Source of the DNA: Methanoculleus horonobensis
Lineage (GTDB): Archaea > Halobacteriota > Methanomicrobia > Methanomicrobiales > Methanoculleaceae
Direction: 5' to 3'
DNA length: 64,000 bases
Assembly (NCBI RefSeq): GCF_001602375.1
Contig: NZ_BCNY01000008.1
Span: 62,001-126,000, forward strand
Position 1 is the first letter of the stretch. Each line of letters opens with the position of its first letter. The translations under genes and the position numbers were made by a program. Of this stretch, positions 1 through 64,000 are shown piece after piece. A model generated the notes under the pieces. The model searched no databases. It was not told where the DNA came from and saw nothing but the letters and a program-made list of their open reading frames with translations.

Positions 1-383
1 TCGAGACCGCAAAGGTGCGCTACGGCCGGATGACCGGCGCGATCGAGAAAGGGCTCCTCGCCTCCGCCTTCCCCGTCACCCACGGGGGGCTGCTCGTCGC
101 CCTCGCCAAAGTCGCAATCGCCGGAAGAATCGGCATGGACCTCGCCGTACCCGGCGGGATGCGCCCGGACACCTACCTCTTCTCGGAGTCGCTCGGGCGG
201 CTCATTGTCACGGTCGCCCCCGGCGATCGCGAAGCCTTCGAGGAGATCTTCGGCGGCGACGCGCACCTCCTCGGCAGCGTCGGCGGCGAAACGTTCCGGG
301 TATCGACAGGAGAAAAGACTCTCATCGAGCAGCCGGTGGCGGCAATGGAAACTGCGTACAAAGCGCCTTTCGGGGGGTACTGA
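1..383 (+). CDS. purL: FGAM synthase large subunit PurL, C-terminal fragment
   Basis: The gene is cut by the left edge; the visible frame begins at base 3 and gives about 126 residues. PurL is the synthetase subunit of phosphoribosylformylglycinamidine synthase, which uses ATP and glutamine-derived ammonia in de novo purine synthesis. The fragment matches the C-terminal AIR-synthase-like domain: a VTHGGLLVALAKVA stretch like the family's glycine-rich GGL segment, then ESLGRLIVTV and a short Val/Gly-rich tail. It stops two bases before purQ, whose product supplies the ammonia, so the two genes are almost certainly co-transcribed. The fragment alone is short, but the neighbour makes the call firm. 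Confidence 0.9.
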   Translation, partial: ETAKVRYGRMTGAIEKGLLASAFPVTHGGLLVALAKVAIAGRIGMDLAVPGGMRPDTYLFSESLGRLIVTVAPGDREAFEEIFGGDAHLLGSVGGETFRVSTGEKTLIEQPVAAMETAYKAPFGGY

Positions 384-385
384 GC

Positions 386-1195
386 ATGGCTCGCACAAAC
401 AATCCAAGAGCCCTCATCATGAGCGGCTACGGGATCAACTCCGAGATGGAGACGGCGGAAGTCCTGATGCGGGCGGGCATGGCGTCCGATATCGTCCACA
501 TCAACGACCTCATCGCGGGGGAGAAGACCCTCTCCGACTACCGGCTGATGGTCTTCCCCGGCGGGTTCTCCTACGGCGACGACACGGGGGCCGGCAACGC
601 CTACGCGAACCGCGTCCGAAACAACCTCTGGAGCGACGTAAAAGAGTTCCTCGCGGGCGACAACCTCGTCCTCGGGATCTGCAACGGGTTCCAGATCCTC
701 GCGAACCTCGGCCTGGTTCCGGCCTTCGACCGGGACTACCCCCGCGAGATCGCCCTGATGCCGAACAGGAAGGGCGTGCTGGAGTGCCGGTTCGTCACCC
801 TGAAGCCTGCCGCGGATAACCTCTGGACGAAGGGCATCTCGCACCTCTACTGTCCCGTCTCACACGGCGAAGGGAACTTCTATTGTTCGGAGGAGACCTT
901 AAAGCGGATCGAGCGGGAAGGAATGGTCGCGTTCCGCTACTGCCGCGACGACCTCTCCCCCGCGGAAGGGGAGTACCCCTACAACCCGAACGGGGCGCTC
1001 GCGGACATCGCCGGCGTAACGTCGGCGGACGGCAAGGTTCTCGGGCTGATGCCGCACCCCGAGCGGGCGATGGAGTTCGTGAACCTCTACGACTGGCCGG
1101 TGAGAAAAGAGCGGCTGAAGCGCGAGAAAAAACCCCTGCCCACCGAATCGATGAACATGCGGTTCTTCCGCAACATCGTCGATTCCTTCAAATAA
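386..1195 (+). CDS. purQ: FGAM synthase glutaminase subunit PurQ
   Basis: This 269-residue class I glutamine amidotransferase hydrolyses glutamine and passes ammonia to PurL. The nucleophile cysteine lies in GICNGFQIL (about residue 94) and the catalytic His and Glu lie in LMPHPERAME near the C-terminus. The N-terminal FPGGFSYGDD segment is typical of PurQ. The ATG at 386 lies two bases after the purL stop. The length is slightly above the roughly 220-260 residues of bacterial stand-alone PurQ, and matches archaeal forms. No terminator is evident before the next TATA box near 1263. Confidence 0.95.
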   Translation: MARTNNPRALIMSGYGINSEMETAEVLMRAGMASDIVHINDLIAGEKTLSDYRLMVFPGGFSYGDDTGAGNAYANRVRNNLWSDVKEFLAGDNLVLGICNGFQILANLGLVPAFDRDYPREIALMPNRKGVLECRFVTLKPAADNLWTKGISHLYCPVSHGEGNFYCSEETLKRIEREGMVAFRYCRDDLSPAEGEYPYNPNGALADIAGVTSADGKVLGLMPHPERAMEFVNLYDWPVRKERLKREKKPLPTESMNMRFFRNIVDSFK

Positions 1196-1262
1196 GCATC
1201 CCCGATGTTTAGGGGGAGGGCGGAACTCCACTCGCGACGGAGACCTCCCCTTCCCCGGCATA

Positions 1263-1271
1263 AAACTATAT
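1263..1271 (+). promoter_or_regulatory. TATA-like box upstream of the 1317 gene
   Basis: The run aaactatat lies in the short GC-rich gap after purQ, 46-54 bases before the coding frame at 1317. Initiation about 25 bases downstream would leave a leader holding the purine-rich gggggaggggc tract at 1302-1311. This spacing supports a separate transcription unit starting here. Confidence 0.4.
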
Positions 1272-1316
1272 CATTCCCCTGGGAGAATATCGGCCCAAAC
1301 CGGGGGAGGGGCAGCC

Positions 1317-1649
1317 ACGAAGATCAGGGTCAGCCGCTGTTTTGGAGAGGAGAGTGCCGATACGGTTCTGGAGGTCGAGGTCGACCAGGCCGACGTTCCT
1401 GCCGCAGACGAGATCCTCTCGTTCGCCTCCGTCCACGGGAACTTCGTCTGCATCCCCGACCGCATCTTCCGCCGGTTCGAGATCGTCCTCCCTCCCGATA
1501 GCCGCCTCGAGATCCTCAAGGACGCGCTCCTCGAGGTCATACGCCTTGAGCCCGAAGGCTCGGAGGGGCTCAATCCCTACGAGATCGAGGACTTCATCGA
1601 CGCGCTCGAGCGAACGCGTCAGAAGGTGCTCGCCGACGATGGGCCCTGA
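1317..1649 (+). CDS. Small conserved-looking protein with apparent ACG start
   Basis: The frame encodes about 110 residues with strong coding character: hydrophobic/acidic alternation, third-position GC and no stop. It has no ATG, GTG or TTG at its N-terminus. The best start is ACG at 1317, giving (M)KIRVSRCFGEES, placed 5 bases after the purine-rich tract at 1302-1311 that resembles a ribosome binding site. A Cys sits near residue 8 and there is no membrane segment. The C-terminal part is acidic and helical (NPYEIEDFIDALERTRQ). I do not recognise the family. A sequencing error in the start codon (ATG to ACG) is a simple alternative. Confidence 0.6.
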   Translation, partial: TKIRVSRCFGEESADTVLEVEVDQADVPAADEILSFASVHGNFVCIPDRIFRRFEIVLPPDSRLEILKDALLEVIRLEPEGSEGLNPYEIEDFIDALERTRQKVLADDGP

Positions 1650-1724
1650 CCACGTGTTTCGTTCACCTTTTTGCCCGGGACCGCGAACCGATACGTGATC
1701 GGATTGAGAGAGAAGGAGAGAGGG

Positions 1725-2558
1725 GTGTGCGGGCTCGCCGTCAACACCATCCATACCATGGACTGCATCGAGGGCATGCGGCGCCTGGCGGCGGACTCCG
1801 TCGACGTCATCGTCACGTCGCCGCCCTACAACATCGGGAAGGACTACAACTCCTACGACGACAGGAAACCCCGCGAGGATTACCTCGACTGGATCGGGGA
1901 GGTCGCCGCCGGAGCGGCGCGGGTTCTCGCCGACGATGGTTCGTTCTTCCTCAACATCGGCGGCAAACCCCGCGACCCCTGGATCCCCTTCGACGTCGTC
2001 CAGCGGTTTCGCCCCCACTTCGAACTGCAGAACGTCATCCACTGGGTCAAGTCGATCGCGATCGAGAAGGAAGACGTGGGCGACTACGAGAAGATCACCG
2101 GCGATATCGCCGTCGGCCACTACCAGCCGGTGAACAGCGCCCGCTACCTGAGCCAGTGCCACGAGCACATCTTCCACTTCACGAAAGGGGGCGACGTCGC
2201 GCTCGATAAACTGGCGGTCGGCGTGCCCTACCAGGACAAGAGCAACATCGGCCGGTGGAAGGCGGCGGAGCGCGACCTCCGCGACCGGGGGAACACCTGG
2301 TTCATCCCCTACCGGACGATCCGCTCCTCCCGGCCGCACCCGACCAGTTTCCCGGAGAAACTCCCCGAGATGTGCATCCGGCTCCACGGCTGCCGGTCCG
2401 GGATGCTCGTCATGGACCCGTTCATGGGCATCGGGAGCACGGCGCTTGCGGCACTTGCCCTCGGTGCGGACTACATCGGGTTCGAGATCGACCCCGATTA
2501 CCGGGCGATCGCGGAGAACCGGATCGCCGATGCACGCCGCGAGAAAGAACAGAGCTGA
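1725..2558 (+). CDS. DNA (cytosine-N4 or adenine-N6) methyltransferase, beta class
   Basis: This protein of about 277 residues transfers a methyl group from S-adenosylmethionine to an exocyclic amino group in DNA. The catalytic motif [13 protein letters not shown], is near the N-terminus and the SAM-binding motif [14 protein letters not shown], is near the C-terminus; this order defines the beta class. SPPY is the form commonest in N4-cytosine enzymes. GTG at 1725 is preferred because it follows the purine-rich tract agaaggagagagg and starts just before the conserved [12 protein letters not shown] segment; a TTG at 1671 would add 18 unconvincing residues. No restriction endonuclease is adjacent, so it may be an orphan methylase. 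Confidence 0.85.
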
Positions 2559-2594
2559 CGGATATTATATCCCCAAAACCCCAACGAGAGACTG

Positions 2595-3827
2595 ATGGAG
2601 ACCCTCATCGCTTTCGCCGTCACCCTCGCGGCAATCACCGTCGCGTCGCTCAGGTACCGCCTCCCGCCGTTCCTGACCCTCGTAGGGGCATCCGTCCTCT
2701 TCGGCCTCCTCTCCCGCATGCCGGCGGAGACGATCGTTATGGTCGCCACGGCCGGCGCCGGCCGGATCTTCACCCTCCTCGGGATCGTCATCTTCTGCGG
2801 GGTCGGCATCGCCCAGGTTCTCCGCGAGAGCGGCCGGATCGCGGATATCGTCGCCGATATCCGGGGGTTGGTACGCCGCCCCGTCGCCACGGCGGGAGCG
2901 GCCGGCTACCTCCTCTCCGTCCCGCTGATGTGCGGCATCACCTCGTTCGTCATCCTCGCCCCCATCCTCACCCACCTCTCCCCCGACGGCCGGGCAGCAA
3001 AGACCCTCCTCTACTGCGCCGGCGTCGCCGGGATGATCTCCTACGTGCTCCTCTACCCCGCTCCCGTCGTCTACTCGACTATAACGGCTCTCGGCCTCTC
3101 CGGCCGGCCCTGGGATATCGACCTCGTTGCCGTCCCCCTCTCCCTCCTTCTCCTCGCCGGACTCCTCCTCGCCATGCGAAGACGCATGCCCCCGGCCGAA
3201 GAGGCGGAGAAACCGGCGGCCGGGCGGAACCCCCGTGCCTGGCTGCCGTTCGTCGTCATCCTCGGGATGCTCGCGATCGGGTCGTTGGTTCCCCCGCTCC
3301 ACGCCCTCGCGAACATCAACCTGGCGCTTCTTACCGGGCTCTTTGCCGCCCTTGCCACCGTTCCGGGCGACGTCCGGGAGAAGGCACTCCACAAAGGAAC
3401 GAAGAACGCCGGGATCATCATCTTCGACCTCGCCGGTGCCGGGGCGCTCGGCGGCGTCATCGCCGCAAGCACCTTCCCCGCGGACGTGGCCGCGCTGGTC
3501 GCGGGCAATCTCCCGATAATCATCCTCCCGTTCGTCATCGCCGCCCTGGTGCAGGCGGCGCAGGGTTCGAGGGTCGTGACCGCGGCCGTCACCGGCGCCA
3601 TCCTCGCCACGACCCCGGCCGTAACGGCGGTGAACCCGCTCGCCCTGGTGCTCATGATCTCCGCGGGGGCGTTCATGTTCTCCTACGTCAGCGACCCCTT
3701 CTTCTGGCTGCTCAAACGGACGACCGGCGACGACTTCTCCGCGGTCGTGCGGAACTACACCCTCCCACTCTCGGCGGCCGGGATCGTCACGCTCGCGGCG
3801 GCGCTGGTCGTCCAGGCCATTCTCTGA
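2595..3827 (+). CDS. GntP/DUF401-like membrane permease
   Basis: This 410-residue integral membrane protein has roughly ten to twelve hydrophobic helices and almost no soluble domain apart from a basic, Ala/Pro-rich loop near residues 195-215. Two late segments resemble the gluconate permease family: VQAAQGSRVVTAAVTGAI, like the AQGSATVA motif, and FSYVSDPFFWLLK, like the SHVNDSGFW motif. It therefore probably belongs to the ion-transporter superfamily and carries an organic anion. The substrate cannot be read from the sequence. It is separated by 37 bases from the methyltransferase and faces the fdh promoter. Confidence 0.65.
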   Translation: METLIAFAVTLAAITVASLRYRLPPFLTLVGASVLFGLLSRMPAETIVMVATAGAGRIFTLLGIVIFCGVGIAQVLRESGRIADIVADIRGLVRRPVATAGAAGYLLSVPLMCGITSFVILAPILTHLSPDGRAAKTLLYCAGVAGMISYVLLYPAPVVYSTITALGLSGRPWDIDLVAVPLSLLLLAGLLLAMRRRMPPAEEAEKPAAGRNPRAWLPFVVILGMLAIGSLVPPLHALANINLALLTGLFAALATVPGDVREKALHKGTKNAGIIIFDLAGAGALGGVIAASTFPADVAALVAGNLPIIILPFVIAALVQAAQGSRVVTAAVTGAILATTPAVTAVNPLALVLMISAGAFMFSYVSDPFFWLLKRTTGDDFSAVVRNYTLPLSAAGIVTLAAALVVQAIL

Positions 3828-3886
3828 CGGGATTCCCCGACCGATTTCCACCAATATTAATCAAAAATCGGGTCGCGACCATGCGT

Positions 3887-3895
3887 ATTATATAA
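3887..3895 (+). promoter_or_regulatory. TATA box for the fdhA-fdhB operon
   Basis: The sequence attatataa lies 34-42 bases before the fdhA ATG. Archaeal initiation about 25 bases downstream of the box would give a short leader holding the ribosome binding site ggga just before ATG. It is the clearest TATA box in this part of the window and fits a strongly expressed catabolic operon. Confidence 0.6.
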
Positions 3896-3928
3896 TCCGG
3901 ACGGTATGTAGTCCCTGCCAGAGGGAGA

Positions 3929-5995
3929 ATGATGGAAATCAAGTACGTATCGACGACATGCCCGTACTGTGGCACCGGGTGCGGGTTCAACTTAGTCGTC
4001 CGGGACGGCAGGGTCTTTGACGTGGCGCACTGGCAACGCGCGCCCGTCAACGGTGGCAAACTCTGCCCCAAAGGACGCTATGCCCACGAATTTATCAACA
4101 GCCCCGACCGCCTCACGAAACCGCTGATCAAGAAGGACGGCGGGTTTGTCGAGGCGACCTGGGACGAAGCCTACGACCTGATCGCGGAGAAGTTCGGTTC
4201 CTACAAACCCGACGAGGTAGCCTGCCTCTCCTCCGCCCGGACATCGAACGAGGAGAACTACCTGATGCAGAAGTTCGCCCGGGTTGTTCTCAAGACCCCG
4301 CACGTCGACCACTGCGCCCGGCTCTGCCACTCATCCACCGTCGCGGGCCTCGCGGCGGTCTTCGGGTCAGGGGCAATGACCAACTCGATCAAGGACATCG
4401 CCGAGTCGAAGTGCATCTTCGTCCTCGGGTCCAACACATTCGAGCAGCACCCGCTGATTGCGCGGAGCATCATCCGTGCGAGAGAGGGCGGCGGGAAGGT
4501 GATCGTCGCCGACCCGCGCCTCACCCCCACCGCGAAGCAGGCCGACCTCTACATGCCGTTCATATCAGGCACCGACGTCGCTATCCTGAACGGCCTGATG
4601 CAGGAGATCATCAGAAACGGCCGGGAGAACAAGGAGTTCATCGAGAGGCGCACGAAAGACTTCGAGAAACTCAAGGAGGTCGTCATGAAGGATGACTACA
4701 GCCTTGAGAACGTCTCGAAGGTCTCCGGTATTCCCGTCGAGAGCCTCAAGACCGCGGCCGAGTGGATCGCGACCGCCGACGCCGCCGCGCTCATCTACTC
4801 GATGGGCATCACCCAGCACACCGTCGGCGTCGACAACGTCAAATCGACCGCCAACCTGATGATGCTCACCGGCAACCTGGGCAAACCGGGAGCCGGCGTC
4901 AACCCGCTCCGCGGCCAGAACAACGTCCAGGGCGCCTGCGACATGGGAGCCCTCCCGAACGTCTACTCGGGCTACCAGAAAGTCACCGACGAGCCGGCCC
5001 AGAAGAAGATGAAGGAGATGTGGGGTGTCGACGAGCTTGCCGAGGGCAGAGTCGGCTACACCGTCACCGAGATGGTGAACCTCCTCGCCGACAAACCCGG
5101 CGAGCTCAAAGCGATGTACATCATGGGCGAGAACCCGATGCTCTCCGACCCGGACCTCACCCACGTCGAGGAGGGGCTTCGGAACCTCGAGTTCCTGGTC
5201 GTCCAGGACATCTTCATGACCGAGACCGCCGAACTCGCCCATGTCGTTCTGCCTGCGGCATGTTACGCCGAGAAGGACGGCACCCAGACGAACACCGAGC
5301 GGCGCGTCCAGCGCTGGAAGAAGGCGCAGGATCCTCCGGGCGAGGCGAAAGAAGACTGGAAGATCATCAGCGAACTCGCTGCGAAGATGGGCTACGCCGC
5401 CCAGTTCCTCTACCAGAGCGCCGAGGAGATCTTCAACGAGGTCGCCACCGTCACGCCGTCCTACCATGGCATGTCCTACGCCCGCCTCGACCCCGACGGC
5501 CTGCACTGGCCCTGCCCGACCGAGGAGCACCCGGGAACAGCGATCCTCCATAAGGAGACGTTCGCCATGCCCGACGGGCTCGGGGTCTTCTCACCGATCG
5601 AGTGGAAACCGCCGGCGGAAGTTCCCGACGACGAGTACCCGTTCGTCCTCACGACCGGTCGCACGATCTGGCAGTGGCACACCGGCACCATGACCCGCCG
5701 GTCGTGGAGCCTCGAGAAAGAAGCGCCTATCGGCTGGATCGAGATCAACCCTGAGGACGCGAAAGAACTCGGGATCAATGACGACGAGGTCGTCCGTGCA
5801 AGCACCCGGCGGGGCTCGGTCGATATCCCCGCGAAGGTGACGCCCGAGATCATCAAGGGCGTCATGTTCATACCGTTCCACTACAAGGAGCATCCGGCAA
5901 ACCGGCTGACGAACAACGCGCTCGACCCCGTAGCGAAGATCCCCGAGTACAAGGCCTGCGCCGTGAAGGTCGAGAAGATCACCGAGGAGGCCTGA
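3929..5995 (+). CDS. fdhA: Formate dehydrogenase catalytic subunit FdhA (Cys type)
   Basis: This 688-residue molybdopterin oxidoreductase oxidises formate to CO2 at a Mo- or W-bis(pyranopterin) site; in Methanomicrobiales the electrons reach F420 and the heterodisulfide reductase complex. The N-terminal TTCPYCGTGCGFNL and a later GGKLCPKG provide the [4Fe-4S] cluster cysteines. The metal ligand position reads CARLCHSSTVAG, so it is cysteine and not selenocysteine. Further family signatures are MGITQHTVGVDNV, LTGNLGKPGAGVNPLRGQNNVQGACDMG and the C-terminal TTGRTIWQWHTGTMTRR. Two ATGs stand in tandem (3929 and 3932). fdhB follows two bases after the stop. Confidence 0.97.
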   Translation: MMEIKYVSTTCPYCGTGCGFNLVVRDGRVFDVAHWQRAPVNGGKLCPKGRYAHEFINSPDRLTKPLIKKDGGFVEATWDEAYDLIAEKFGSYKPDEVACLSSARTSNEENYLMQKFARVVLKTPHVDHCARLCHSSTVAGLAAVFGSGAMTNSIKDIAESKCIFVLGSNTFEQHPLIARSIIRAREGGGKVIVADPRLTPTAKQADLYMPFISGTDVAILNGLMQEIIRNGRENKEFIERRTKDFEKLKEVVMKDDYSLENVSKVSGIPVESLKTAAEWIATADAAALIYSMGITQHTVGVDNVKSTANLMMLTGNLGKPGAGVNPLRGQNNVQGACDMGALPNVYSGYQKVTDEPAQKKMKEMWGVDELAEGRVGYTVTEMVNLLADKPGELKAMYIMGENPMLSDPDLTHVEEGLRNLEFLVVQDIFMTETAELAHVVLPAACYAEKDGTQTNTERRVQRWKKAQDPPGEAKEDWKIISELAAKMGYAAQFLYQSAEEIFNEVATVTPSYHGMSYARLDPDGLHWPCPTEEHPGTAILHKETFAMPDGLGVFSPIEWKPPAEVPDDEYPFVLTTGRTIWQWHTGTMTRRSWSLEKEAPIGWIEINPEDAKELGINDDEVVRASTRRGSVDIPAKVTPEIIKGVMFIPFHYKEHPANRLTNNALDPVAKIPEYKACAVKVEKITEEA

Positions 5996-5997
5996 AA

Positions 5998-7263
5998 ATG
6001 GCAGGAAAAGGCGATTTACTCTATGCATGGACGACGGACGACAAACTCCGCGAGAAGGCCGAGACGGGCGGAGCGGTCACCGCGCTGCTCCGCCACGCCC
6101 TCGAGAGCGGCATGGTCGACGCGGTCTTTGCGGTCCGGAAGGGCGCGGACGTCTACGACGCGCTGCCGGCCATGATCACCGACCCCGCCGAGATCGGGGG
6201 GATTGCGGGATCGCTTCATTGCGGCACCCTCCTGCTCCCCAAGCAGATGCGGCGATGTCTTCTTTCCACCGACCCTGATATGAGGATCGCGACCGTACTT
6301 AAAGGCTGCGACGTCAAGGCGATCTACGAGATGGCGAAGCGCAACCAGGTCAACCTGGACAACATCATCATCATCGGCCTCAACTGCGGCGGCACCATAC
6401 GGCCGGAGACGGCCCGGATCATCGTTCGGGAGAAACTCGGCCTTGACCCCGATTCGGTCGTCAAGGAAGAGATCGACAAAGGAAAGTTCATCGTCGTGAC
6501 AAAGGACGGCGAGCACGCCTCCGTCTCGATCGACGAACTCGAAGAGGGAGCGGAGGATCTCCTCGGCGACCCGGGCCTCGGCCGCCGGTCGAACTGCCGC
6601 CGCTGCAAGATCAAGATCCCGCGCCAGGCGGATCTCGCCTGCGGCAACTGGGGCGTCATCGGGGAGAAAGCCGGGAACGCCACCTTCGTCGAGGTCTGCT
6701 CCGAGAAGGGTGCAAACCTCCTCGACGCCGCCGCAAAAGCCGGAGCGCTCGCCACCGAACCTGCGAACCCGAAGGGTATCGAGATCCGCGGCAAGGTCGA
6801 GAACGCGATGCTGAAACTCGGCGATAAGTGGCGGGCACGCTACTTCGGGGCGCTCGGCGAGGGAACGGAGCGGCTGAACAAGATCCGGGAGCAGACGAGC
6901 AGGTGCATCAAGTGTTACTCCTGCATCGAGAACTGCCCGATCTGCTACTGCGTCGACTGCAGCGCGAAGAAGGACTACCTTGTCGAGCCCGGCGTCATCC
7001 CACCGCCGTTCATGTTCCACCTGATCCGGTTCGCGCACATCTCCGACTCCTGCGTCAACTGCGGCCAGTGCGAGGAACTCTGCCCCGTGGAGATCTCGAA
7101 CTCGGTCTTCCTCCATGCCATCCAGACCGATCTCGAGGAACTCTTCGGATTCCATCCGGGCGAAGATATGACCCCGCCGGTGCTCGCACTCGTCGAGGAA
7201 CGGGCGGAGCGCGACCGGCTCACCGCCACCGGGAGCGACCAGATCTTCGATATCTTTCGGTAA
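5998..7263 (+). CDS. fdhB: Formate dehydrogenase subunit FdhB (F420/FrhB type)
   Basis: This 421-residue iron-sulfur flavoprotein passes electrons from FdhA to coenzyme F420. The N-terminal half is the FrhB/FdhB domain, with TGGAVTALLRHALE, GCDVKAIYEMAKRNQVNLDN and LNCGGTIRPE. A CRRCKIKIPRQADLACGNWG motif lies around residues 200-220. Two ferredoxin-like clusters follow, SRCIKCYSCIENCPICYC and SCVNCGQCEELCPVE. The start lies two bases after the fdhA stop, so the genes form one operon. A T-tract lies 27 bases after the stop. Confidence 0.95.
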   Translation: MAGKGDLLYAWTTDDKLREKAETGGAVTALLRHALESGMVDAVFAVRKGADVYDALPAMITDPAEIGGIAGSLHCGTLLLPKQMRRCLLSTDPDMRIATVLKGCDVKAIYEMAKRNQVNLDNIIIIGLNCGGTIRPETARIIVREKLGLDPDSVVKEEIDKGKFIVVTKDGEHASVSIDELEEGAEDLLGDPGLGRRSNCRRCKIKIPRQADLACGNWGVIGEKAGNATFVEVCSEKGANLLDAAAKAGALATEPANPKGIEIRGKVENAMLKLGDKWRARYFGALGEGTERLNKIREQTSRCIKCYSCIENCPICYCVDCSAKKDYLVEPGVIPPPFMFHLIRFAHISDSCVNCGQCEELCPVEISNSVFLHAIQTDLEELFGFHPGEDMTPPVLALVEERAERDRLTATGSDQIFDIFR

Positions 7264-7289
7264 CCGGGTTCAACCCTCCACCATCGACC

Positions 7290-7296
7290 TTTTTTT
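7290..7296 (+). terminator. T-tract terminator after fdhB
   Basis: Seven consecutive T residues lie 27 bases after the fdhB stop. Oligo-T runs on the coding strand are the usual archaeal termination signal, and no hairpin is required. Confidence 0.45.
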
Positions 7297-7831
7297 CCCG
7301 AAACTGCAGCCGGCTACCGAGGCCCCTACAGCCCCACGACGTTCATGGCGACCCGGTTCTGCGAAGAGAGAGCACATCCCGGGCATGGGGTGGGCGCCAC
7401 GGTGCCGGCCAGCCCGCTCGAACCAACGAGCCCGTCACGGGAATGGCAGACGAGCGATAATCGCTAGAAAAGTACCAATTCCTGAAAAAAGGCCATTTGC
7501 CAGACATAGGCATATCTCCAGGAAGCGGAACGCGACGCGCATAGGTCTACTGGAATTTTACCCGACGCCAGATAATCCGGCACAAATACGCGTGGAAAAC
7601 AGAGAGCCTGTGCCCCCGCCCCCGTACGTCGGCCCACAAACTCGCTTCAATCCCCATATATTCTGTTTGGACGCGCAAGTAATAGCAAAAGCATTGTTTA
7701 TCGATATCTGGTGTTTAACGACAGGAATTAACTTAAAGCAGAGATAAACGCATGAATTCAGGTTATCTTCGACGCGCACAGCGATCATTTCGAAACCTAT
7801 TAATAGCACTCTTAAATTACTGATTAACTAG
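7297..7831. other. Gap between fdhB and fdhC with no convincing gene
   Basis: The first 150 bases are GC-rich and the last 300 are clearly AT-richer than the flanking genes. Open frames here, for example plus strand 7385-7747, have poor codon use and no recognisable motif. The AT-rich end holds TATA-like stretches (cctattaatag near 7796, cttaaattac near 7811) that probably belong to the fdhC promoter. A small RNA cannot be excluded. Confidence 0.4.
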
Positions 7832-7864
7832 ACCTATCCATCCAGATTACTTGATGGCATAGGT
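7832..7864 (+). promoter_or_regulatory. fdhC: Stem-loop in the fdhC leader
   Basis: The arms acctatccatc (7832-7842) and gatggcataggt (7853-7864) pair over 11 base pairs with one bulged G around a 10-base loop. The structure ends just upstream of the gagaggtgt ribosome binding region and 27 bases before the fdhC ATG. It lies after the probable TATA elements, so it would be transcribed and could affect translation or transcript stability. Regulation is inferred, not shown. Confidence 0.45.
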
Positions 7865-7890
7865 AGGACGTTTAGAGAGGTGTATGAAAA

Positions 7891-8763
7891 ATGGTGTTCC
7901 ATCCTCCAGTTGCTATCGTAGCAAAAGCGGGTGACGCAGGAAAGTACAAGGTCGGACTGCCGGCCTGGAACATGGTCCTGCGTGGTGTCCTGTCCGGAGC
8001 GTTCATCGCGATGGGTGCTGCCCTGGCAACGATCTGTTCGACCGGTATTCAGGCAACCGACGTTGCGATGCGGTTCGGCGCTGCAAGTCCCGGTGTCTCC
8101 CAGCTCATTCTGGGTGCTGTCTTCCCTGTCGGGCTTATCATCACGATCATGACCGGTGCCGAGCTCTTCACCGGCGACGCGATGCTCGCCCCCATGGCGG
8201 CGTTCATCCACAAGGTCAGCTGGGCAAGCGTGCTCAACCTCTGGGTCTGGGTATATATCGGCAACCTCATCGGGTCGCTTATCTTCGCGTATATCGTGGC
8301 ATACGGCCCGTATGCCAGCTTCGACGCCACAGGAGCCGCGACGCTCACGGCGTTCGGCGCGAGAGCGGTTGCCATAGCGACCGCAAAGACGAGTTACGTC
8401 GGCGCTGCGGCGTTGTGGTCGGTCTTCCTCAAGGGGATCGCCTGTAACTGGCTCGTCAACCTTGCTGTCCTGCTCGGTATCTGCGCCGACGACGCGATCG
8501 GCAAGATCGTCGGCATCTGGTTCCCGATCTTCGCTTTCGTTGCCAGCGGGTTCGAGCACAGCGTTGCGAACATGTACTTCATCCCCGCAGGCATCTTCTG
8601 CACGGGCATCGACCCCACGAAGGCAGTCGATACGCTGAACTGGGTGACCATGTGGACCAACAACATCATCCCGGTCACACTCGGTAACATCGTCGGAGGT
8701 CTCTTCTTCGTCGGTGTTCTCTACTGGGTCGCGTTCAGAAAGGAAATTGCAGCCCTTAAGTAA
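7891..8763 (+). CDS. fdhC: Formate channel FdhC (FNT family)
   Basis: This 290-residue protein has six transmembrane helices and imports formate for the fdhA-fdhB dehydrogenase. Family features include the N-terminal LRGVLSGAFIAMGAALAT helix, LFTGDAMLAPMA after helix 2, LWVWVYIGNLIGS, FLKGIACNWLVNLAV (the conserved helix 5 region) and the FVASGFEHSVANMYFIPAG signature. ATG 7891 follows a gagaggtgt tract. The gene has its own leader and promoter region, set apart from fdhAB, so it could be controlled separately. An OB-fold membrane protein follows within 12 bases. Confidence 0.95.
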   Translation: MVFHPPVAIVAKAGDAGKYKVGLPAWNMVLRGVLSGAFIAMGAALATICSTGIQATDVAMRFGAASPGVSQLILGAVFPVGLIITIMTGAELFTGDAMLAPMAAFIHKVSWASVLNLWVWVYIGNLIGSLIFAYIVAYGPYASFDATGAATLTAFGARAVAIATAKTSYVGAAALWSVFLKGIACNWLVNLAVLLGICADDAIGKIVGIWFPIFAFVASGFEHSVANMYFIPAGIFCTGIDPTKAVDTLNWVTMWTNNIIPVTLGNIVGGLFFVGVLYWVAFRKEIAALK

Positions 8764-8775
8764 ACCTGATTGACG

Positions 8776-9279
8776 ATGCAAATCGGAGATGTCAAAGTGA
8801 GGGTGACGGCCGTTGCACTGGCCGTCTTCCTCTTTTTTATCATCCTGATCGCCGCGTATGTCTTCACAACCGGGAATGTATACGCGCTGTATTGGGCGGT
8901 TCCCTCGGCGGTCATGCTGCTTCTCATACCCATGGCACTCAACTACATGAGTCAGAAGCAGTACGCGTCGCTGGTACCGATGTATGAAGCGGAATCAAAG
9001 AACGCCCGGATACGGGAGATTAACTTAAGCAAGCTCGGCGAACCGGTGCGCATAAAAGGCGTCGTCGAGCGGGTCTACTTCCAGTTCCTCAACCGGCCGC
9101 AGTACCTCGTTGCCGACCGGACAGGTGAGATATCGGTCAAGATGTTCACCTCGCCGGCAGAAGACGTGCAGAAAGGGGATGTGGTCGAGGTGCTCGGAAC
9201 CGTCGTCAAACGCTACATCATGACCGGGGATGCGGTCATCAACTGCGTCTCCATACGAAAGATCAAAAACGATCAGTAA
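8776..9279 (+). CDS. Membrane-anchored OB-fold protein
   Basis: The protein has about 167 residues. Two hydrophobic helices at about residues 10-30 and 38-57 are followed by a soluble domain from about residue 75. That domain contains EPVRIKGVVERVYFQ, YLVADRTGEISVKMF and KGDVVEVLGTVVKRY, the strand pattern of an OB-fold of the nucleic-acid or CcmE-like type. ATG 8776 is preferred over the TTG at 8770. It directly follows fdhC on the same strand and is probably co-transcribed, but a link to formate transport is only positional. The role is unknown. Confidence 0.6.
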   Translation: MQIGDVKVRVTAVALAVFLFFIILIAAYVFTTGNVYALYWAVPSAVMLLLIPMALNYMSQKQYASLVPMYEAESKNARIREINLSKLGEPVRIKGVVERVYFQFLNRPQYLVADRTGEISVKMFTSPAEDVQKGDVVEVLGTVVKRYIMTGDAVINCVSIRKIKNDQ

Positions 9280-9320
9280 TCCTGACGCCCCAAGGGCGCC
9301 AAGCAACTCAGTGAAGGGAC

Positions 9321-9345
9321 GGCGGAAACAGTAAGGTTTCCTGCC
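9321..9345. terminator. Hairpin between converging genes
   Basis: The arms ggcggaaac (9321-9329) and gtttcctgcc (9336-9345) form a stem with one bulge and a six-base loop. It lies in the 89-base gap between the OB-fold gene and the end of the oppositely oriented herA, where a bidirectional terminator would be expected. Confidence 0.35.
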
Positions 9346-9368
9346 AGAATCACCTTCTCGCGTTGGAA

Positions 9369-10964
9369 CTAAAACGTCTTTTCAAGCCCGTCGTCTATCG
9401 GCTTTGCCGCCGGCCTTCTGTTGAGATCCAGGATATACTCCTCGAAGAGATGGATCCGGGTGCTCACCGGGAAGGGTATCCCGATGGTGCTGATGACTGC
9501 TTCTCCTCGTTCGAGCGTCTGAATCTCGGTGTCCAGGCACGAGAGATCCTGTTTTGCGCTGCTTGCGATGGTGTCGCGGTCGCCGCGATCGGAGAGCCCC
9601 ATCACCACGAAGGTGTTCAGCTGCGCAAGAACCCGGGCGTCGATGTTCTTGGGCTGCTGGGTGACCACGCAGAGCCCCACGCCGAACTTCCGCCCCTCCA
9701 TCGCCGCCTCGCGGAACGTCCGGGTATTTCCGAGCCCCGAACCCAGCACCCGTTGTGCCTCCTCGATGGTGATCAGCACCTGCCTGGGCTCCCCCTCGCC
9801 GGCCTCCTCGCCCTGGTGGCTGCGCATGATCTTGCGGGTGATGATCGAGAGGACGAAGAGTTCGCTCTGCTCGCTCATCCCCGGTATGTCGATCAGGACG
9901 ACTTTGTTCTCGTGGAGCGCCTTCATGATGTCGGGGATCGAGGAGCCCTGTCTCCGGAAGAAGCGCCGGTTCCGGTTCATCATGCCCGCGATGCGCCGCT
10001 GCATCACCGAGAGGGTGCTCGGCGAGAAGTTCTTCAGGTCGCTTGCAATCCGGGGGTGCCGGCCGGTGTAGGTCTCGGCATCGAAGGTTGCAAAATCGGT
10101 GCTCTGGAAAAAGTCGATCACCTCGGAACCGGGCGTGCTCTCGAGCATCTCCACGACCTCGCGCTGGGGCGGCGAGTGCTCGTAGAGGAGGAGGAGGTCG
10201 GGCGCCCTGAAGTCGTCGTAGTCCAGGTAGAGCTGGCTTAAGTGGTACTTCCGCCTGTACTCCTCCGGCCGGGTGGAGAAGACCTCGAGCCCGTCACGGC
10301 CGGCCTGGTAGTGCAGGAGCCCCATGGTAGTCTCTCCGCTCGACGACCGCCCTCCCGCCACGTATTCGCCGTGCGGGTCGACGATAAGGAGCCCGAACTC
10401 CCGTGCCCGCATGCAGGAGGCGCAGAAGACCTTCATGAAGTTGCTCTTCCCCATCCCGGTCGTCGCAAAGACGCCCATGTGCTGCCGCATCACCTGCGCG
10501 TGGAGCGCCACCCTGACGTCTTTTAAGACGTCCAGGCCGGTCTTCATCACGCCGACCTCGATCTCGCCCATCACCTGCGCGAGGAACGCAAAGTCGCGCG
10601 AATCCGGACGCTCGACGCGGGAGAACTTCGCAGGGATCGTCCGGGGTTTGCGGAACGTGCCGTCACCTCCGACGTACCCGAGCGGCGTCGCCTCGACGAG
10701 GATGAAGACGTCCTCCCCGATCCCGTAGAAGTGCTCGGTATGGGGGCGGGTATCCCACTTCGGGTCGGAGAAGTTGCACTCATGGAGGAGGTCGCTCACC
10801 TTCGCAAAGAACGTCAGCCCTTTGACGTCGTCCGTGATCTTCAACACATCCCCGAGATAGAGTTCCGCGTCGTGGGGGACGGCAAACCGGTAACCGAGCA
10901 CCCGGTCACCGATCAGGCGGTATTTTGAGGCGTCGTCGCCGTCAATATCGGTCAAACTCATCAT
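9369..10964 (-). CDS. herA: HerA DNA translocase/helicase
   Basis: This hexameric ATPase of about 531 residues pumps DNA and works with NurA and Mre11-Rad50 to make 3' single strands at double-strand breaks. An N-terminal HAS-barrel-like region is followed by Walker A VFATTGMGKSNF (about residue 175), the VDPHGEY motif, Walker B VLITIEEAQRVL and a QQPKNIDARVLAQ arginine-finger/sensor region. The start is one of two tandem ATGs (10964, 10961). Both lie inside the end of nurA, an overlap of about 20 bases, so translation is probably coupled. It is the last gene of the mre11-rad50-nurA-herA operon. Confidence 0.93.
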   Translation of the reverse strand: MMSLTDIDGDDASKYRLIGDRVLGYRFAVPHDAELYLGDVLKITDDVKGLTFFAKVSDLLHECNFSDPKWDTRPHTEHFYGIGEDVFILVEATPLGYVGGDGTFRKPRTIPAKFSRVERPDSRDFAFLAQVMGEIEVGVMKTGLDVLKDVRVALHAQVMRQHMGVFATTGMGKSNFMKVFCASCMRAREFGLLIVDPHGEYVAGGRSSSGETTMGLLHYQAGRDGLEVFSTRPEEYRRKYHLSQLYLDYDDFRAPDLLLLYEHSPPQREVVEMLESTPGSEVIDFFQSTDFATFDAETYTGRHPRIASDLKNFSPSTLSVMQRRIAGMMNRNRRFFRRQGSSIPDIMKALHENKVVLIDIPGMSEQSELFVLSIITRKIMRSHQGEEAGEGEPRQVLITIEEAQRVLGSGLGNTRTFREAAMEGRKFGVGLCVVTQQPKNIDARVLAQLNTFVVMGLSDRGDRDTIASSAKQDLSCLDTEIQTLERGEAVISTIGIPFPVSTRIHLFEEYILDLNRRPAAKPIDDGLEKTF

Positions 10965-11982
10965 GATAGTCACCAAAGAGGCCGGTGTAGTCGGCAAGGG
11001 TCATGCCGAGCCGGTCCATATCGCGGATGATGTCCTGGCGGACCTGCTCGACCGCATCCTTCCCTATCTTGGTGGTGAGGTGGGCGTCGAGAAGCGGGTA
11101 CGGGTAGCCCGTGACCCTCCCGTCGTCGGCGTAGGCCGCGAGCGCCGAGAAGACCCGTTCGACCATCTCCGCGCTGTAGAACGCGGGGATCTCCACCTTG
11201 AACGCCCGCTCTGCCCGCGGGTGCAGCCGGGCGACATACTGCTCGCCCCGCTGCTTCCAGGAGTGTGTCTCCAGGCGGTCGATCAGGCCTTCGACGGCTG
11301 AGACGCAGAGGTACCAGGGTCCGGGGAGGCCGAGGTCGCGTGCAAGCCCCTCCGCCGCCGGGACGATCGGGTGTCCGCCGCCCCAGGTGAGCGACGTCCG
11401 TTTCGTCACCGCGGCGATCAGCACGCCGCGGAGGTTGCAGAGGTTCAGGAGGCTCTCGACGACCTCGTCGTGGCTCGCGTGGCGGACCTGGAGCGTGCCG
11501 TCGAGGACGATGAGGTCGCCGGCATCGAGCTCCGCGGCCATCTCCATCGCCGCCCAGAACTCAAGGGTATCCCGTATGACGGCGGTATTCCGGACCGGGT
11601 CATCGTGGTCGAGGTGCACCTTCGGGGTGCAGTGGAAACAGTCGTGATAGATCTCGTCGAAGTCCTCGTTCCCCTTCCCGGGGTTGACCGTGACGATCTG
11701 GAGAGGCGTCGTCCGGTGGTGGAGGCGCGAACCGTCCGCGTACGAACTGACCGATGCCCGGACGGCGGCAACGGCAAAACTGCCCGCATCGAGGATGACG
11801 GTGTTGCTCCCGTCCACCGCGCAGACCGCCCCGTCGAACCGGGACGGGCAGCGGCGGTACGACAAGGCATCGAACCCGCCGGCGGCCGCGAACCGTCCGG
11901 CGAGGTCGGATGGGGCGCACTCGCGGATTCGCCCTGCGATCCGCCGGATCGCGTCCCGGTAAACGGTATTCGGGTCGGTCAT
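10942..11982 (-). CDS. nurA: NurA 5'-3' nuclease
   Basis: This 346-residue RNase H-fold nuclease docks on HerA and degrades the 5' strand at DNA ends. NurA signatures are VCAVDGSNTVILDAG (first metal-binding Asp), LIVLDGTLQVR (second acidic site), TKRTSL and VTGYPYPLLDAHLTTKI near the C-terminus. Its ATG overlaps the rad50 stop by four bases and its end overlaps the herA start. The tight overlaps and complete motifs make the call secure. Confidence 0.92.
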   Translation of the reverse strand: MTDPNTVYRDAIRRIAGRIRECAPSDLAGRFAAAGGFDALSYRRCPSRFDGAVCAVDGSNTVILDAGSFAVAAVRASVSSYADGSRLHHRTTPLQIVTVNPGKGNEDFDEIYHDCFHCTPKVHLDHDDPVRNTAVIRDTLEFWAAMEMAAELDAGDLIVLDGTLQVRHASHDEVVESLLNLCNLRGVLIAAVTKRTSLTWGGGHPIVPAAEGLARDLGLPGPWYLCVSAVEGLIDRLETHSWKQRGEQYVARLHPRAERAFKVEIPAFYSAEMVERVFSALAAYADDGRVTGYPYPLLDAHLTTKIGKDAVEQVRQDIIRDMDRLGMTLADYTGLFGDYHDEFDRY

Positions 11983-14900
11983 TCGAACTCCCTGACCTGG
12001 CTCGCCTGATCTCCGCCCATCTCGACCATCAGCGTCGTCGAGAACTCGTCCTGAACCTCGGTGATGTGGGATATCAGGAGGATCTGGGGGAAGTGGGCTT
12101 CCTGAGTCCGGAGCGCCCGGAGAAGGTTGTTCCGCCGCCCTTCATCCTGGCTCCCGAAGATCTCGTCGAAGATCAGGAACGTGGAGTCGTGCACCTCGTT
12201 CACCTCGGCGAGGAACCGGGAGAGCGCCACCCGGAGAGCGATGGCGATATCGTCCTGCTCGCCGCCGCTGAACCGGTCGGCCGGGTAGTCGTCGCCCATG
12301 TCGTGGACGAGGACGGTGAAGTCGTCGTCGAGCATCACCGTCCCGTAGCGCCCGTCGGTGATCTCCGCAAGCACCCTCCCCGCCTCCTCCTCGATCCGGT
12401 CCCTGACCACCTGGAGGAGGTAGTCGGTGTAATCCTTGATCAGCGACCGGGTCAGCTTCAGCCGCCCGATCTCCTCGGTGATTACCTCCTGCTGCCGGAG
12501 GAGATCGTCCGCGCGCGAGAGCCTCCCGGCCTCTTTCTCGATATCCAGTTTAAGGCTGTTTATCCGGAAAGCAGCCGCGGATCGTTGCTCCCGCACCGCG
12601 AGAAGAGCCCGCTCGCAGTCTGCCACACGCTCCTCCGCTGCCGCGACAGCCTCCTCGCTGAACCCGAGTTCTTCGACCGCCTCACCGACCCGGAGCCGTT
12701 CGGCCTCCCTGTTGGCGAGGAGGGCCTGCTTCGCCTCCAGCGCCTCGACCAGCCTCGGGACATCCTCGAGGCGAACGCGGAGTTCGAACGCTCTCCTGTG
12801 CGCCGTATCAGCTCGGCCGTACTCCTCGCTCTGGCGTGCGAACCGGTCGGGGTCGAACGCGAGGCGGTCGAGTTCAGCCCGGATAGCCTGCAGCCTCTCC
12901 GCGAGGCCGTTGACTCGTGCAGAGATGCCCTGCAACTCCTCTTCCAGCGCCGGCCGCCGCGCGAGCCGGGTCTGCGCTTCCGTATATGCCCGGTAGGACG
13001 GCTCGAGTGCCTGCGCCTCCGCCTCCAGCCGCTGCCGGATCACCGGGTCGAACCCGAGCCGGGAGATCTTCGCTTCAAGTTCCTCTTTGCGGCTGAGGTA
13101 GTTCTCGACGTCGGCGATGAGTTGCTGGCGCTCCTCCTGGAGGGCGGGGAGACGGCTGCACTCCCCCCGGAGGGTATCGGCCGCCGCCCGCTTCTCGGAG
13201 AGAGCGCGGATCTCTTCCTTGAGGGCGGCGTGCGCCGCCGGATCGTATCCCTCCACGCCGAGCGCCCGCATCGCCGCACGGTGACCCTCCGCCTCGGCCC
13301 GCCACCGCTCTCCGACACTCGCGCTCTGCTCGTACCGGGAAGAATACAGCGCGTGCTGCTCTTTCAAGCGCTGGGAGACGGTGCGCTGCCCGTAAAGATC
13401 CTTCAGCGCGGCGACGAGGCTCTCGCGGTCGGCCGTCGCCCTCGCATGCCCGCCCTCGAGATCGGCGAGCGTCTTCTGCATCGCCGTGGCGGCATCTGCA
13501 AGATCGCCGACCAGTTGCTCGTAGTGGGCGCCGAGGCCCTGGTGGCACGTCGGGCACGATCCCTCCGGGCCGGCGGCAAGGATCTCCGCCCGGTGTTCGG
13601 CAAGCCTCCGGATCTCCTCGCGGAGCGCCTCCTGCCGCTCCGCGCACGCGCTGATCCGCGAGGTCAGGTACTCTTTCCGGCTCTCCGCAGATTCAATCTC
13701 GTCTTCGATGGAGCCCATCCCGGCAAGCTGCCGGGCAAGCCCGGCAATCTCGCTCTCGAGGAGACTCATCTCTTCGGAGGCCGCGTCGACCTCGCGCAGG
13801 CACCGCTCCTCCTGCCGGGCGAGTTCCTGCGCCCGGAGAAAGACCTCTTCCCGGGCCAGGAGGGCGTCGTACTCCCCGATCTCCTCTTCGAGCGCGCGGA
13901 GATGCCCGACCTTCTCCTCGATCCCTTCTATCTCCGTCCGGTTCTCCCCGACTCGCCGCTCGATCTGGGCGAACCGCTCGTCCATGCGCGTGAGGTCTTC
14001 GCGGAGTGAGTCATACTCCGGCTGGAGTTCTTTCATCGCAACGATGCGGTTCCGGAGGCCCTGCCACTCCGCGACGTCGCGCTTGAGACCGATAACCGCC
14101 TTGTCGTCCCCTGCAAGCGCGGCGAGTTCTTCCTCGACCTTCCTGCGGCGCTCGCCGTACTCCCGAACCTGCTCCTCCGCGGCGTTCGCTTCGAGGGTCA
14201 GGCGGTCGGCGAGCGTCTTCTCCTCCGCCATCGCGGCCGTCTCGGCTTTCAGGGCATCATAGCGGTCGGCGAGGAGAGCGAGTCCTTCGAGTTCGGCCTG
14301 CACCTGCTGCCGTTCGGCGATCTCCCCTTCCGTCTCCCGGCACTCGTTCCGCAGCCGCTCGATCTCGGCCGCGAGCACTTCCTCTTCCCGTGCAAGGTGC
14401 AGGTAACGCTCGCGCACGGATAGCACCCGATCGCGCTGCGTGCGCGCACCATCTAGTTCCTCCGCGGCAGCCCTCTCTCTCCCCAGAGCCTTCTCCGCTT
14501 CCTCCTCCGCCCGGGCGAGCTCGGTGCCCAGCGCCGCAAGGCGGACGCGAATCCCCTCGGCATCCAGTTCCTGGAGCCGGCCGGAGAGCTCGCGGCAGCT
14601 TCCTTCCCGGACATCGACGATCGATTTGAGGCGCTCCATGCTGTCCTTCTTGAGATAGTCGACGCCCAGCACCTGCATGAACCAGTCCTTCCGGGACCCG
14701 GCCCTGCTCTCGAGCAGGGCAAGGAGTTCCTTCTGCCCGGCGTAGATGGTGTTGCGGAAGTCGCCCGGGCCCATGCCGACAACCCGCTGCACCTCCTCTC
14801 CCACCTTCTGGACGCTGCTTGCAAGGAGTTTCTGGTTCAGGTAGAGGTTTGCCTCGTGGAGCGTCGAAGAGGCACGGCGCTTGAATTTGCGGACGACGGC

Positions 14901-15152
14901 ATACTCGTTGCCGCCGACCGAGAAGTCCAGGCGAACCTCGCAGACGTCCTGCGGCCCCGCAAAGGAACTGACGATATAGTTCCCGTCGAGACCGGTGCCC
15001 TGCAGGCCGTAGAGAGCGAAGAGGATGGCCGAGACGATGCTGCTCTTGCCAGTTCCGTTGTTCCCGACGATCCCCGTGATGCCGTCCTGGAAGACGATCT
15101 CCTGGTCGCGGAAGCGCTTGAAGTTCCGCATCCGGAGCTTATTCAGCAGCAC
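11979..15152 (-). CDS. rad50: Rad50 DNA repair ATPase
   Basis: This 1057-residue SMC-like ATPase tethers DNA ends and drives the Mre11 nuclease. Walker A IVGNNGTGKSSI lies at about residues 30-41. Two long charged coiled-coil arms flank the zinc hook SCPTCHQGL at about residues 530-538. The C-terminal lobe has the ABC signature DRFSGGEQDDIAIALRVA and Walker B STFLIFDEIFGSQDEGRR. The start overlaps the end of mre11 by 14 bases and the stop overlaps nurA by four. Large GC-rich open frames on the other strand are shadows of its coiled coil. Confidence 0.96.
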   Translation of the reverse strand: MLLNKLRMRNFKRFRDQEIVFQDGITGIVGNNGTGKSSIVSAILFALYGLQGTGLDGNYIVSSFAGPQDVCEVRLDFSVGGNEYAVVRKFKRRASSTLHEANLYLNQKLLASSVQKVGEEVQRVVGMGPGDFRNTIYAGQKELLALLESRAGSRKDWFMQVLGVDYLKKDSMERLKSIVDVREGSCRELSGRLQELDAEGIRVRLAALGTELARAEEEAEKALGRERAAAEELDGARTQRDRVLSVRERYLHLAREEEVLAAEIERLRNECRETEGEIAERQQVQAELEGLALLADRYDALKAETAAMAEEKTLADRLTLEANAAEEQVREYGERRRKVEEELAALAGDDKAVIGLKRDVAEWQGLRNRIVAMKELQPEYDSLREDLTRMDERFAQIERRVGENRTEIEGIEEKVGHLRALEEEIGEYDALLAREEVFLRAQELARQEERCLREVDAASEEMSLLESEIAGLARQLAGMGSIEDEIESAESRKEYLTSRISACAERQEALREEIRRLAEHRAEILAAGPEGSCPTCHQGLGAHYEQLVGDLADAATAMQKTLADLEGGHARATADRESLVAALKDLYGQRTVSQRLKEQHALYSSRYEQSASVGERWRAEAEGHRAAMRALGVEGYDPAAHAALKEEIRALSEKRAAADTLRGECSRLPALQEERQQLIADVENYLSRKEELEAKISRLGFDPVIRQRLEAEAQALEPSYRAYTEAQTRLARRPALEEELQGISARVNGLAERLQAIRAELDRLAFDPDRFARQSEEYGRADTAHRRAFELRVRLEDVPRLVEALEAKQALLANREAERLRVGEAVEELGFSEEAVAAAEERVADCERALLAVREQRSAAAFRINSLKLDIEKEAGRLSRADDLLRQQEVITEEIGRLKLTRSLIKDYTDYLLQVVRDRIEEEAGRVLAEITDGRYGTVMLDDDFTVLVHDMGDDYPADRFSGGEQDDIAIALRVALSRFLAEVNEVHDSTFLIFDEIFGSQDEGRRNNLLRALRTQEAHFPQILLISHITEVQDEFSTTLMVEMGGDQASQVREFE

Positions 15153-16299
15153 GCTCTCCCTCTTTATGGCGTGCGATGACCGACCGGAGAACCTCCGTCC
15201 CGGTCTTCTTCACGAACTCTTCGTCGCCGGGAGCGAGGTGCTCCTTCTCCACGAACCGCTCGAACTCGGCGACGTAGTCGATCCCGACGAGCGAGTCTTC
15301 GTAAAAGATCCGGGACGGATCGTCGACGGCCAGCACCTGCAGTTTGAGGTCCAGCGCACGGTTCCGGATATCCTGGAACGCCTTCTGGTCGAGCGCGCGG
15401 AGCGTATCGCGGCGTATCCCGTCGAGCGTGACCTGGCAGATCGCGTGGTGGATTTTCTGCTCGTGGTTATCGGCAGCATCGAGGATGGCATCAACGACCT
15501 CCCCGGCCGAGAGCCCATCGCAGTTGATCCTGCCGAGGCTGAACATCGGCGTGTGCGGGAGGTCGATATGCTCGACCTCGCCCGACGCAAGGTTCACGGC
15601 GAGACCGCCCTTCTCCTCCGCGATCTCCCCGTAGTTGCAGTATTCGAGCGACCCGCTGTACCAGGCGTTGTCGGCGACCTGCACCTGGTTGTGGTAATGG
15701 CCGAGTGCGATATAGTCGAACCGGCCGGAGAGGATGGTCGCGTCCAGTTCGTGCTCGGCGACGGTGTGCAGCCGTTTGTCTTTCAGGATGCTCGCAAGAC
15801 CGTGGGTGACGAGCACGTTCGTGCCGCCGGAAAACTCGACCTCCTCGAACGCCCTCCGGTAGCCTTCCGCCTCGAGCATATTCGGTATCAGGTGAAAGAC
15901 CGTGTCCCCGAGTTCCACCCGGCGGTAGCGGTTGTGGTGGGCGACGTAGAGGTCGCCTGCAGCGTAGCCGCCCCGCTCCAGCACCTCGAACGGCGACGCC
16001 GTGTACCGGGTCTTGGCCATGCTGTGGTTGCCCGCGACCACGAGCATGGGGATTCCCGCGTCGTGCAGGCGAGAGAGGGCGTCGAGCGCCGTCGTGTAGG
16101 CGCGGGTCTTCGGCTTGACCTGGTGGAAGAGGTCGCCCGCGTGGACGAGCGCATCAGGCCGTAAGTCGATGACCCGGTCGACGGTAGCAAGAAAGTTGTC
16201 GTAGATGAACTGTTCGCGCAGATTCATCCCGGTCTCCGGATCAACCCGGTTAAAAGCCGATAATCCGAGATGCGTGTCTGCCAGATGAACGATCTTCAT
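15139..16299 (-). CDS. mre11: Mre11 nuclease
   Basis: This metallophosphoesterase of about 386 residues has 3'-5' exonuclease and endonuclease activity and acts with Rad50 on double-strand breaks. All phosphoesterase motifs are present: VHLADTHLGL, LVHAGDLFHQ, LVVAGNHSMAK, VTHGLAS and ALGHYHNQ. ATG 16299 is preferred over an in-frame TTG two codons upstream because it begins the canonical MKIVHLADTH. It is the promoter-proximal gene of the four-gene repair operon; a short gap of about 130 bases separates it from the divergent SepCysS unit. Confidence 0.95.
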   Translation of the reverse strand: MKIVHLADTHLGLSAFNRVDPETGMNLREQFIYDNFLATVDRVIDLRPDALVHAGDLFHQVKPKTRAYTTALDALSRLHDAGIPMLVVAGNHSMAKTRYTASPFEVLERGGYAAGDLYVAHHNRYRRVELGDTVFHLIPNMLEAEGYRRAFEEVEFSGGTNVLVTHGLASILKDKRLHTVAEHELDATILSGRFDYIALGHYHNQVQVADNAWYSGSLEYCNYGEIAEEKGGLAVNLASGEVEHIDLPHTPMFSLGRINCDGLSAGEVVDAILDAADNHEQKIHHAICQVTLDGIRRDTLRALDQKAFQDIRNRALDLKLQVLAVDDPSRIFYEDSLVGIDYVAEFERFVEKEHLAPGDEEFVKKTGTEVLRSVIARHKEGERAAE

Positions 16300-16393
16300 G
16301 CCCAATTAATCTCCGTGTTCCTTGAGTATAAATGCCTGATCTGCGCGGCGTGAATGTATCCGGCACCGAAGAGGTGTTCATGATACGCGTAAT

Positions 16394-16402
16394 CTAATAT
16401 AT
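16394..16402 (+). promoter_or_regulatory. TATA-like box for the SepCysS operon
   Basis: The run ctaatatat lies 28-36 bases upstream of the GTG at 16430 in the AT-rich gap between divergent mre11 and SepCysS units. The spacing suggests a very short leader. Confidence 0.45.
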
Positions 16403-16429
16403 CCCCACTGATATTTGTATGGTGATCTC

Positions 16430-16612
16430 GTGTCAAAAAGAGCCGTTGATGCAGTTTTTCAGGCACTATTCCTCCTCTCCGACGTCCGGTTCCTCCTGCG
16501 GGAGACAGCTCCCGGGCATGACCTCGACGAAGGCCAGAAGGAGCGCGCCGCAACAACCCTCGAAAAGGTGAAACGGCAGATTGCAATCCTTGAAGAGGAG
16601 TTGGTACGGTGA
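16430..16612 (+). CDS. 60-residue helical protein coupled to SepCysS
   Basis: The frame from GTG 16430 gives 60 residues, beginning MSKRAVDAVFQALFLL and ending KRQIAILEEELVR. It is almost entirely helix-forming, with an amphipathic N-terminal half and a short charged coiled-coil-like C-terminus, and it has no cysteine. A TTG at 16415 is an alternative start. Its stop overlaps the GTG of SepCysS in the sequence gtga, which implies translational coupling. No family is recognised. A helper or assembly role for the tRNA-dependent cysteine pathway is possible, but only from position. Confidence 0.6.
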   Translation: MSKRAVDAVFQALFLLSDVRFLLRETAPGHDLDEGQKERAATTLEKVKRQIAILEEELVR

Positions 16613-17787
16613 AGTGCGCAGTCGATATCGAGTCCCGCGACGTCGAGGAGATGTACATCAACATCGATCCCATCCAGGCGGGCGGGCGGCTCACCGTCGA
16701 CGCCATGAAGGCGGCGATATCCTTTGCGGACGGCTACTCGGTCTGCGACAACTGTCGAAGCCCCTTCAGGCTCGACTACATCCAGAAACCCCCTATCGCG
16801 CAGTTCCACGCCGACCTCGCCGCGTGGCTGAATATGGACACCGCGCGGGTGGTGCCGGGAGCGCGCCGGGGATTCCAGGCGGTCGCGAGCACATACGTGG
16901 AGAAAGGCGACCCGGTCATCGTGACGTCGCTCGCCCACTACACTGAGTTTGTGGCAGTCGAGGAAGCGGGTGGGATTCCGCTCGAGGTTCCGAAGGATGC
17001 AAAGAACCACATCACCCCCGACGCTGCGGCAGAGAAGATCGAGGCGGTGATCCGGGAGTTCTCGAAGACGCCGCCCCTGCTCTTCATCGACCATGTCGAC
17101 TACCAGTTCGGGAACGTCCACGACGTCGCGGCCATCACAAAGGTCGCCCACCAATACGACATCCCCGTCCTCGTCAACGGGGCCTACACAGTCGGGATCA
17201 TGCCGGTTGATGGGAAAGCGCTCGGTGCCGACTTCGTGGTCGGGTCGGGCCACAAGAGCATGGCGGCCCCGGCACCCTCGGGCGTCCTCGCGACGACGAA
17301 CGAGCACGCGGAGCGGGTTTTCAGGACGACACAGGCGAAGGGCGACGTGACCGGCCGGACGTTCGGGATCAAGGAGGTCGAGATGATGGGCTGCACCCTG
17401 ATGGGGGTCACCGTCGTCGGGATGATGGCCTCGTTCCCCCATGTCAAGGAGCGGGTGAAGCACTGGGATACCGAGGTGGCACACTCGCAGGCGGTCGTGG
17501 ACGCCCTCCTCTCCATCGAGGGGACGAAGGTACTCTCCGACTACCCGCGGCAGCACACCCTGACCCGGATCGATACCCGCGAGTCGTTCGATAAGGTGGC
17601 AGAGCAGCACAAGAAACGCGGCTTCTTCCTCTCGAGCGACTTGAAGAAGCGGGGCATCACCGGCGTCATCCCGGGCTCCACGAAGGTCTGGAAGTTCAAC
17701 ACCTTCGGGCTGACGGAGAAGCAGATCCGGCACGTAGGGGAGTCGTTTGTCGAGATTGCACGGGAAAATGGGCTGAATATCGTCTGA
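16609..17787 (+). CDS. pscS: Sep-tRNA:Cys-tRNA synthase (SepCysS)
   Basis: This 392-residue PLP enzyme converts O-phosphoseryl-tRNA(Cys) to cysteinyl-tRNA(Cys), the route to cysteine in many methanogens. Diagnostic segments are YINIDPIQAGGRLT, SVCDNCRSP with its two conserved cysteines, ARRGFQAVAST, VLVNGAYTVG and the PLP-lysine motif VGSGHKSMAAPAPSG. The GTG start overlaps the stop of the upstream 60-residue gene. The C-terminal TGVIPGSTKVWKFNTFGLT also matches the family. SepRS is not in the window. Confidence 0.95.
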   Translation: MKCAVDIESRDVEEMYINIDPIQAGGRLTVDAMKAAISFADGYSVCDNCRSPFRLDYIQKPPIAQFHADLAAWLNMDTARVVPGARRGFQAVASTYVEKGDPVIVTSLAHYTEFVAVEEAGGIPLEVPKDAKNHITPDAAAEKIEAVIREFSKTPPLLFIDHVDYQFGNVHDVAAITKVAHQYDIPVLVNGAYTVGIMPVDGKALGADFVVGSGHKSMAAPAPSGVLATTNEHAERVFRTTQAKGDVTGRTFGIKEVEMMGCTLMGVTVVGMMASFPHVKERVKHWDTEVAHSQAVVDALLSIEGTKVLSDYPRQHTLTRIDTRESFDKVAEQHKKRGFFLSSDLKKRGITGVIPGSTKVWKFNTFGLTEKQIRHVGESFVEIARENGLNIV

Positions 17788-18336
17788 GGGAGATCCTCGG
17801 AATTCTTTTTTTGAGCGGGTGCGTGCGGACCGGGCGTTATTTTCGTAAAGATCTTGAGCGAACCAGCGAGAACTCCGGTAATCGATCAAAAGCCCGATGC
17901 AGTGGACCGTGGGAGACTCCGCACCTGACGTGCTCGAGATCCTGCCCTTCGGCCAGTCGCTTATCGCCACGGGGGGAGGGGCTGACGGGGAGTGCGATGT
18001 TCCGCAGGAACGGAGCTCGAGCACCCGAAGGGTGCGGAGTGCGAGCGAAGCGAGCTCGAGCACCGGAGGTGCGAAGGGGGTCTCCCCCTCCCCTGTCTCT
18101 AACACGCAAAGGAGATACCTATAACCCCCACCCCACCCGGCCTTCGGCCTCCTCCCCCGCCCCTTGGGGCGGGGGCAGTGCGTGGCGATATTCCCTCAAA
18201 ATCCGTGCAATGGACTTAGATCTGCGAAGGATGCATGAGAGTTCCCCCGAAAATAGTGACCGGTGAGGAATAGGGATTTAACTGCCGGTGCAGGTTTCTA
18301 AGGCTCAGGTAGCCACACGTGTCGCAACAGGTCCCA
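17788..18336. other. 549-base intergenic region, hairpin-rich, no gene
   Basis: No real gene is seen. Open frames such as plus strand 17811-18266 are by-products of GC-rich repeats. A T-tract (ttcttttttt) lies about 20 bases after the SepCysS stop and probably terminates it. The middle holds the hairpin repeat cluster listed separately. Near 18139-18175 there are further palindromes, ggccttcggcc and a G/C-run hairpin around ccccttgggg. The last 130 bases before the end of thiI are AT-richer and unassigned. Confidence 0.6.
17900..18093. repeat. Cluster of short hairpin repeats, copy 1
   Basis: At least three copies of a small palindromic module related to GAGCACC-N3-GGTGCGAG are present: 17920-17935 (inverted), 18019-18039 and 18058-18074. 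Smaller palindromes such as gttccgcaggaac and gcgagcgaagcgagctcg lie between them. A 21-base stretch at 17940-17960 is identical to 61313-61333. The block 17900-17926 is, as reverse complement, nearly identical to the segment ending at about 61418. The cluster lies between convergent genes and has no coding potential. Confidence 0.75.
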
Positions 18337-19515
18337 TCACCCGATCTCCTCAATCTCTCCATTCTTCGCGCGATACCGCCGCACCGTCGCCGCCGCCTGC
18401 TCCGCGAGACCCTCCGCACCGATCTCCTCTTCGAGTTTCAGGATCGTCTCCGCGGGCGCCGCCGTCGAGGGGTAGCGGGGAGCGACCGTGCACCCGACGT
18501 CTCCCGGCCGCGCCTGAAACGTCCCGATAGCGCGTGCGCGGTCGACGACCTCCGTCTTGTCAAACCCGATCAGCGGCCGGAGCATCGGAACGGTCGCCGC
18601 AGGAGCAATCACCGCCATGTTCGCGAGCGTCTGGGACGCCACCTGCCCCAGGTTGTCGCCGCTGACCAGGGCGGCAGCTCCACGCTCCTTTGCAAGGAGA
18701 CTCGCCACCCTGAGCATGAACCGCTTGCAGAGGACGCACCGGTAGCGCGGCTCCTTCAGCGCCGTGATCGCCGCAAAGAACGGCTCCATCTCCACGACCA
18801 GGAGATCAAGGGCGTGGCCCGGAACCCAGAGAGAGAGCCGGGCATGATTTGCAAGGACGTTCTTCTCCGCGTCCGCACCCCCGAACCGACCGCCGTGCAT
18901 GTTGACGTGCACCATCAGGCATCCCCGGCGCATCATCAGCCACGACGCGACCGGCGAGTCGATTCCTTCCGAGAGCAGGGCCATCACCTCGCCCTGCGTC
19001 CCGTAGGGGAGCCCGCCCGGCCCCGGGATCTTCTCGTCGTAGACGAGGCCGCCATACTCCCGGGCTTCCACGAAGATCTCGTAGTCGGGCGACGTCAGAT
19101 CGACCTTCGCCTCCGGTATCCGGTCGAGGACGGCCGAACCGACCGCCGCAGCGAGCTCCTGGCTATTAAGCCCCTCGACAACCGATCGCCGCGCCCTGAC
19201 CCCAAACGACATCCCGGGTCGGAGATTCCTCTCTGCGTGCTCGACCGCCGTGGCCGCGAGCCCCTCGATATCCGCCGAGGTCACCGTGCAGACACTGGTG
19301 CCCACCACCCCAAAGGTCTTTGCGGCCACTACGGCGATCCGCCGGGGTTCGTCGCCGTAGATCATGATCCGGCCCCGGTGAGTCTCGATACGGTGAGTAA
19401 GTCCCTCAGTCTCCAGCGCAAGACCGATATTCCCCGTCATTATCGATATGTACCGCCGCTTCACCGTCTCGCTCTTGAGGAAGATCTCGCCGTACCTGAC
19501 CATCACCGCTTCCAT
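18337..19515 (-). CDS. thiI: tRNA 4-thiouridine synthase ThiI
   Basis: This 392-residue protein adds sulfur to U8 of tRNA. An N-terminal ferredoxin-like/THUMP region (to about residue 165, with THRIETHRGRIMI) precedes the PP-loop AANH domain with the adenylation motif LLSEGIDSPVASW. There is no C-terminal rhodanese domain, as usual in methanogens. Instead a C-V-L-C motif in RYRCVLCKRFML lies in the PP-loop domain; such a CxxC in methanogen ThiI is associated with an iron-sulfur cluster. The start overlaps the end of larE by 13 bases, so the pair forms one operon. Confidence 0.9.
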   Translation of the reverse strand: MEAVMVRYGEIFLKSETVKRRYISIMTGNIGLALETEGLTHRIETHRGRIMIYGDEPRRIAVVAAKTFGVVGTSVCTVTSADIEGLAATAVEHAERNLRPGMSFGVRARRSVVEGLNSQELAAAVGSAVLDRIPEAKVDLTSPDYEIFVEAREYGGLVYDEKIPGPGGLPYGTQGEVMALLSEGIDSPVASWLMMRRGCLMVHVNMHGGRFGGADAEKNVLANHARLSLWVPGHALDLLVVEMEPFFAAITALKEPRYRCVLCKRFMLRVASLLAKERGAAALVSGDNLGQVASQTLANMAVIAPAATVPMLRPLIGFDKTEVVDRARAIGTFQARPGDVGCTVAPRYPSTAAPAETILKLEEEIGAEGLAEQAAATVRRYRAKNGEIEEIG

Positions 19516-20276
19516 GAATCCGCACCTCCTTCCCGGTAGCCACCGGAGGCAATCGTTACATCCGTAAACCCGAGTTCCTTCACCGCACCGAGCAGTTCCT
19601 CAAGCCTCCGGCGGTACGCCGGGTCGGCCTCGATCGAGGCCCGGCAACCACCGGTGCACCGGACACGTATCGTCCCCGGGATCTCCCGCGCGAGGAGGGC
19701 TTCCGCCGCCGCGACGAGCGCGAGGCACTCCCGGGTGACCGCCTCACCGGTGGGGATGCGGGTTGCGAGGCATGCCGACGGCGGGCGGATGGGCACCCCG
19801 AGTTCCCTCGCAAGTGCCTCGACATCCGCCTTCCCCATACCGCACCCGGCGAACGGGCTTTTGATCCCGAGTTCGGAGAGCACCCGCATCCCGGGCCTCG
19901 CCGCGGGCCGATCGTCGGCGTGGGTCCCATCGACCACCGTCCGGCACCCCTGCCGGCGTGCCTCCGCCACGACCGCCTCCATCATCGCCCGCTTGCAGAC
20001 GTAGCACCGGTCCGGCCGGTTCTCCCGGACAGCGGGGATATCGAGCATATCGAGCGGTATCACGACATGCGGGAGACCCAGGCGCTCCGAGAGTTTGCGC
20101 GCCGCCGCGAGCTCCCCCGGCGGTGTAAGGCCGGTATCGACGCTGATCGCGATCGCCTGAATCCCATGATGCCGGGCGAACGCCAGCAGAACCGAACTGT
20201 CCGTTCCACCGGAGAGCGCGACCGCGACGGGTTCGTAGGATTTCAGGAGAGCATCAAGTCCGCGAACTCTCGTCAT
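19503..20276 (-). CDS. larE: LarE-like sulfur transferase (PP-loop)
   Basis: This 257-residue ATP pyrophosphatase matches LarE, which puts sulfur on the pyridinium carboxylate intermediate of the nickel-pincer cofactor. The PP-loop is VALSGGTDSSVLLA. Three cysteines sit where iron-sulfur-type LarE proteins have theirs: C-Y-V-C in DRCYVCKRAMM and the Cys in PSACLATRIPTG. This suggests a cluster-dependent, non-sacrificial mechanism like that reported for some LarE proteins. It is the promoter-proximal partner of thiI. larB is about 36 kb away in this window and larC is not seen. A general sulfur-transfer role with ThiI is an alternative. Confidence 0.8.
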   Translation of the reverse strand: MTRVRGLDALLKSYEPVAVALSGGTDSSVLLAFARHHGIQAIAISVDTGLTPPGELAAARKLSERLGLPHVVIPLDMLDIPAVRENRPDRCYVCKRAMMEAVVAEARRQGCRTVVDGTHADDRPAARPGMRVLSELGIKSPFAGCGMGKADVEALARELGVPIRPPSACLATRIPTGEAVTRECLALVAAAEALLAREIPGTIRVRCTGGCRASIEADPAYRRRLEELLGAVKELGFTDVTIASGGYREGGADSWKR

Positions 20277-20390
20277 CTGCTCTTCATATGCTCGCTTGTC
20301 CTAGATGAATGTTCGCGAATCGCGCCAATTCCCGATTTCTGCACGAAGAGCAAATGATTTTTAACAGAGGCACTCAGAATGTGTACTGAT

Positions 20391-21014
20391 ATGGCGAAGA
20401 AAGCGAGTGCCAAACAGGCAGAACCCATGAAACTCTTCTATATTTTTTACAATCAGGAGCGCTGGGACAACTGGATCAAGACGCTGGAGGAAGCAAATTT
20501 CGAGCCCCCCGAAGGTGAAGAGGTCTCGGAGGGCGAGCAGATGCTCTTCAGTTTCACCGAAGATATCACCCTCTCGGTCTTGAAGATCATCCGTCTCCAC
20601 CAGAACGGCCGGTTCACGAAGGAGGAGGCCACGGAGAAACTCGACGACGTGGAGCTTATCGTCATGACCGGACTTCCCGAGGGAGAACTCGAAGATATCA
20701 TCGGGTCGCTCCAGCTCTCGCTGCTGGTGCTCTTCACCGCCTGCCGGAAGTACCTCGAAGGCGAATTCGACAAGGACATCAAGACCCTCGTGAAGAAGGG
20801 CAAGGGCATCGACGAGGAGAACCTCGAGGAAGCGCTCGAGGTTGCGGCGAATATCGGGGCCGCCGTAGTCGACGGCGCCACCTGCTGCGCGAAGTACATC
20901 AAGGACAACGTGGAGAACCCCGGCCTCTTCGACGAGTGGCTCATCGAGATCGAGACCATGAGCAACGCCATGAAGTCGCTCGCGAAGTTCGACGAGGAGC
21001 CCGGCGAGTCGTGA
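20391..21014 (+). CDS. DUF2150 family archaeal protein
   Basis: The protein has about 207 residues, is acidic, largely helical and has no membrane segment. It begins MAKKASAKQ and contains FYNQERWDNWIKTLEEANFEP, which matches my memory of the uncharacterised archaeal DUF2150 family. ATG 20391 is preferred; ATG 20379, 12 bases upstream, is possible. An AT-rich element gatttttaac lies about 25 bases before the first ATG. The stop overlaps the next start (gtga), so the two products are probably made together. The function is unknown. Confidence 0.75.
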   Translation: MAKKASAKQAEPMKLFYIFYNQERWDNWIKTLEEANFEPPEGEEVSEGEQMLFSFTEDITLSVLKIIRLHQNGRFTKEEATEKLDDVELIVMTGLPEGELEDIIGSLQLSLLVLFTACRKYLEGEFDKDIKTLVKKGKGIDEENLEEALEVAANIGAAVVDGATCCAKYIKDNVENPGLFDEWLIEIETMSNAMKSLAKFDEEPGES

Positions 21015-21463
21015 TAGCGGATAAAGCCCGGTTTCGGGCGGCACGGAAACTTGAGCGGGCAGCAGGGTTCCGGCTCCCGGATCACGTCTTTTCAGGCGCG
21101 TTTCTGGAGTCGCTCGGGAAGGCAATCGACTTCGAGAACCTCGATCGCCGGACGCACGAGCAGCTCCGGGCCTTTTTCCGCGACTTCATGGATTGCAAAT
21201 GCAAGAACGCACCCTTCTGCGGGTGCCCGGAGAGGAAGTTCACCCTCACCATCATCGAGTTTCGGGAGTTGGGGCTCGATCACCGCCAGATCAGCGCCCA
21301 CCTCCTCGAAGAATACGGGCTCGATCTCTACCCCGCCGATATCCTGAGTTTTCTCGAGGACTCCGTCCACATGCTCGAAGCGATACGGGACGTCGCCGAA
21401 CTGCAGGGGCGGGAGAGACTGGCGGAGAACGCCATCGAGCACATCAAGAAGATCGAGCACTAA
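21011..21463 (+). CDS. Small Cys-rich protein, DUF5814-like
   Basis: The frame from GTG 21011 gives 150 residues. The centre holds a compact cysteine motif, CKCKNAPFCGCPERK (four Cys, at about residues 58-68), likely to bind zinc. It is followed by a helical region with FRELGLDHRQISAHLLEEYG and YPADILSFLEDSVHMLEA. This resembles the segment found in archaeal superfamily II helicases annotated DUF5814, here without any helicase domain. It is translationally coupled to the DUF2150 gene upstream. The family assignment is from memory and moderate. Confidence 0.6.
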   Translation: MIADKARFRAARKLERAAGFRLPDHVFSGAFLESLGKAIDFENLDRRTHEQLRAFFRDFMDCKCKNAPFCGCPERKFTLTIIEFRELGLDHRQISAHLLEEYGLDLYPADILSFLEDSVHMLEAIRDVAELQGRERLAENAIEHIKKIEH

Positions 21464-21475
21464 ATCTCTCTTTTC

Positions 21476-21943
21476 TTACTGTGCCCGGTTCCCGGGGTTC
21501 CGCATCATGGGAGCGACGTTGCACCCCGCCATCTCCCCGAAGCAGAAGAGGAAACGCTCCCGGATACTCTCCGGCAGTCTCGCCTCCGGGATGGGTTCGA
21601 ACCCGAGTCTCCCGTAGAACCCGATCAGGGGGAGCGTCGAGTGGATGTAGATCGTCTCGGAGCCGCATTCGTCGAGGAGGATCTGCACGGCCTCCTTTGC
21701 ATAGCCGTGTCCGCGGTGCTCGTCCAGCGTGAAGACGCAGTCCATCTCGAGGCCGCCCGAGTGAAGGGTGCAGCGGGCCGTTGCCGCAAGGGCTCCGTCG
21801 ACAAAGACACCGAATATCCTCTCCCGCGCCGGGTCGGCCTTCTGGCCGCGGTAGTGCGTCCAGACTCTCTCTGCAAGCGGAAACTCTCCCGGCTGCAGTT
21901 CACGAACCTCTTTCTCCATCGTCTTCTCCAGGTATGGCCACAC
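21476..21943 (-). CDS. GNAT-family N-acetyltransferase
   Basis: The protein has 155 residues. The acetyl-CoA binding region reads MDCVFTLDEHRGHGYAKEAVQILLDEC, with the R-x-x-G-x-G/A signature as RGHGYA, followed by the typical GFYGRLGFEPI strand. The substrate is unknown. It converges with the Cys-rich gene (12 bases apart) and lies downstream of the flippase on the same strand with a gap of 46 bases. Confidence 0.8.
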   Translation of the reverse strand: MWPYLEKTMEKEVRELQPGEFPLAERVWTHYRGQKADPARERIFGVFVDGALAATARCTLHSGGLEMDCVFTLDEHRGHGYAKEAVQILLDECGSETIYIHSTLPLIGFYGRLGFEPIPEARLPESIRERFLFCFGEMAGCNVAPMMRNPGNRAQ

Positions 21944-21989
21944 ATTGCCGCACCAGGTATTTTAACCGGACGGGTAGCCCCGCCCGGTC

Positions 21990-23468
21990 TCAGAGCAGAT
22001 CCGGCCAGGGGATGCCGAGACCCCGGGTCAGTTCCTTCAGTTCGTCGTGGATTCCCCGGTCGATCTTGAGAAGAGCCAGGATATAGACCAGACCGCCGAG
22101 CGCAACCGCTCCGAGGACGACGAAGACGTTCGTGAGCGGGATGACGAACGAGTAGACCGCGACGACGGCCCCCATCACGAGCGCGGCGAGGACGATGTGT
22201 CCTACGGCTCTGCGCTCTATCCGCACGCGGATGCTCCGGGAGAGGGCGCGGTTGGCGAGTGCCGCGTTCAGCACCATGGTGACGAGCGTGGCCACAGACG
22301 CCCCGACGATACCATATGCCGGGATGAGGAGGAGGTTCAAGCCGATGTTCGCTGTAACCGCGATCACCGTCACCCGGAACGAGTCACGCGGTCGGTCGAG
22401 AGCGTTCAGGCACATTGTCTGGAGGAACATGAAAACGTGAGCGACCTGAACGAGCAGGAGTATCGCGAGAGCCGGTGCCCCTGCGGTGGCTGACGCCGTG
22501 TAGAAGAAGTAGAGGAGCCGTTCGCCGAGAAGCCAGCCCCCGGCAACGACGGGGACAGCGAGCAGGAGCGAGTAGGTGAAGGCACGGGCGAGCGCACGCT
22601 CCACCAGAGGGAGTTCGTCCTGCTTCCCCCAGTAACTGACCTTCGGGTAGAGGGTGGTACGGAGCGCTATGGTGATGAACGTTGCAATAGAGGTGAGCTG
22701 GAGTGCCACGCGGTAGATGCCGACGTCGGCATCGGTCAGGAAGTAACCGATCATGATGGTATCGGCGTACGAGAAGACGAGGTAGCCGCTCGCGCTGAGG
22801 AACGTCCAGAACGAGAAGGCAAAGAGGCTCTGGATGTGTGACCGGCGAAACCGTGCCGGCGAGAGATCCAGAAAGCGGTAATTGACGAGCCCTGCCGCAA
22901 GGAGACCGGCGACGAAACCGCCGGCAAGCCCGGCAACGCCGTAGCCGAGGACGACCGCAACGACCTGAACGAAGACCCGAATCACGTTGTCGATCAGGCT
23001 GCCGATCTGGTTGATGCCGACCTTCCCTCTACCGTAGACGCTGTTCGAGGCGATACTCGTGAAGGCACCGGCGATCAGCGCGACGATCAGCCAGAGGAAG
23101 ACTTCCGGCGAGGCAAGGTCGGGGATATACGGCCGTATGATGAGGAGGAACCCGACCGAGATGGCCACCAGCACGACCCTGAGGACGAAAAACGCCGTGA
23201 AATATGCGTTCTGGTCTTCCCCCTCGCTTATCCGTTTTACAACAGCCCCCCCGAACCCGCCGTCCCCGAGCAGGTTGAAAACGCTGTAGTAGGCGACGAA
23301 GATGAAGTATGCGCCCAGTATCGATAGGCCGACAGTATGAGTGAAGAACATCGTGGAGAGGAACCCGATCGCAGTGAGGGCCAGCGTCGAGGCGAGGCTG
23401 ATGACACTCTGGCGCTGGACGGGGTCGATGCGCATGACACGGGCAAGATACCGGGAGGGGCGGGACAC
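21990..23468 (-). CDS. Polysaccharide flippase (Wzx/RfbX, MOP superfamily)
   Basis: This 492-residue membrane protein has about 14 predicted helices and the features of oligosaccharide-lipid flippases: an N-terminal SLASTLALTAIGFLSTMFFT helix, FGGAVVKRISEG in the first loop, and AYGIVGASVATLV late in the protein. It would move a lipid-linked glycan across the membrane, consistent with the sugar-nucleotide genes divergent from it. The start is GTG 23468 or ATG 23435; an AT-rich caataagg element about 30 bases upstream favours GTG. Confidence 0.85.
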   Translation of the reverse strand: MSRPSRYLARVMRIDPVQRQSVISLASTLALTAIGFLSTMFFTHTVGLSILGAYFIFVAYYSVFNLLGDGGFGGAVVKRISEGEDQNAYFTAFFVLRVVLVAISVGFLLIIRPYIPDLASPEVFLWLIVALIAGAFTSIASNSVYGRGKVGINQIGSLIDNVIRVFVQVVAVVLGYGVAGLAGGFVAGLLAAGLVNYRFLDLSPARFRRSHIQSLFAFSFWTFLSASGYLVFSYADTIMIGYFLTDADVGIYRVALQLTSIATFITIALRTTLYPKVSYWGKQDELPLVERALARAFTYSLLLAVPVVAGGWLLGERLLYFFYTASATAGAPALAILLLVQVAHVFMFLQTMCLNALDRPRDSFRVTVIAVTANIGLNLLLIPAYGIVGASVATLVTMVLNAALANRALSRSIRVRIERRAVGHIVLAALVMGAVVAVYSFVIPLTNVFVVLGAVALGGLVYILALLKIDRGIHDELKELTRGLGIPWPDLL

Positions 23469-23666
23469 AAGCAGTGGTTTCGCCGTGAGAAGCCTTATTG
23501 CTTTTGAACCGGGGAGCGGGGAAGGCGGCCGTGATCCGGGAGGGGGAGGTGCTGGTCCCGGAGCGGGGGTCGCGATAACGTCATGGCGGAGCGGTGCTAA
23601 TGTAATAGAGTAGCGCTGATGTGTAGTAGCACAATTGAGTGTTCCAAAAGAGGGTCACAATAACCG

Positions 23667-24593
23667 GTGGTGAAAAACTTGGACGTAGGGGTTATCGGTG
23701 TTGGAATGATGGGCAGGAATCACGCCCGTGTATACTCGGAAATGAAAGCGGTGGACTCGCTTCACCTGTTCGATCTCAACGGGAAGGCGGCCCGCGACCT
23801 TGCCGGCGCCTTTGAGGCAACGGCCTCCCCGACGCTTGAGAACCTGCTCGAAAACGTCGATGCGGTGAGCGTCTGCGTACCGACGCCCTATCACTTCTCC
23901 GTTGCAGAGCAGATCCTCGAGGCCGGGGTGCCGCTGCTCATCGAGAAGCCGGTCTGCGCGACAGCGGAGGAGGCGAAACGGCTCATCGCGAAGATCCCCG
24001 AGGGCCTCGTCGCCGGTGTCGGGCACATCGAGCGGTTCAACCCGATCGTCCCCGAGATCAAGAAGATCGTCCAGAATCCCCTCTACATCGAGATGAAGCG
24101 GCATAACCCCGCTTCGTCCCGGGTGAGCGGTTCCTCGGTCGTCGAGGATCTGATGATCCACGATGTGGACATCATGCGTAACGTCCTCCTCCCGGAGGGC
24201 ACCTACCACCTCGCCGGAAGCGGGAACGAGGATGTCTGCAGCGCACTCTTCTCTTTCGGAGGCACCCCGGTCTACCTCTCGGCAAGCAGGAAATCCTCGA
24301 AGAAGATCCGTATGATCTACATCGAGGAGGAAGAGTTCACCGTCGAGGGAGACTTCATGGCCCAGGAGATCTACATCCACAGAAAGCCCGGGCAGTATGC
24401 GGTCGAGGACGAACGCTATGTCCAGGAGAACATCATCGAGAAGGTGCTCGTCAACAAGCAGGAGCCGCTCAAGCTCGAACTCTCGACGTTCCTCGACTGT
24501 GTTGTCCGAAAAAGGCAGTTCCCCGTCAGTCCCGCACAGGCGTTGCTGAATATGGAGATCTGCGAGGATGTCGCGCGGTGTTTTGCGGCCTGA
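23667..24593 (+). CDS. Gfo/Idh/MocA-family sugar oxidoreductase
   Basis: The protein has 308 residues. The N-terminal Rossmann fold starts VGVIGVGMMGRNHARVY; the family motif EKPVCAT lies at about residue 93 and GHIERFNP follows. This family oxidises or reduces nucleotide sugars with NAD(P). Close archaeal relatives include UDP-GlcNAc 3-dehydrogenase, but the substrate here is inferred from position upstream of UDP-ManNAc genes. Tandem GTG codons at 23667 and 23670 are the possible starts. It opens a plus-strand sugar operon divergent from the flippase. Confidence 0.8.
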   Translation: MVKNLDVGVIGVGMMGRNHARVYSEMKAVDSLHLFDLNGKAARDLAGAFEATASPTLENLLENVDAVSVCVPTPYHFSVAEQILEAGVPLLIEKPVCATAEEAKRLIAKIPEGLVAGVGHIERFNPIVPEIKKIVQNPLYIEMKRHNPASSRVSGSSVVEDLMIHDVDIMRNVLLPEGTYHLAGSGNEDVCSALFSFGGTPVYLSASRKSSKKIRMIYIEEEEFTVEGDFMAQEIYIHRKPGQYAVEDERYVQENIIEKVLVNKQEPLKLELSTFLDCVVRKRQFPVSPAQALLNMEICEDVARCFAA

Positions 24594-24608
24594 AGGTTGG
24601 TATTTATA

Positions 24609-26048
24609 ATGAAGAGCAAATTACAGTCGATCATCGATAGAATTGGGTCGATCAGGAATATCGGTGTCGTCGGCATGGGCTACGTCGGCATCCCCGCTGC
24701 GGCGCTCTTTGCGGACGCACCCGAATTCGAGTTCGTCCGGGGGTTCCAGCGGGATTCACCGTCCTCAGGCTACAAGGTAGCCATGCTGAACCGGGGAGAG
24801 TCGCCGCTCAAGGGCGAAGAGCCGGGGCTGGAAGAACTGCTCGGAAAGGTCGTCGGCGCGGGGAAGTTCCGGTGTACCTCGGACTTCTCCGAGATCGCGG
24901 CGTGCGACGCGGTGACACTCGCCATCCAGACCCCGTTTAAGGATCAAAAAGACCTGATTCCCGACTTCTCGGCCCTGATCGAGGGGCTCCGGCAGGTGGG
25001 AAAGCACCTCGCGGAAGGCACGCTCGTGGTTCTCGAGTCGACAGTCACCCCCGGCACGACCGAGCGCATGGCCCGCGAAATCCTCGAAGAGGAGTCGGGG
25101 CTCGTCGCCGGGGAAGAGTTCTGCCTCGCGCACGCTCCCGAACGGGTGATGGTCGGACGATTGCTTCGCAATATCCGGGAGCACGACCGGATCGTCGGCG
25201 GGATCGATGAGGTCTCGACGGCGCGGGCGATCGAACTCTACCGTCCGGTCCTGACGACCGGGAAGATCATCCCGATGACCGCGACCGCTGCCGAGGTGAC
25301 GAAGACCGCCGAGAACGCCTTCCGCGACCTCCAGATCGCCGCCGCAAACCAGCTGGCGCTGCACTGCGAGGCGATGGGCGTCAACGTCTACGACGTCCGG
25401 GCCGGGATTGACTCCTTGAAGGGAGAGGGGATCACCCGGGCAGTTCTCTGGCCGGGTGCCGGGGTAGGCGGCCACTGTCTCACGAAGGACTCCTGGCACC
25501 TCGAACGGGGCGCACAGGTTCTCGGCGGCGACCTCTGGTACCCGCACGGGGCCGAGTCGATCTTCGGCGTCGCACGGATGATCAACGAGTTCATGCCCCG
25601 GCACATGGTTCACCTGACCCTCGAGGGGCTCGAGCGGGCGGGGAAATCCCCGGATGGTGCAACGGTCGCGCTCCTCGGGTGGGCGTTCATCCAGAACTCG
25701 GACGATACCCGGAACACCCCCGCGGAGCCTTACCTCGCGGAGATGAAGGAGGCGGGAGCGGAAGTCCGGGTTCACGACCCGTTCGTGGAGAGGTATCCGG
25801 GGATAGAGGTTTCGCACGACCTGGACGCGGCTCTTGAAGGCGCGGACGTCGTCACCATCTTCACCGGCCACCACCACTATGCCTCTCTCGAACCGGTGCG
25901 GGTGAAGGAGTTGTCGGGGAAAGAGCATCCGGTCATCGTCGACGGCAGGAACATCGTCGACCCGGACGCCTTCATCCGGGCAGGCTTCGTCTACAAGGGC
26001 ATCGGCCGCGGCGACAAAAACAACCATCCGATTCGGCAGTTACCATGA
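24609..26048 (+). CDS. wecC: UDP-ManNAc dehydrogenase-type nucleotide sugar dehydrogenase
   Basis: This protein of about 479 residues oxidises a UDP-sugar C6 alcohol to a uronic acid in two NAD-dependent steps. An N-terminal Rossmann segment (NIGVVGMGYVGIPAAALF) is followed by LESTVTPGTTE, the central helix with KTAENAFRDLQIAAANQLA, and the catalytic cysteine in PGAGVGGHCLTKDSW. A C-terminal UDP-binding domain follows (LLGWAFIQNSDDTRNTPA). ATG 24609 is preferred over TTG 24597. It overlaps wecB by four bases, so together they would make UDP-ManNAcA from UDP-GlcNAc. Confidence 0.88.
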   Translation: MKSKLQSIIDRIGSIRNIGVVGMGYVGIPAAALFADAPEFEFVRGFQRDSPSSGYKVAMLNRGESPLKGEEPGLEELLGKVVGAGKFRCTSDFSEIAACDAVTLAIQTPFKDQKDLIPDFSALIEGLRQVGKHLAEGTLVVLESTVTPGTTERMAREILEEESGLVAGEEFCLAHAPERVMVGRLLRNIREHDRIVGGIDEVSTARAIELYRPVLTTGKIIPMTATAAEVTKTAENAFRDLQIAAANQLALHCEAMGVNVYDVRAGIDSLKGEGITRAVLWPGAGVGGHCLTKDSWHLERGAQVLGGDLWYPHGAESIFGVARMINEFMPRHMVHLTLEGLERAGKSPDGATVALLGWAFIQNSDDTRNTPAEPYLAEMKEAGAEVRVHDPFVERYPGIEVSHDLDAALEGADVVTIFTGHHHYASLEPVRVKELSGKEHPVIVDGRNIVDPDAFIRAGFVYKGIGRGDKNNHPIRQLP

Positions 26049-27136
26049 AGATCGTATCGATCGTCGGCGCCCGGCCGCAGTTCATCAAGTGCGCTCCCGT
26101 CTCCCGGGAACTCAGGAAGGAGCACGAGGAGATCCTCGTCCACACCGGACAGCACTATGACCACGGCATGTCAGAGATCTTCTTCGAGGAACTCCGCATC
26201 CCGAAGCCCGACTACAACCTCGGCATCGGCTCCGGGACCCACGGCCGCCAGACCGGGGCGATGCTCGGGGCGATCGAGGACGTTCTTGAGACGGAGAAGC
26301 CCGACATCGTTATGGTCTACGGCGACACGAACTCGACCCTCGCGGGCGCGCTTGCGGCGGCAAAACTCCACATTTCGGTGGCGCACGTCGAGGCAGGGCT
26401 CCGGAGCTTCGACCGCCGGATGCCCGAGGAGGTGAACCGGGTGCTCACCGACCACGCATCCGACCTCCTCTTCTGCCCGACGGAGACCGCCGTTGCAAAC
26501 CTCGCGGCCGAGGGAGTCACGGAGGGCGTTCACCTCGTCGGGGATGTGATGTGTGACGCGATAAACTACAACCGCGCGGTCGCGGAAGAGCGCTCCCGGA
26601 TCCTCGAGGACGTCGGGGTCGAACCCGGGGGCTACCTCGTCGTCACCGTCCACCGGCCGTCGAACACCGATAGCAGGGAGAATATGGCTGCCATCCTCAG
26701 CGCGCTTGGGGAGGCTGAAAGACCGGTCGTCTTCCCGGTCCACCCCCGGACACGGCGCTACCTCGGCGAACACGGCCTTCTTACGAAGATGCCGGAGAAC
26801 GTCCGGGTCATCGAACCGCTCGGCTACCTCGACATGCTTCACCTGATGGCGCACGCGGAAAAAATCCTCACCGACTCCGGCGGAGTCCAGAAGGAGGCCT
26901 ACATGCTTGGCGTCCCCTGCATCACCCTCCGGGAGAATACCGAGTGGGTTGAGACGGTCGAGGCCGAGTGGAACATGCTTGTGGGGGCGGAGAGGGAGAG
27001 CATCATCGATGCTATTCGGCATTTTTCGCCCGAATCACAGCAGACAGAGGTATTCGGGAACGGAAACGCCAGTGCTTTGATCGGGGAGATCCTCATCCGG
27101 CACCAGAATGCCGGGGAGACACCGAATATCCCCTGA
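26045..27136 (+). CDS. wecB: UDP-GlcNAc 2-epimerase (non-hydrolysing)
   Basis: This 363-residue GT-B-fold enzyme interconverts UDP-GlcNAc and UDP-ManNAc. Signatures are IVGARPQFIKCAPV, HTGQHYDHGMSEIFFEEL, VYGDTNSTLAGALAA, HVEAGLRSFDRRMPEE, TVHRPSNTDS and LTDSGGVQKEAYMLGVPC. The ATG overlaps the dehydrogenase stop (atga). It is the last GC-rich gene before base composition drops at the tandem repeat array. Confidence 0.95.
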   Translation: MKIVSIVGARPQFIKCAPVSRELRKEHEEILVHTGQHYDHGMSEIFFEELRIPKPDYNLGIGSGTHGRQTGAMLGAIEDVLETEKPDIVMVYGDTNSTLAGALAAAKLHISVAHVEAGLRSFDRRMPEEVNRVLTDHASDLLFCPTETAVANLAAEGVTEGVHLVGDVMCDAINYNRAVAEERSRILEDVGVEPGGYLVVTVHRPSNTDSRENMAAILSALGEAERPVVFPVHPRTRRYLGEHGLLTKMPENVRVIEPLGYLDMLHLMAHAEKILTDSGGVQKEAYMLGVPCITLRENTEWVETVEAEWNMLVGAERESIIDAIRHFSPESQQTEVFGNGNASALIGEILIRHQNAGETPNIP

Positions 27137-27410
27137 AACCCCCGTTCCGGGAGATGGCCAATTAACTGTGAGAAATGACCGTGGGTGATGCCGGCCGCCC
27201 AAACTCAAGGTCTCATCTGCTGCGAGAGGAGGGAATTTAGCGGCATTTATCCACAACAAGGCAGCAATGCTGTTTTTGAGATACTACATCTAATTCTAGA
27301 ATTACACGAATATGTTCTGAATATCGCTTACCATCGGGGTATCTCATCCCAGCGTAATATTGAGGTTGATCTTTATCGGAACTGGATGCGGACCGACGAC
27401 ATATCCACCA
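27137..27410. other. Intergenic region before the tandem array
   Basis: No gene is recognised. The GC content falls sharply here and the sequence contains a palindromic attctagaat (27292-27301) whose core resembles the unit of the repeat array that follows. A plus-strand open frame at 27185-27439 has no recognisable motif and runs into the array. Confidence 0.5.
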
Positions 27411-27640
27411 TTATTCTAGGTTATTCTAGGTTATTCTAGGTTATTCTAGGTTATTCTAGGTTATTCTAGGTTATTCTAGGTTATTCTAGGTTATTCTAGG
27501 TTATTCTAGGTTATTCTAGGTTATTCTAGGTTATTCTAGGTTATTCTAGGTTATTCTAGGTTATTCTAGGTTATTCTAGGTTATTCTAGGTTATTCTAGG
27601 TTATTCTAGGTTATTCTAGGTTATTCTAGGTTATTCTAGG
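27411..27640. repeat. Perfect 23-copy tandem array of a 10-bp unit
   Basis: The unit ttattctagg is repeated 23 times without a single change over 230 bases. The period of 10 is close to one turn of the helix, so every A/T-rich half-unit would face the same side of the DNA. Each unit carries the near-palindrome ctag. There are no spacers, so it is not a CRISPR array. It lies at the junction between host-like sugar genes and the AT-rich pseudaminic-acid island. Confidence 0.97.
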
Positions 27641-27746
27641 TGTGTAGATTTGCCTGCTCTTCATCCTCATTGCATAGTATATGAATCATCTGCACTTGAA
27701 AGCATCTTTCAGAGTTATTTTATCATATTACAACAGAATTTGTCAT

Positions 27747-28838
27747 ATGGAAAAGACGTGCTCTCGCTGTATCCTAGATAATACATTTCCAAATATTTAC
27801 TTTGATGAAGATGGTGTGTGCAACCAGTGCCACCAGTACGACAGAAGATGCAGTAAATACGCCACCAATACACAAAATCAGAAGAAACTGCGCTCTCTGG
27901 TCGAAAAGGTGAAGTCGAGAGGGAAGAATCAGGAGTACGACTGCATCCAGGGTGTAAGCGGAGGCCGGGACAGCACATATACCCTATATCTTCTCAAACA
28001 GTGGGGCCTTAATCCGCTTGCCGTTCATGTCGATAACAGGATGGACACTTCGATCGCGGTGAAAAACATAAACAATGCCTGCCGGAAACTTGATGTCGAC
28101 CTGCACAACCACACCGTCGAATGGGAGGAGTTTAAGGATCTTCAGAGAGCCTTCCTTTTTGCATCGGTGCCCTCTGTTGACATCCCGTCCGACCATGCGT
28201 TTGTCACGATATTATACAACATCGCAGAGGAGAACGATATAAAATATGTCTTTAGTGGTTCATCGTTCCGAACAGAGGGGCAGGGATCAATAGAATGGTC
28301 ACTCCACGATGACGAGCGCTTCATCCGTGACATACATAGGCAATATGGAACAATGAACCTGAACCACTACCCTCTGCGAACTATCAGTGACGTTTTCAGG
28401 TGGTACCGAAAAGGTATCCGGGAGATCCGTCCGCTTTACTGGATGGATTACCACCATAGTGATGTGGATCCGCTTCTGGAGAGGGAACTCGGTTGGGAGT
28501 ACTACGGTGGACATCATTTCGAGTCGATATTCACTCGCTGGGCCTTTGCCTTTCTGCTACCCAGAAAGTTCAACATCGACAAGAGACTTACCGACTATGC
28601 AACGCTTGTTCTGTCCGGCCAGATGACAAGAGGAGAAGCGTTCAACAAAATGACGAAATCAATATATCCGGCTGAGCTGGAAGCGAAAGATCGGGCATTT
28701 ATTCTTGATACACTCGGGTTGACCGAGGAGGAGATGGACTCAATCATCAATGCGGTTCCAAAGCGGAACTTCGATTACGACCATCACTCACGTTTCCATC
28801 GTATACTCACGTACCTGATATCCCCGTGGAGGTATTAG
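27747..28838 (+). CDS. N-acetyl sugar amidotransferase (WbpG/PseA family), copy 1
   Basis: The protein has about 363 residues. An N-terminal zinc-type motif C-S-R-C with CNQCHQYDRR is followed by the PP-loop QGVSGGRDSTYTL. Family members convert an N-acetyl group on a nucleotide sugar or nonulosonic acid to an acetamidino group. ATG 27747 is chosen because it begins the conserved MEKTCSRC and follows an AT-rich tttatcatatta element; ATG 27681 would add 22 residues. WbpG relatives usually need HisH/HisF-like partners, which are absent here. Codon use is AT-rich compared with the host genes. Confidence 0.8.
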   Translation: MEKTCSRCILDNTFPNIYFDEDGVCNQCHQYDRRCSKYATNTQNQKKLRSLVEKVKSRGKNQEYDCIQGVSGGRDSTYTLYLLKQWGLNPLAVHVDNRMDTSIAVKNINNACRKLDVDLHNHTVEWEEFKDLQRAFLFASVPSVDIPSDHAFVTILYNIAEENDIKYVFSGSSFRTEGQGSIEWSLHDDERFIRDIHRQYGTMNLNHYPLRTISDVFRWYRKGIREIRPLYWMDYHHSDVDPLLERELGWEYYGGHHFESIFTRWAFAFLLPRKFNIDKRLTDYATLVLSGQMTRGEAFNKMTKSIYPAELEAKDRAFILDTLGLTEEEMDSIINAVPKRNFDYDHHSRFHRILTYLISPWRY

Positions 28839-29299
28839 GTGGAGTGTCGATATTTATGTTCAGTCGATTTTTCCGATCCTGAGATCTACATGAGTTAGAA
28901 AAAATTTTCTTTCCTCTCCATATTCACATCCCTCACTGCAAGAGGAAATAATGATAATTTATAATCCTAATATTATCTGTGCGGAAGATCGGGCTCGTAT
29001 GTGGCTGCTCGACGGTGCTGAAAAGCGAGGCACGCCAGAAACTCAAGGAGATCCGCGGGGGACCCTACATCTACCGTCGACAAGCGTTTGCGATAAGCGA
29101 ATCTCTTCGCTGATGAAAATGAGCACGTATTTTGGTCGGCTCACGTGGGATGCGGGCTCATCCTCAAAGGGGCGCGGGATGCACATCTCTTGCTTCCTCT
29201 CGGACGATCCTAGAATCGGCTTACTTCGGATTCTTCGAAGAGTACCTGTACTGTCACTCGTTGCAGAGCGTATACACTGTATTGCTGCGTGTGAAGATG
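28839..29299. other. 460-base region with gene debris, not identified
   Basis: The first 110 bases are AT-rich. From about 28979 to 29200 the sequence turns GC-rich, like host coding DNA. A short frame (GTG 28979 to stop 29110) reads RKIGLVCGCSTVLKSE and continues for about 43 codons before a stop. Two other frames stay open further on, but none matches a known family. The pattern suggests a decayed gene fragment. Confidence 0.4.
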
Positions 29300-29719
29300 T
29301 CAGTGAAAATCTGCATGGGGGGTTGCCTCGATTATGTGTTTAGAAATGTATGTTGTATTGGGTGGAATATCAGTGAGAACCACAGAACCAGCGGCAATGA
29401 TAGCGTTATCACCGATGTGAACTGGTCCAAGGATGATCGCACCGGCGCCAATCTGAACATTGTTGCCGATGATAGCACGTTCTTCTTCAGTTGATTTCTG
29501 TCCGATGGTGATATTCGACCGGACGGTACAATTCTTCCCAAATCTGGTGCCGTCTCGGATGGTAATCCCATATGGATGACCGAACCAGGTGGATTCCGGG
29601 ATCTCCCGGCAATTCACATCACACAGGAGAAGACGAAGCGAAAAACGCTTTTTAACGCACCAGTATGTATTTATCGCGGAATTGATAATATGATATCGCA
29701 TGAAATCCAGAATGGTCAT
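29300..29719 (-). CDS. Hexapeptide-repeat acyltransferase (CysE/WbbJ type)
   Basis: The protein has 139 residues. From about residue 50 it shows left-handed beta-helix hexapeptide repeats (FGHPYGITIRDGTRFGKN, NVQIGAGAIILGPVHIGDN) ending in AAGSVVLTDIPPNT, as in serine and sugar O-acetyltransferases. The N-terminal 45 residues are basic and helical. It stands alone on the minus strand within the glycan island, so a sugar O-acetylation role is plausible. It is shorter than full-length CysE and close to small maltose/sugar acetyltransferases. Confidence 0.8.
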   Translation of the reverse strand: MTILDFMRYHIINSAINTYWCVKKRFSLRLLLCDVNCREIPESTWFGHPYGITIRDGTRFGKNCTVRSNITIGQKSTEEERAIIGNNVQIGAGAIILGPVHIGDNAIIAAGSVVLTDIPPNTTYISKHIIEATPHADFH

Positions 29720-30154
29720 TAGATGTCGACCCCACTTATTGTAATACTTTGAAGTGCACAGTATTAAAATCCCCGATTAGTTCTCATACTCTCTTAGTGC
29801 ACGAGTTCCAAGTGCAGTCCTCTTCAGTTCACTACATTCACCACTATTGTGGAGGATCATCCGGAAATCTTCTTTCAGGAAGCTTTCTTGTCTCTACAGG
29901 ATGTCTCCTAAAACCCATTGCATGGTTTTGGCTGTTTCAGCTGTTCACAAGACTGCACCAGAAGTATAGCAACCTCTTGAGTCCTACTTCCCGAGCAATC
30001 ATGATTCACACTTTCAGCACTTGTATCTCTGGTTATCCGCCAGTTGCATCTTTACGAAACCCTAATTTAGTTTCATTACTAGAAGATAAGACCTGGATAA
30101 TGGACCCCAAGTAAACAAAATGGTGGACATGAAATACTTGTACCACGAGGAATT
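29720..30154. other. 435-base AT-rich gap, possible transposase debris
   Basis: No intact gene is supported. A plus-strand frame at 29749-30114 has poor codon use. On the minus strand, near 30030, one frame reads DNQRYKC, a stop, then KCES, faintly like the zinc-binding N-terminus of an insertion-sequence protein, but it is broken by stops. The last bases contain gaggaatt, the ribosome binding site of the next gene. Confidence 0.35.
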
Positions 30155-31885
30155 ATGCAACCAGAAACAGTTATGGCTTATGTCAACCGACTAAAAAATA
30201 CTAAACTTACCTGTGGAAAGACCCTGTTAGAGCTTACCACATATGATGACGTTGCACTCTGGTGGTTTGCTGATATGGCGTTCCATTTCTATTTACTCCA
30301 TCGGGAGTACGAACGTTCTGACGAAGAAGCGGGATTCTACCATACGATTAAGTCAAATAGACATTTCAAGGCACTTGTCCGCCAGATCTACTATCTCAGC
30401 GATTATCTTCTTGCGCTCTTCGCATACCTGACGCTCCTTTGGTTTAACAGAACAAGGCAAGTTAAATTGTTGGGGCAGGAGGGAAAGACAGTTCTCATCA
30501 CAGGGGCGGATATCGAGTGGAGAACATTTTATGCAGGTGACCTGGTCAAACCAATCCTTTCGGATCAGTTTTTTCATGCGATCGTTCAAAAACTCAATGA
30601 AAAAGGAAATTACAGGGTCGTCTCGACATACCCCTTGAAGTGCCCATATATCCCGTCGATCCGGGTCGTCATCAGCAAGTGCAAACATCGGGACGTGCTC
30701 CACATCCCGTTTAACCTCTTCTTCCGGTTCCGGATAGGGAGGGTGAGATACAAGGCGAAGCATCATTTCAGAAGGGTGTGGGATGTCCTGAAGGACGATA
30801 GGAAACTTGCTGAACTCTTAGAGATTCCAGGGGATCCGGACAGGAACATCCGGGAAAAAATCAAGAACTACTTTGCGTATGACAGGCCGGAATATGTCTT
30901 CGCTGAGTTTGCCAAATTTATAGCCATGGCCGAAGTTATGCTTGAGAGGGTCAGACCGGTGGCCGTCGTCATTGAGGACGAATACAGTGTATTTGAGCGG
31001 GCCCTCGTCGTAGCAGCGAAAAGAAAGGGTATTCCCTGTGTCGCAATCCAGCACGGCGCTATCTACGAATTGCATAAAGGATACATATATCAGGCTGGCG
31101 AGGTTTCACCTGATCTCTCTGTGAAAACGCCTTTCGTGCCCACTGCCGACGTTACTGCAGTATATGGTCAGTACCACAAAGATTTGCTGACTCAGGTAGG
31201 AGGATATCCGGAGAGTGCTGTCGTTGTCACCGGCCAGCCGCGGTATGATCGGATGATTAATCTGATTTCACAGTCGGCTTGCTCAGAGTTGATTGAAAGA
31301 TGGCATCTGGATCCTTCAAAAAAGATTGTGTTATGGACGACGCAGTGCCACGGCATCTCTGATTCTGAGAACGAACTGAATTTTCAGGCGGTCTTTGAGA
31401 GTATGTCATTAATTGAGGATGTACAACTCATCATTAAACAGCATCCGGGAGAGCCGAAACGGTATAATACAATGATCCAGGAGCATCTGAGGAAGTATTC
31501 AATTGATGCCCATATTGTTGGCAAAGATGCAGATACGTTAGGGTTGCTCGCCGCAAGCGATCTTGTCCTGTTACTTAACTCAACAATAGGGCTTGAAGCC
31601 GTTGCGCTTCAAAAGCCGCTGATCGTGATGAATCTTGGTGGACAACCAGATATTGTAAATTATGTTCAGGAGGGTGTTGCATACGGCGTCTATAAGCCTG
31701 AAGATCTTAAACCGACTATAGAGCAACTCCTATGTGACGATTCCTGTCTGGCACGGAACAGAGAAGAGTTTATCCGGAAGCACCTCTACAAAGTTGATGG
31801 AAAGGCAGCAGAGCGCGTTGTTGATCTTATTGAAGAATGTGTAGATACAAGAGAGACAAAGACAGCCTACCGGCAGAGTTCATGA
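30155..31885 (+). CDS. Large GT-B-like surface glycan transferase
   Basis: The protein has 576 residues and starts at ATG 30155 after gaggaatt. A helical N-terminal region of about 110 residues ends in a hydrophobic stretch (YLLALFAYLTLLWF). The C-terminal 350 residues resemble the CDP-glycerol glycerophosphotransferase/UDP-GlcNAc 2-epimerase-like GT-B group, with AIQHGAIYELHKG, VVTGQPRYDRM, LIIKQHPGEPKRY and a terminal LVLLLNSTIGLEAVALQKPLIV nucleotide-binding region. It probably transfers a sugar or polyol phosphate to a glycan. The specific donor is unknown. Confidence 0.65.
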   Translation: MQPETVMAYVNRLKNTKLTCGKTLLELTTYDDVALWWFADMAFHFYLLHREYERSDEEAGFYHTIKSNRHFKALVRQIYYLSDYLLALFAYLTLLWFNRTRQVKLLGQEGKTVLITGADIEWRTFYAGDLVKPILSDQFFHAIVQKLNEKGNYRVVSTYPLKCPYIPSIRVVISKCKHRDVLHIPFNLFFRFRIGRVRYKAKHHFRRVWDVLKDDRKLAELLEIPGDPDRNIREKIKNYFAYDRPEYVFAEFAKFIAMAEVMLERVRPVAVVIEDEYSVFERALVVAAKRKGIPCVAIQHGAIYELHKGYIYQAGEVSPDLSVKTPFVPTADVTAVYGQYHKDLLTQVGGYPESAVVVTGQPRYDRMINLISQSACSELIERWHLDPSKKIVLWTTQCHGISDSENELNFQAVFESMSLIEDVQLIIKQHPGEPKRYNTMIQEHLRKYSIDAHIVGKDADTLGLLAASDLVLLLNSTIGLEAVALQKPLIVMNLGGQPDIVNYVQEGVAYGVYKPEDLKPTIEQLLCDDSCLARNREEFIRKHLYKVDGKAAERVVDLIEECVDTRETKTAYRQSS

Positions 31886-31978
31886 TGTGCTGAAGATTCT
31901 TAATTCTGCATTTTCCTTGTTTTTTAATCTCTTTCAAATGAATAACATCCGTTAAACTAATTACCCAAAACGTGGACT

Positions 31979-32962
31979 ATGATGATGATGTCCTGCTTCG
32001 ATGGTAAAACCATCCTCGTGACGGGTGGCACAGGCTCGTTTGGAAAAATGTTTACATCGCTCCTGCTTAAGGAGTGGAACCCCGACAGCGTCCGCATCTA
32101 CTCGCGGGGAGAACTGCTCCAGTGGGAAATGCAACAGAATGTTCAGGATGAGCGCCTCCGTTTCTTTATCGGTGATGTCAGGGATAAAGATCGCCTTTAT
32201 CGCGCGATGAACGATGTCGATATCGTCGTCCATGCCGCCGCGCTCAAGCAGGTGCCTGCGGCAGAATACAACCCTATGGAGGCTGTAAAGACGAACATCG
32301 ACGGGGCATCCAATATCATTAACGCATCCATCGACAACGGCGTCGAAAAAGTCATGGCGTTGAGCACCGACAAGGCAGTACACCCAGTCAACCTCTACGG
32401 TGCAACCAAAATGGTTGCAGAGAAACTCTTTGTACAAGGTAATGCCTATGTCGGTGAAAGAAACACGAGATTTGCCTGCACCCGCTACGGGAATGTAGTC
32501 GGGAGCAGGGGAAGCATCATACCACTCTTCCTGGAACAGAGAAAACAGGGGCGGGTGACGATAACCGACGAACGTATGACTCGGTTCTGGCTGACGCTCG
32601 AACAGGGCGCTCGATTCGTTGCCCAGTGTATAGAGACGATGAGAGGTGGAGAGATCTTTGTCCCTAAGATTCCCAGTATGAGAATTACTGATCTGGCGAA
32701 AATTGTTGCACCAGACTGCGAAGTCGAGATCATCGGTATCCGTCCCGGCGAGAAACTCCATGAGGTTCTCCTCACTGAAGATGAAGCCCGGCACTCGAAG
32801 GATATGAGGGACTACTTCGTTATAGAGCCCGAGCTGAAGATCTGGAGCCGGAACAACGGCCGTGAGGGGAAGTCACTGCCCGAAGGATTCCGGTACTCGA
32901 GCGAGAGCAATCCGATCTGGCTCGACGCTGATAAACTGATGTCAATGGTGGATATTTCGTAG
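31979..32962 (+). CDS. pseB: UDP-GlcNAc 4,6-dehydratase (inverting) PseB
   Basis: This short-chain dehydrogenase fold enzyme of about 327 residues catalyses the first step of pseudaminic acid synthesis, C4,C6 dehydration with C5 inversion. NADP binding is at VTGGTGSFGKMF. The PseB/FlaA1 active-site segment reads LSTDKAVHPVNLYGATKM, giving the expected Asp-Lys and Tyr-x3-Lys. Four ATG codons stand in tandem at the start (31979-31990). The C-terminal IRPGEKLHEVLLTEDEA is typical. pseC starts 11 bases later. Confidence 0.92.
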   Translation: MMMMSCFDGKTILVTGGTGSFGKMFTSLLLKEWNPDSVRIYSRGELLQWEMQQNVQDERLRFFIGDVRDKDRLYRAMNDVDIVVHAAALKQVPAAEYNPMEAVKTNIDGASNIINASIDNGVEKVMALSTDKAVHPVNLYGATKMVAEKLFVQGNAYVGERNTRFACTRYGNVVGSRGSIIPLFLEQRKQGRVTITDERMTRFWLTLEQGARFVAQCIETMRGGEIFVPKIPSMRITDLAKIVAPDCEVEIIGIRPGEKLHEVLLTEDEARHSKDMRDYFVIEPELKIWSRNNGREGKSLPEGFRYSSESNPIWLDADKLMSMVDIS

Positions 32963-32973
32963 ATTGCGCGGCG

Positions 32974-34134
32974 GTGACGAGACCAATGCGGTTCATCCCA
33001 TATGGGCATCAGTTGATCGACGACGACGACATTCTGTCCGTCGTAGAGGTGTTGAAGAGCGACTGGCTCACGACGGGACCGGCTGTCGATCTCTTTGAAA
33101 AGGAACTTGCCAGTTACGTTGGCGCCCGGCATACTGTCGCGGTGAACAGCGGCACGAGTGCCCTGGATATCGCAGTCCAGGCTCTCGATCTCCCGAGAGG
33201 CAGCGAGATTATCACAACCCCGTTCACGTTTGCCGCCACGAGTAATGCTATCCTCTATAATGGTCATATCCCGATCTTTGCGGATATCGATCCCATAACG
33301 AGGAATATTCATCCGGATGAGATAAGGAAACGGATCAGTTCAAAAACCCGAGCAATAATCTACGTTGACTATGCCGGGCACCCGTGCGCGATCGACGAGA
33401 TCGAGAAGATTGCCCGGGAACATGGCCTTCTGCTCATTGAAGATGCATGCCATGCACTCGGGACTTCGTACAAAGGCCGTAAGATCGGTACGTTCGCCGA
33501 TATGACAGTTTTCAGTTTCCACCCAGTAAAGCCCATAACCACCGGGGAGGGAGGGGCCGTGGTCACCGAGAATTCGGAGCTTTATGCCAAACTCAGGCTG
33601 CTCCGGAGCCACGGTATTACCCGCGACGTAGGGGATATGTTCGGTGAAGGGGCGTCATGGGGATACGACATGCAACTCCTCGGTCGTAACTACCGGATGA
33701 CCGACATTCAGGCAGCGCTGGGCGTATCTCAGTTGAGGAAGATTGACTCCTTTATCGAGAGGAGAAACGAACTTGCAGCATTGTACACAAGGGCTCTATC
33801 CGACCTGGAATGGCTTGACCTTCCCCGGACCCAGGAACACGTGACTCATGGGTGGCACCTCTATACGATTCTGCTCAAAGGGCTTGAACGGAGCACTCTA
33901 TTCCCCTACCTGAAAGAACGGGGGATCGGTGTCAACGTTCATTATATCCCCACCTATAAATTCAGTTACTACCAGAGGCACTATCCCCAGAACGCCAATA
34001 CTTTCCCGAGCACTGAGGATATATTCAGCAGAATAATAACTTTACCTCTCTATCCGGGTATGAGCGATGAGGATGTGGAGTATGTCTCTGTTCGGTTGCA
34101 CGAAGCAGAATCAGACCTGAAAATTTCGATATAA
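32974..34134 (+). CDS. pseC: Pse pathway 4-aminotransferase PseC
   Basis: This PLP-dependent aminotransferase of about 386 residues of the DegT/DnrJ/EryC1 family aminates the 4-keto product of PseB. Marks are AVNSGTSALDIAVQAL, TTPFTFAATSNAILYNG, EDACHALG and the PLP lysine in FSFHPVKPITTGEGGAVV, nearly identical to the PseC consensus. The start is GTG 32974 or ATG 32986; the latter begins MRFIPYGHQ, the usual N-terminus. It sits between pseB and the cytidylyltransferase. Confidence 0.92.
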   Translation: MTRPMRFIPYGHQLIDDDDILSVVEVLKSDWLTTGPAVDLFEKELASYVGARHTVAVNSGTSALDIAVQALDLPRGSEIITTPFTFAATSNAILYNGHIPIFADIDPITRNIHPDEIRKRISSKTRAIIYVDYAGHPCAIDEIEKIAREHGLLLIEDACHALGTSYKGRKIGTFADMTVFSFHPVKPITTGEGGAVVTENSELYAKLRLLRSHGITRDVGDMFGEGASWGYDMQLLGRNYRMTDIQAALGVSQLRKIDSFIERRNELAALYTRALSDLEWLDLPRTQEHVTHGWHLYTILLKGLERSTLFPYLKERGIGVNVHYIPTYKFSYYQRHYPQNANTFPSTEDIFSRIITLPLYPGMSDEDVEYVSVRLHEAESDLKISI

Positions 34135-34149
34135 GAGGGTGCTCTACAT

Positions 34150-34881
34150 ATGCATGTGGTGGCTATCGTTCAGGCGAGGATGGGGAGCACACGTCTCCCG
34201 GGCAAGGTGATGAAAGATCTTCTCGGGAAGCCGGTGCTGACCAGAGCCATCAACCGAATCCGGCGTGCAAAGTGTATCGACGAGGTTGTGATTGCGACCA
34301 CCATCAAACCCGAGGATGACGCGATTGCCGCGCTCTGCGAGGGGGAAGGGTGGCAGTGTTTCCGGGGAAGTGAGAACGATCTTCTCGACCGGTATTACCG
34401 GGCTGCACAGGCGTTTAATGCCGATGTTGTTGTTCGTATCACCTCTGACTGTCCGATGATCGATCCAGAGGTCATCGACAAAGTGATAGGAGAGTTTCTG
34501 AGCCTTAGAGAGACGATCGACTATGCCTCAAACACTCTCTCGCCGCGCACCTTCCCGCGTGGCCTTGATGTTGAGGTGATGACCTTTGAAGCCCTCGAGC
34601 ATGCATGGAGGGAGGATAACGATCCTGCGTTGCGAGAGCACGTAACTCCGTACATCTACCAGAACCCTGAAATATTCCGGCTTCATCAGGCTGCCAATGA
34701 AGTAGATCTCTCGCATCATCGATGGACACTGGACACACCTGAGGATCTCGCGCTCATCCGTGCCGTATACAGTCACTTTGGGAACGATCGGTTCACTTGG
34801 ATGGATGCTATCGAGTATCTGGATCAGCATCCAGAGATCATGGAGATTAATAGTGATATCAAGCAAAAGACGATAGAATGA
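34150..34881 (+). CDS. SpsF-like cytidylyltransferase in the PseF position
   Basis: This 243-residue nucleotidyltransferase begins VVAIVQARMGSTRLPGKVMKDL, the SpsF-type variant of the CMP-sugar synthetase fold; classical PseF starts with a PARGGS-type motif. RITSDCPMIDPEVID carries the metal-binding Asp. Its position between pseC and the Pse methylase suggests that it activates the nonulosonic acid with CTP, the step otherwise done by PseF, which is not found in the window. That assignment is inferred. A role as another sugar nucleotidyltransferase is possible. Confidence 0.7.
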   Translation: MHVVAIVQARMGSTRLPGKVMKDLLGKPVLTRAINRIRRAKCIDEVVIATTIKPEDDAIAALCEGEGWQCFRGSENDLLDRYYRAAQAFNADVVVRITSDCPMIDPEVIDKVIGEFLSLRETIDYASNTLSPRTFPRGLDVEVMTFEALEHAWREDNDPALREHVTPYIYQNPEIFRLHQAANEVDLSHHRWTLDTPEDLALIRAVYSHFGNDRFTWMDAIEYLDQHPEIMEINSDIKQKTIE

Positions 34882-34921
34882 GATGATAGATAGTATTTCA
34901 ACAAAATGGAGATGTAAATAC

Positions 34922-35551
34922 ATGGTTAATCAATTTAAGACAGAACAGGAGTCTTTCTGGGCCGGTGAGTTCGGAACAGAGTATATAAGACGTAACCAGG
35001 GTGCGGAACTTTTAGCTTCAAACCTTGTCTTTTTTAGCCAAGCCTTGCGTTCCGCTCATAAGCCCAGGGATTGTATAGAGTTTGGAGCAAATATCGGTAT
35101 GAACCTTAAGGCATTAAGGCTTCTCTATCCACAGCAGGAACAGTTTGCTATTGAAATTAACGAGACTGCCGTGGCTGAATTACGTACGCTACTTCCGCCA
35201 GAAAACGTATTCCATGCATCAGTTCTCGATTATTCTGCTGTACAACAGTATGACTTAGTCTTGGTAAAGGGAGTCCTGATCCATATTAATCCAGACTATT
35301 TGCCACAGGTATATGATGCGCTGTACCGTGCAACTGGTCGATATTTGCTCATCTGCGAGTACTATAATCCAAGTCCAGTTCAAGTTCCTTATCGAGGCCA
35401 CAGTGGTCGCCTGTTCAAACGTGATTTTTGCGGGGAGATCCTGGAGCGTTACCCCGATCTCAAACTCACTGACTACGGTTTTGTCTACCATCGTGATCCC
35501 AACTACCCGCAAGATGACATTACATGGTTTTTGTTAGAGAAGAGAGGATAA
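34922..35551 (+). CDS. Pseudaminic-acid-associated methyltransferase
   Basis: This SAM-dependent methyltransferase of about 209 residues matches the Pse-associated methylase family. It begins VNQFKTEQESFWAGEFGTEYI and has the motif I-like CIEFGANIGMNLKAL. The mid-region LVKGVLIHINPDYLPQVYDAL and the late YRGHSGRLFKRDF are also family-like. ATG 34922 is chosen; an upstream GTG-type extension to 34883 lacks conserved sequence. It is AT-rich and sits between the cytidylyltransferase and the amidotransferase. The methyl acceptor is unknown. Confidence 0.8.
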   Translation: MVNQFKTEQESFWAGEFGTEYIRRNQGAELLASNLVFFSQALRSAHKPRDCIEFGANIGMNLKALRLLYPQQEQFAIEINETAVAELRTLLPPENVFHASVLDYSAVQQYDLVLVKGVLIHINPDYLPQVYDALYRATGRYLLICEYYNPSPVQVPYRGHSGRLFKRDFCGEILERYPDLKLTDYGFVYHRDPNYPQDDITWFLLEKRG

Positions 35552-35552
35552 A

Positions 35553-36704
35553 ATGATGAAATACTGCACACGATGCGTGATGCCGGACACAAAGCCCGAT
35601 TTACAACTCGATACGGAGGGCGTTTGTAATGCCTGCCGCAGTTATGAGCGAAGGAATGAGATTAATTGGGACGAAAGAAAACGAGAATTATTACAGATTC
35701 TCGAAAAATACCGTCAACCCGATGGCAGTAATTGGGACTGTATAGTCCCTGTGAGTGGTGGAAAAGATAGCACCTACCAAGTCATTCGTATGCTCCAGTT
35801 AGGCATGAATCCACTCTGTGTCACCTCGACAACCTGTGATCTATCCGATATAGGTCGAAAAAATATAGAGAATTTGAAACATCTGGGAGTCGACTATGTG
35901 GAGTTTTCTCCGAACCCATTAATTCGAGCTAAACTCAACAGAATTGGACTTGAGCAGGTAGGGGACATATCATGGCCAGAACATATCGGCATTTTTACCA
36001 TCCCGGTGCGGGCAGCAGTGCAATTCAATGTGCCCCTGATTATTTGGGGGGAGAATCCACAGAATGAATATGGTGGTCCTGCTGCAACAGCCGAAAGTAA
36101 TATCCTTAATCGTAGATGGCTTGAGAGGTTTGGGGGGTTACTTGGGTTACGGATTTCTGATGTAGTTGGCATCGATGGTATTGACCATCGGCACCTTCTT
36201 GCATATACATACCCCTCAGACGAAGACCTTGCGCATGTCGGAGTGACAGGCCTCTTTTTAGGCTATTATCTGCCATGGGATGGTTTATCAAATGCACTGA
36301 TCGCACAGGCTCATGGTCTCACCACATACCATAAAACTGTGGAGGGCTCCATGGTAAACTATGAAAATCTAGACAACTATCAAACAGGTATTCACGATTA
36401 TTTCAAGTTCTTGAAATTTGGCTTTGGGCACGCAACAGATTTAGCGTGTATGCAAGTAAGGCGCGGGCGTCTAACCCGTCAAGATGCGCTGGAAATAGTA
36501 AAAAAACACGATGGAAAGTTTCCTTGGAACTATCTTGGTAAACCCTTAGAGAACATTCTGAAACCCCTGGAACTAACAGTTGACGAATTTATTCAGATCT
36601 GTGATAAATTTACCAACAAAAAACTTTTCCGTCAAGACAGTACGGGTAATCTGATTAAAGACAAAGATGGGAATCTGATAAAAATCAATTACGATAATCT
36701 ATAG
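35553..36704 (+). CDS. PseA-like N-acetyl sugar amidotransferase, copy 2
   Basis: This 383-residue protein has the same architecture as the copy at 27747: N-terminal YCTRCVMPDTKPDL with CNACRSYERR, then the PP-loop VPVSGGKDSTYQVIRM. It matches the family that includes PseA of Campylobacter, which converts Pse5Ac7Ac to the acetamidino form. The C-terminus carries an unusual double repeat, TGNLIKDKDGNLIKINYD. It starts two bases after the methylase stop and is one of the AT-richest genes of the window. No HisH/HisF partner is adjacent. Confidence 0.82.
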   Translation: MMKYCTRCVMPDTKPDLQLDTEGVCNACRSYERRNEINWDERKRELLQILEKYRQPDGSNWDCIVPVSGGKDSTYQVIRMLQLGMNPLCVTSTTCDLSDIGRKNIENLKHLGVDYVEFSPNPLIRAKLNRIGLEQVGDISWPEHIGIFTIPVRAAVQFNVPLIIWGENPQNEYGGPAATAESNILNRRWLERFGGLLGLRISDVVGIDGIDHRHLLAYTYPSDEDLAHVGVTGLFLGYYLPWDGLSNALIAQAHGLTTYHKTVEGSMVNYENLDNYQTGIHDYFKFLKFGFGHATDLACMQVRRGRLTRQDALEIVKKHDGKFPWNYLGKPLENILKPLELTVDEFIQICDKFTNKKLFRQDSTGNLIKDKDGNLIKINYDNL

Positions 36705-36714
36705 GATGGGATAT

Positions 36715-36837
36715 ATGTATGATTTCATCTGCCACAGGTGTAAGTATGGTTCATTTTACTCAGCAAATACTTGCCGAGGCAGGAAAGCGCTTCGTTTGTG
36801 TGGGAATGCTTACATGCATAAATTTTGCAACTCCTAG
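36715..36837 (+). CDS. 40-residue Cys-rich mini-protein
   Basis: The frame from ATG 36715 to TAG 36837 encodes 40 residues beginning MYDFICHRCKYGSFYSANTC. Cysteines at 6, 9, 20, 29 and 38 give C-x2-C-x10-C-x8-C-x8-C, suggestive of a small zinc- or iron-binding protein. It fills the 136-base gap between the amidotransferase and pseG-H, and a ggatggg tract lies 6 bases upstream of its ATG. The pseG-H ribosome binding site aggaggtga overlaps its stop codon. It could also be an untranslated spacer. I know of no family for it. Confidence 0.4.
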   Translation: MYDFICHRCKYGSFYSANTCRGRKALRLCGNAYMHKFCNS

Positions 36838-36840
36838 GAG

Positions 36841-38397
36841 GTGAAGTGCATACCCCCAAGCTTCGTCTTTCGCACAGATGCTTCGCACACCATCGGTACC
36901 GGTCACGTCATACGTTGTCTCACACTGGCCAACGCCCTAGCCAAGAAAGGCGCTGAAGTCTCATTTATCTTCCGCGAGCACGATGGCCACTTCTGTGACC
37001 TGATCGAAGAACAAGGGTTTATCATCCACCGCCTTCCAGCGGCAGACAGAAAATTTGAAGCCCCCGCAACCCCGGCCCACGCCGCCTGGCTCGGAGCGAC
37101 ATGGCAGGAAGACGCCGACCAGACCGGTTCTATTATCAAGACTCTGGGCGTCAAACCCGATTGGCTGGTGGTGGATCATTACGCTCTTGATTCTCGCTGG
37201 GAGCGTGCTCTCCGCCCATTAGTAGGACGGATCTTTGTCATCGACGACCTCGCCGACCGGGCTCACGACTGCGATCTGCTGCTGGACCAGAACCTTTTTG
37301 CAGATATGCAGACTCGCTATGCCACCAAGGTGCCGGAGGATTGTCACCTGTTGCTGGGGCCGGAATACGCCCTCCTGCAGCCAATCTATGCCGAACTGCA
37401 CGGCCGCATCCCGCCGCGGGAGGGGCCGGTCAAGCGTATCCTCCTCTCATTTGGCGGGGCAGACCGCGACAACCTGGCCGGTCGCGCGTTAGTGGCGTTC
37501 CTGAGCCTGAATCGCCCTGATATCGATGTTGATGTCGTGATCTCTGATAGTAGTCCTTATGCTCCGGGGATCCGGGCTCAAGCAGCGGGGCATGCCAATG
37601 TTCATCTGCACAGCAACCTCCCGACCCTAGCACCGCTTATGGCGAGAGCCGACCTTGCCATCGGCGCGGCCGGGACGACCAGTTGGGAACGACTGTGCCT
37701 CGGGCTTCCTGCACTCGTTGTGACACTTGCGGAGAACCAGCGACCGATTGCTGATGAGCTTCAACGGTTGGGCTTGGTGCGCTGGCTGGGGCATAAAGAT
37801 GAAGTGTCTGAACAGAGTATCAGACTGGCTCTGGCTGAACTGTTTGAAGGGAGCATTGATGAAGAATGGTCCCTGTGCTGTCGAGCCACTGTAGACGGTA
37901 CAGGTACGAAGCGCGTTAGTGCCGCTTTGACCATAACTGCGGAAACACCACTTTTAGTGCGTCATGCCCGCCTGTCCGATGAAGGGTTGCTCCTCGCCTG
38001 GGCAAACGACCCGGAAACACGACAGAACTCCTTTTCATCTGACCCCATCCCTGTGGAGGAACACCGCCGGTGGTACCGTAGCCGGCTTCGGGATCTGGAC
38101 GGCTGCCATCTCTATATTGTGGAGACCAAGGAGGGAATCCCCATGGGGCAGGCACGGTTTGAGAGAGAAGAGCAGGCCTGGGTAATCAGCTATTCACTTG
38201 CACCCCAGTTCCGCAATAGAGGCTTCGGTCGGCCACTGCTCGAAGCAGCTCTGTTAAAAATGCGATCTGAACATCCGGGTGCACTCGTTCTTGGCAGAGT
38301 GAAGTCAGACAACCTGCCTTCGCGCAGAATTTTTGAAACGCTTGGCTTTGATACCCTGTCAGATGGGGAGGGGATTGCGTATCAACGTCTGCTCTGA
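36841..38397 (+). CDS. pseG/pseH: PseG-PseH fusion (UDP-sugar hydrolase + N-acetyltransferase)
   Basis: The protein has 518 residues with two domains. Residues 1-350 match PseG, which removes UDP from UDP-6-deoxy-AltdiNAc: FRTDASHTIGTGHVIRC with the catalytic His, VVDHYALD and AIGAAGTTSWERLCLGLP. Residues about 370-518 match PseH, the GNAT enzyme that acetylates the 4-amino group earlier in the pathway: LVRHARLSDEGLLLAWAND, EEHRRWY, and acetyl-CoA binding APQFRNRGFGRPLLEAAL. The annotated start is GTG 36841, but a perfect aggaggtga (36836-36844) overlaps it, so initiation at the in-frame ATA 36850 cannot be excluded. Confidence 0.88.
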   Translation: MKCIPPSFVFRTDASHTIGTGHVIRCLTLANALAKKGAEVSFIFREHDGHFCDLIEEQGFIIHRLPAADRKFEAPATPAHAAWLGATWQEDADQTGSIIKTLGVKPDWLVVDHYALDSRWERALRPLVGRIFVIDDLADRAHDCDLLLDQNLFADMQTRYATKVPEDCHLLLGPEYALLQPIYAELHGRIPPREGPVKRILLSFGGADRDNLAGRALVAFLSLNRPDIDVDVVISDSSPYAPGIRAQAAGHANVHLHSNLPTLAPLMARADLAIGAAGTTSWERLCLGLPALVVTLAENQRPIADELQRLGLVRWLGHKDEVSEQSIRLALAELFEGSIDEEWSLCCRATVDGTGTKRVSAALTITAETPLLVRHARLSDEGLLLAWANDPETRQNSFSSDPIPVEEHRRWYRSRLRDLDGCHLYIVETKEGIPMGQARFEREEQAWVISYSLAPQFRNRGFGRPLLEAALLKMRSEHPGALVLGRVKSDNLPSRRIFETLGFDTLSDGEGIAYQRLL

Positions 38398-38445
38398 TGA
38401 GGATAACTGGAACTATGCGTACATCGCAGGAGAATAAAGGATACC

Positions 38446-39498
38446 ATGAAGGTCGCACATCAAAGAATCGGCCCAGACGCTCCTCCCTTCATCATCGCGG
38501 AGATGTCTGGAAACCATAACGAGTCCCTAGATCGAGCGCTGGAGATCGTTGATGCGGCAGCAAAAGCAGGTGCCCATGCCCTCAAACTCCAGACATACAC
38601 CGCCGACACCATCACGCTCGACATTGACGAGGGGGAGTTCTTCATCGATGACGAGCAGAGTCTCTGGAAGGGGTGCAGCCTGCACGATCTCTATGAACGT
38701 GCCTCCACGCCGTGGGAGTGGCATGTACCGATCATGGAGAGGGCGCGGGAACTCGGCATGATCTGCTTCTCCACGCCGTTCGACGAGACGGCGGTCGACT
38801 TTCTTGAGGAACTGGATGTACCGGCCTACAAGATTGCTTCCTTCGAGAATGTGCACCTCCCGCTGATCCGGAAAGTGGCAGCCACCGGCAAGCCGATGAT
38901 CATCTCCACCGGGATGGCCACGCTCGCCGAGATTGATGAGGCGGTGCGCACCGCCCGGGAGGCCGGGTGCCGTGATCTGGTGCTGCTCAAGTGCACCAGC
39001 ACCTACCCGGCCACGCCGGAGAACAGCAACGTGGTCACCATTCCCCACATGCGGGAGTTATTCGGCTGTGAGGTGGGCCTCTCCGATCATACCATGGGCA
39101 TCGGTGCGGCGGTCGCGGCGGTAGCCCACGGCGCAACGGTGATCGAGAAGCATTTCACGACCCGCCGCGCTGACGGTGGGGTGGACAGCACGTTCTCGCT
39201 GGAACCGGAGGAGTTGCATGCCTTGGTGGTGGAGACGGAGCGCGCCTGGCAGTCGCTGGGGAACGTTGCCTACGGGCCGAGCGATGCGGAAAAGAAGTCC
39301 CTGATCTTCCGCCGCTCTCTTTATATCGCCCAGGACCTCAAGGCTGGTGACGTGCTCACCCGTGAGAACCTGCGCTGCGTGCGTCCCGGCCTGGGTCTGG
39401 CGCCGAAGTACTATGAGGTGCTTCTAGGCAAGAGAGTTATCCGGGATGTAGTAAGGGGGACACCGATGAGTTGGGATTTTGTGGTGGGCAAAAGGTAA
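38446..39498 (+). CDS. pseI: Pseudaminic acid synthase PseI
   Basis: This 350-residue NeuB-family enzyme condenses the 6-deoxy-AltdiNAc sugar with phosphoenolpyruvate. The N-terminal TIM barrel shows IIAEMSGNHNESLDRAL, HALKLQTYTADTITLD, IISTGMATLAEIDEAV and the metal site region LSDHTMGIGAAVAAVAHGA. The C-terminal 60 residues form the antifreeze-like SAF domain (RSLYIAQDLKAGDVLTRENL). The residues TADTIT, in place of the sialic acid synthase equivalent, favour PseI over NeuB. It is more GC-rich than the preceding amidotransferase. The ATG follows ggagaataaagg. Confidence 0.93.
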   Translation: MKVAHQRIGPDAPPFIIAEMSGNHNESLDRALEIVDAAAKAGAHALKLQTYTADTITLDIDEGEFFIDDEQSLWKGCSLHDLYERASTPWEWHVPIMERARELGMICFSTPFDETAVDFLEELDVPAYKIASFENVHLPLIRKVAATGKPMIISTGMATLAEIDEAVRTAREAGCRDLVLLKCTSTYPATPENSNVVTIPHMRELFGCEVGLSDHTMGIGAAVAAVAHGATVIEKHFTTRRADGGVDSTFSLEPEELHALVVETERAWQSLGNVAYGPSDAEKKSLIFRRSLYIAQDLKAGDVLTRENLRCVRPGLGLAPKYYEVLLGKRVIRDVVRGTPMSWDFVVGKR

Positions 39499-39598
39499 AA
39501 TTTGGGCAGTGCTCCTGAATATGACTGAAAACTGATCTTAGAAGATTTGATCGATCTTCACTGAACACGAATGCGGTTCCACTGAAAAAAGGGAAGGA

Positions 39599-39630
39599 TG
39601 CGGATTGTAAAGTGCATGATAAAATCCGCA
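39599..39630. terminator. Hairpin between convergent pseI and radical SAM genes
   Basis: The arms tgcggat (39599-39605) and atccgca (39624-39630) pair around an 18-base AT-rich loop. The site lies in the 195-base gap between convergent genes, where termination is expected. There is no long T-run right after it on the plus strand. Confidence 0.3.
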
Positions 39631-39693
39631 CAATGATAGTTGTACTTCCTATTATTGGTTGCTTCTTAGTGCGCTATTGAATTTCTCGGATTA

Positions 39694-41112
39694 TCAGATC
39701 TTTTTAACCGGTCCCCTCTCCTTTGGGGATCGATAATACTGTGTTTTAGTCAACTGCTGGTCTAGCAACCCTATTTTCAGTTCCTTGTTGCACCGCTGCA
39801 ACTCGTCATTCAGCACTTTTTGAAAGAGCGTATCCGACATCGTGGTAAGGTTAACCCTGAGATCTTGGCGGTCTCCGAGTTTGAGCAAATACTCTTCTTC
39901 GTCGTCTTTATCGATAATTCCCCTATCTATTGCGTGTTGGTACATCTCTGAACCAGGAAATGGCAACAGGTATCCTGCAGAGGGGTAAATCCCATTCTGG
40001 ATACAGCAATCTATCGTGCTTTTTATTGTTTCCGGGGTTTCCTGGGGGAAACCAAATACAAGGCTTGTCCAGGCAGGAATTCCCGCTTTGATGAAGAGAC
40101 TCGTCTGGAAAGTGAACTGCTCTGGGGTCATATTTTTGTTCATAGCGGCCAGTATTTCTGGACAGGAAGATTCCAGTGAATATCCCATGCCCACGCAGCC
40201 GATCTCCTTCAATGTCTGTAACAACTCGAGGTCCTCTTCAAGAGTAAAAAGATTCCCGCGGCAGTCTGCGGTCCAGAAGAAATGCAATCCAGACCCCTTC
40301 ACCGCCTCGATAAACTCCCTGACCGAATGTTTTGATGAGAACGTCAACTCATCGTGGAATCCAATATAGTTTATTCGGTAATTTTCAATTAAATGGCGTA
40401 CTTCTTCAATGACGTGTTTCCAAGGGCGGTGGCGGTATGGAACGTTCCGGAAGACATGGTAACAAAAGGTACACCGGTTCACGCATCCCCGCGCAGTATT
40501 CACCGCGATGCCCCGGATCTCGCTACGAGGGAGGGGAGTTGGTTCATTGAGGGAGTTGCGATACCCCTCGATGTATGCCTCCATATCCCACATTGAATAA
40601 TCTATGATTGGAATTTCTGAAAGGTTCTTTATTGGGGGGCGGTCTGGTGTTCTGTATATTTTTGAATCGCGGGTCTTAAAAACGATTCCCTGTACCGTGG
40701 CAAGGGCCTTGCCGTTTTCCAAGGCATCCAGCAATTCGACAATTGTGATGTCACCTTCTCCGATGACCGCAATGTTCGTTTCTGTTTTGCTAAGCAATAT
40801 ATCCGGTATTGAATCGGCAACGGAATTACCCGCGATAATTATGGAATCAGGGTAAAATTCACGTATCATTCTTGCATATTCCTTGATCGTTTTGTACCCA
40901 GTTATGATACACCCCATCAGAATGACATCATAATGGTTCTTTGCAAGAAAGGCACGAATTTCATCGTCACTGTATCTATACGCATCAACATCAAGAAGAT
41001 CAAAAGTGAACCCGGCATTTTTCAATGCAGTGCCGATATATGCAAGGCCGAGCGGGAGGAATTTTACAGGCGATTTAGGCCTGAGCGCGACATTAATCAA
41101 CAATATTTTCAT
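39694..41112 (-). CDS. B12-binding-domain radical SAM protein
   Basis: This 472-residue protein begins with a cobalamin-binding-like Rossmann domain (ILLINVALRPKSPVKFLPLGLAYIG), followed by the radical SAM motif GCVNRCTFCYHVFRN at about residues 210-224, giving C-x3-C-x2-C. The core continues through YIGFHDELTF and GYSLESSCPEIL. This architecture is common in methylases and other enzymes that modify lipids or antibiotics. Here it sits on the opposite strand at the end of the Pse genes and may further modify the glycan, but the substrate is unknown. Base composition is AT-rich like the island. Confidence 0.85.
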   Translation of the reverse strand: MKILLINVALRPKSPVKFLPLGLAYIGTALKNAGFTFDLLDVDAYRYSDDEIRAFLAKNHYDVILMGCIITGYKTIKEYARMIREFYPDSIIIAGNSVADSIPDILLSKTETNIAVIGEGDITIVELLDALENGKALATVQGIVFKTRDSKIYRTPDRPPIKNLSEIPIIDYSMWDMEAYIEGYRNSLNEPTPLPRSEIRGIAVNTARGCVNRCTFCYHVFRNVPYRHRPWKHVIEEVRHLIENYRINYIGFHDELTFSSKHSVREFIEAVKGSGLHFFWTADCRGNLFTLEEDLELLQTLKEIGCVGMGYSLESSCPEILAAMNKNMTPEQFTFQTSLFIKAGIPAWTSLVFGFPQETPETIKSTIDCCIQNGIYPSAGYLLPFPGSEMYQHAIDRGIIDKDDEEEYLLKLGDRQDLRVNLTTMSDTLFQKVLNDELQRCNKELKIGLLDQQLTKTQYYRSPKERGPVKKI

Positions 41113-41332
41113 TCAAATCACCCGTCAGATATATCCTGTAATCTTTTACTCTCTGCTGGTTTAACCATTGTGTATTCGCTGATATTTAGTGCTCTACCTT
41201 TCATATGTTCTTACCTCTCTTAGAGTTACTCCAAACCATAGTACCTTTGAACCTTCTAAAAAATCTTTGATATTATCCCTCCTGCAGAACATCTCGGAGG
41301 AATGATCCTCAAGTGATCCAACACCCCACTCT
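41113..41332. other. AT-rich gap before transposase remnant
   Basis: About 220 bases hold no convincing gene. The region contains the promoter of the minus-strand radical SAM gene and short AT-rich runs. The minus frame at 41194-41487 is a shadow of the transposase remnant. Confidence 0.4.
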
Positions 41333-41790
41333 AGCATAATGGGATCATTGACGGAGTTTTCGACACCCTGGACATTGCCGTGGTCATCGACGCGATCCAC
41401 ACGATGTGGCATAACTACCTCACCCATGGCAAACCCGTCAAGGACATGGTACTCAACGCCCTTAGGTTCGTGGAGCACCGACCCCATCTATCCCTTCTCC
41501 ATCTCGATTTCTCGAGGATATCACTATCAACAGACTCCTAGGAGCAGGGACCACTCCCGACCATCTTAACGATAGTGTCCTAGGTAGAACGCTCGTGCGA
41601 TCACCGCTCATGATCTGGTCGAACTCTTCAACAAGATCGTCATGTGCTGGAGCACCTGGGGGTGTGCATAGAGATGGCCCGAGTGATATACGAGATATGC
41701 GGTGATTATACCCGGACGAAGAGGGCAAACAGAATATATCATGCCGCCAGATTGTTAAGTAGGACGACTGATTCTTCTCTGTTTGCATGA
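41333..41790 (+). pseudogene. IS1634-family transposase remnant (DUF4277 region)
   Basis: Three plus-strand frames read in order give the N-terminal part of an IS1634-type transposase. The first gives NGIIDGVFDTLDIAVVIDAI and HGKPVKDMVLNAL (from 41337). The second, from 41508, gives FLEDITINRLLGAGTTPDHL and NDSVLGRTL. The third gives DLVELFNKIVM from about 41616. Frameshifts separate the pieces and the catalytic core is missing. Terminal inverted repeats were not found. It marks an old mobile-element insertion at the right edge of the glycan island. Confidence 0.75.
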
Positions 41791-41826
41791 GTCAGTACAC
41801 TAAACCAACCCACACCTGATACATCT

Positions 41827-42963
41827 ATGAAAATCTGCATGCTCACATCAACCCACGGACCAAATGACGGTCGAATATTCCAGAAAGAAGCGAAGAGCCT
41901 TGCGAAGGAGCATGAGGTCACGATCGTTGCTCCTGCAAGCGAGAGCGGCAGCACCACCGTCGACGGCATCAATATCGTCACCGTGAAGCGACCAGACTCC
42001 ATCGTCCTCCACCCCCTCACGCTTCTCCGGCTCCTCCGGGCATGCTTTGCGCAGGATGCCGACGTCTACCACTGCCATGAACCGGACGGCCTCCTCATCG
42101 GGGTCCTTGCAAAGTATCTCAAAGGGAAGCAGGTCGTCTACGACATCCACGAGCACTGGCCGAGCGAGATCCCGTATGATATCGGAATCCGGTGCGGTAC
42201 GCTGGTGCAGAGAACGCTGTCTGCAGTCATTTCAATCGTGGAGATCGCGCTGGTGCGCCGGGCAGATGCTACATTTGCCGTAAGCAAGAGCGTTGCCGCC
42301 CGGTTCAAGGCGAAGGGGCTTGAGCCGACCATTCTCTCGAACTACTCCATCGCCGACCTCGATATCCCTTATGACCCCAACCGGAGCGGCCGGAAACTCA
42401 TGTTCATGGCAGGAAACCTGCAGTCGTTCCACGGGGTCGGCGAATGCATCCAAGCGGTGTCCCGGATCAGGGAACGTTATCCCGATGTATCCCTCACGCT
42501 CGTCGGAAACGTTCGGGAGAATCTTTACGAATGTATTCACGAGTCCGACCATAACAAGTTCATCACCACAACTGGATTCCTCCCCTACAGGGCGATGTAC
42601 GAGAGACTGAACGAAGGCACCGCGGGCCTCCTGGTCTTCCAGCCGACGTACTACAATATCTCCATCGGTCTGCCGAACAAGCTCTTCGACTACATGCTCC
42701 TCGGGCTCCCGGTCATCGCTAGCGACCTGCCGGAGATCCGAAACGTCGTCGGCAAAGCGGACTGCGGCATTCTCGTCGATCCGGTGAGCGTGGACGATAT
42801 CGCCGACGCAATCTCCTATCTCTTCGAGCACCCGGAAGAGGCGCGGAGAATGGGGGCGAACGGGAGGAAAGCGGTTCTTGAGAGGTATAACTGGTCCGCG
42901 ATGGAGGCAGAACTCCTGCAGACATACCGGAATCTTGACAGCGTACGCTCCAAATCAGCATGA
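41827..42963 (+). CDS. Family 4-type glycosyltransferase
   Basis: This 378-residue GT-B enzyme begins MKICMLTSTHGPNDGRIFQKEA. An acceptor-binding N-terminal half includes DADVYHCHEPDGLLIGVLA and VVYDIHEHWPSE; the C-terminal half contains VSLTLVGNVRE and FDYMLLGLPVIASDLPEIRNVV, the donor-sugar region. It would add a sugar from a nucleotide donor during glycan assembly. It is GC-rich like the host genes and lies just past the transposase remnant. Confidence 0.88.
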   Translation: MKICMLTSTHGPNDGRIFQKEAKSLAKEHEVTIVAPASESGSTTVDGINIVTVKRPDSIVLHPLTLLRLLRACFAQDADVYHCHEPDGLLIGVLAKYLKGKQVVYDIHEHWPSEIPYDIGIRCGTLVQRTLSAVISIVEIALVRRADATFAVSKSVAARFKAKGLEPTILSNYSIADLDIPYDPNRSGRKLMFMAGNLQSFHGVGECIQAVSRIRERYPDVSLTLVGNVRENLYECIHESDHNKFITTTGFLPYRAMYERLNEGTAGLLVFQPTYYNISIGLPNKLFDYMLLGLPVIASDLPEIRNVVGKADCGILVDPVSVDDIADAISYLFEHPEEARRMGANGRKAVLERYNWSAMEAELLQTYRNLDSVRSKSA

Positions 42964-43025
42964 CCGGCAGAGCAAGGGGGTCTGCCGTTAGGTACTAGTA
43001 GCCGGCAATCGATGAGATAACTACC

Positions 43026-43703
43026 ATGCTCACCACCCTCATCCTCGACTTCGACGGCGTCATCGTCGAATCCCTCCCCTTAAAGACCGCAGCGTTCAGA
43101 AAGATCTTCTCCTTCGCGCCCCCCGGGCACCTCGATGAAATCATCGCCTTCCACCTCGAGAACGGCGGGATGTCCCGGTACGACAAGTTCCGCCACATCT
43201 ACGCAAACATCCTCCACGAAGAACTCACCCCCGAGCAGGAGGAGCGGCTCGCGGGCGAGTACGTTGAACAGATCTTCGAGGCCATGCTCACCGTCCAGTA
43301 CGTCCGGGGGGCGGAAGATCTCCTCCATGACTGCTCCCGGCGGCTCCCGCTCTACGTCGTCTCCGCGACTCCGGAGGGCGAGATGCAGGAGATCGCCCGC
43401 CGCCGGGATCTCACGAAATACTTCGTCTGGATCTACGGCTCGCCGAAGACGAAGGCCGAATGCATCAGGGAGATCCTCGCCGAGACCGGCGCCGCGCCGG
43501 AAGAGGCCCTCTTCGTCGGCGATGCCCCGAACGACTGGGACGCAGCCCGCGCGACCTCTGTTCGGTTCGTCGCGAGGATCCCGCCCGGCGACCCGAACCG
43601 GTTTGTCGGCCGGCCGGGGGTGGAGGGGATCGTGGAGAACCTTCATGAACTCCGGGAGTATCTACGGGGGAACATATGCTCATCCCGATCTCGTACCCCC
43701 TGA
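43026..43703 (+). CDS. HAD-superfamily hydrolase
   Basis: This 225-residue phosphatase-like protein has motif I LILDFDGVIVES (the nucleophile Asp and the general-acid Asp), motif II VVSATPEGE and motif III/IV LFVGDAPNDWDAA. It resembles phosphoglycolate phosphatase-type small-molecule HADs. Its 3' end overlaps the next gene by 28 bases. It could serve sugar metabolism given the neighbours, but the substrate is unknown. Confidence 0.85.
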   Translation: MLTTLILDFDGVIVESLPLKTAAFRKIFSFAPPGHLDEIIAFHLENGGMSRYDKFRHIYANILHEELTPEQEERLAGEYVEQIFEAMLTVQYVRGAEDLLHDCSRRLPLYVVSATPEGEMQEIARRRDLTKYFVWIYGSPKTKAECIREILAETGAAPEEALFVGDAPNDWDAARATSVRFVARIPPGDPNRFVGRPGVEGIVENLHELREYLRGNICSSRSRTP

Positions 43704-44344
43704 ACCGGGCGGCGCCCCTCTACCCCGGAACGGAACCGCTCGCGATCACCCGCACGAAATCCTTCGAGAAGGGCGATAGCGAGGAGAAGAGCCGGATCGA
43801 GTTCTCCAGCCACGCCGGGACGCACATCGACCTCCCCCGGCACTTCTGCCCGGGCGGGGGCTCGGTCAGGTCCCTCCTTGCCCCGGAGGCGGTCTTTGAG
43901 CCCGCGCGGTGCATCGCGATCCCGAAGACCGGGGCGGAACCGATCCGGATCTACGACCTCCTCGAACATATCGACGCGATCCGGACCTCGCGCGCGCTCT
44001 TCATCAGGACCGGGAGCGGCCGGGTCCGGGAGAGCGACCCGGACGCCTACGCAAGGGAGCACCCCTGGGTGCACCACGAGGTCCCGGGCTTTCTCCGCAC
44101 GGAGAACCCGGCACTCCGGCTGTTTGGGATCGACACCATCTCCATCGCCGTCCCGGCAGAACCGGAGGAGGGTGCGGAGGCCCACCGCGGGTTCCTCTGC
44201 GGATCGCCGCATATCTTCCTGCTCGAAGACGTGGACCTCTCCTACGGCCGGTTGCTCGAAGAGCCCTGGACCCTGCGGCTCTACCCGACGGTCTTCGACG
44301 ATATCGAGGGGGTGCCGGTGGTGGCGCTCGCGGAGTTTGAGTGA
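43676..44344 (+). CDS. Cyclase-family metal hydrolase
   Basis: This 222-residue protein is related to arylformamidase and the putative cyclases. The metal-binding signature H-x-G-T-H-x-D-x-P-x-H is present in SHAGTHIDLPRHF at about residues 43-55, and a later VHHEVPGF region follows. Family members hydrolyse amides or lactones such as N-formylkynurenine. It overlaps the HAD gene, so the two are probably translated together. Confidence 0.82.
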   Translation: MLIPISYPLNRAAPLYPGTEPLAITRTKSFEKGDSEEKSRIEFSSHAGTHIDLPRHFCPGGGSVRSLLAPEAVFEPARCIAIPKTGAEPIRIYDLLEHIDAIRTSRALFIRTGSGRVRESDPDAYAREHPWVHHEVPGFLRTENPALRLFGIDTISIAVPAEPEEGAEAHRGFLCGSPHIFLLEDVDLSYGRLLEEPWTLRLYPTVFDDIEGVPVVALAEFE

Positions 44345-44701
44345 CGATTGCTGCCAGGGCTCTAAAGAAGATCCATCGAGTGCAGATTGTCCTTTTCCTT
44401 TGGGTGAAAGGCATGAGGGAGCGCCTGAAAACGACGGTCCCTGCCCCGGTGTTTGAGCCTGCGAGCCCGGTCTCATCTACCCGGCAGATCATTGGGTCGA
44501 TAACGGGTGCGTTTGTTGCCGTGACCCGGCTGAGGATCTGAACCCAGAATACCCGCAATCGTGCTCGTGCAGAATGTTGCCTGAAACCGCTCTTCCTGCT
44601 CACCCGGATTACGTGAAAAGGGCCGCATCATGGCATTCCACCCTCAATCTGGCCGGATGATGATCAGGACGACCGGTTTCTCGCAACCCTCGGGCCGAAG
44701 C
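44345..44701. other. About 360-base gap, nothing recognised
   Basis: A plus-strand open frame (44341-44541, 66 codons, MTIAARALKKIHRVQIV) has no recognisable family and overlaps the cyclase stop. The rest shows no RNA gene or clear repeat. Confidence 0.4.
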
Positions 44702-44710
44702 AACTATTAA
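44702..44710 (+). promoter_or_regulatory. TATA-like element of the MNT-HepT pair
   Basis: The run aactattaa lies about 27-35 bases upstream of the mntA ATG at 44737. That is the usual archaeal spacing for a leaderless or nearly leaderless transcript. Confidence 0.4.
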
Positions 44711-44736
44711 CGTTCCCTGACAAAACACCAGTATCT

Positions 44737-45030
44737 ATGCAGTCACGGGAAGAAATATTTGCAACCCTGCAGCGCCTCAAAGGAGAGATCGCCGCACGTT
44801 TCTCGGTCAGCCGGATCGGCATCTTCGGCTCGGTCGCCCGTGGCGAGCAGACCGAGGCGAGCGATATCGACATCCTCGTCGAGTTCTCCCGGCCGATCGG
44901 GTTCTTCACCTTCCTCGAACTTGAAGAGTTTCTTTCACTAAATCTCGGCGCCCCCGTCGATCTGGTGACATCCGATGCCCTGAAACCCATCATACGGGAG
45001 CGGGTGACTGCCGAGGTCGCTTATGCCTGA
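44737..45030 (+). CDS. mntA: MNT-domain nucleotidyltransferase antitoxin
   Basis: This 97-residue protein has the minimal nucleotidyltransferase motif GSVARGEQTEASDIDILVEF, with the GSxxRG-x-D-x-D metal-binding core at about residues 31-50. In MntA-HepT systems this protein adds AMP to the HepT toxin and inactivates it. Its stop overlaps the HepT start by eight bases, the usual arrangement. Confidence 0.9.
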   Translation: MQSREEIFATLQRLKGEIAARFSVSRIGIFGSVARGEQTEASDIDILVEFSRPIGFFTFLELEEFLSLNLGAPVDLVTSDALKPIIRERVTAEVAYA

Positions 45031-45367
45031 ACGGTCGGAGATCCGCCTTCTCTGCAGTGATATTGATGAGGCTGTCGAGCGCATCCTGCAGTACACTTCA
45101 AAGACGACATACAGGGAGTTCATCGATGACATCAGGACGCAGGATGCAGTTATAAGGAATCTGGAGATCCTCGGGGAAGCAGTCAAAAATCTCCCACCCC
45201 GATTTACGGAGCGGTATCCCGAGATCCCATGGCGGTTCATCGCGGGTATGCGGGACAAACTCATCCACCACTATTTTGGCGTCAGTATCGAGATCGTCTG
45301 GGAGACAGTGCAGTCCGATATACCTGTGCTCCAGGAGTGGCTGAAGAGACTGGATGAAGAGCAATAA
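45023..45367 (+). CDS. hepT: HepT-like RNase toxin (DUF86)
   Basis: The protein has 114 residues and is all-helical. It carries the HEPN-type R-x4-H-x-Y motif in MRDKLIHHYFGV near residue 78 and the family segment VIRNLEILGEAVKNLP. HepT cleaves RNA unless AMPylated on the Tyr of this motif by MntA. It follows the antitoxin with an eight-base overlap. A role in phage defence or plasmid maintenance is known for the family and inferred here. Confidence 0.9.
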   Translation: MPERSEIRLLCSDIDEAVERILQYTSKTTYREFIDDIRTQDAVIRNLEILGEAVKNLPPRFTERYPEIPWRFIAGMRDKLIHHYFGVSIEIVWETVQSDIPVLQEWLKRLDEEQ

Positions 45368-45421
45368 GACACTGGTACCACCACAGAATATATTGTGTGG
45401 GAACTGAGCGCCACGTAACTA

Positions 45422-45441
45422 TCTGGACGTCAAAGTCCAGA
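45422..45441. terminator. Hairpin downstream of hepT
   Basis: The perfect arms tctggac (45422-45428) and gtccaga (45435-45441) flank a six-base loop. It lies between hepT and the end of the convergent hcp gene, so it could terminate either. No adjacent T-run supports it. Confidence 0.3.
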
Positions 45442-45562
45442 GGCACGGCTATCGTTGCCCAGGGGTGTCGGGATCAAATTTGGAATACAGGCAGTGTATC
45501 CCAGACCAGGGCTTTATGCGCCGGGAAAATCTGTAAAACAGCCCGCTCCGAAAAAAAGGTAT

Positions 45563-47179
45563 TCAGTTCCCCGGCACCATCCGCTCGAGGTCCTCCTCGA
45601 CCGTCGTTATCCCGTTGATCCCGAAGTTCTCGACGAGTACGTTCAGGACACCGGGCGAGACGAAGCCCGGGAGGCGGGGGCCGAGGGTGATATCCTTGAC
45701 GCCGAGCGAGAGGAGGCTGAGGAGAACCAGCACCGCCTTCTGCTCGTACCAGGCGATGTTGTAGGAGATCGGGAGTTCGTTGATCCCGACGCCGAACGCT
45801 TCCGCGAGGGCCTGGGCGATGACCACGAGCGAGTAGCAGTCGTTGCACTGGCCGGCGTCGAGGACGCGGGGGATGCCGCCGATATCGCCGAGGCCGAGGC
45901 TGTTGTAGCGGTACTTCGCGCACCCTGCGGTGAGGATGATCGTATCCGCCGGGAGAGCCTTCGCGAACCGGGTGTAGTAGTCCCGTCCGCTGTACCGGCC
46001 GTCGCAGCCCGCCATCACGAGGAACCGCTTGACGGCGCCGGACTTCACCGCATCGATGACGGTCTCGGCTATCGCGAGGACCGGGGCGTGGGCGCACCCG
46101 GTGATCAGGTCGCCTCGGGAGAGGTCCGCCGGGGGTTCGCAGCGCTTCGCGTGCTCGATCAGGGTCGAGAAGTCCTTCTTTCCGTCAGGAGACGCACCGA
46201 TGTGCTTTAACCCCGCAAATCCAACGAGCCCGGTGGTGTAGACCCGGTCGCGGTAGGAGTCCTTCGGGGGAACGAGGCAGTTCGTCGTGACCAGGACCGG
46301 GCCGTTGAACCGCTCGAACTCCTCCCGCTGGAACGGCCAGGAGCCGCCGTAGTTCCCGACGAGGTGGTCGTACTTCGCAAGGCCCGGGTAGGCGTGCGCG
46401 GGGAGCATCTCGCCGTGGGTGTAGACGTCCACGCCCGCTCCGCGTGTCTGTTCGAGGAGGTCGGCGAGGTCCTTGAGGTCGTGGCCGGTGACCAGGATGC
46501 CGGGGCGGGTGCCTGCGGCGGTGCCGACCGTCGTGATCGCCGGCGTCCCGTAGACCGTGGTGTTCGCCGTGTCGAGGAGGGCGAGGACCTTCACGCCGAC
46601 TTCGCCGCACTTCAAGACGTAGCCGACCATCTCTTCGACGGAGAGGTCCTCGAGCGTGGCGGCGAGACCCTCCTGCATGAAAGCCGTGATCTCCGCATCC
46701 TCGTAGCCGAGGACGGCGGCGTGATGGTAGTAGGCGCCGACCCCTTTGAGCCCGTAGACCAGGAGATCGCGGAGCGACAGGAGGTCGGTGTCCACGGTCT
46801 CGCGGGCGGCGACGATCTCCTCTGCCTTTGCCGCGATAGCCGCCGGGCTTGCCGGCGCCCAGGTGCAGGCCGCAGGCTCGGTGCTCCCGGCGGGGGGGAG
46901 GGCGTCGCGGATACGGGCCGCCTCCTGGATCGCGCTCTCGAACCGCGTGGGGTCGAAGTTCACGTTGGTCAGGGTCGCAAAGAGGCTCTCCGCGACGAAC
47001 CTCCCTGCCTCCGGGTTCCCACCGCCCTTCTTCATCGCCGCGAGGTTCCGTACCGAGAGCCCCTTGAGGGTGTAGATCAGGACGTCCTGGAGTCCCGCGG
47101 TCTCTCCCTCTTTGCCGCAGACACCGCGCACGGTGCAGCCATGGCCCTTTGCCGTCTCTTCACACTGATTGCAGAACAT
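45563..47179 (-). CDS. hcp: Hybrid cluster protein / hydroxylamine reductase
   Basis: The protein has 538 residues. The N-terminal cysteines in [15 protein letters not shown] follow the C-x2-C-x8-C-x5-C spacing of anaerobic (class I-type) Hcp with a [4Fe-4S] cluster. The hybrid 4Fe-2S-2O cluster ligands appear in [22 protein letters not shown] and [10 protein letters not shown]. Hcp reduces hydroxylamine or nitric oxide and protects from nitrosative stress. It is divergent from an HxlR regulator with 86 bases between the starts and shared palindromes, so that regulator probably controls it. Confidence 0.95.
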
Positions 47180-47194
47180 ACGTACTCACTCCAT

Positions 47195-47236
47195 GATATC
47201 TTTTTGATACAAGGTATCTGTTAGATACTAAAGTAT
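47195..47236. promoter_or_regulatory. Palindromic operator between hcp and hxlR
   Basis: The short divergent gap contains gatac-aag-gtatc (47206-47218), an inverted repeat with 5-base arms, and atact-aa-agtat (47225-47236). A gatatc palindrome at 47195-47200 lies beside them. The spacing suggests a regulator dimer binding two adjacent sites. TATA-like sequence (agtataagg) lies within or next to the second palindrome, so binding could block both promoters. Confidence 0.55.
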
Positions 47237-47265
47237 AAGGAGGAGAAGGTTTCTCTAATTATACC

Positions 47266-47625
47266 ATGCAGAGCGTCTGCACGGTCAATCAGACCGTCAA
47301 GTACCTCGGGAAGAAGTGGATGCTCCTGATCATCCTCGAACTCTACAAGGGGGAGGATTACACCCTCCGGTTCACGGAGGTGAAGGAGCGGCTCCCGGGG
47401 ATCACGGCGAAGGTCCTCTCGGCCCGACTGAAGGAACTCGAGGAGGAGGGTCTCGTCGAGAAGCACGTGGATGCCGGGACCGTCCCCGTCAGGAGCGAGT
47501 ACACCCTCACGGCAAGCGGGCTTGGACTCGTCGAGGTGATCAAGGACATCAAGCGGTGGGCGCTCCGGTGGAAGATCGAGAACCGGGCATGCGGGGCGCA
47601 GGACTGTCACGACTGCGTGCTTTAA
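47266..47625 (+). CDS. HxlR-family winged-helix regulator
   Basis: This 119-residue protein has the family pattern: an N-terminal cysteine (SVCTVNQTVKYLGKKWMLLI), the recognition region LRFTEVKERLPGITAKVLSARLKELEEEGLV and a beta-wing with YTLTASG. The C-terminus adds ACGAQDCHDCVL with further cysteines. The Cys near the N-terminus and the C-terminal Cys cluster suggest redox or metal sensing. It is divergent from hcp, so response to nitrosative or oxidative stress is the likely trigger. The ATG lies 30 bases after the TATA-like element. Confidence 0.9.
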   Translation: MQSVCTVNQTVKYLGKKWMLLIILELYKGEDYTLRFTEVKERLPGITAKVLSARLKELEEEGLVEKHVDAGTVPVRSEYTLTASGLGLVEVIKDIKRWALRWKIENRACGAQDCHDCVL

Positions 47626-47817
47626 CTTGTGGGGTTGAAGGGGCGGGGCGGGAGGTCCGGTACGACTCTGGCGAGGCGGCCACGGTCTGCATGAGATCAA
47701 GAAGTCGGGATCGGCTGACCTACGCGGAAGAGTCCGCCTGACGCGTTTTCCGGAACTGGGGGATATCGTAGATCATAATCGACACTTTTATAGATTATCA
47801 TCGAGTATGATCGATAG

Positions 47818-49107
47818 ATGGACGAGAGGCTGCAGATCGCACTCGAGAGCCAGAACCCCTGGTGGTTTGGAAAAGAGTTTGAAACTGGCGTTGAACGACT
47901 TTCATTCTTTCCTCTCCTGAAACAGTATCTTGATGCACCTGAGGTGCTCCTCCTTGTCGGTGCACGCAGGACCGGGAAGTCGACGCTGGTGTACCAGATC
48001 ATCAGTTCCCTTCTCAGAAGGGGTGTGCCCGGCAGGGCCATCCTCTTCATCACCATGGACGAACCCCTCCTCCTCTCGATGGCAGACGATCCCTGGCTGA
48101 TCCGTCGCATCGTCGAGGACCATCTCGCCCGCCACCCCGAACTTGAACGGCTCTATCTCTGCATCGACGAGGTTCAGCACTATCCCGCCTGGGTGCCCAC
48201 CATCAAGACTCTCTATGACACAACGAGCAGGGTCAAATGTATCCTGACCGGCTCCACATCCTCGCTGCTCAGGCAGGAGAGTAGCCGCCTCCTATCGGGC
48301 AGGTGTTTTTCCTGCTATGTGTACCCACTCTCTTTCCCTGAGTTTCTTCGTTTTCAGGGTATTCTGAACCCGACAATCATCGAGAAGAGGCATCATTTTG
48401 AGACCTACCTGAAATACGGTGGTTTCCCCCGTGTGGTCCTCGAAAAGGACAGTGACCTGAAGATACAGATACTCAAAAACTACTATGAAACGATCTATCT
48501 CAAGGATATCATCTATCCGAACAGTTTGAGGAAGAACAGCGAGATTGTAGACCTGCTCTATTATCTTATATCAAATGCCGGGAACGCCACCTCGTACAAC
48601 CAGATTGCCAGGACCCTCAACATCGCACCGGATACCGTGAGAGAGTACATCGAGTACGCCGAGAATGCGTTCCTCCTGTATCCCCTGATGAAATTTGATT
48701 ATTCTGCAAAAAAACAGGTTGCAAACCCTAAAAAGATTTATTTCGTGGATCCCGGCCTGATAAATGCCGTTGCATTTGCATTCTCCGAAAATCGTGGGAG
48801 ACTCCTGGAAAACATTGTCTTTATTGCCCTGATGAAGAAGTATGGCGATATCTTCTACCACCGGGACCGCTACGAGTGCGACTTCCTGGTAAGGTCTGGC
48901 CGGACGATCGTCCTGGCCATCCAGGTGACGCAGTCCCTGCAGGATGACGTTACGAGGCACCGGGAGATACGGGGGCTTGTCGAGGCGATGGATGCACATG
49001 GCCTTGATGAGGGGACGGTCGTCACTGCGTCGGAGTCAGCGGAGACAACCGTCGACGGTCGGACAGTTCACATCGTCTCGATCGCTGAATGGCTGGATGA
49101 GTTGTGA
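47818..49107 (+). CDS. AAA ATPase with DUF4143 domain
   Basis: This 429-residue protein has an N-terminal AAA_14 ATPase with Walker A LLVGARRTGKSTLVYQ and Walker B LYLCIDEVQHYP, followed by a sensor CILTGSTSSLL. The C-terminal DUF4143 region (about residue 200 on) contains LKDIIYPNSLRKNSE and a nuclease-like tail ECDFLVRSGRTIVLAIQVTQS. Such proteins are frequent, highly varied accessory genes in archaea and bacteria with no settled function. A TATA-like cttttatag lies about 25-33 bases before the ATG at 47818. Confidence 0.85.
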   Translation: MDERLQIALESQNPWWFGKEFETGVERLSFFPLLKQYLDAPEVLLLVGARRTGKSTLVYQIISSLLRRGVPGRAILFITMDEPLLLSMADDPWLIRRIVEDHLARHPELERLYLCIDEVQHYPAWVPTIKTLYDTTSRVKCILTGSTSSLLRQESSRLLSGRCFSCYVYPLSFPEFLRFQGILNPTIIEKRHHFETYLKYGGFPRVVLEKDSDLKIQILKNYYETIYLKDIIYPNSLRKNSEIVDLLYYLISNAGNATSYNQIARTLNIAPDTVREYIEYAENAFLLYPLMKFDYSAKKQVANPKKIYFVDPGLINAVAFAFSENRGRLLENIVFIALMKKYGDIFYHRDRYECDFLVRSGRTIVLAIQVTQSLQDDVTRHREIRGLVEAMDAHGLDEGTVVTASESAETTVDGRTVHIVSIAEWLDEL

Positions 49108-49226
49108 CCGCTCTCTGGAACCTATGTGTACGCCTCTGGTAGTATGAACTGCGGAGGATTGTCGGCCGCTCGGAGCGCCACTCCTCCATTGACATAGATG
49201 ATCTCGATGCATTCCTCAACTTCGCG

Positions 49227-49643
49227 ATGAGAGAGATCACAAGGCTGACCGGAATAGACCCGGATAATGAAGAGACCTGGAAAGAGATCTCCAACCAGAT
49301 CAGGAATGAACCGCTGGTGTTAGATGTCAACGAGCTGCGCACTACCACGATCTTCACCCTGTGTGAAGTATTCTGCGATAGGTTCGAGAATGGCGCCATC
49401 CTTGATCATTGCCGGGAGACCATCGAGAAACTCCACGACCACCCGGCAACACCGCTCGTACGGGGAGATGCACCCCTCTGGGGGGCGGCGATCGTATACG
49501 CGGCCTGCCAGAATGCAGATCTGATCCGGCCGGGAAAGGGCGGTTCTCCCATTGCAAGGTAAATCAGCTTTTTCTTTGGCATTGAACGATCGTCGATCCG
49601 GAACAAGGTGACGGCACTGAAAAAATACCTCTCCGATCGATAA
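49227..49643 (+). pseudogene. DUF6398-like gene broken by an in-frame stop
   Basis: The frame encodes a helical protein resembling DUF6398 (cyclin/TFB-like HTH): FTLCEVFCDRFENGAILDHC, LVRGDAPLWGAAIVYAACQN, then a TAA at 49560-49562. The same frame continues past the stop with ISFFFGIERSSIRNKVTALK and ends at TAA 49641, where the family has a terminal helix-turn-helix (FGVSKSTASNK-type). This supports a nonsense mutation. Upstream of the ATG the frame reads back to a stop at 49140 with family-like residues, so the original start may lie further up. The intact first part could still make a 111-residue protein. Confidence 0.6.
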
Positions 49644-49655
49644 CTCTGCCGACAA

Positions 49656-49684
49656 AAGGTATCAACCAGGAGAACCGATACCTT
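49656..49684. repeat. Perfect inverted repeat upstream of ruvC
   Basis: The arms aaggtatc (49656-49663) and gatacctt (49677-49684) are exact complements 13 bases apart. The ruvC ATG is 24 bases downstream. The arm aaggtatc also occurs at 47211-47218 in the hcp-hxlR operator. It may be a regulator site or a hairpin in the ruvCAB transcript. Confidence 0.45.
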
Positions 49685-49708
49685 AGTGGACAGAAACCGT
49701 ATTTACCC

Positions 49709-50185
49709 ATGATCGTCATTGGTATCGACCCAGGGCTCGCAAGGACCGGCTACGGTGTCCTCAGCACCGGCGGCAGGTCTCCGGTGCCGCTGACCTACGG
49801 CTGCATAGAGACCGGCCCCGACCGCATCCACGAGGAGCGGTTGCTTGAGATCCACACGAGGATCTCCGATCTCTTCGACGAGTACGATCCCGGGTGGGTC
49901 GCCGTGGAGCGGCTCTTCTTCTCCAGGAACACCACCTCGGCGATGCAGGTCAGCGAGGCACGCGGCGTCCTCCTCCTCGCCGCGGCACAGCACGGGGTCC
50001 CGATTGCCGAGTATACCCCCAACCAGGTCAAACAGGCGGTCACCGGGTCGGGGCGTGCCGATAAACATCAGATGCAGGAGATGATGCGCCGGCTCCTCAG
50101 GCTGGAGGAGGTGCCCCGGCCCGACGATGCCGCCGACGGCCTCGCCATCGCCCTCTGCCACATCAATATGGTGCAACTACGATGA
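49709..50185 (+). CDS. ruvC: Holliday junction resolvase RuvC
   Basis: This 158-residue endonuclease cuts Holliday junctions with magnesium. The acidic residues appear in GIDPGLARTGYGV, VAVERLFF and the paired Asp in RPDDAADGLAIALCHI. The sequence matches bacterial RuvC; archaea normally use Hjc instead. It is slightly shorter than E. coli RuvC at its C-terminus. It overlaps ruvA by four bases, in the bacterial order ruvC-ruvA-ruvB. Confidence 0.93.
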   Translation: MIVIGIDPGLARTGYGVLSTGGRSPVPLTYGCIETGPDRIHEERLLEIHTRISDLFDEYDPGWVAVERLFFSRNTTSAMQVSEARGVLLLAAAQHGVPIAEYTPNQVKQAVTGSGRADKHQMQEMMRRLLRLEEVPRPDDAADGLAIALCHINMVQLR

Positions 50186-50775
50186 TAGCCCAACTCTCGG
50201 GAGACGTGATATCCACCGGCGACCGGTGGGTGGTGATCGATATCGGCGGCGTCGGCTACCGGGTGCAGGTGACCGGGCCGGCGCTGGAGACCCTCAGGGA
50301 GGCGCAGGGCCGCGTCACGGTCCACACCCATATGGCGGTCCGCGACGACGACATCCGACTCTTCGGCTTTCTCCACCAGCGCGAACGGGAACTCTTCACG
50401 ATCCTGATCGGGGTCTCCGGCATCGGTCCCCAGACCGCCATGAACATCCTCTCCGGGATAGCGTTCGAGGACTTTGCCGTTGCAATCCTCGACGGCGACG
50501 AGAAGACGCTCACCCGGATCCCCGGGATCGGGAAGAAAGGTGCAGGGCGCCTGATCCTTGAGTTGAAGGAGAAGATGAAGAAGCATGCGGATATCCTCGC
50601 CGCCGGCAGGCGGCCGACCGGGGCCAACGACGCCGCGAGCGCCCTCATATCGCTCGGGTTCTCACCCCAGGAAGCAGGGGAGGCGGTCGATGCCGTCCTC
50701 CCGGGTCTCCCTGATGCGAACGTGCAGAGCCTGATCCGCGCTGCTCTTGCATACCTCCGGGAGCGCCGATCATGA
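50182..50775 (+). CDS. ruvA: Holliday junction branch migration protein RuvA
   Basis: This 197-residue protein has an OB-fold N-terminal domain ([19 protein letters not shown]), two helix-hairpin-helix motifs ([17 protein letters not shown] and [18 protein letters not shown]) and the small mobile domain III ([16 protein letters not shown]) that contacts RuvB. It overlaps ruvC by four bases and ruvB by four bases, so all three proteins are made together. The protein is of bacterial type. Confidence 0.93.
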
Positions 50776-51764
50776 ACGAACGCATCCCCTCGCCCTCGCC
50801 TCTCTGTGGCGAACCCGATGACGCGGCGATCAGGCCGGCGCGCCTCGACGAGTTCGTGGGCCAGCCGCAGATCAAGGAGGCTCTTGCCATCGCCATCGCC
50901 GCCGCAAAACAACGCGGCGAGTCCCTCGACCACGTCCTCTTCTCCGGCCCACCGGGCCTCGGGAAGACGACGCTCGCCCAGATCATCGCGCGCGAGATGG
51001 GGGCCGGGATCAGGAGCACCACCGGGCCGGTGCTGGAGCGGCCCGGCGACCTCGCCGCCCAGCTGACCGCCCTCGCTCACGGCGACGTCCTCTTCATCGA
51101 CGAGATCCATCGCCTCAACCCGGTGGTCGAGGAGATCCTCTACCCGGCGATGGAGGACTCCTGTATCGACGTCATGATCGGCGAAGGGCCGGGTGCACGG
51201 TCGGTCCAGCTCCCGCTGGAGGAGTTCACCCTCATCGGCGCCACGACGAAGGTCGGGCTGCTCGGTTCCCCTCTCCGCGACCGGTTCGGGTTCATCTTCC
51301 GCCTCAACCTCTACGAAGTTCCCGATCTCGCGAAGATCGTGGAGCGGAGCGCCGGGATCATGCAGATCCCGATCACCCCGGAAGGTGCGGATGAGATAGC
51401 AAAACGGAGCCGCGGGACACCCAGGATCGCAAACCGGCTCCTCCGCCGGGTGCGGGACTTCGCCACGGTCAAGGGGGACGGGCGTATCGATGGCGAGACG
51501 GCCGACCGCGCCCTGACGATGCTCGGCATCGACCACCTGGGCCTCGACGACCTCGACCGGCGGATCCTCTCGGTCATCGCGGACGATTTCGGCGGCGGGC
51601 CGGTGGGCGTCAGGACGATCGCCATATCGGTCGGCGAGGAGGTGCGGACCATCGAAGAGGTCTACGAGCCCTACCTGATCCAGATCGGGTTCATAAAGCG
51701 CACGCCCCAGGGGCGGGAGACGACCGGGGCGGCCCTGCGCCACCTCGGAGGCGGTCTCAGATAA
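50772..51764 (+). CDS. ruvB: Holliday junction DNA helicase RuvB
   Basis: This 330-residue AAA+ ATPase drives branch migration as a ring on RuvA. It begins with the [11 protein letters not shown] region and carries Walker [14 protein letters not shown], Walker [17 protein letters not shown], sensor 1 [12 protein letters not shown] and the arginine-finger segment SPLRDRFG. The C-terminal winged helix includes [20 protein letters not shown]. It ends eight bases inside the convergent top6A gene. Confidence 0.95.
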
Positions 51765-52845
51765 TCCCCATCTCCGAGAGCCTTTTCGGGAGATACTCCT
51801 TCGTCACGAAGTCGAGCCCCCGGCTCGCGAACGCCTGCTGTTCCGACTTCACCTTCATATCGAGCTGCAGGTTGATCTGGGTGCGCCAGTAGTCGGTTGC
51901 AAACCTGGGGTCTGTCAACTCTGCTTTCAGTGCGTTGATGTCCTGCTCCGTGAGGTGGTCGGCGGGGAGGTTGTAGTCGGAGATGTCGGAGGGCTGCACC
52001 CCGATGAACTGCGCCTGGGGAGTCGCCAGGATATCCGACATGTGGGCGCTCTTGATCGAGCCGTAGGCGACGCTCGCGTAGATCCGGTATGACCAGGGGT
52101 CGCCGTCGGTGAAGACGACTACGGGGAGGTTGAGCGAGTCGTTGAGACGCCGTAAGACCCGGCGCGTGGAGCGTGCCGGCTGCCCCTTGAGGTGGACCAG
52201 GATCGCCCCGTACTCCTCGTCGAACCCGTTCTCCATCAGACGGGCGTACATACCGCCGGTCTCGATGGCGATGACGAACTTCGCGTCGTGGTCGATGAAC
52301 TCGAGGTTATCGACGTTGTTCGGGATGGGGTAGCCCGCCTCCCCGACGTCATCCTGGCAGTGCATCTCTTTTGCGCCGCGGCGGGTGTTCTCCCGTATCC
52401 GGAGCGGCCCGAAGAGCGAGGCGCCGTCCTCTTCCGGCCGGAGGTGAAACGCCTCCCGCTGGACGTCGGTGATGATCTCGAGGTCCTCGATGAGGAGGTT
52501 GCTCTCGTCCTGGGCGGTGAACTTCGCCTTCTTCCACCCTTCGGAGATATAGTAGAGTTCTCTCAAGGTCGACGACCGGTTCTCCACGAGCTGCTGTTTC
52601 AAGAACCCGATGAGATAGGCCATCTTCAGGAGATGGACCGCCCCTTTCTCCGTCGACGCCGCCCGGGTGCTCTCCCGCTCGCCGTACTTCCAGACCTCGG
52701 TCGCATCGTCGTACGCGATATTCCGCTTCGTCCGCGTCGGCAGCCGGATGAACGGCACGATGCCGTCCCGCATCTGGTCGTACCAGGTGCGGGCGATACC
52801 GACGAGCCGCTCCTTTGCCAGTGCATCCATCTCTTCCCTAGACAT
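51757..52845 (-). CDS. top6A: DNA topoisomerase VI subunit A
   Basis: This 362-residue Spo11-type subunit breaks and rejoins both DNA strands through a tyrosine. The catalytic region is [14 protein letters not shown] at about residues 92-105. The Toprim metal-binding acidic residues lie in [15 protein letters not shown] and [14 protein letters not shown]. Its start overlaps the end of top6B by eight bases, so the two are co-translated. The gene is the last of a minus-strand unit running hypothetical-hisS-top6B-top6A. Confidence 0.96.
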
Positions 52846-54640
52846 CGAGATCCACCACCACTTTCACGCCGTCCTCCACGCCGCGCAGATCGACCGAACC
52901 GTCGCCAGAACCCGTGTAGGCGATATGCCAGGCCTCACCGGCGTCGAGCGTGCGCCGCCAGACTTTGTTGTACTCCCCGTCCATACTGTCCACGAAGTCC
53001 GGCCGGGGCACCGCATCTTCCGCCGCATCGCGGGAGAGGTTGTAGAGGACGAGGGTGACCTCCTTCGCGGTGTAGTTGTTCACGTCGATGCAGACCTTTC
53101 CGTCGACCGTCCGCTTCTTCGCGACGACTTTCCTCATGATCTTCCCCTCGATCGGGGAGGTGTCGACGAGGGGGCGTTCCACGATCTCGCTCACCTTTAT
53201 GGCGATCTCGGGGATGATCGAGCATATCGCCCGGGCACGGTCGTCCTGCTGCTTCTTCTTGTCCCGCCGGTAGAGGTAGGTCTTGAGCTCCCGGCCGAGT
53301 TCCTGGAGAACGAGGACGACCTCCCGCTCGATCTCCGGGATGGACGCGACCGCGTCCTTGCTCTCGCTCGTGAAGGGAACGTTCGTGGACGCCACGTGGA
53401 CCATGACGAGCACCGGCCCCATGGGAAGGCCCTGCTGCGAGAGGCCGTAACTCTTCCAGTTCACCTGCGAGGCACAGCTCGTGATCGCGCAGGCGCCCTG
53501 CTGGTAGAGGAGCGGGACGCGGTTTGCGAACCGGAAGAGCTGGGCGGTGCCCTCGGGGGGAACCTTGCCGCCGTAGCCGATCGCCGCCTCGATGATGAAC
53601 GAGTGCCCGCCGTAGACCGCGCTCGGGCGGGTGCGGGCCTTGATGAAGTCGAGCTGGATCTCCTTCTCGAGCCCTTTGCAGATCAGGTCTTCCCCGATGG
53701 GGGAGAGGCACTGCTGCGCCGGCGGGGCCGGGACCTTCACGGCCTGCATGGCGTCGAGGAGACGTTTGAGTTCGTCCGACTCGAGTTTGTTCACCTTCCG
53801 GGTGGGCTTGAGGTTGGCAAGCGCAATCATCTCGTCCGCGGTCTTCTTCCCGACCTTGGAGAAACTGCCGATGAGAAACTCCTCGACCGTCCCGGTGCTC
53901 GCGGCGGCGATCCGCTTCAACGCCCCGAACTCGATCCCGTGCGGGTGGGGGAGGATGGGTTTCGGGCACGGCGGGACCTCGCCCGATACCCGCTCGAACA
54001 CCGTCATCTCGCCGTCGATATCGGCCGTTATACGGGCGTGCGGGTTGACGATCGCCGTGAGGCGGAGGTAGTCCACCAGCCGCTTCTTCGCGGCAAGGGT
54101 GCTCTTGAACTGGATCTCGATCCGTGTCCCGTGCGTCCGGTCCCAGTCGATCTCCTCGTGGCTGATGATCTCCGGCTCGTTCGTCTCGGTCTTGATCATC
54201 AGTTCGAACCGGTGGGCTCTCGCCTTCGCCCCCGTCCGGGAGACGACCTGTGTCGGGATGCCGGTGGTGAGCTGCGCATACAGCACCGCCGCTGAGATCC
54301 CGATACCCTGCTGCCCCCGGCTCTGCCGGATCTGGTGGAACCGGGAGCCGTAGAGGAGTTTCCCGAAGACCAGGGGGACGTTCTCCGGCACGATGCCGGG
54401 GCCGTTGTCCTCGACGGTTATCCGGTAGACCTCGGCGTCGACTTTTTTGATGCCGACAAAGATATCGGGGAGCACCTCCGCTTCCTCGCAGGCATCGAGG
54501 GCGTTGTCCACCGCTTCCTTGATGGTGGTGATGATGCCCCGCGTCGGGGAGTCGAAACCGAGCAGGTGCTTGTTCTTCTCGAAGAACTCCGCGACGCTGA
54601 TGCTCCGCTGCTGCTTCGCCAGGTCTTCAGCAAGCACCAT
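52838..54640 (-). CDS. top6B: DNA topoisomerase VI subunit B
   Basis: This GHKL ATPase subunit of about 600 residues has the Bergerat motifs: [27 protein letters not shown] and [13 protein letters not shown] helix-two-turn-helix domain follows and then the transducer domain, including YGGKVPPEG in the switch-lysine region. ATG 54640 ([15 protein letters not shown]) is chosen over an upstream in-frame start because it begins the conserved N-terminus. It overlaps the end of hisS by 14 bases. Confidence 0.95.
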
Positions 54641-55859
54641 GCCGCGCCACCTCGGCAATGGCCTCCTCAAGGCTCCTCTCCTGCTGCTCGCCGGAGTGGA
54701 GGTTCTTGAGGGTCACCGTGCCTGCCTCGACCTCGCGTTTCCCGAGAACCGCGGCGAAGTCAGCGGTCTTTGCGGCGTGGGAGAGCTGGGCGCCCATCCC
54801 CCGCTGCATCAGGTCGGCCTCGGCCCGGATCCCCGCCGCCCGGAACGCCCGGGCGACATCGAGCGCCCGCGCCCGCGCGTCCGGCGTGCTGACGACGCCG
54901 ACGACGGGTTCGTGCGCGAGTTCAAACTCTCCGATCGAGACCATGACCCGGTCGAACCCTATTGCAAACCCGCAGGATGCGACGTCGTCGCCGCCGAAGA
55001 GGTGGGCGAGCCGGTAGGTGCCGCCGCCGAGGATCTGGTTCTCCGCGCCGAGGTTCTTCGCGAACCCCTCAAAGACCATCCCGGTGTAGTAGTCGAGCCC
55101 CCGGGCGATTCCGAAGTCGGGCCGGTAGTCGATCTCCTGGGAGTCGAGGAGCGCGAACGTCTCCTCGATCCGGGCGCGCTCCGGGACGTCACCCGCGACC
55201 TCGAAGACCTCGGCGACGTCGCGGCACTCCCCGAGCGCCGCAAGGGGTTCGGCAAGATGGGTGAGGTTCTTCTCGACCAGCACCGCCTCGAGCCCATTCT
55301 GGTCGTGTTTGTCGAGGTACGCCATGATCGCCCGCTGGTCGGCGGGATCGAGGTCGGAGAGGAGATGCTTCATCGGCGCGAGGTGGCCGACGTGGAGGTC
55401 GAAGGTGACGCCGGTCGACCGGAGGGTATCGTCGGCGAGCATGATCACCTCGGCGTCGGCGCTCGCCGTGTCCGCCCCGATCAGCTCGACGCCGAACTGC
55501 CAGAACTGCCGGTAACGGCCTTTCTGCGGCCGCTCGTAGCGGAAACAGTCGGCGAAGTAGCACCAGCGGAGGGGTTTCGGGAGCACCTTGCCCTCGTTGA
55601 CGTACATCCGGAGGACTGCTGCGGTCACCTCCGGCCGGAGCGTCATCTTTCTCCCGCCCTTGTCCTCGAAGACGTACATCTCCTGGATGATCCCCTCGCC
55701 GGACTTCATCGTGAAGAGTTCGAGGTGCTCGAAGTCGGGCGTGCAGACCTCCCGGTATCCCCACCTGCGCGCCGCGTCCCGCATCCGCCGCTCGATCAGC
55801 CGCCGCCGTTCCATCTCGTCGGGTAAAAAGTCCCGTGTTCCCCGTGGTTTTTGAAGCAT
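54627..55859 (-). CDS. hisS: Histidyl-tRNA synthetase
   Basis: This class II synthetase of about 410 residues has motif 1 in MERRRLIERRMRDAARR, motif 2 in FRYERPQKGRYRQFWQFGVELIG, the histidine-binding RGLDYYTGMVFEGF and motif 3 GFAIGFDRVM. The anticodon-binding domain forms the C-terminus. ATG 55859 (MLQKPRGTRDFLP) is preferred over an upstream start at 55919, whose extra residues are unlike the family. It lies 16 bases after a small membrane protein and overlaps top6B. Confidence 0.95.
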   Translation of the reverse strand: MLQKPRGTRDFLPDEMERRRLIERRMRDAARRWGYREVCTPDFEHLELFTMKSGEGIIQEMYVFEDKGGRKMTLRPEVTAAVLRMYVNEGKVLPKPLRWCYFADCFRYERPQKGRYRQFWQFGVELIGADTASADAEVIMLADDTLRSTGVTFDLHVGHLAPMKHLLSDLDPADQRAIMAYLDKHDQNGLEAVLVEKNLTHLAEPLAALGECRDVAEVFEVAGDVPERARIEETFALLDSQEIDYRPDFGIARGLDYYTGMVFEGFAKNLGAENQILGGGTYRLAHLFGGDDVASCGFAIGFDRVMVSIGEFELAHEPVVGVVSTPDARARALDVARAFRAAGIRAEADLMQRGMGAQLSHAAKTADFAAVLGKREVEAGTVTLKNLHSGEQQERSLEEAIAEVARHGAC

Positions 55860-55875
55860 TCGGTAATCTCCTGAA

Positions 55876-56208
55876 TTAAAGTCTCTTGCGCGAACCCTTA
55901 TCTTTTGTGCGCTCCGCACTCCCGAAGAACCGCTCGCGGGCGCCCTCGCCGTGCCAGACGTTCTCTCTCTCGACCCGCCCCTGGAGGTAGAGGGCCAGGA
56001 GAACCAGCCCGAGGCCGAGGTACTCCCACGCTTCGGCGTATGCGGTCACGAAAAATCCCAGCAGGGCGAGCGCCGTGAAGGGAACCCCGAGGTACGCCGA
56101 CTTCCGGTATCCGGATAGGCCAGTGCGGTAGAATATCCGCAGGTCCCGGAGCCACAGGAAAGCGGTGACGGCAACGCCGAAGCCTGCGACGTAGGCAAGA
56201 TAGGACAT
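55876..56208 (-). CDS. Small membrane protein upstream of hisS
   Basis: This 110-residue protein has three predicted hydrophobic segments (YLAYVAGFGVAVTAFLWL, GVPFTALALLGFFVTAY and YLGLGLVLLALYL) and a charged C-terminal tail of about 30 residues. No family is recognised. It is the first gene of the hisS-top6BA unit and is divergent from larB, with 47 bases between the two starts. It may be a short lineage-specific protein. Confidence 0.6.
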   Translation of the reverse strand: MSYLAYVAGFGVAVTAFLWLRDLRIFYRTGLSGYRKSAYLGVPFTALALLGFFVTAYAEAWEYLGLGLVLLALYLQGRVERENVWHGEGARERFFGSAERTKDKGSRKRL

Positions 56209-56218
56209 GAGATGAAGT

Positions 56219-56227
56219 AATATTATA
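56219..56227 (+). promoter_or_regulatory. TATA-like box upstream of larB
   Basis: The sequence aatattata lies 29-37 bases before the larB ATG. It is in the 47-base gap shared with the divergent membrane protein gene. Confidence 0.5.
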
Positions 56228-56255
56228 CTTCCACCCCTATTTTTGTTATCGAACT

Positions 56256-57532
<1,277 letters not shown>

Positions 57533-57576
57533 CGGGCGGAACCCTGATGGGTATGCCCGTCCTAATCGGATGAATC

Positions 57577-58860
57577 ATGTTCAAGCAACTGCGAGACCTC
57601 TTCCGGCGAACCGAACCGGAGGAAGAGAGCCTGAAACTCTCGTTCGACAGCCTTCCCACGTGGCTCGAGAGCCGCGAGGAGGAGATCGGGCGCGAACTCT
57701 CCGGTGCGACGGCCTCGTCGCGCGAGGCGATCCGTAGCATCCTCGATAACATCAGGGAAGCGGTCGCCGGTATGGAGACGGCCGAAGGTGACGGGGAGGT
57801 TCACCCCCGGCTCCGCGACATCTCCAGAAAGGCGCTGCCGGGGTTCACGAAGTCTATGGCCCAGATCCTCTCCCGCGAGCCAACTGGTGACGCCGAGGCG
57901 TTTTACGCGACCGCCGCCGAGATCCTGAAGGGCTCGCTCAAGGCGCTGAAAGGGCAGGGGAAGTATCTCTCCTCCGTCTACCCGGACGAGATGAAGGAGG
58001 TGCGCGCAGCCGTCAAAGACCTGGGGCGAGCGGTCAACGCGATGAACGAGCCTCTCGCCCGGGCGCGTGAAGGCCGCCGGCAGGTGGAGGAGGTGCGGGA
58101 GTCGCATGCCTCCCTCGTCCGGATCCGCGAAGAGTATGCCGACGCCGACGGTCAGGTGCGGGAATACGGAGCAGCGCTCGCGGAGACGCAGAGTGAGATC
58201 CAGAAGGCGGAAGAGGAACTTGCCGTCCTCAACCAGCGCCCGGACTATGCTCGCAAGCAGGAGATCGAGGAGAGGATCCGGGCACTCGACGCCGCGGGCC
58301 GGGAGGCCGGACGGGAGATGGCGACACTCCAGACCACCACCGCCCATCTCTTGCGGAAGGCCGGGAAGGTGGCCGAAAAAGCAGGGGACAGCGCGGCTGC
58401 CGCATCGATCGACCGCGCGCTCGACGCGTATGTTGATGACGAACAAGACCCGGTCGGCCCGACAGAAGCGGCGATGCCGGCCGTTCTCGCCATGATCCGA
58501 CAGGAGGAACTCCCTCTCAAGAACCAGGACGAACTTCGCCTCTTCTCCGACGCCGAAACCCTGCCTGCCGCGATGAAGCAGGCGCTGGAGAAGCAGCGCG
58601 ACGTCCGGATGATGCGGGCGGCGGAGCAGGAGAGCCTGGCCGCGCTCCCGGTGGTGGTCGAGGAGCAGCGTCTTGCGACCGCGCTCCCGGGACTGCGCCG
58701 GGAGGCCGAGGTAAAGGCGGCCGCGAAGGCCCGGGCGGAGAGCCAGCGAGAGACGCTGCAGACCTCGTATGCCGTCGAAACCGAGAAACTCCGGTCACGC
58801 ACGGCTGCTCTCGCCGACCGGGATGTTGAGGTCGAGATACCCGATCTTCCGTCCCCCTGA
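57577..58860 (+). CDS. Coiled-coil protein of unknown function
   Basis: This 427-residue cytosolic protein is almost wholly helical and charged. The N-terminal half has a regular region (SFDSLPTWLESREEEIGREL) and the centre (about 150-250) is a long coiled coil with many Glu/Arg heptads. No signal, membrane segment or catalytic motif is visible. It shares the strand of an integral membrane protein and a MATE transporter that follow, and may scaffold them. Such proteins are common in Methanomicrobia, but I cannot name a family. Confidence 0.65.
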   Translation: MFKQLRDLFRRTEPEEESLKLSFDSLPTWLESREEEIGRELSGATASSREAIRSILDNIREAVAGMETAEGDGEVHPRLRDISRKALPGFTKSMAQILSREPTGDAEAFYATAAEILKGSLKALKGQGKYLSSVYPDEMKEVRAAVKDLGRAVNAMNEPLARAREGRRQVEEVRESHASLVRIREEYADADGQVREYGAALAETQSEIQKAEEELAVLNQRPDYARKQEIEERIRALDAAGREAGREMATLQTTTAHLLRKAGKVAEKAGDSAAAASIDRALDAYVDDEQDPVGPTEAAMPAVLAMIRQEELPLKNQDELRLFSDAETLPAAMKQALEKQRDVRMMRAAEQESLAALPVVVEEQRLATALPGLRREAEVKAAAKARAESQRETLQTSYAVETEKLRSRTAALADRDVEVEIPDLPSP

Positions 58861-58934
58861 TTGGCGAGGCGCCCTTGCCACGGGAGGGGAAACCCTGTTT
58901 ACCCCCTGCGCGTAATTATGTACAAGGACGGTCG

Positions 58935-59771
58935 ATGACGAATAACACCACAATACCCGGAACAGAGTCACGCCTCTGGATAGCGGTTCCTGCAATCTCG
59001 TTTCTGGGAATCGGGATCGAACTGCTGCTCGCATCCGTCGCCTTTCCCTACGCCGTCTGGGCAGGTGTCGCAGGATGCGTGATCGCCTCGTGCATCCTCT
59101 GTTACCAGGCCTACCAAAAACCCCGGCGGGATCTCGTCTCGCTTTTCACGCCGCTCTTCGCTGTTCTCATCCTGGTCATACCCAATGAGATCAGTTCGGG
59201 CGGCGTAATCGTGCAGACGGTCTTCGCGGCAACGATCACCTTCCTTGCAGTTCGGGTAGAAAAAGTGTTTAACGCGCCGAAACTACAGGAGAAGACAATG
59301 AAGCAGATGTTAAACGAATATATCGACAGGATAGAACCGCTCCTCGCCGTTGTCGACGAGGAGACCGGCCATCTGGTCGCACAGTCTCTGCTGACGTATA
59401 AGTTCGGGCTTTATCCTAACGCGATGGAGAAGAGCACGGAGGCGCTTGCCCGGCTCGACGCGATCACCCCGCGCCCCGGGGCGCTGGAGCGCGCGCTCCT
59501 GATCCTCCGCGAGCGTGCCGGCGGCTTCGCCGAGTCCCGGGTGACGACGAACCCGGAGCATCTCTTCACGGCGGAGGACTACGACAATCTTGCAATCCAG
59601 CTCCGCCCGGATCAGGTCGACGACCCGACCGTGCTCGACCTCGACAACGCGCTGATCCTGCTCTACGCCGTCGGTATCGAGACCTCTCCCGAAGACGAGC
59701 AGGCGCTGGAGGAGCACCAGCGGTTCGTCATCCAGATCCTGGAAGCGTATAAAGAAAAACTGACTGCATGA
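58935..59771 (+). CDS. Integral membrane protein with cytosolic C-terminal domain
   Basis: The protein has about 278 residues from ATG 58935 (MTNNTTIPG); a longer frame to 58875 lacks coding character. Residues about 13-95 form four transmembrane helices, arranged as two close pairs, followed by a soluble helical domain. That domain includes NALILLYAVGIET and ends four bases inside the MATE gene, so the two are co-translated. No family is recognised. A sensory or transport-linked role is speculative. Confidence 0.6.
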   Translation: MTNNTTIPGTESRLWIAVPAISFLGIGIELLLASVAFPYAVWAGVAGCVIASCILCYQAYQKPRRDLVSLFTPLFAVLILVIPNEISSGGVIVQTVFAATITFLAVRVEKVFNAPKLQEKTMKQMLNEYIDRIEPLLAVVDEETGHLVAQSLLTYKFGLYPNAMEKSTEALARLDAITPRPGALERALLILRERAGGFAESRVTTNPEHLFTAEDYDNLAIQLRPDQVDDPTVLDLDNALILLYAVGIETSPEDEQALEEHQRFVIQILEAYKEKLTA

Positions 59772-61105
59772 GCGAACTGACCGAGGGCGACCTCTTCCGG
59801 GGTCTCATAACGATAGCGGCGCCGATCGTGGCCGGGAACGTGCTGCAGAGCGGCCTTGAACTGGTCGACCTCTTCTTCGTCGGCCGGCTGGGAGCGGAGG
59901 CCATCGCGGGTGTCGCCATGAGCACCTCCATCGTCATGGTGCTCATGACGATCATCATCGGGATCGTCACCGCGAACACCGCCTTTGTCTCGCGCTACTA
60001 TGGGGCGAAGGACTACGATATGGTGGCGAAAGGCGTCTCGCACACCCTCATCCTCGGGCTCGTGTTCTCGATCCTCCTCAGCGTCGTGGGCATCCTCTAC
60101 GCCGAGGATATGCTCCTCCTTCTCGGCGCCGAACCGAGCGTTGCACTGCTTGGCGCATCCTACCTGGCGGTGCTCTTCACCGGCAGCGTGACGCTGGTCG
60201 AACTCTGGGTGATCAACTCGACGTTTCAGAGCTGCGGCGACGCCACGACGCCGATGCTCCTCGTGGTCCTCGCGAACATCATGAACATCGCCCTCGACCC
60301 GCTCCTGATATTCGGCTACGGGGCAGTCCCCGCCTGCGGTGTCGCCGGGGCGGCATACGCCACCATCATATCCCGGAGCGTGGCGTTCGCCATAGCGTTC
60401 GGCCTGCTCCTCTCGCGACGGTCGCCGGTTCCCTTCTCGCTCCGGACGAAGTTCGAGTTTCCGATCGCGTGGAGGCTGATCCGGGTCGCCGTCCCGAACT
60501 CTGTTCAGTCCGGGCTCCGGAGCGTGACGTTCCTTGCGATGATGGCGATCGTGGCGGTCTTCGGGACGGCCGCCCTCTCCGCCTACGGCATCGTGGGGAG
60601 GCTTGAACTCGTCGCGCTCATGCCGGGGTTCGGGATCGCGACCGCAACCGCCGTGATCGTCGGCCAGAACCTCGGCGCGAAGAAACCCGAACGGGCGGAG
60701 GCGGGGGTAAGGATCTCCACCCTCATGAACGGCGGGTTCATGGCGGTCATGGGAGCGATCTTCTACCTCGCCGCACCTGCGATCGTCGAGGTCTTCGACC
60801 CGAGCGGCGCGAGCACGGAGATCGGCGTCTCCTACCTGCAGACGGTCGCGCCGTTCTACGTCTTCATTGCCGTCGCGATCATCCTCGGGTTCGCGCTCAA
60901 CGGAGCGGGGGACACGAAGAAGCCCATGTACGCCACGCTCTTCTCCATGGTTCTCTTCCAGGTTCCGCTCGCCTGCATCCTCCCGGGTCTCCTCGGGATC
61001 GGGATCGCCGGGGTCTGGCTCGCGGTGATCTGCGGGATGATCTTGCAGACGGGCATGCTCTTTGCGATGTACCGGCACGGGGGCTGGAAATCGACGGCGA
61101 TATGA
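59768..61105 (+). CDS. MATE family efflux transporter
   Basis: This 445-residue protein has twelve predicted transmembrane helices. Marks of the family are the N-terminal APIVAGNVLQSGLELVDLFFVGRLG, VTANTAFVSRYYGAKDYDM, NALDPLLIFGYGAVPACG-like text at the end of helix 5 (here NIALDPLLIFGYG) and GIATATAVIVGQNLGAKKPERAE in the second half. It exports drugs or metabolites in exchange for sodium or protons. It is the last gene of the coiled-coil/membrane protein unit. Confidence 0.9.
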   Translation: MSELTEGDLFRGLITIAAPIVAGNVLQSGLELVDLFFVGRLGAEAIAGVAMSTSIVMVLMTIIIGIVTANTAFVSRYYGAKDYDMVAKGVSHTLILGLVFSILLSVVGILYAEDMLLLLGAEPSVALLGASYLAVLFTGSVTLVELWVINSTFQSCGDATTPMLLVVLANIMNIALDPLLIFGYGAVPACGVAGAAYATIISRSVAFAIAFGLLLSRRSPVPFSLRTKFEFPIAWRLIRVAVPNSVQSGLRSVTFLAMMAIVAVFGTAALSAYGIVGRLELVALMPGFGIATATAVIVGQNLGAKKPERAEAGVRISTLMNGGFMAVMGAIFYLAAPAIVEVFDPSGASTEIGVSYLQTVAPFYVFIAVAIILGFALNGAGDTKKPMYATLFSMVLFQVPLACILPGLLGIGIAGVWLAVICGMILQTGMLFAMYRHGGWKSTAI

Positions 61106-61154
61106 GGGGGGCGCGGGCGTTCCCGGGAGTTTTGCAGGGCCGAGGAGTTTTACG

Positions 61155-61423
61155 TCTACGTAGCTCGCACCTAGGGATGCTCAAACTCCGGACGTCCTGT
61201 CAGTCGTACCTTCGGTGCTTGACTTCAGCTGCCGTAGAGCGTCACCCCTCTAAACATCACGTATCCCGATGCACGAATTTCGAGGGGACTACGCACCTAA
61301 CGGTGCTCATGCTCCTGCCCTTCGGCCAGTCGCACTCCCCCAGTGGCGATAAACGATGCGTGCCCGAAGGGCAGGCGGAGTTCGAGCACCGCAGGTGCGA
61401 GTCCCCCACAGTCCACTGTACAG
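61155..61423. repeat. Cluster of short hairpin repeats, copy 2
   Basis: Four copies of the same module as at 18 kb are visible: 61164-61182, 61203-61223 and 61292-61308 (all inverted) and 61384-61401 (direct, GAGCACCGCAGGTGCGAG). The stem is GCACC/GGTGC with a loop of three or four bases. The 21-base stretch 61313-61333 is identical to 17940-17960. The end of the cluster is nearly identical to the reverse complement of 17900-17926. The block lies in the 434-base gap between the MATE gene and a convergent small gene. Confidence 0.75.
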
Positions 61424-61539
61424 AATCTTGCCACCTTCATAGCCGTTCCGGCAATCGCCCAAAACGCAACGCACCGGAGGCCAACGAAAGAGAGTCACAA
61501 CTCCTTGGAAAAACCGTGCCTCATTCAGGGCAAAAAAAA

Positions 61540-61860
61540 TCAGAGTGAGTCGAGGCTGATCCCGCTGAACTCGTCGGAGACCGCGTTGATGTCTTTCACG
61601 CCGAACGCGGTCTGGACGGTGACGAGTTCGAGATCGCGCGCCACGTCGCACATATAATCGATGATATCGACCGAGAGTTCCCGCTTCTGCCTGGATTTGC
61701 GGAGCTGGTCCACGAGGAACGTCATCCTCTCGGGGGACTCCATGCGGAGCTTGGCGAGGCTCATCACGCACATGTAGATCCGGGTCAGGTTCCTGTCCGT
61801 TCCGGTGATGGTATCGAAGAAGTTCCGGAGGACCTGCGCCTGGTAGACCTCGCCACTCAT
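61540..61860 (-). CDS. Small conserved-looking helical protein
   Basis: This 106-residue helical protein begins MSGEVYQAQVLRNFFDTITG and contains IYMCVMSLAKLRMESPERM. It has no cysteine motif, membrane helix or recognised family. Coding character and length suggest a real gene, probably lineage-specific. It is preceded by about 110 bases that separate it from the ychF gene on the same strand. Confidence 0.65.
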   Translation of the reverse strand: MSGEVYQAQVLRNFFDTITGTDRNLTRIYMCVMSLAKLRMESPERMTFLVDQLRKSRQKRELSVDIIDYMCDVARDLELVTVQTAFGVKDINAVSDEFSGISLDSL

Positions 61861-61980
61861 GGTGATCGAATATTTCTCAAATCGATATAAAAGTCTTCCG
61901 GTTTATACCAGCCCTCCGGAGGTGCCGGTTCGCCCGCCGGGGCATGGAGAAGTTGGGTTAGCCTTCTCCGTACCCGCAGA

Positions 61981-63150
61981 TCACTTCCGAACGCTGACGA
62001 TCTTGATGATGTCGCCGTTCTTCAGTTCCTGGGTATCCTTAATCCGCATCCCGGTCTTTGCGTCGATGGCATACAGGAATCCTTCGCCGATATCGGTGTG
62101 AACCTGGTAGGCGAGGTCGCGAGGGGTCGAGCCGCGCTTCATGAGGAACGCGTCGGGGAGAACCCTGCCCTTGCCGTCGGTGAGTTTGTGCTCGTCCTCG
62201 ACCGGGAAGACGACGATCCGGTCGAGGAGGTTGAAGACCGCGGCGTCCAGCGCCTTCTGAACACCGGTGCCGTCGAACTTCTGCATGAACTCCGCGACCT
62301 TCGCGAGCCCGGCACGCTGCGGGGCGCTGAGGTTCGCCCCGGGATTCTCGGTGAAACTCCCATCACCGGGGAGGTAGCTGACGAACTTCCCCTCTGCGGC
62401 CATCCGGATCGCAAGTTCGCCTGCCGCGCTCGCAAAGATGACGTCGTGCATCCGGAGCCGCGCAAGGCACTCCTCCGGCGCCTGATCGGCCTTGTTCCCG
62501 ACGATCAGCATCGGTTTGCTGAGCGTCATCAACTCGCGGCAGAACCGTATCAGGTCCTCCTCCCCCGCCGTCCGGAGTTCGATCCCGACCGCCCCGGTGG
62601 CGTCGCGGACGTGCTCGTAGGTGATCCCGAGGCCGGCAAAGACCTCGGCGATTGCCGCCGCGAGAGAGAAGTCCTTCACCTGGGCCTGCCGCACGAGTTT
62701 CGCCCAGTTCCGCGAGAGGATGCCGTACATCCACATCGACATCTCGTACTGGAGGAACTCGATATCCTTTATGGGGTCGCGCGAACCGAGATCGATCGGG
62801 TTCCCTTCGGCGTCCGTCGCCCCGCTGGCATCGACGATCTGGAGGATGGCGTCCGCCTGCCGGAGGTTGTCGAGGAACTGGTTGCCGAGCCCCCGCCCGA
62901 GGTGCGCCTCGGGGACGAGGCCCGCCACGTCGATCAGCCCGACCGGGATGAACCTGACCCCGTCCCGGCAGTTCTCGCACGGGACATGCGTCTCCTGGCA
63001 CGGGCAGGCTGTCCGGACATATGCGACGCCGTGGTTTGCGTCGATGGTCGTGAACGGGTAATTGGCAATCTCTGCCTGGGCAAGGGTCGCCGCCCTGAAA
63101 AACGTCGATTTCCCACAGTTTGGTTTTCCTGCAATGGCCAGTGTGATCAT
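61981..63150 (-). CDS. YchF-related GTPase/ATPase
   Basis: This Obg-superfamily protein of about 389 residues has G1 AGKPNCGKSTFF, G3 IDVAGLVPEAHLGRGLGN and G4 IVGNKAD. An unusual cysteine-containing insertion, TACPCQETHVPCENC, lies between the G1 and G3 regions and may bind a metal; it is seen in archaeal YchF-like proteins. The C-terminal TGS domain includes YQVHTDIGEGFLYAI. ATG 63150 (MITLAIAG) is preferred over an upstream start at 63195. YchF family proteins act at the ribosome. Confidence 0.9.
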   Translation of the reverse strand: MITLAIAGKPNCGKSTFFRAATLAQAEIANYPFTTIDANHGVAYVRTACPCQETHVPCENCRDGVRFIPVGLIDVAGLVPEAHLGRGLGNQFLDNLRQADAILQIVDASGATDAEGNPIDLGSRDPIKDIEFLQYEMSMWMYGILSRNWAKLVRQAQVKDFSLAAAIAEVFAGLGITYEHVRDATGAVGIELRTAGEEDLIRFCRELMTLSKPMLIVGNKADQAPEECLARLRMHDVIFASAAGELAIRMAAEGKFVSYLPGDGSFTENPGANLSAPQRAGLAKVAEFMQKFDGTGVQKALDAAVFNLLDRIVVFPVEDEHKLTDGKGRVLPDAFLMKRGSTPRDLAYQVHTDIGEGFLYAIDAKTGMRIKDTQELKNGDIIKIVSVRK

Positions 63151-63302
63151 GAGAACTCCTACCGCTCCGTTAGGTTGAGAGTAGTGTTGGGTCATCCACC
63201 ATTTATCACCTTCTTTCCCCGCCGTAACGACCCTGGCCGTTCCGTTGCAGCCCCAATCATCGGTACGGGAGATTCAATTAGGAGCAACGACAACATGACT
63301 GC

Positions 63303-63893
63303 ATGGGCTTCGTAACCCGGAATACCTACTACTTCGATGCGCCGGGCAGAGAGAATACCCGCGACGCCGCCCGGTTCGCCGTCGAGCGGGCGCGGGAACT
63401 CGGCGTCAAAAAGGTCGTTGTCGCAAGCAGCAGCGGCCGGACGGCGCTTGCCTTCCGGGACGCAATGGCGGGAACCGACCTCGAACTGATCGTCGTCACC
63501 CACGCGGTCGGGTTCTCAAAGCCCGGCGAGTGGGAGTTCTCGCCGGAGGCGGCCGAGACCCTCCGGGCGGAAGGGGCGAAGATCGTCACCGGCACGCATG
63601 CGCTCTCCGGGCTCGAGCGCGCGATATCCCGCTCGCCGAAACTCGGCGGGAGTTCCCGCACGGAAGCAATCGCCGAGGCTCTCCGGCGGACGGTCGCGGT
63701 CGGCCTGAAGGTCGCGGTGGAGTGCGTCCTGATCGCGGCCGACCAGGGTGCGGTCGGCGTCGATGATGAGGTGATCGCGGTCGGGGGCACTGCGACCGGG
63801 GCCGATACTGTCTGCGTCATCCGTCCGGCGCATACCGCGTCGTTCTTCGATCTGCAGGTGCGCGAGATCGTCGCCATGCCGAGGAACCGGTGA
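63303..63893 (+). CDS. Pyruvate kinase C-terminal-like protein
   Basis: This 196-residue protein has a Rossmann-like fold resembling the C-terminal (PK_C-like) domain, as stand-alone archaeal proteins do. Segments are VKKVVVASSSGRTALAFRDA, IVVTHAVGFSKPGEWEF, VTGTHALSGLERAIS and the C-terminal GGTATGADTVCVIRPAHTASF. The gene is divergent from ychF; 152 bases separate the starts. A regulatory or nucleotide-binding function is possible, but the activity is unknown. The final TGA overlaps the next start. Confidence 0.7.
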   Translation: MGFVTRNTYYFDAPGRENTRDAARFAVERARELGVKKVVVASSSGRTALAFRDAMAGTDLELIVVTHAVGFSKPGEWEFSPEAAETLRAEGAKIVTGTHALSGLERAISRSPKLGGSSRTEAIAEALRRTVAVGLKVAVECVLIAADQGAVGVDDEVIAVGGTATGADTVCVIRPAHTASFFDLQVREIVAMPRNR

Positions 63894-64000
63894 GCATGAC
63901 GCTCGAATCGGTCACCGGTGCCGCCGGGCTCCTCCGGCAGCACCCCATCCTCTGGTCGATCGGCCTCGTCATGGGCGCTCTCGCGGTTCTCGACCTCGTC
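63890..64000 (+). CDS. N-terminal fragment, probable membrane protein
   Basis: The gene runs off the right edge. The visible residues MTLESVTGAAGLLRQHPILW are followed by SIGLVMGALAVLDLV, a probable transmembrane helix. The start is GTG 63890 or ATG 63896; both overlap or abut the previous stop, so co-transcription is likely. Too little is visible for a family call. Confidence 0.5.
   Translation, partial: MSMTLESVTGAAGLLRQHPILWSIGLVMGALAVLDLV

Follow-up and report, generated by a model that had tools for sequence, protein, structure and literature searches.

A perfect 23-copy decamer array, probably a young minisatellite, upstream of a putative surface-glycan promoter in a methanogen

The window analysed here is a stretch of 64 kb from a Methanomicrobiales genome, probably of the genus Methanoculleus. 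The genome carries two methyl-coenzyme M reductase alpha genes, which indicates that the host is a methanogen. GC content lies at about 0.62-0.65 in the first 27 kb and at about 0.45-0.47 beyond, with a step from about 0.64 to 0.45 at the array. The conserved sugar-nucleotide genes on the left of this change end with wecB; on the right is a variable cassette whose first gene is wbuX (Table 1). The two are separated by a short intergenic region that contains a tandem array of the decamer TTATTCTAGG. The wbuX reading frame opens at 27681, and comparison with homologues places its probable start at the conserved ATG at 27747. As read from the sequence, the cassette genes are predicted to be those of a pseudaminic-acid-type sugar; the PseG/PseH-like and PseI/NeuB-like assignments were made by eye.

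Table 1. Features of the array locus, with coordinates in the window.
Feature	Position	Strand	Evidence or remark
wecB-type UDP-GlcNAc 2-epimerase, last gene of the conserved left flank	26045..27136	+	TIGR00236, 342 bits; flank kept in congener G011
Decayed wecB 3' remnant, like the 3' end adjoining wbuX in congener G009	27261..27324	+	Local alignment
Decamer array, TTATTCTAGG x 23 and one further base	27411..27641		Tandem Repeats Finder
TATA-like motif GTATATGAA	27677..27685	+	GTATAT core kept in both congeners (G009, G017); putative promoter
Second conserved AT-rich motif TTTTATCATA	27718..27727	+	Putative alternative core promoter or 5' leader
wbuX-type N-acetyl-sugar amidotransferase, opening the variable cassette	27747..28838	+	TIGR03573, 267.5 bits
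Cassette body: glycosyltransferase, PseB, PseC, cytidylyltransferase, methyltransferase, second WbuX, PseG/PseH-like and PseI/NeuB-like ORFs	30155..39498	+	

Congeners G009 and G017 share with the window the wbuX gene (82% and 79% DNA identity, respectively) and the genes after it as far as about 31.9 kb, and the right flank is common again. No DNA matching about 31.9 to 41.7 kb of the window was found in G009 or G017. Judged from these alignments, the pattern is that of a surface-glycan locus with an exchanged inner cassette. The segment from 27137 to 41830 appears to act as a swappable surface-glycan cassette, with conserved flanks and inner genes that differ in G009, G017 and G011.

The left flank of the window matches G011 up to position 27195, after which a different gene is found in G011. 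A relative of that gene sits in the right flank of the window, near 41.8-42.9 kb. Between wecB and the array, the remnant aligned without gaps to the end of the G009 wecB gene with a score of 36, a value reached by none of 300 shuffles (shuffle maximum 28-32). In its reading frame, which contains an internal stop, the remnant reads CF*DTTSNSRITRICSEY, compared with CFGDGTASSKVAQILSEYY in G009 (translated by eye). The gapless match indicates that, after the host-type wecB, the window retains the decayed tail of another wecB which formerly adjoined wbuX. Such a remnant next to an intact wecB looks like the scar of an earlier replacement. The end of G011 conservation near 27195 and the decayed remnant in between place the array at a recombination border. 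An 84-aa ORF (27185-27439) overlaps the remnant in another frame and matched no family in Pfam or NCBIfam; it is therefore probably not a gene.

Downstream of the array, a TATA-like motif begins after 36 bp and the probable wbuX start is reached after 106 bp. The AT-rich motif at 27718 reads TTTTATC(A/G)TA across the window, G009 and G017. GTATAT and TTTTATC(A/G)TA are putative promoter elements; if they act as such, the array precedes a surface-glycan promoter with the glycan cassette downstream of it.

In the one assembly available, the 23 units are 100% identical and contain no indels. Tandem Repeats Finder reported this array as the only one in the whole 64 kb (period 10, 23.1 copies, 100% matches, score 462), in agreement with the first-pass annotation, which had described a perfect 23-copy repeat of 10 bases. 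Its further statement that the array lies where host-like composition gives way to the cassette agrees with both base composition and synteny. A scan allowing one mismatch recovered 23 perfect units, all in phase, where 1.44 were expected from dinucleotide shuffles; no further copy with one mismatch or fewer was found outside the array in the window. At window composition, perfect period-10 runs of even three copies are expected about 9e-8 times per 64 kb. The array thus consists of head-to-tail copies beyond chance, as a minisatellite or tandem array does, and its edges are abrupt, with no decayed units on either side. All six frames through it contain stops, so that the array is non-coding, and a coding repeat of a surface protein was ruled out for the same reason.

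The unit was sought in the same genome and in related genomes. Elsewhere in its own genome, TTATTCTAGG was not found except for one match with 3 mismatches in 17 bases, and a dispersed repeat family was rejected on this result. Across the phylum, 393 genomes were searched in all (up to 2 mismatches in 30) and the array was found in no other; nor was any other CTAG-centred decamer array found in 99 other relatives. At the equivalent wecB-wbuX junction the array is absent from G009 and G017, though the junction and the promoter are common to both. Recent expansion, which had been proposed from the perfect identity of the units, is borne out by that identity together with the absence from these two syntenic congeners. 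Sampled genomes of the genus contain 32-38 tandem repeats per Mb, mostly of two copies (the density in the own genome is an estimate from about 250 kb), and the array is therefore best regarded as a local event. Tandem arrays with units of 45-46 bp occur in the own genome (L132, 1-147 and 9824-10017), and similar-looking arrays of 46-bp units occur in congeners G020 (L103) and G003 (L111).

To relate the array to the array-free junction, we cut it in silico to n copies and aligned the result to G009. Both flanks aligned after reduction to about one copy, the scores being 203.5 for n=1, 194.5 for n=0 and 157.5 for n=23. Random decamers equalled the one-copy score in 3% of cases and shuffled units in 8%, and alignment against G017 did not discriminate between copy numbers. 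These alignments weakly suggest that the array grew in place from one decamer, the weakness lying in the fraction of random decamers that align equally well.

Taken together, the array is probably a young, lineage-specific minisatellite that grew in place by replication slippage. Growth would have begun with the duplication of a single decamer at the junction, by replication slippage or repair. Slipped-strand mispairing and unequal exchange could then have multiplied the tandem copies rapidly, this DNA being under no coding constraint, and such fast recent growth without coding constraint would account for the perfect identity of the units. Copy number would be expected to differ among cells and strains. 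The effect on transcription of the wbuX-led cassette would most likely be neutral to mildly quantitative, since the array lies upstream of the core promoter and not within it. Judged from one genome, the array may also be under stabilising use.

The number of copies has to be considered apart from the existence of the array. It is possible that a short-read assembler looped the repeat arbitrarily and that the true array is shorter or longer; this would touch copy number only and is compatible with the minisatellite reading. At 231 bp, the array is longer than a 150-base read and than the k-mers in common use. The assembly also includes several contigs of 137-393 bases, probably of the kind usual for short-read graphs, which suggests that it was made from short reads. 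Against this, the 186-kb contig continues with matching flanks on both sides, and an assembler loop requires many real tandem copies, so that the array itself would still be real.

A regulatory role would require that length changes reach the promoter. Under this proposal the array is a promoter-length contingency locus, in which a change in the number of copies would displace or modify an upstream element and so switch or tune the glycan cassette (phase variation). Its position would agree with such a role: the array heads a surface-glycan cassette and ends a short distance 5' of the TATA-like motif that G009 and G017 also have, and there are bacterial precedents in the hmwA promoters (PMC2424069) and vlhA (PMC6258824). 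The length of the unit bears on the proposal in both directions. A 10-bp step, about one helical turn, would keep upstream sites roughly on the same face of the helix, but it would also blunt on/off switching by phasing. The congeners carry the same putative promoter without the array, and only a single such locus was found in the genome. We consider this role unlikely. Its extension to an archaeal contingency locus, in which decamer slippage alters expression of the pseudaminic-acid-type cassette and gives heritable cell-surface variation in a methanogen, we consider quite doubtful. Nothing relevant was found in the literature on the TTATTCTAGG unit or on archaeal repeat phase variation.

CTAG is depleted in the genome, with observed/expected ratios of 0.34 in the sampled own genome and 0.19 in its congeners, and the array therefore carries about half of the CTAG sites in the window (23 of 45). 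This enrichment would fit a platform of CTAG-centred decamers on which a DNA-binding protein or CTAG methylase could act. Such a platform is nevertheless improbable, since the density of CTAG follows automatically from repeating one CTAG-containing unit, the genome has no array of the unit at any other place and no candidate binding protein was found. Whether the array is CTAG-methylated is a testable question raised in passing rather than a result.

Horizontal import from Bacteroidales is very improbable as the origin of the array. Three exact TTATTCTAGG units occur at one other place in a 257-Gb genome collection, as an exact 30-mer within a 6.8-copy array in Bacteroidales UBA3653, but no similarity of the flanks was seen. 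That genome has about 428 tandem repeats per Mb (400 kb sampled), including two perfect period-10 arrays in the sample. Given some 52,000 distinct decamer units and the 257 Gb searched, we estimate that one or more coincidences would arise provided that the frequency of such arrays is at least about 0.2 per Mb. The match was therefore rejected as a coincidence in a repeat-rich genome. The density of short tandem repeats in UBA3653 (L079-L098) is extreme, with many of period 7. A two-unit pattern had no match in the viral collection, and a viral origin was rejected on this basis.

Curvature of the array, which the first-pass annotation had raised as a possibility, is predicted to be modest and no greater than its composition would give. 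In a wedge model, 120 bp of the array gave a contour/end ratio of 1.15, compared with 3.6 for a phased A-tract control. Shuffled units of equal composition, repeated in the same way, gave a mean of 1.30, and 59.5% of them were at least as curved as the array. The ratio exceeded that of 99% of ordinary window segments, as would be the case for many 10-bp repeats. Intrinsically curved (phased A-tract) DNA was rejected accordingly. A structured RNA was also rejected, as no Rfam match was found across 20-36 kb. As a single strand, the 230 nt folded into weak, regular 5-bp hairpins (-7.7 kcal/mol, centroid unpaired; z = -4.0 against shuffles), a z value that results from the repetition of a unit whose CTAG is palindromic.

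The array is probably, for the most part, an ordinary minisatellite, of interest chiefly because cells might differ in its length and so in expression of the cassette. If the length varies, the array would provide a simple strain-typing marker for this methanogen. It would also make it possible to test directly whether promoter-repeat slippage, which is well known from bacteria, serves surface-glycan variation in archaea, for example against viruses. If the length does not vary, the array illustrates cleanly how a minisatellite can arise at a recombination border.

A survey of prokaryotic satellites reported 21 satellites in Methanoculleus marisnigri and species-specific arrays (PMC6749651). 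The present array resembles the surveyed satellites and minisatellites in being a tandem short unit of the 10-30 nt class, but differs from them in its 23 identical copies and its non-coding site at the border of a glycan cassette. In the hmw1A and hmw2A promoters of Haemophilus influenzae, the number of 7-bp repeats was measured against mRNA (PMC2424069). There, too, a tandem repeat precedes a surface-determinant gene; however, those are bacterial promoters with measured mRNA, whereas the present array has an unrelated unit and host and is known from sequence. In vlhA of Mycoplasma gallisepticum, GAA repeats lie about 40 nt upstream of the start sites and 12 repeats are reportedly required (PMC6258824). 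Both tracts lie a few tens of bases 5' of a surface-gene core promoter, a putative one in the methanogen, but vlhA has a trinucleotide repeat in a multigene family and the methanogen a single decamer locus.
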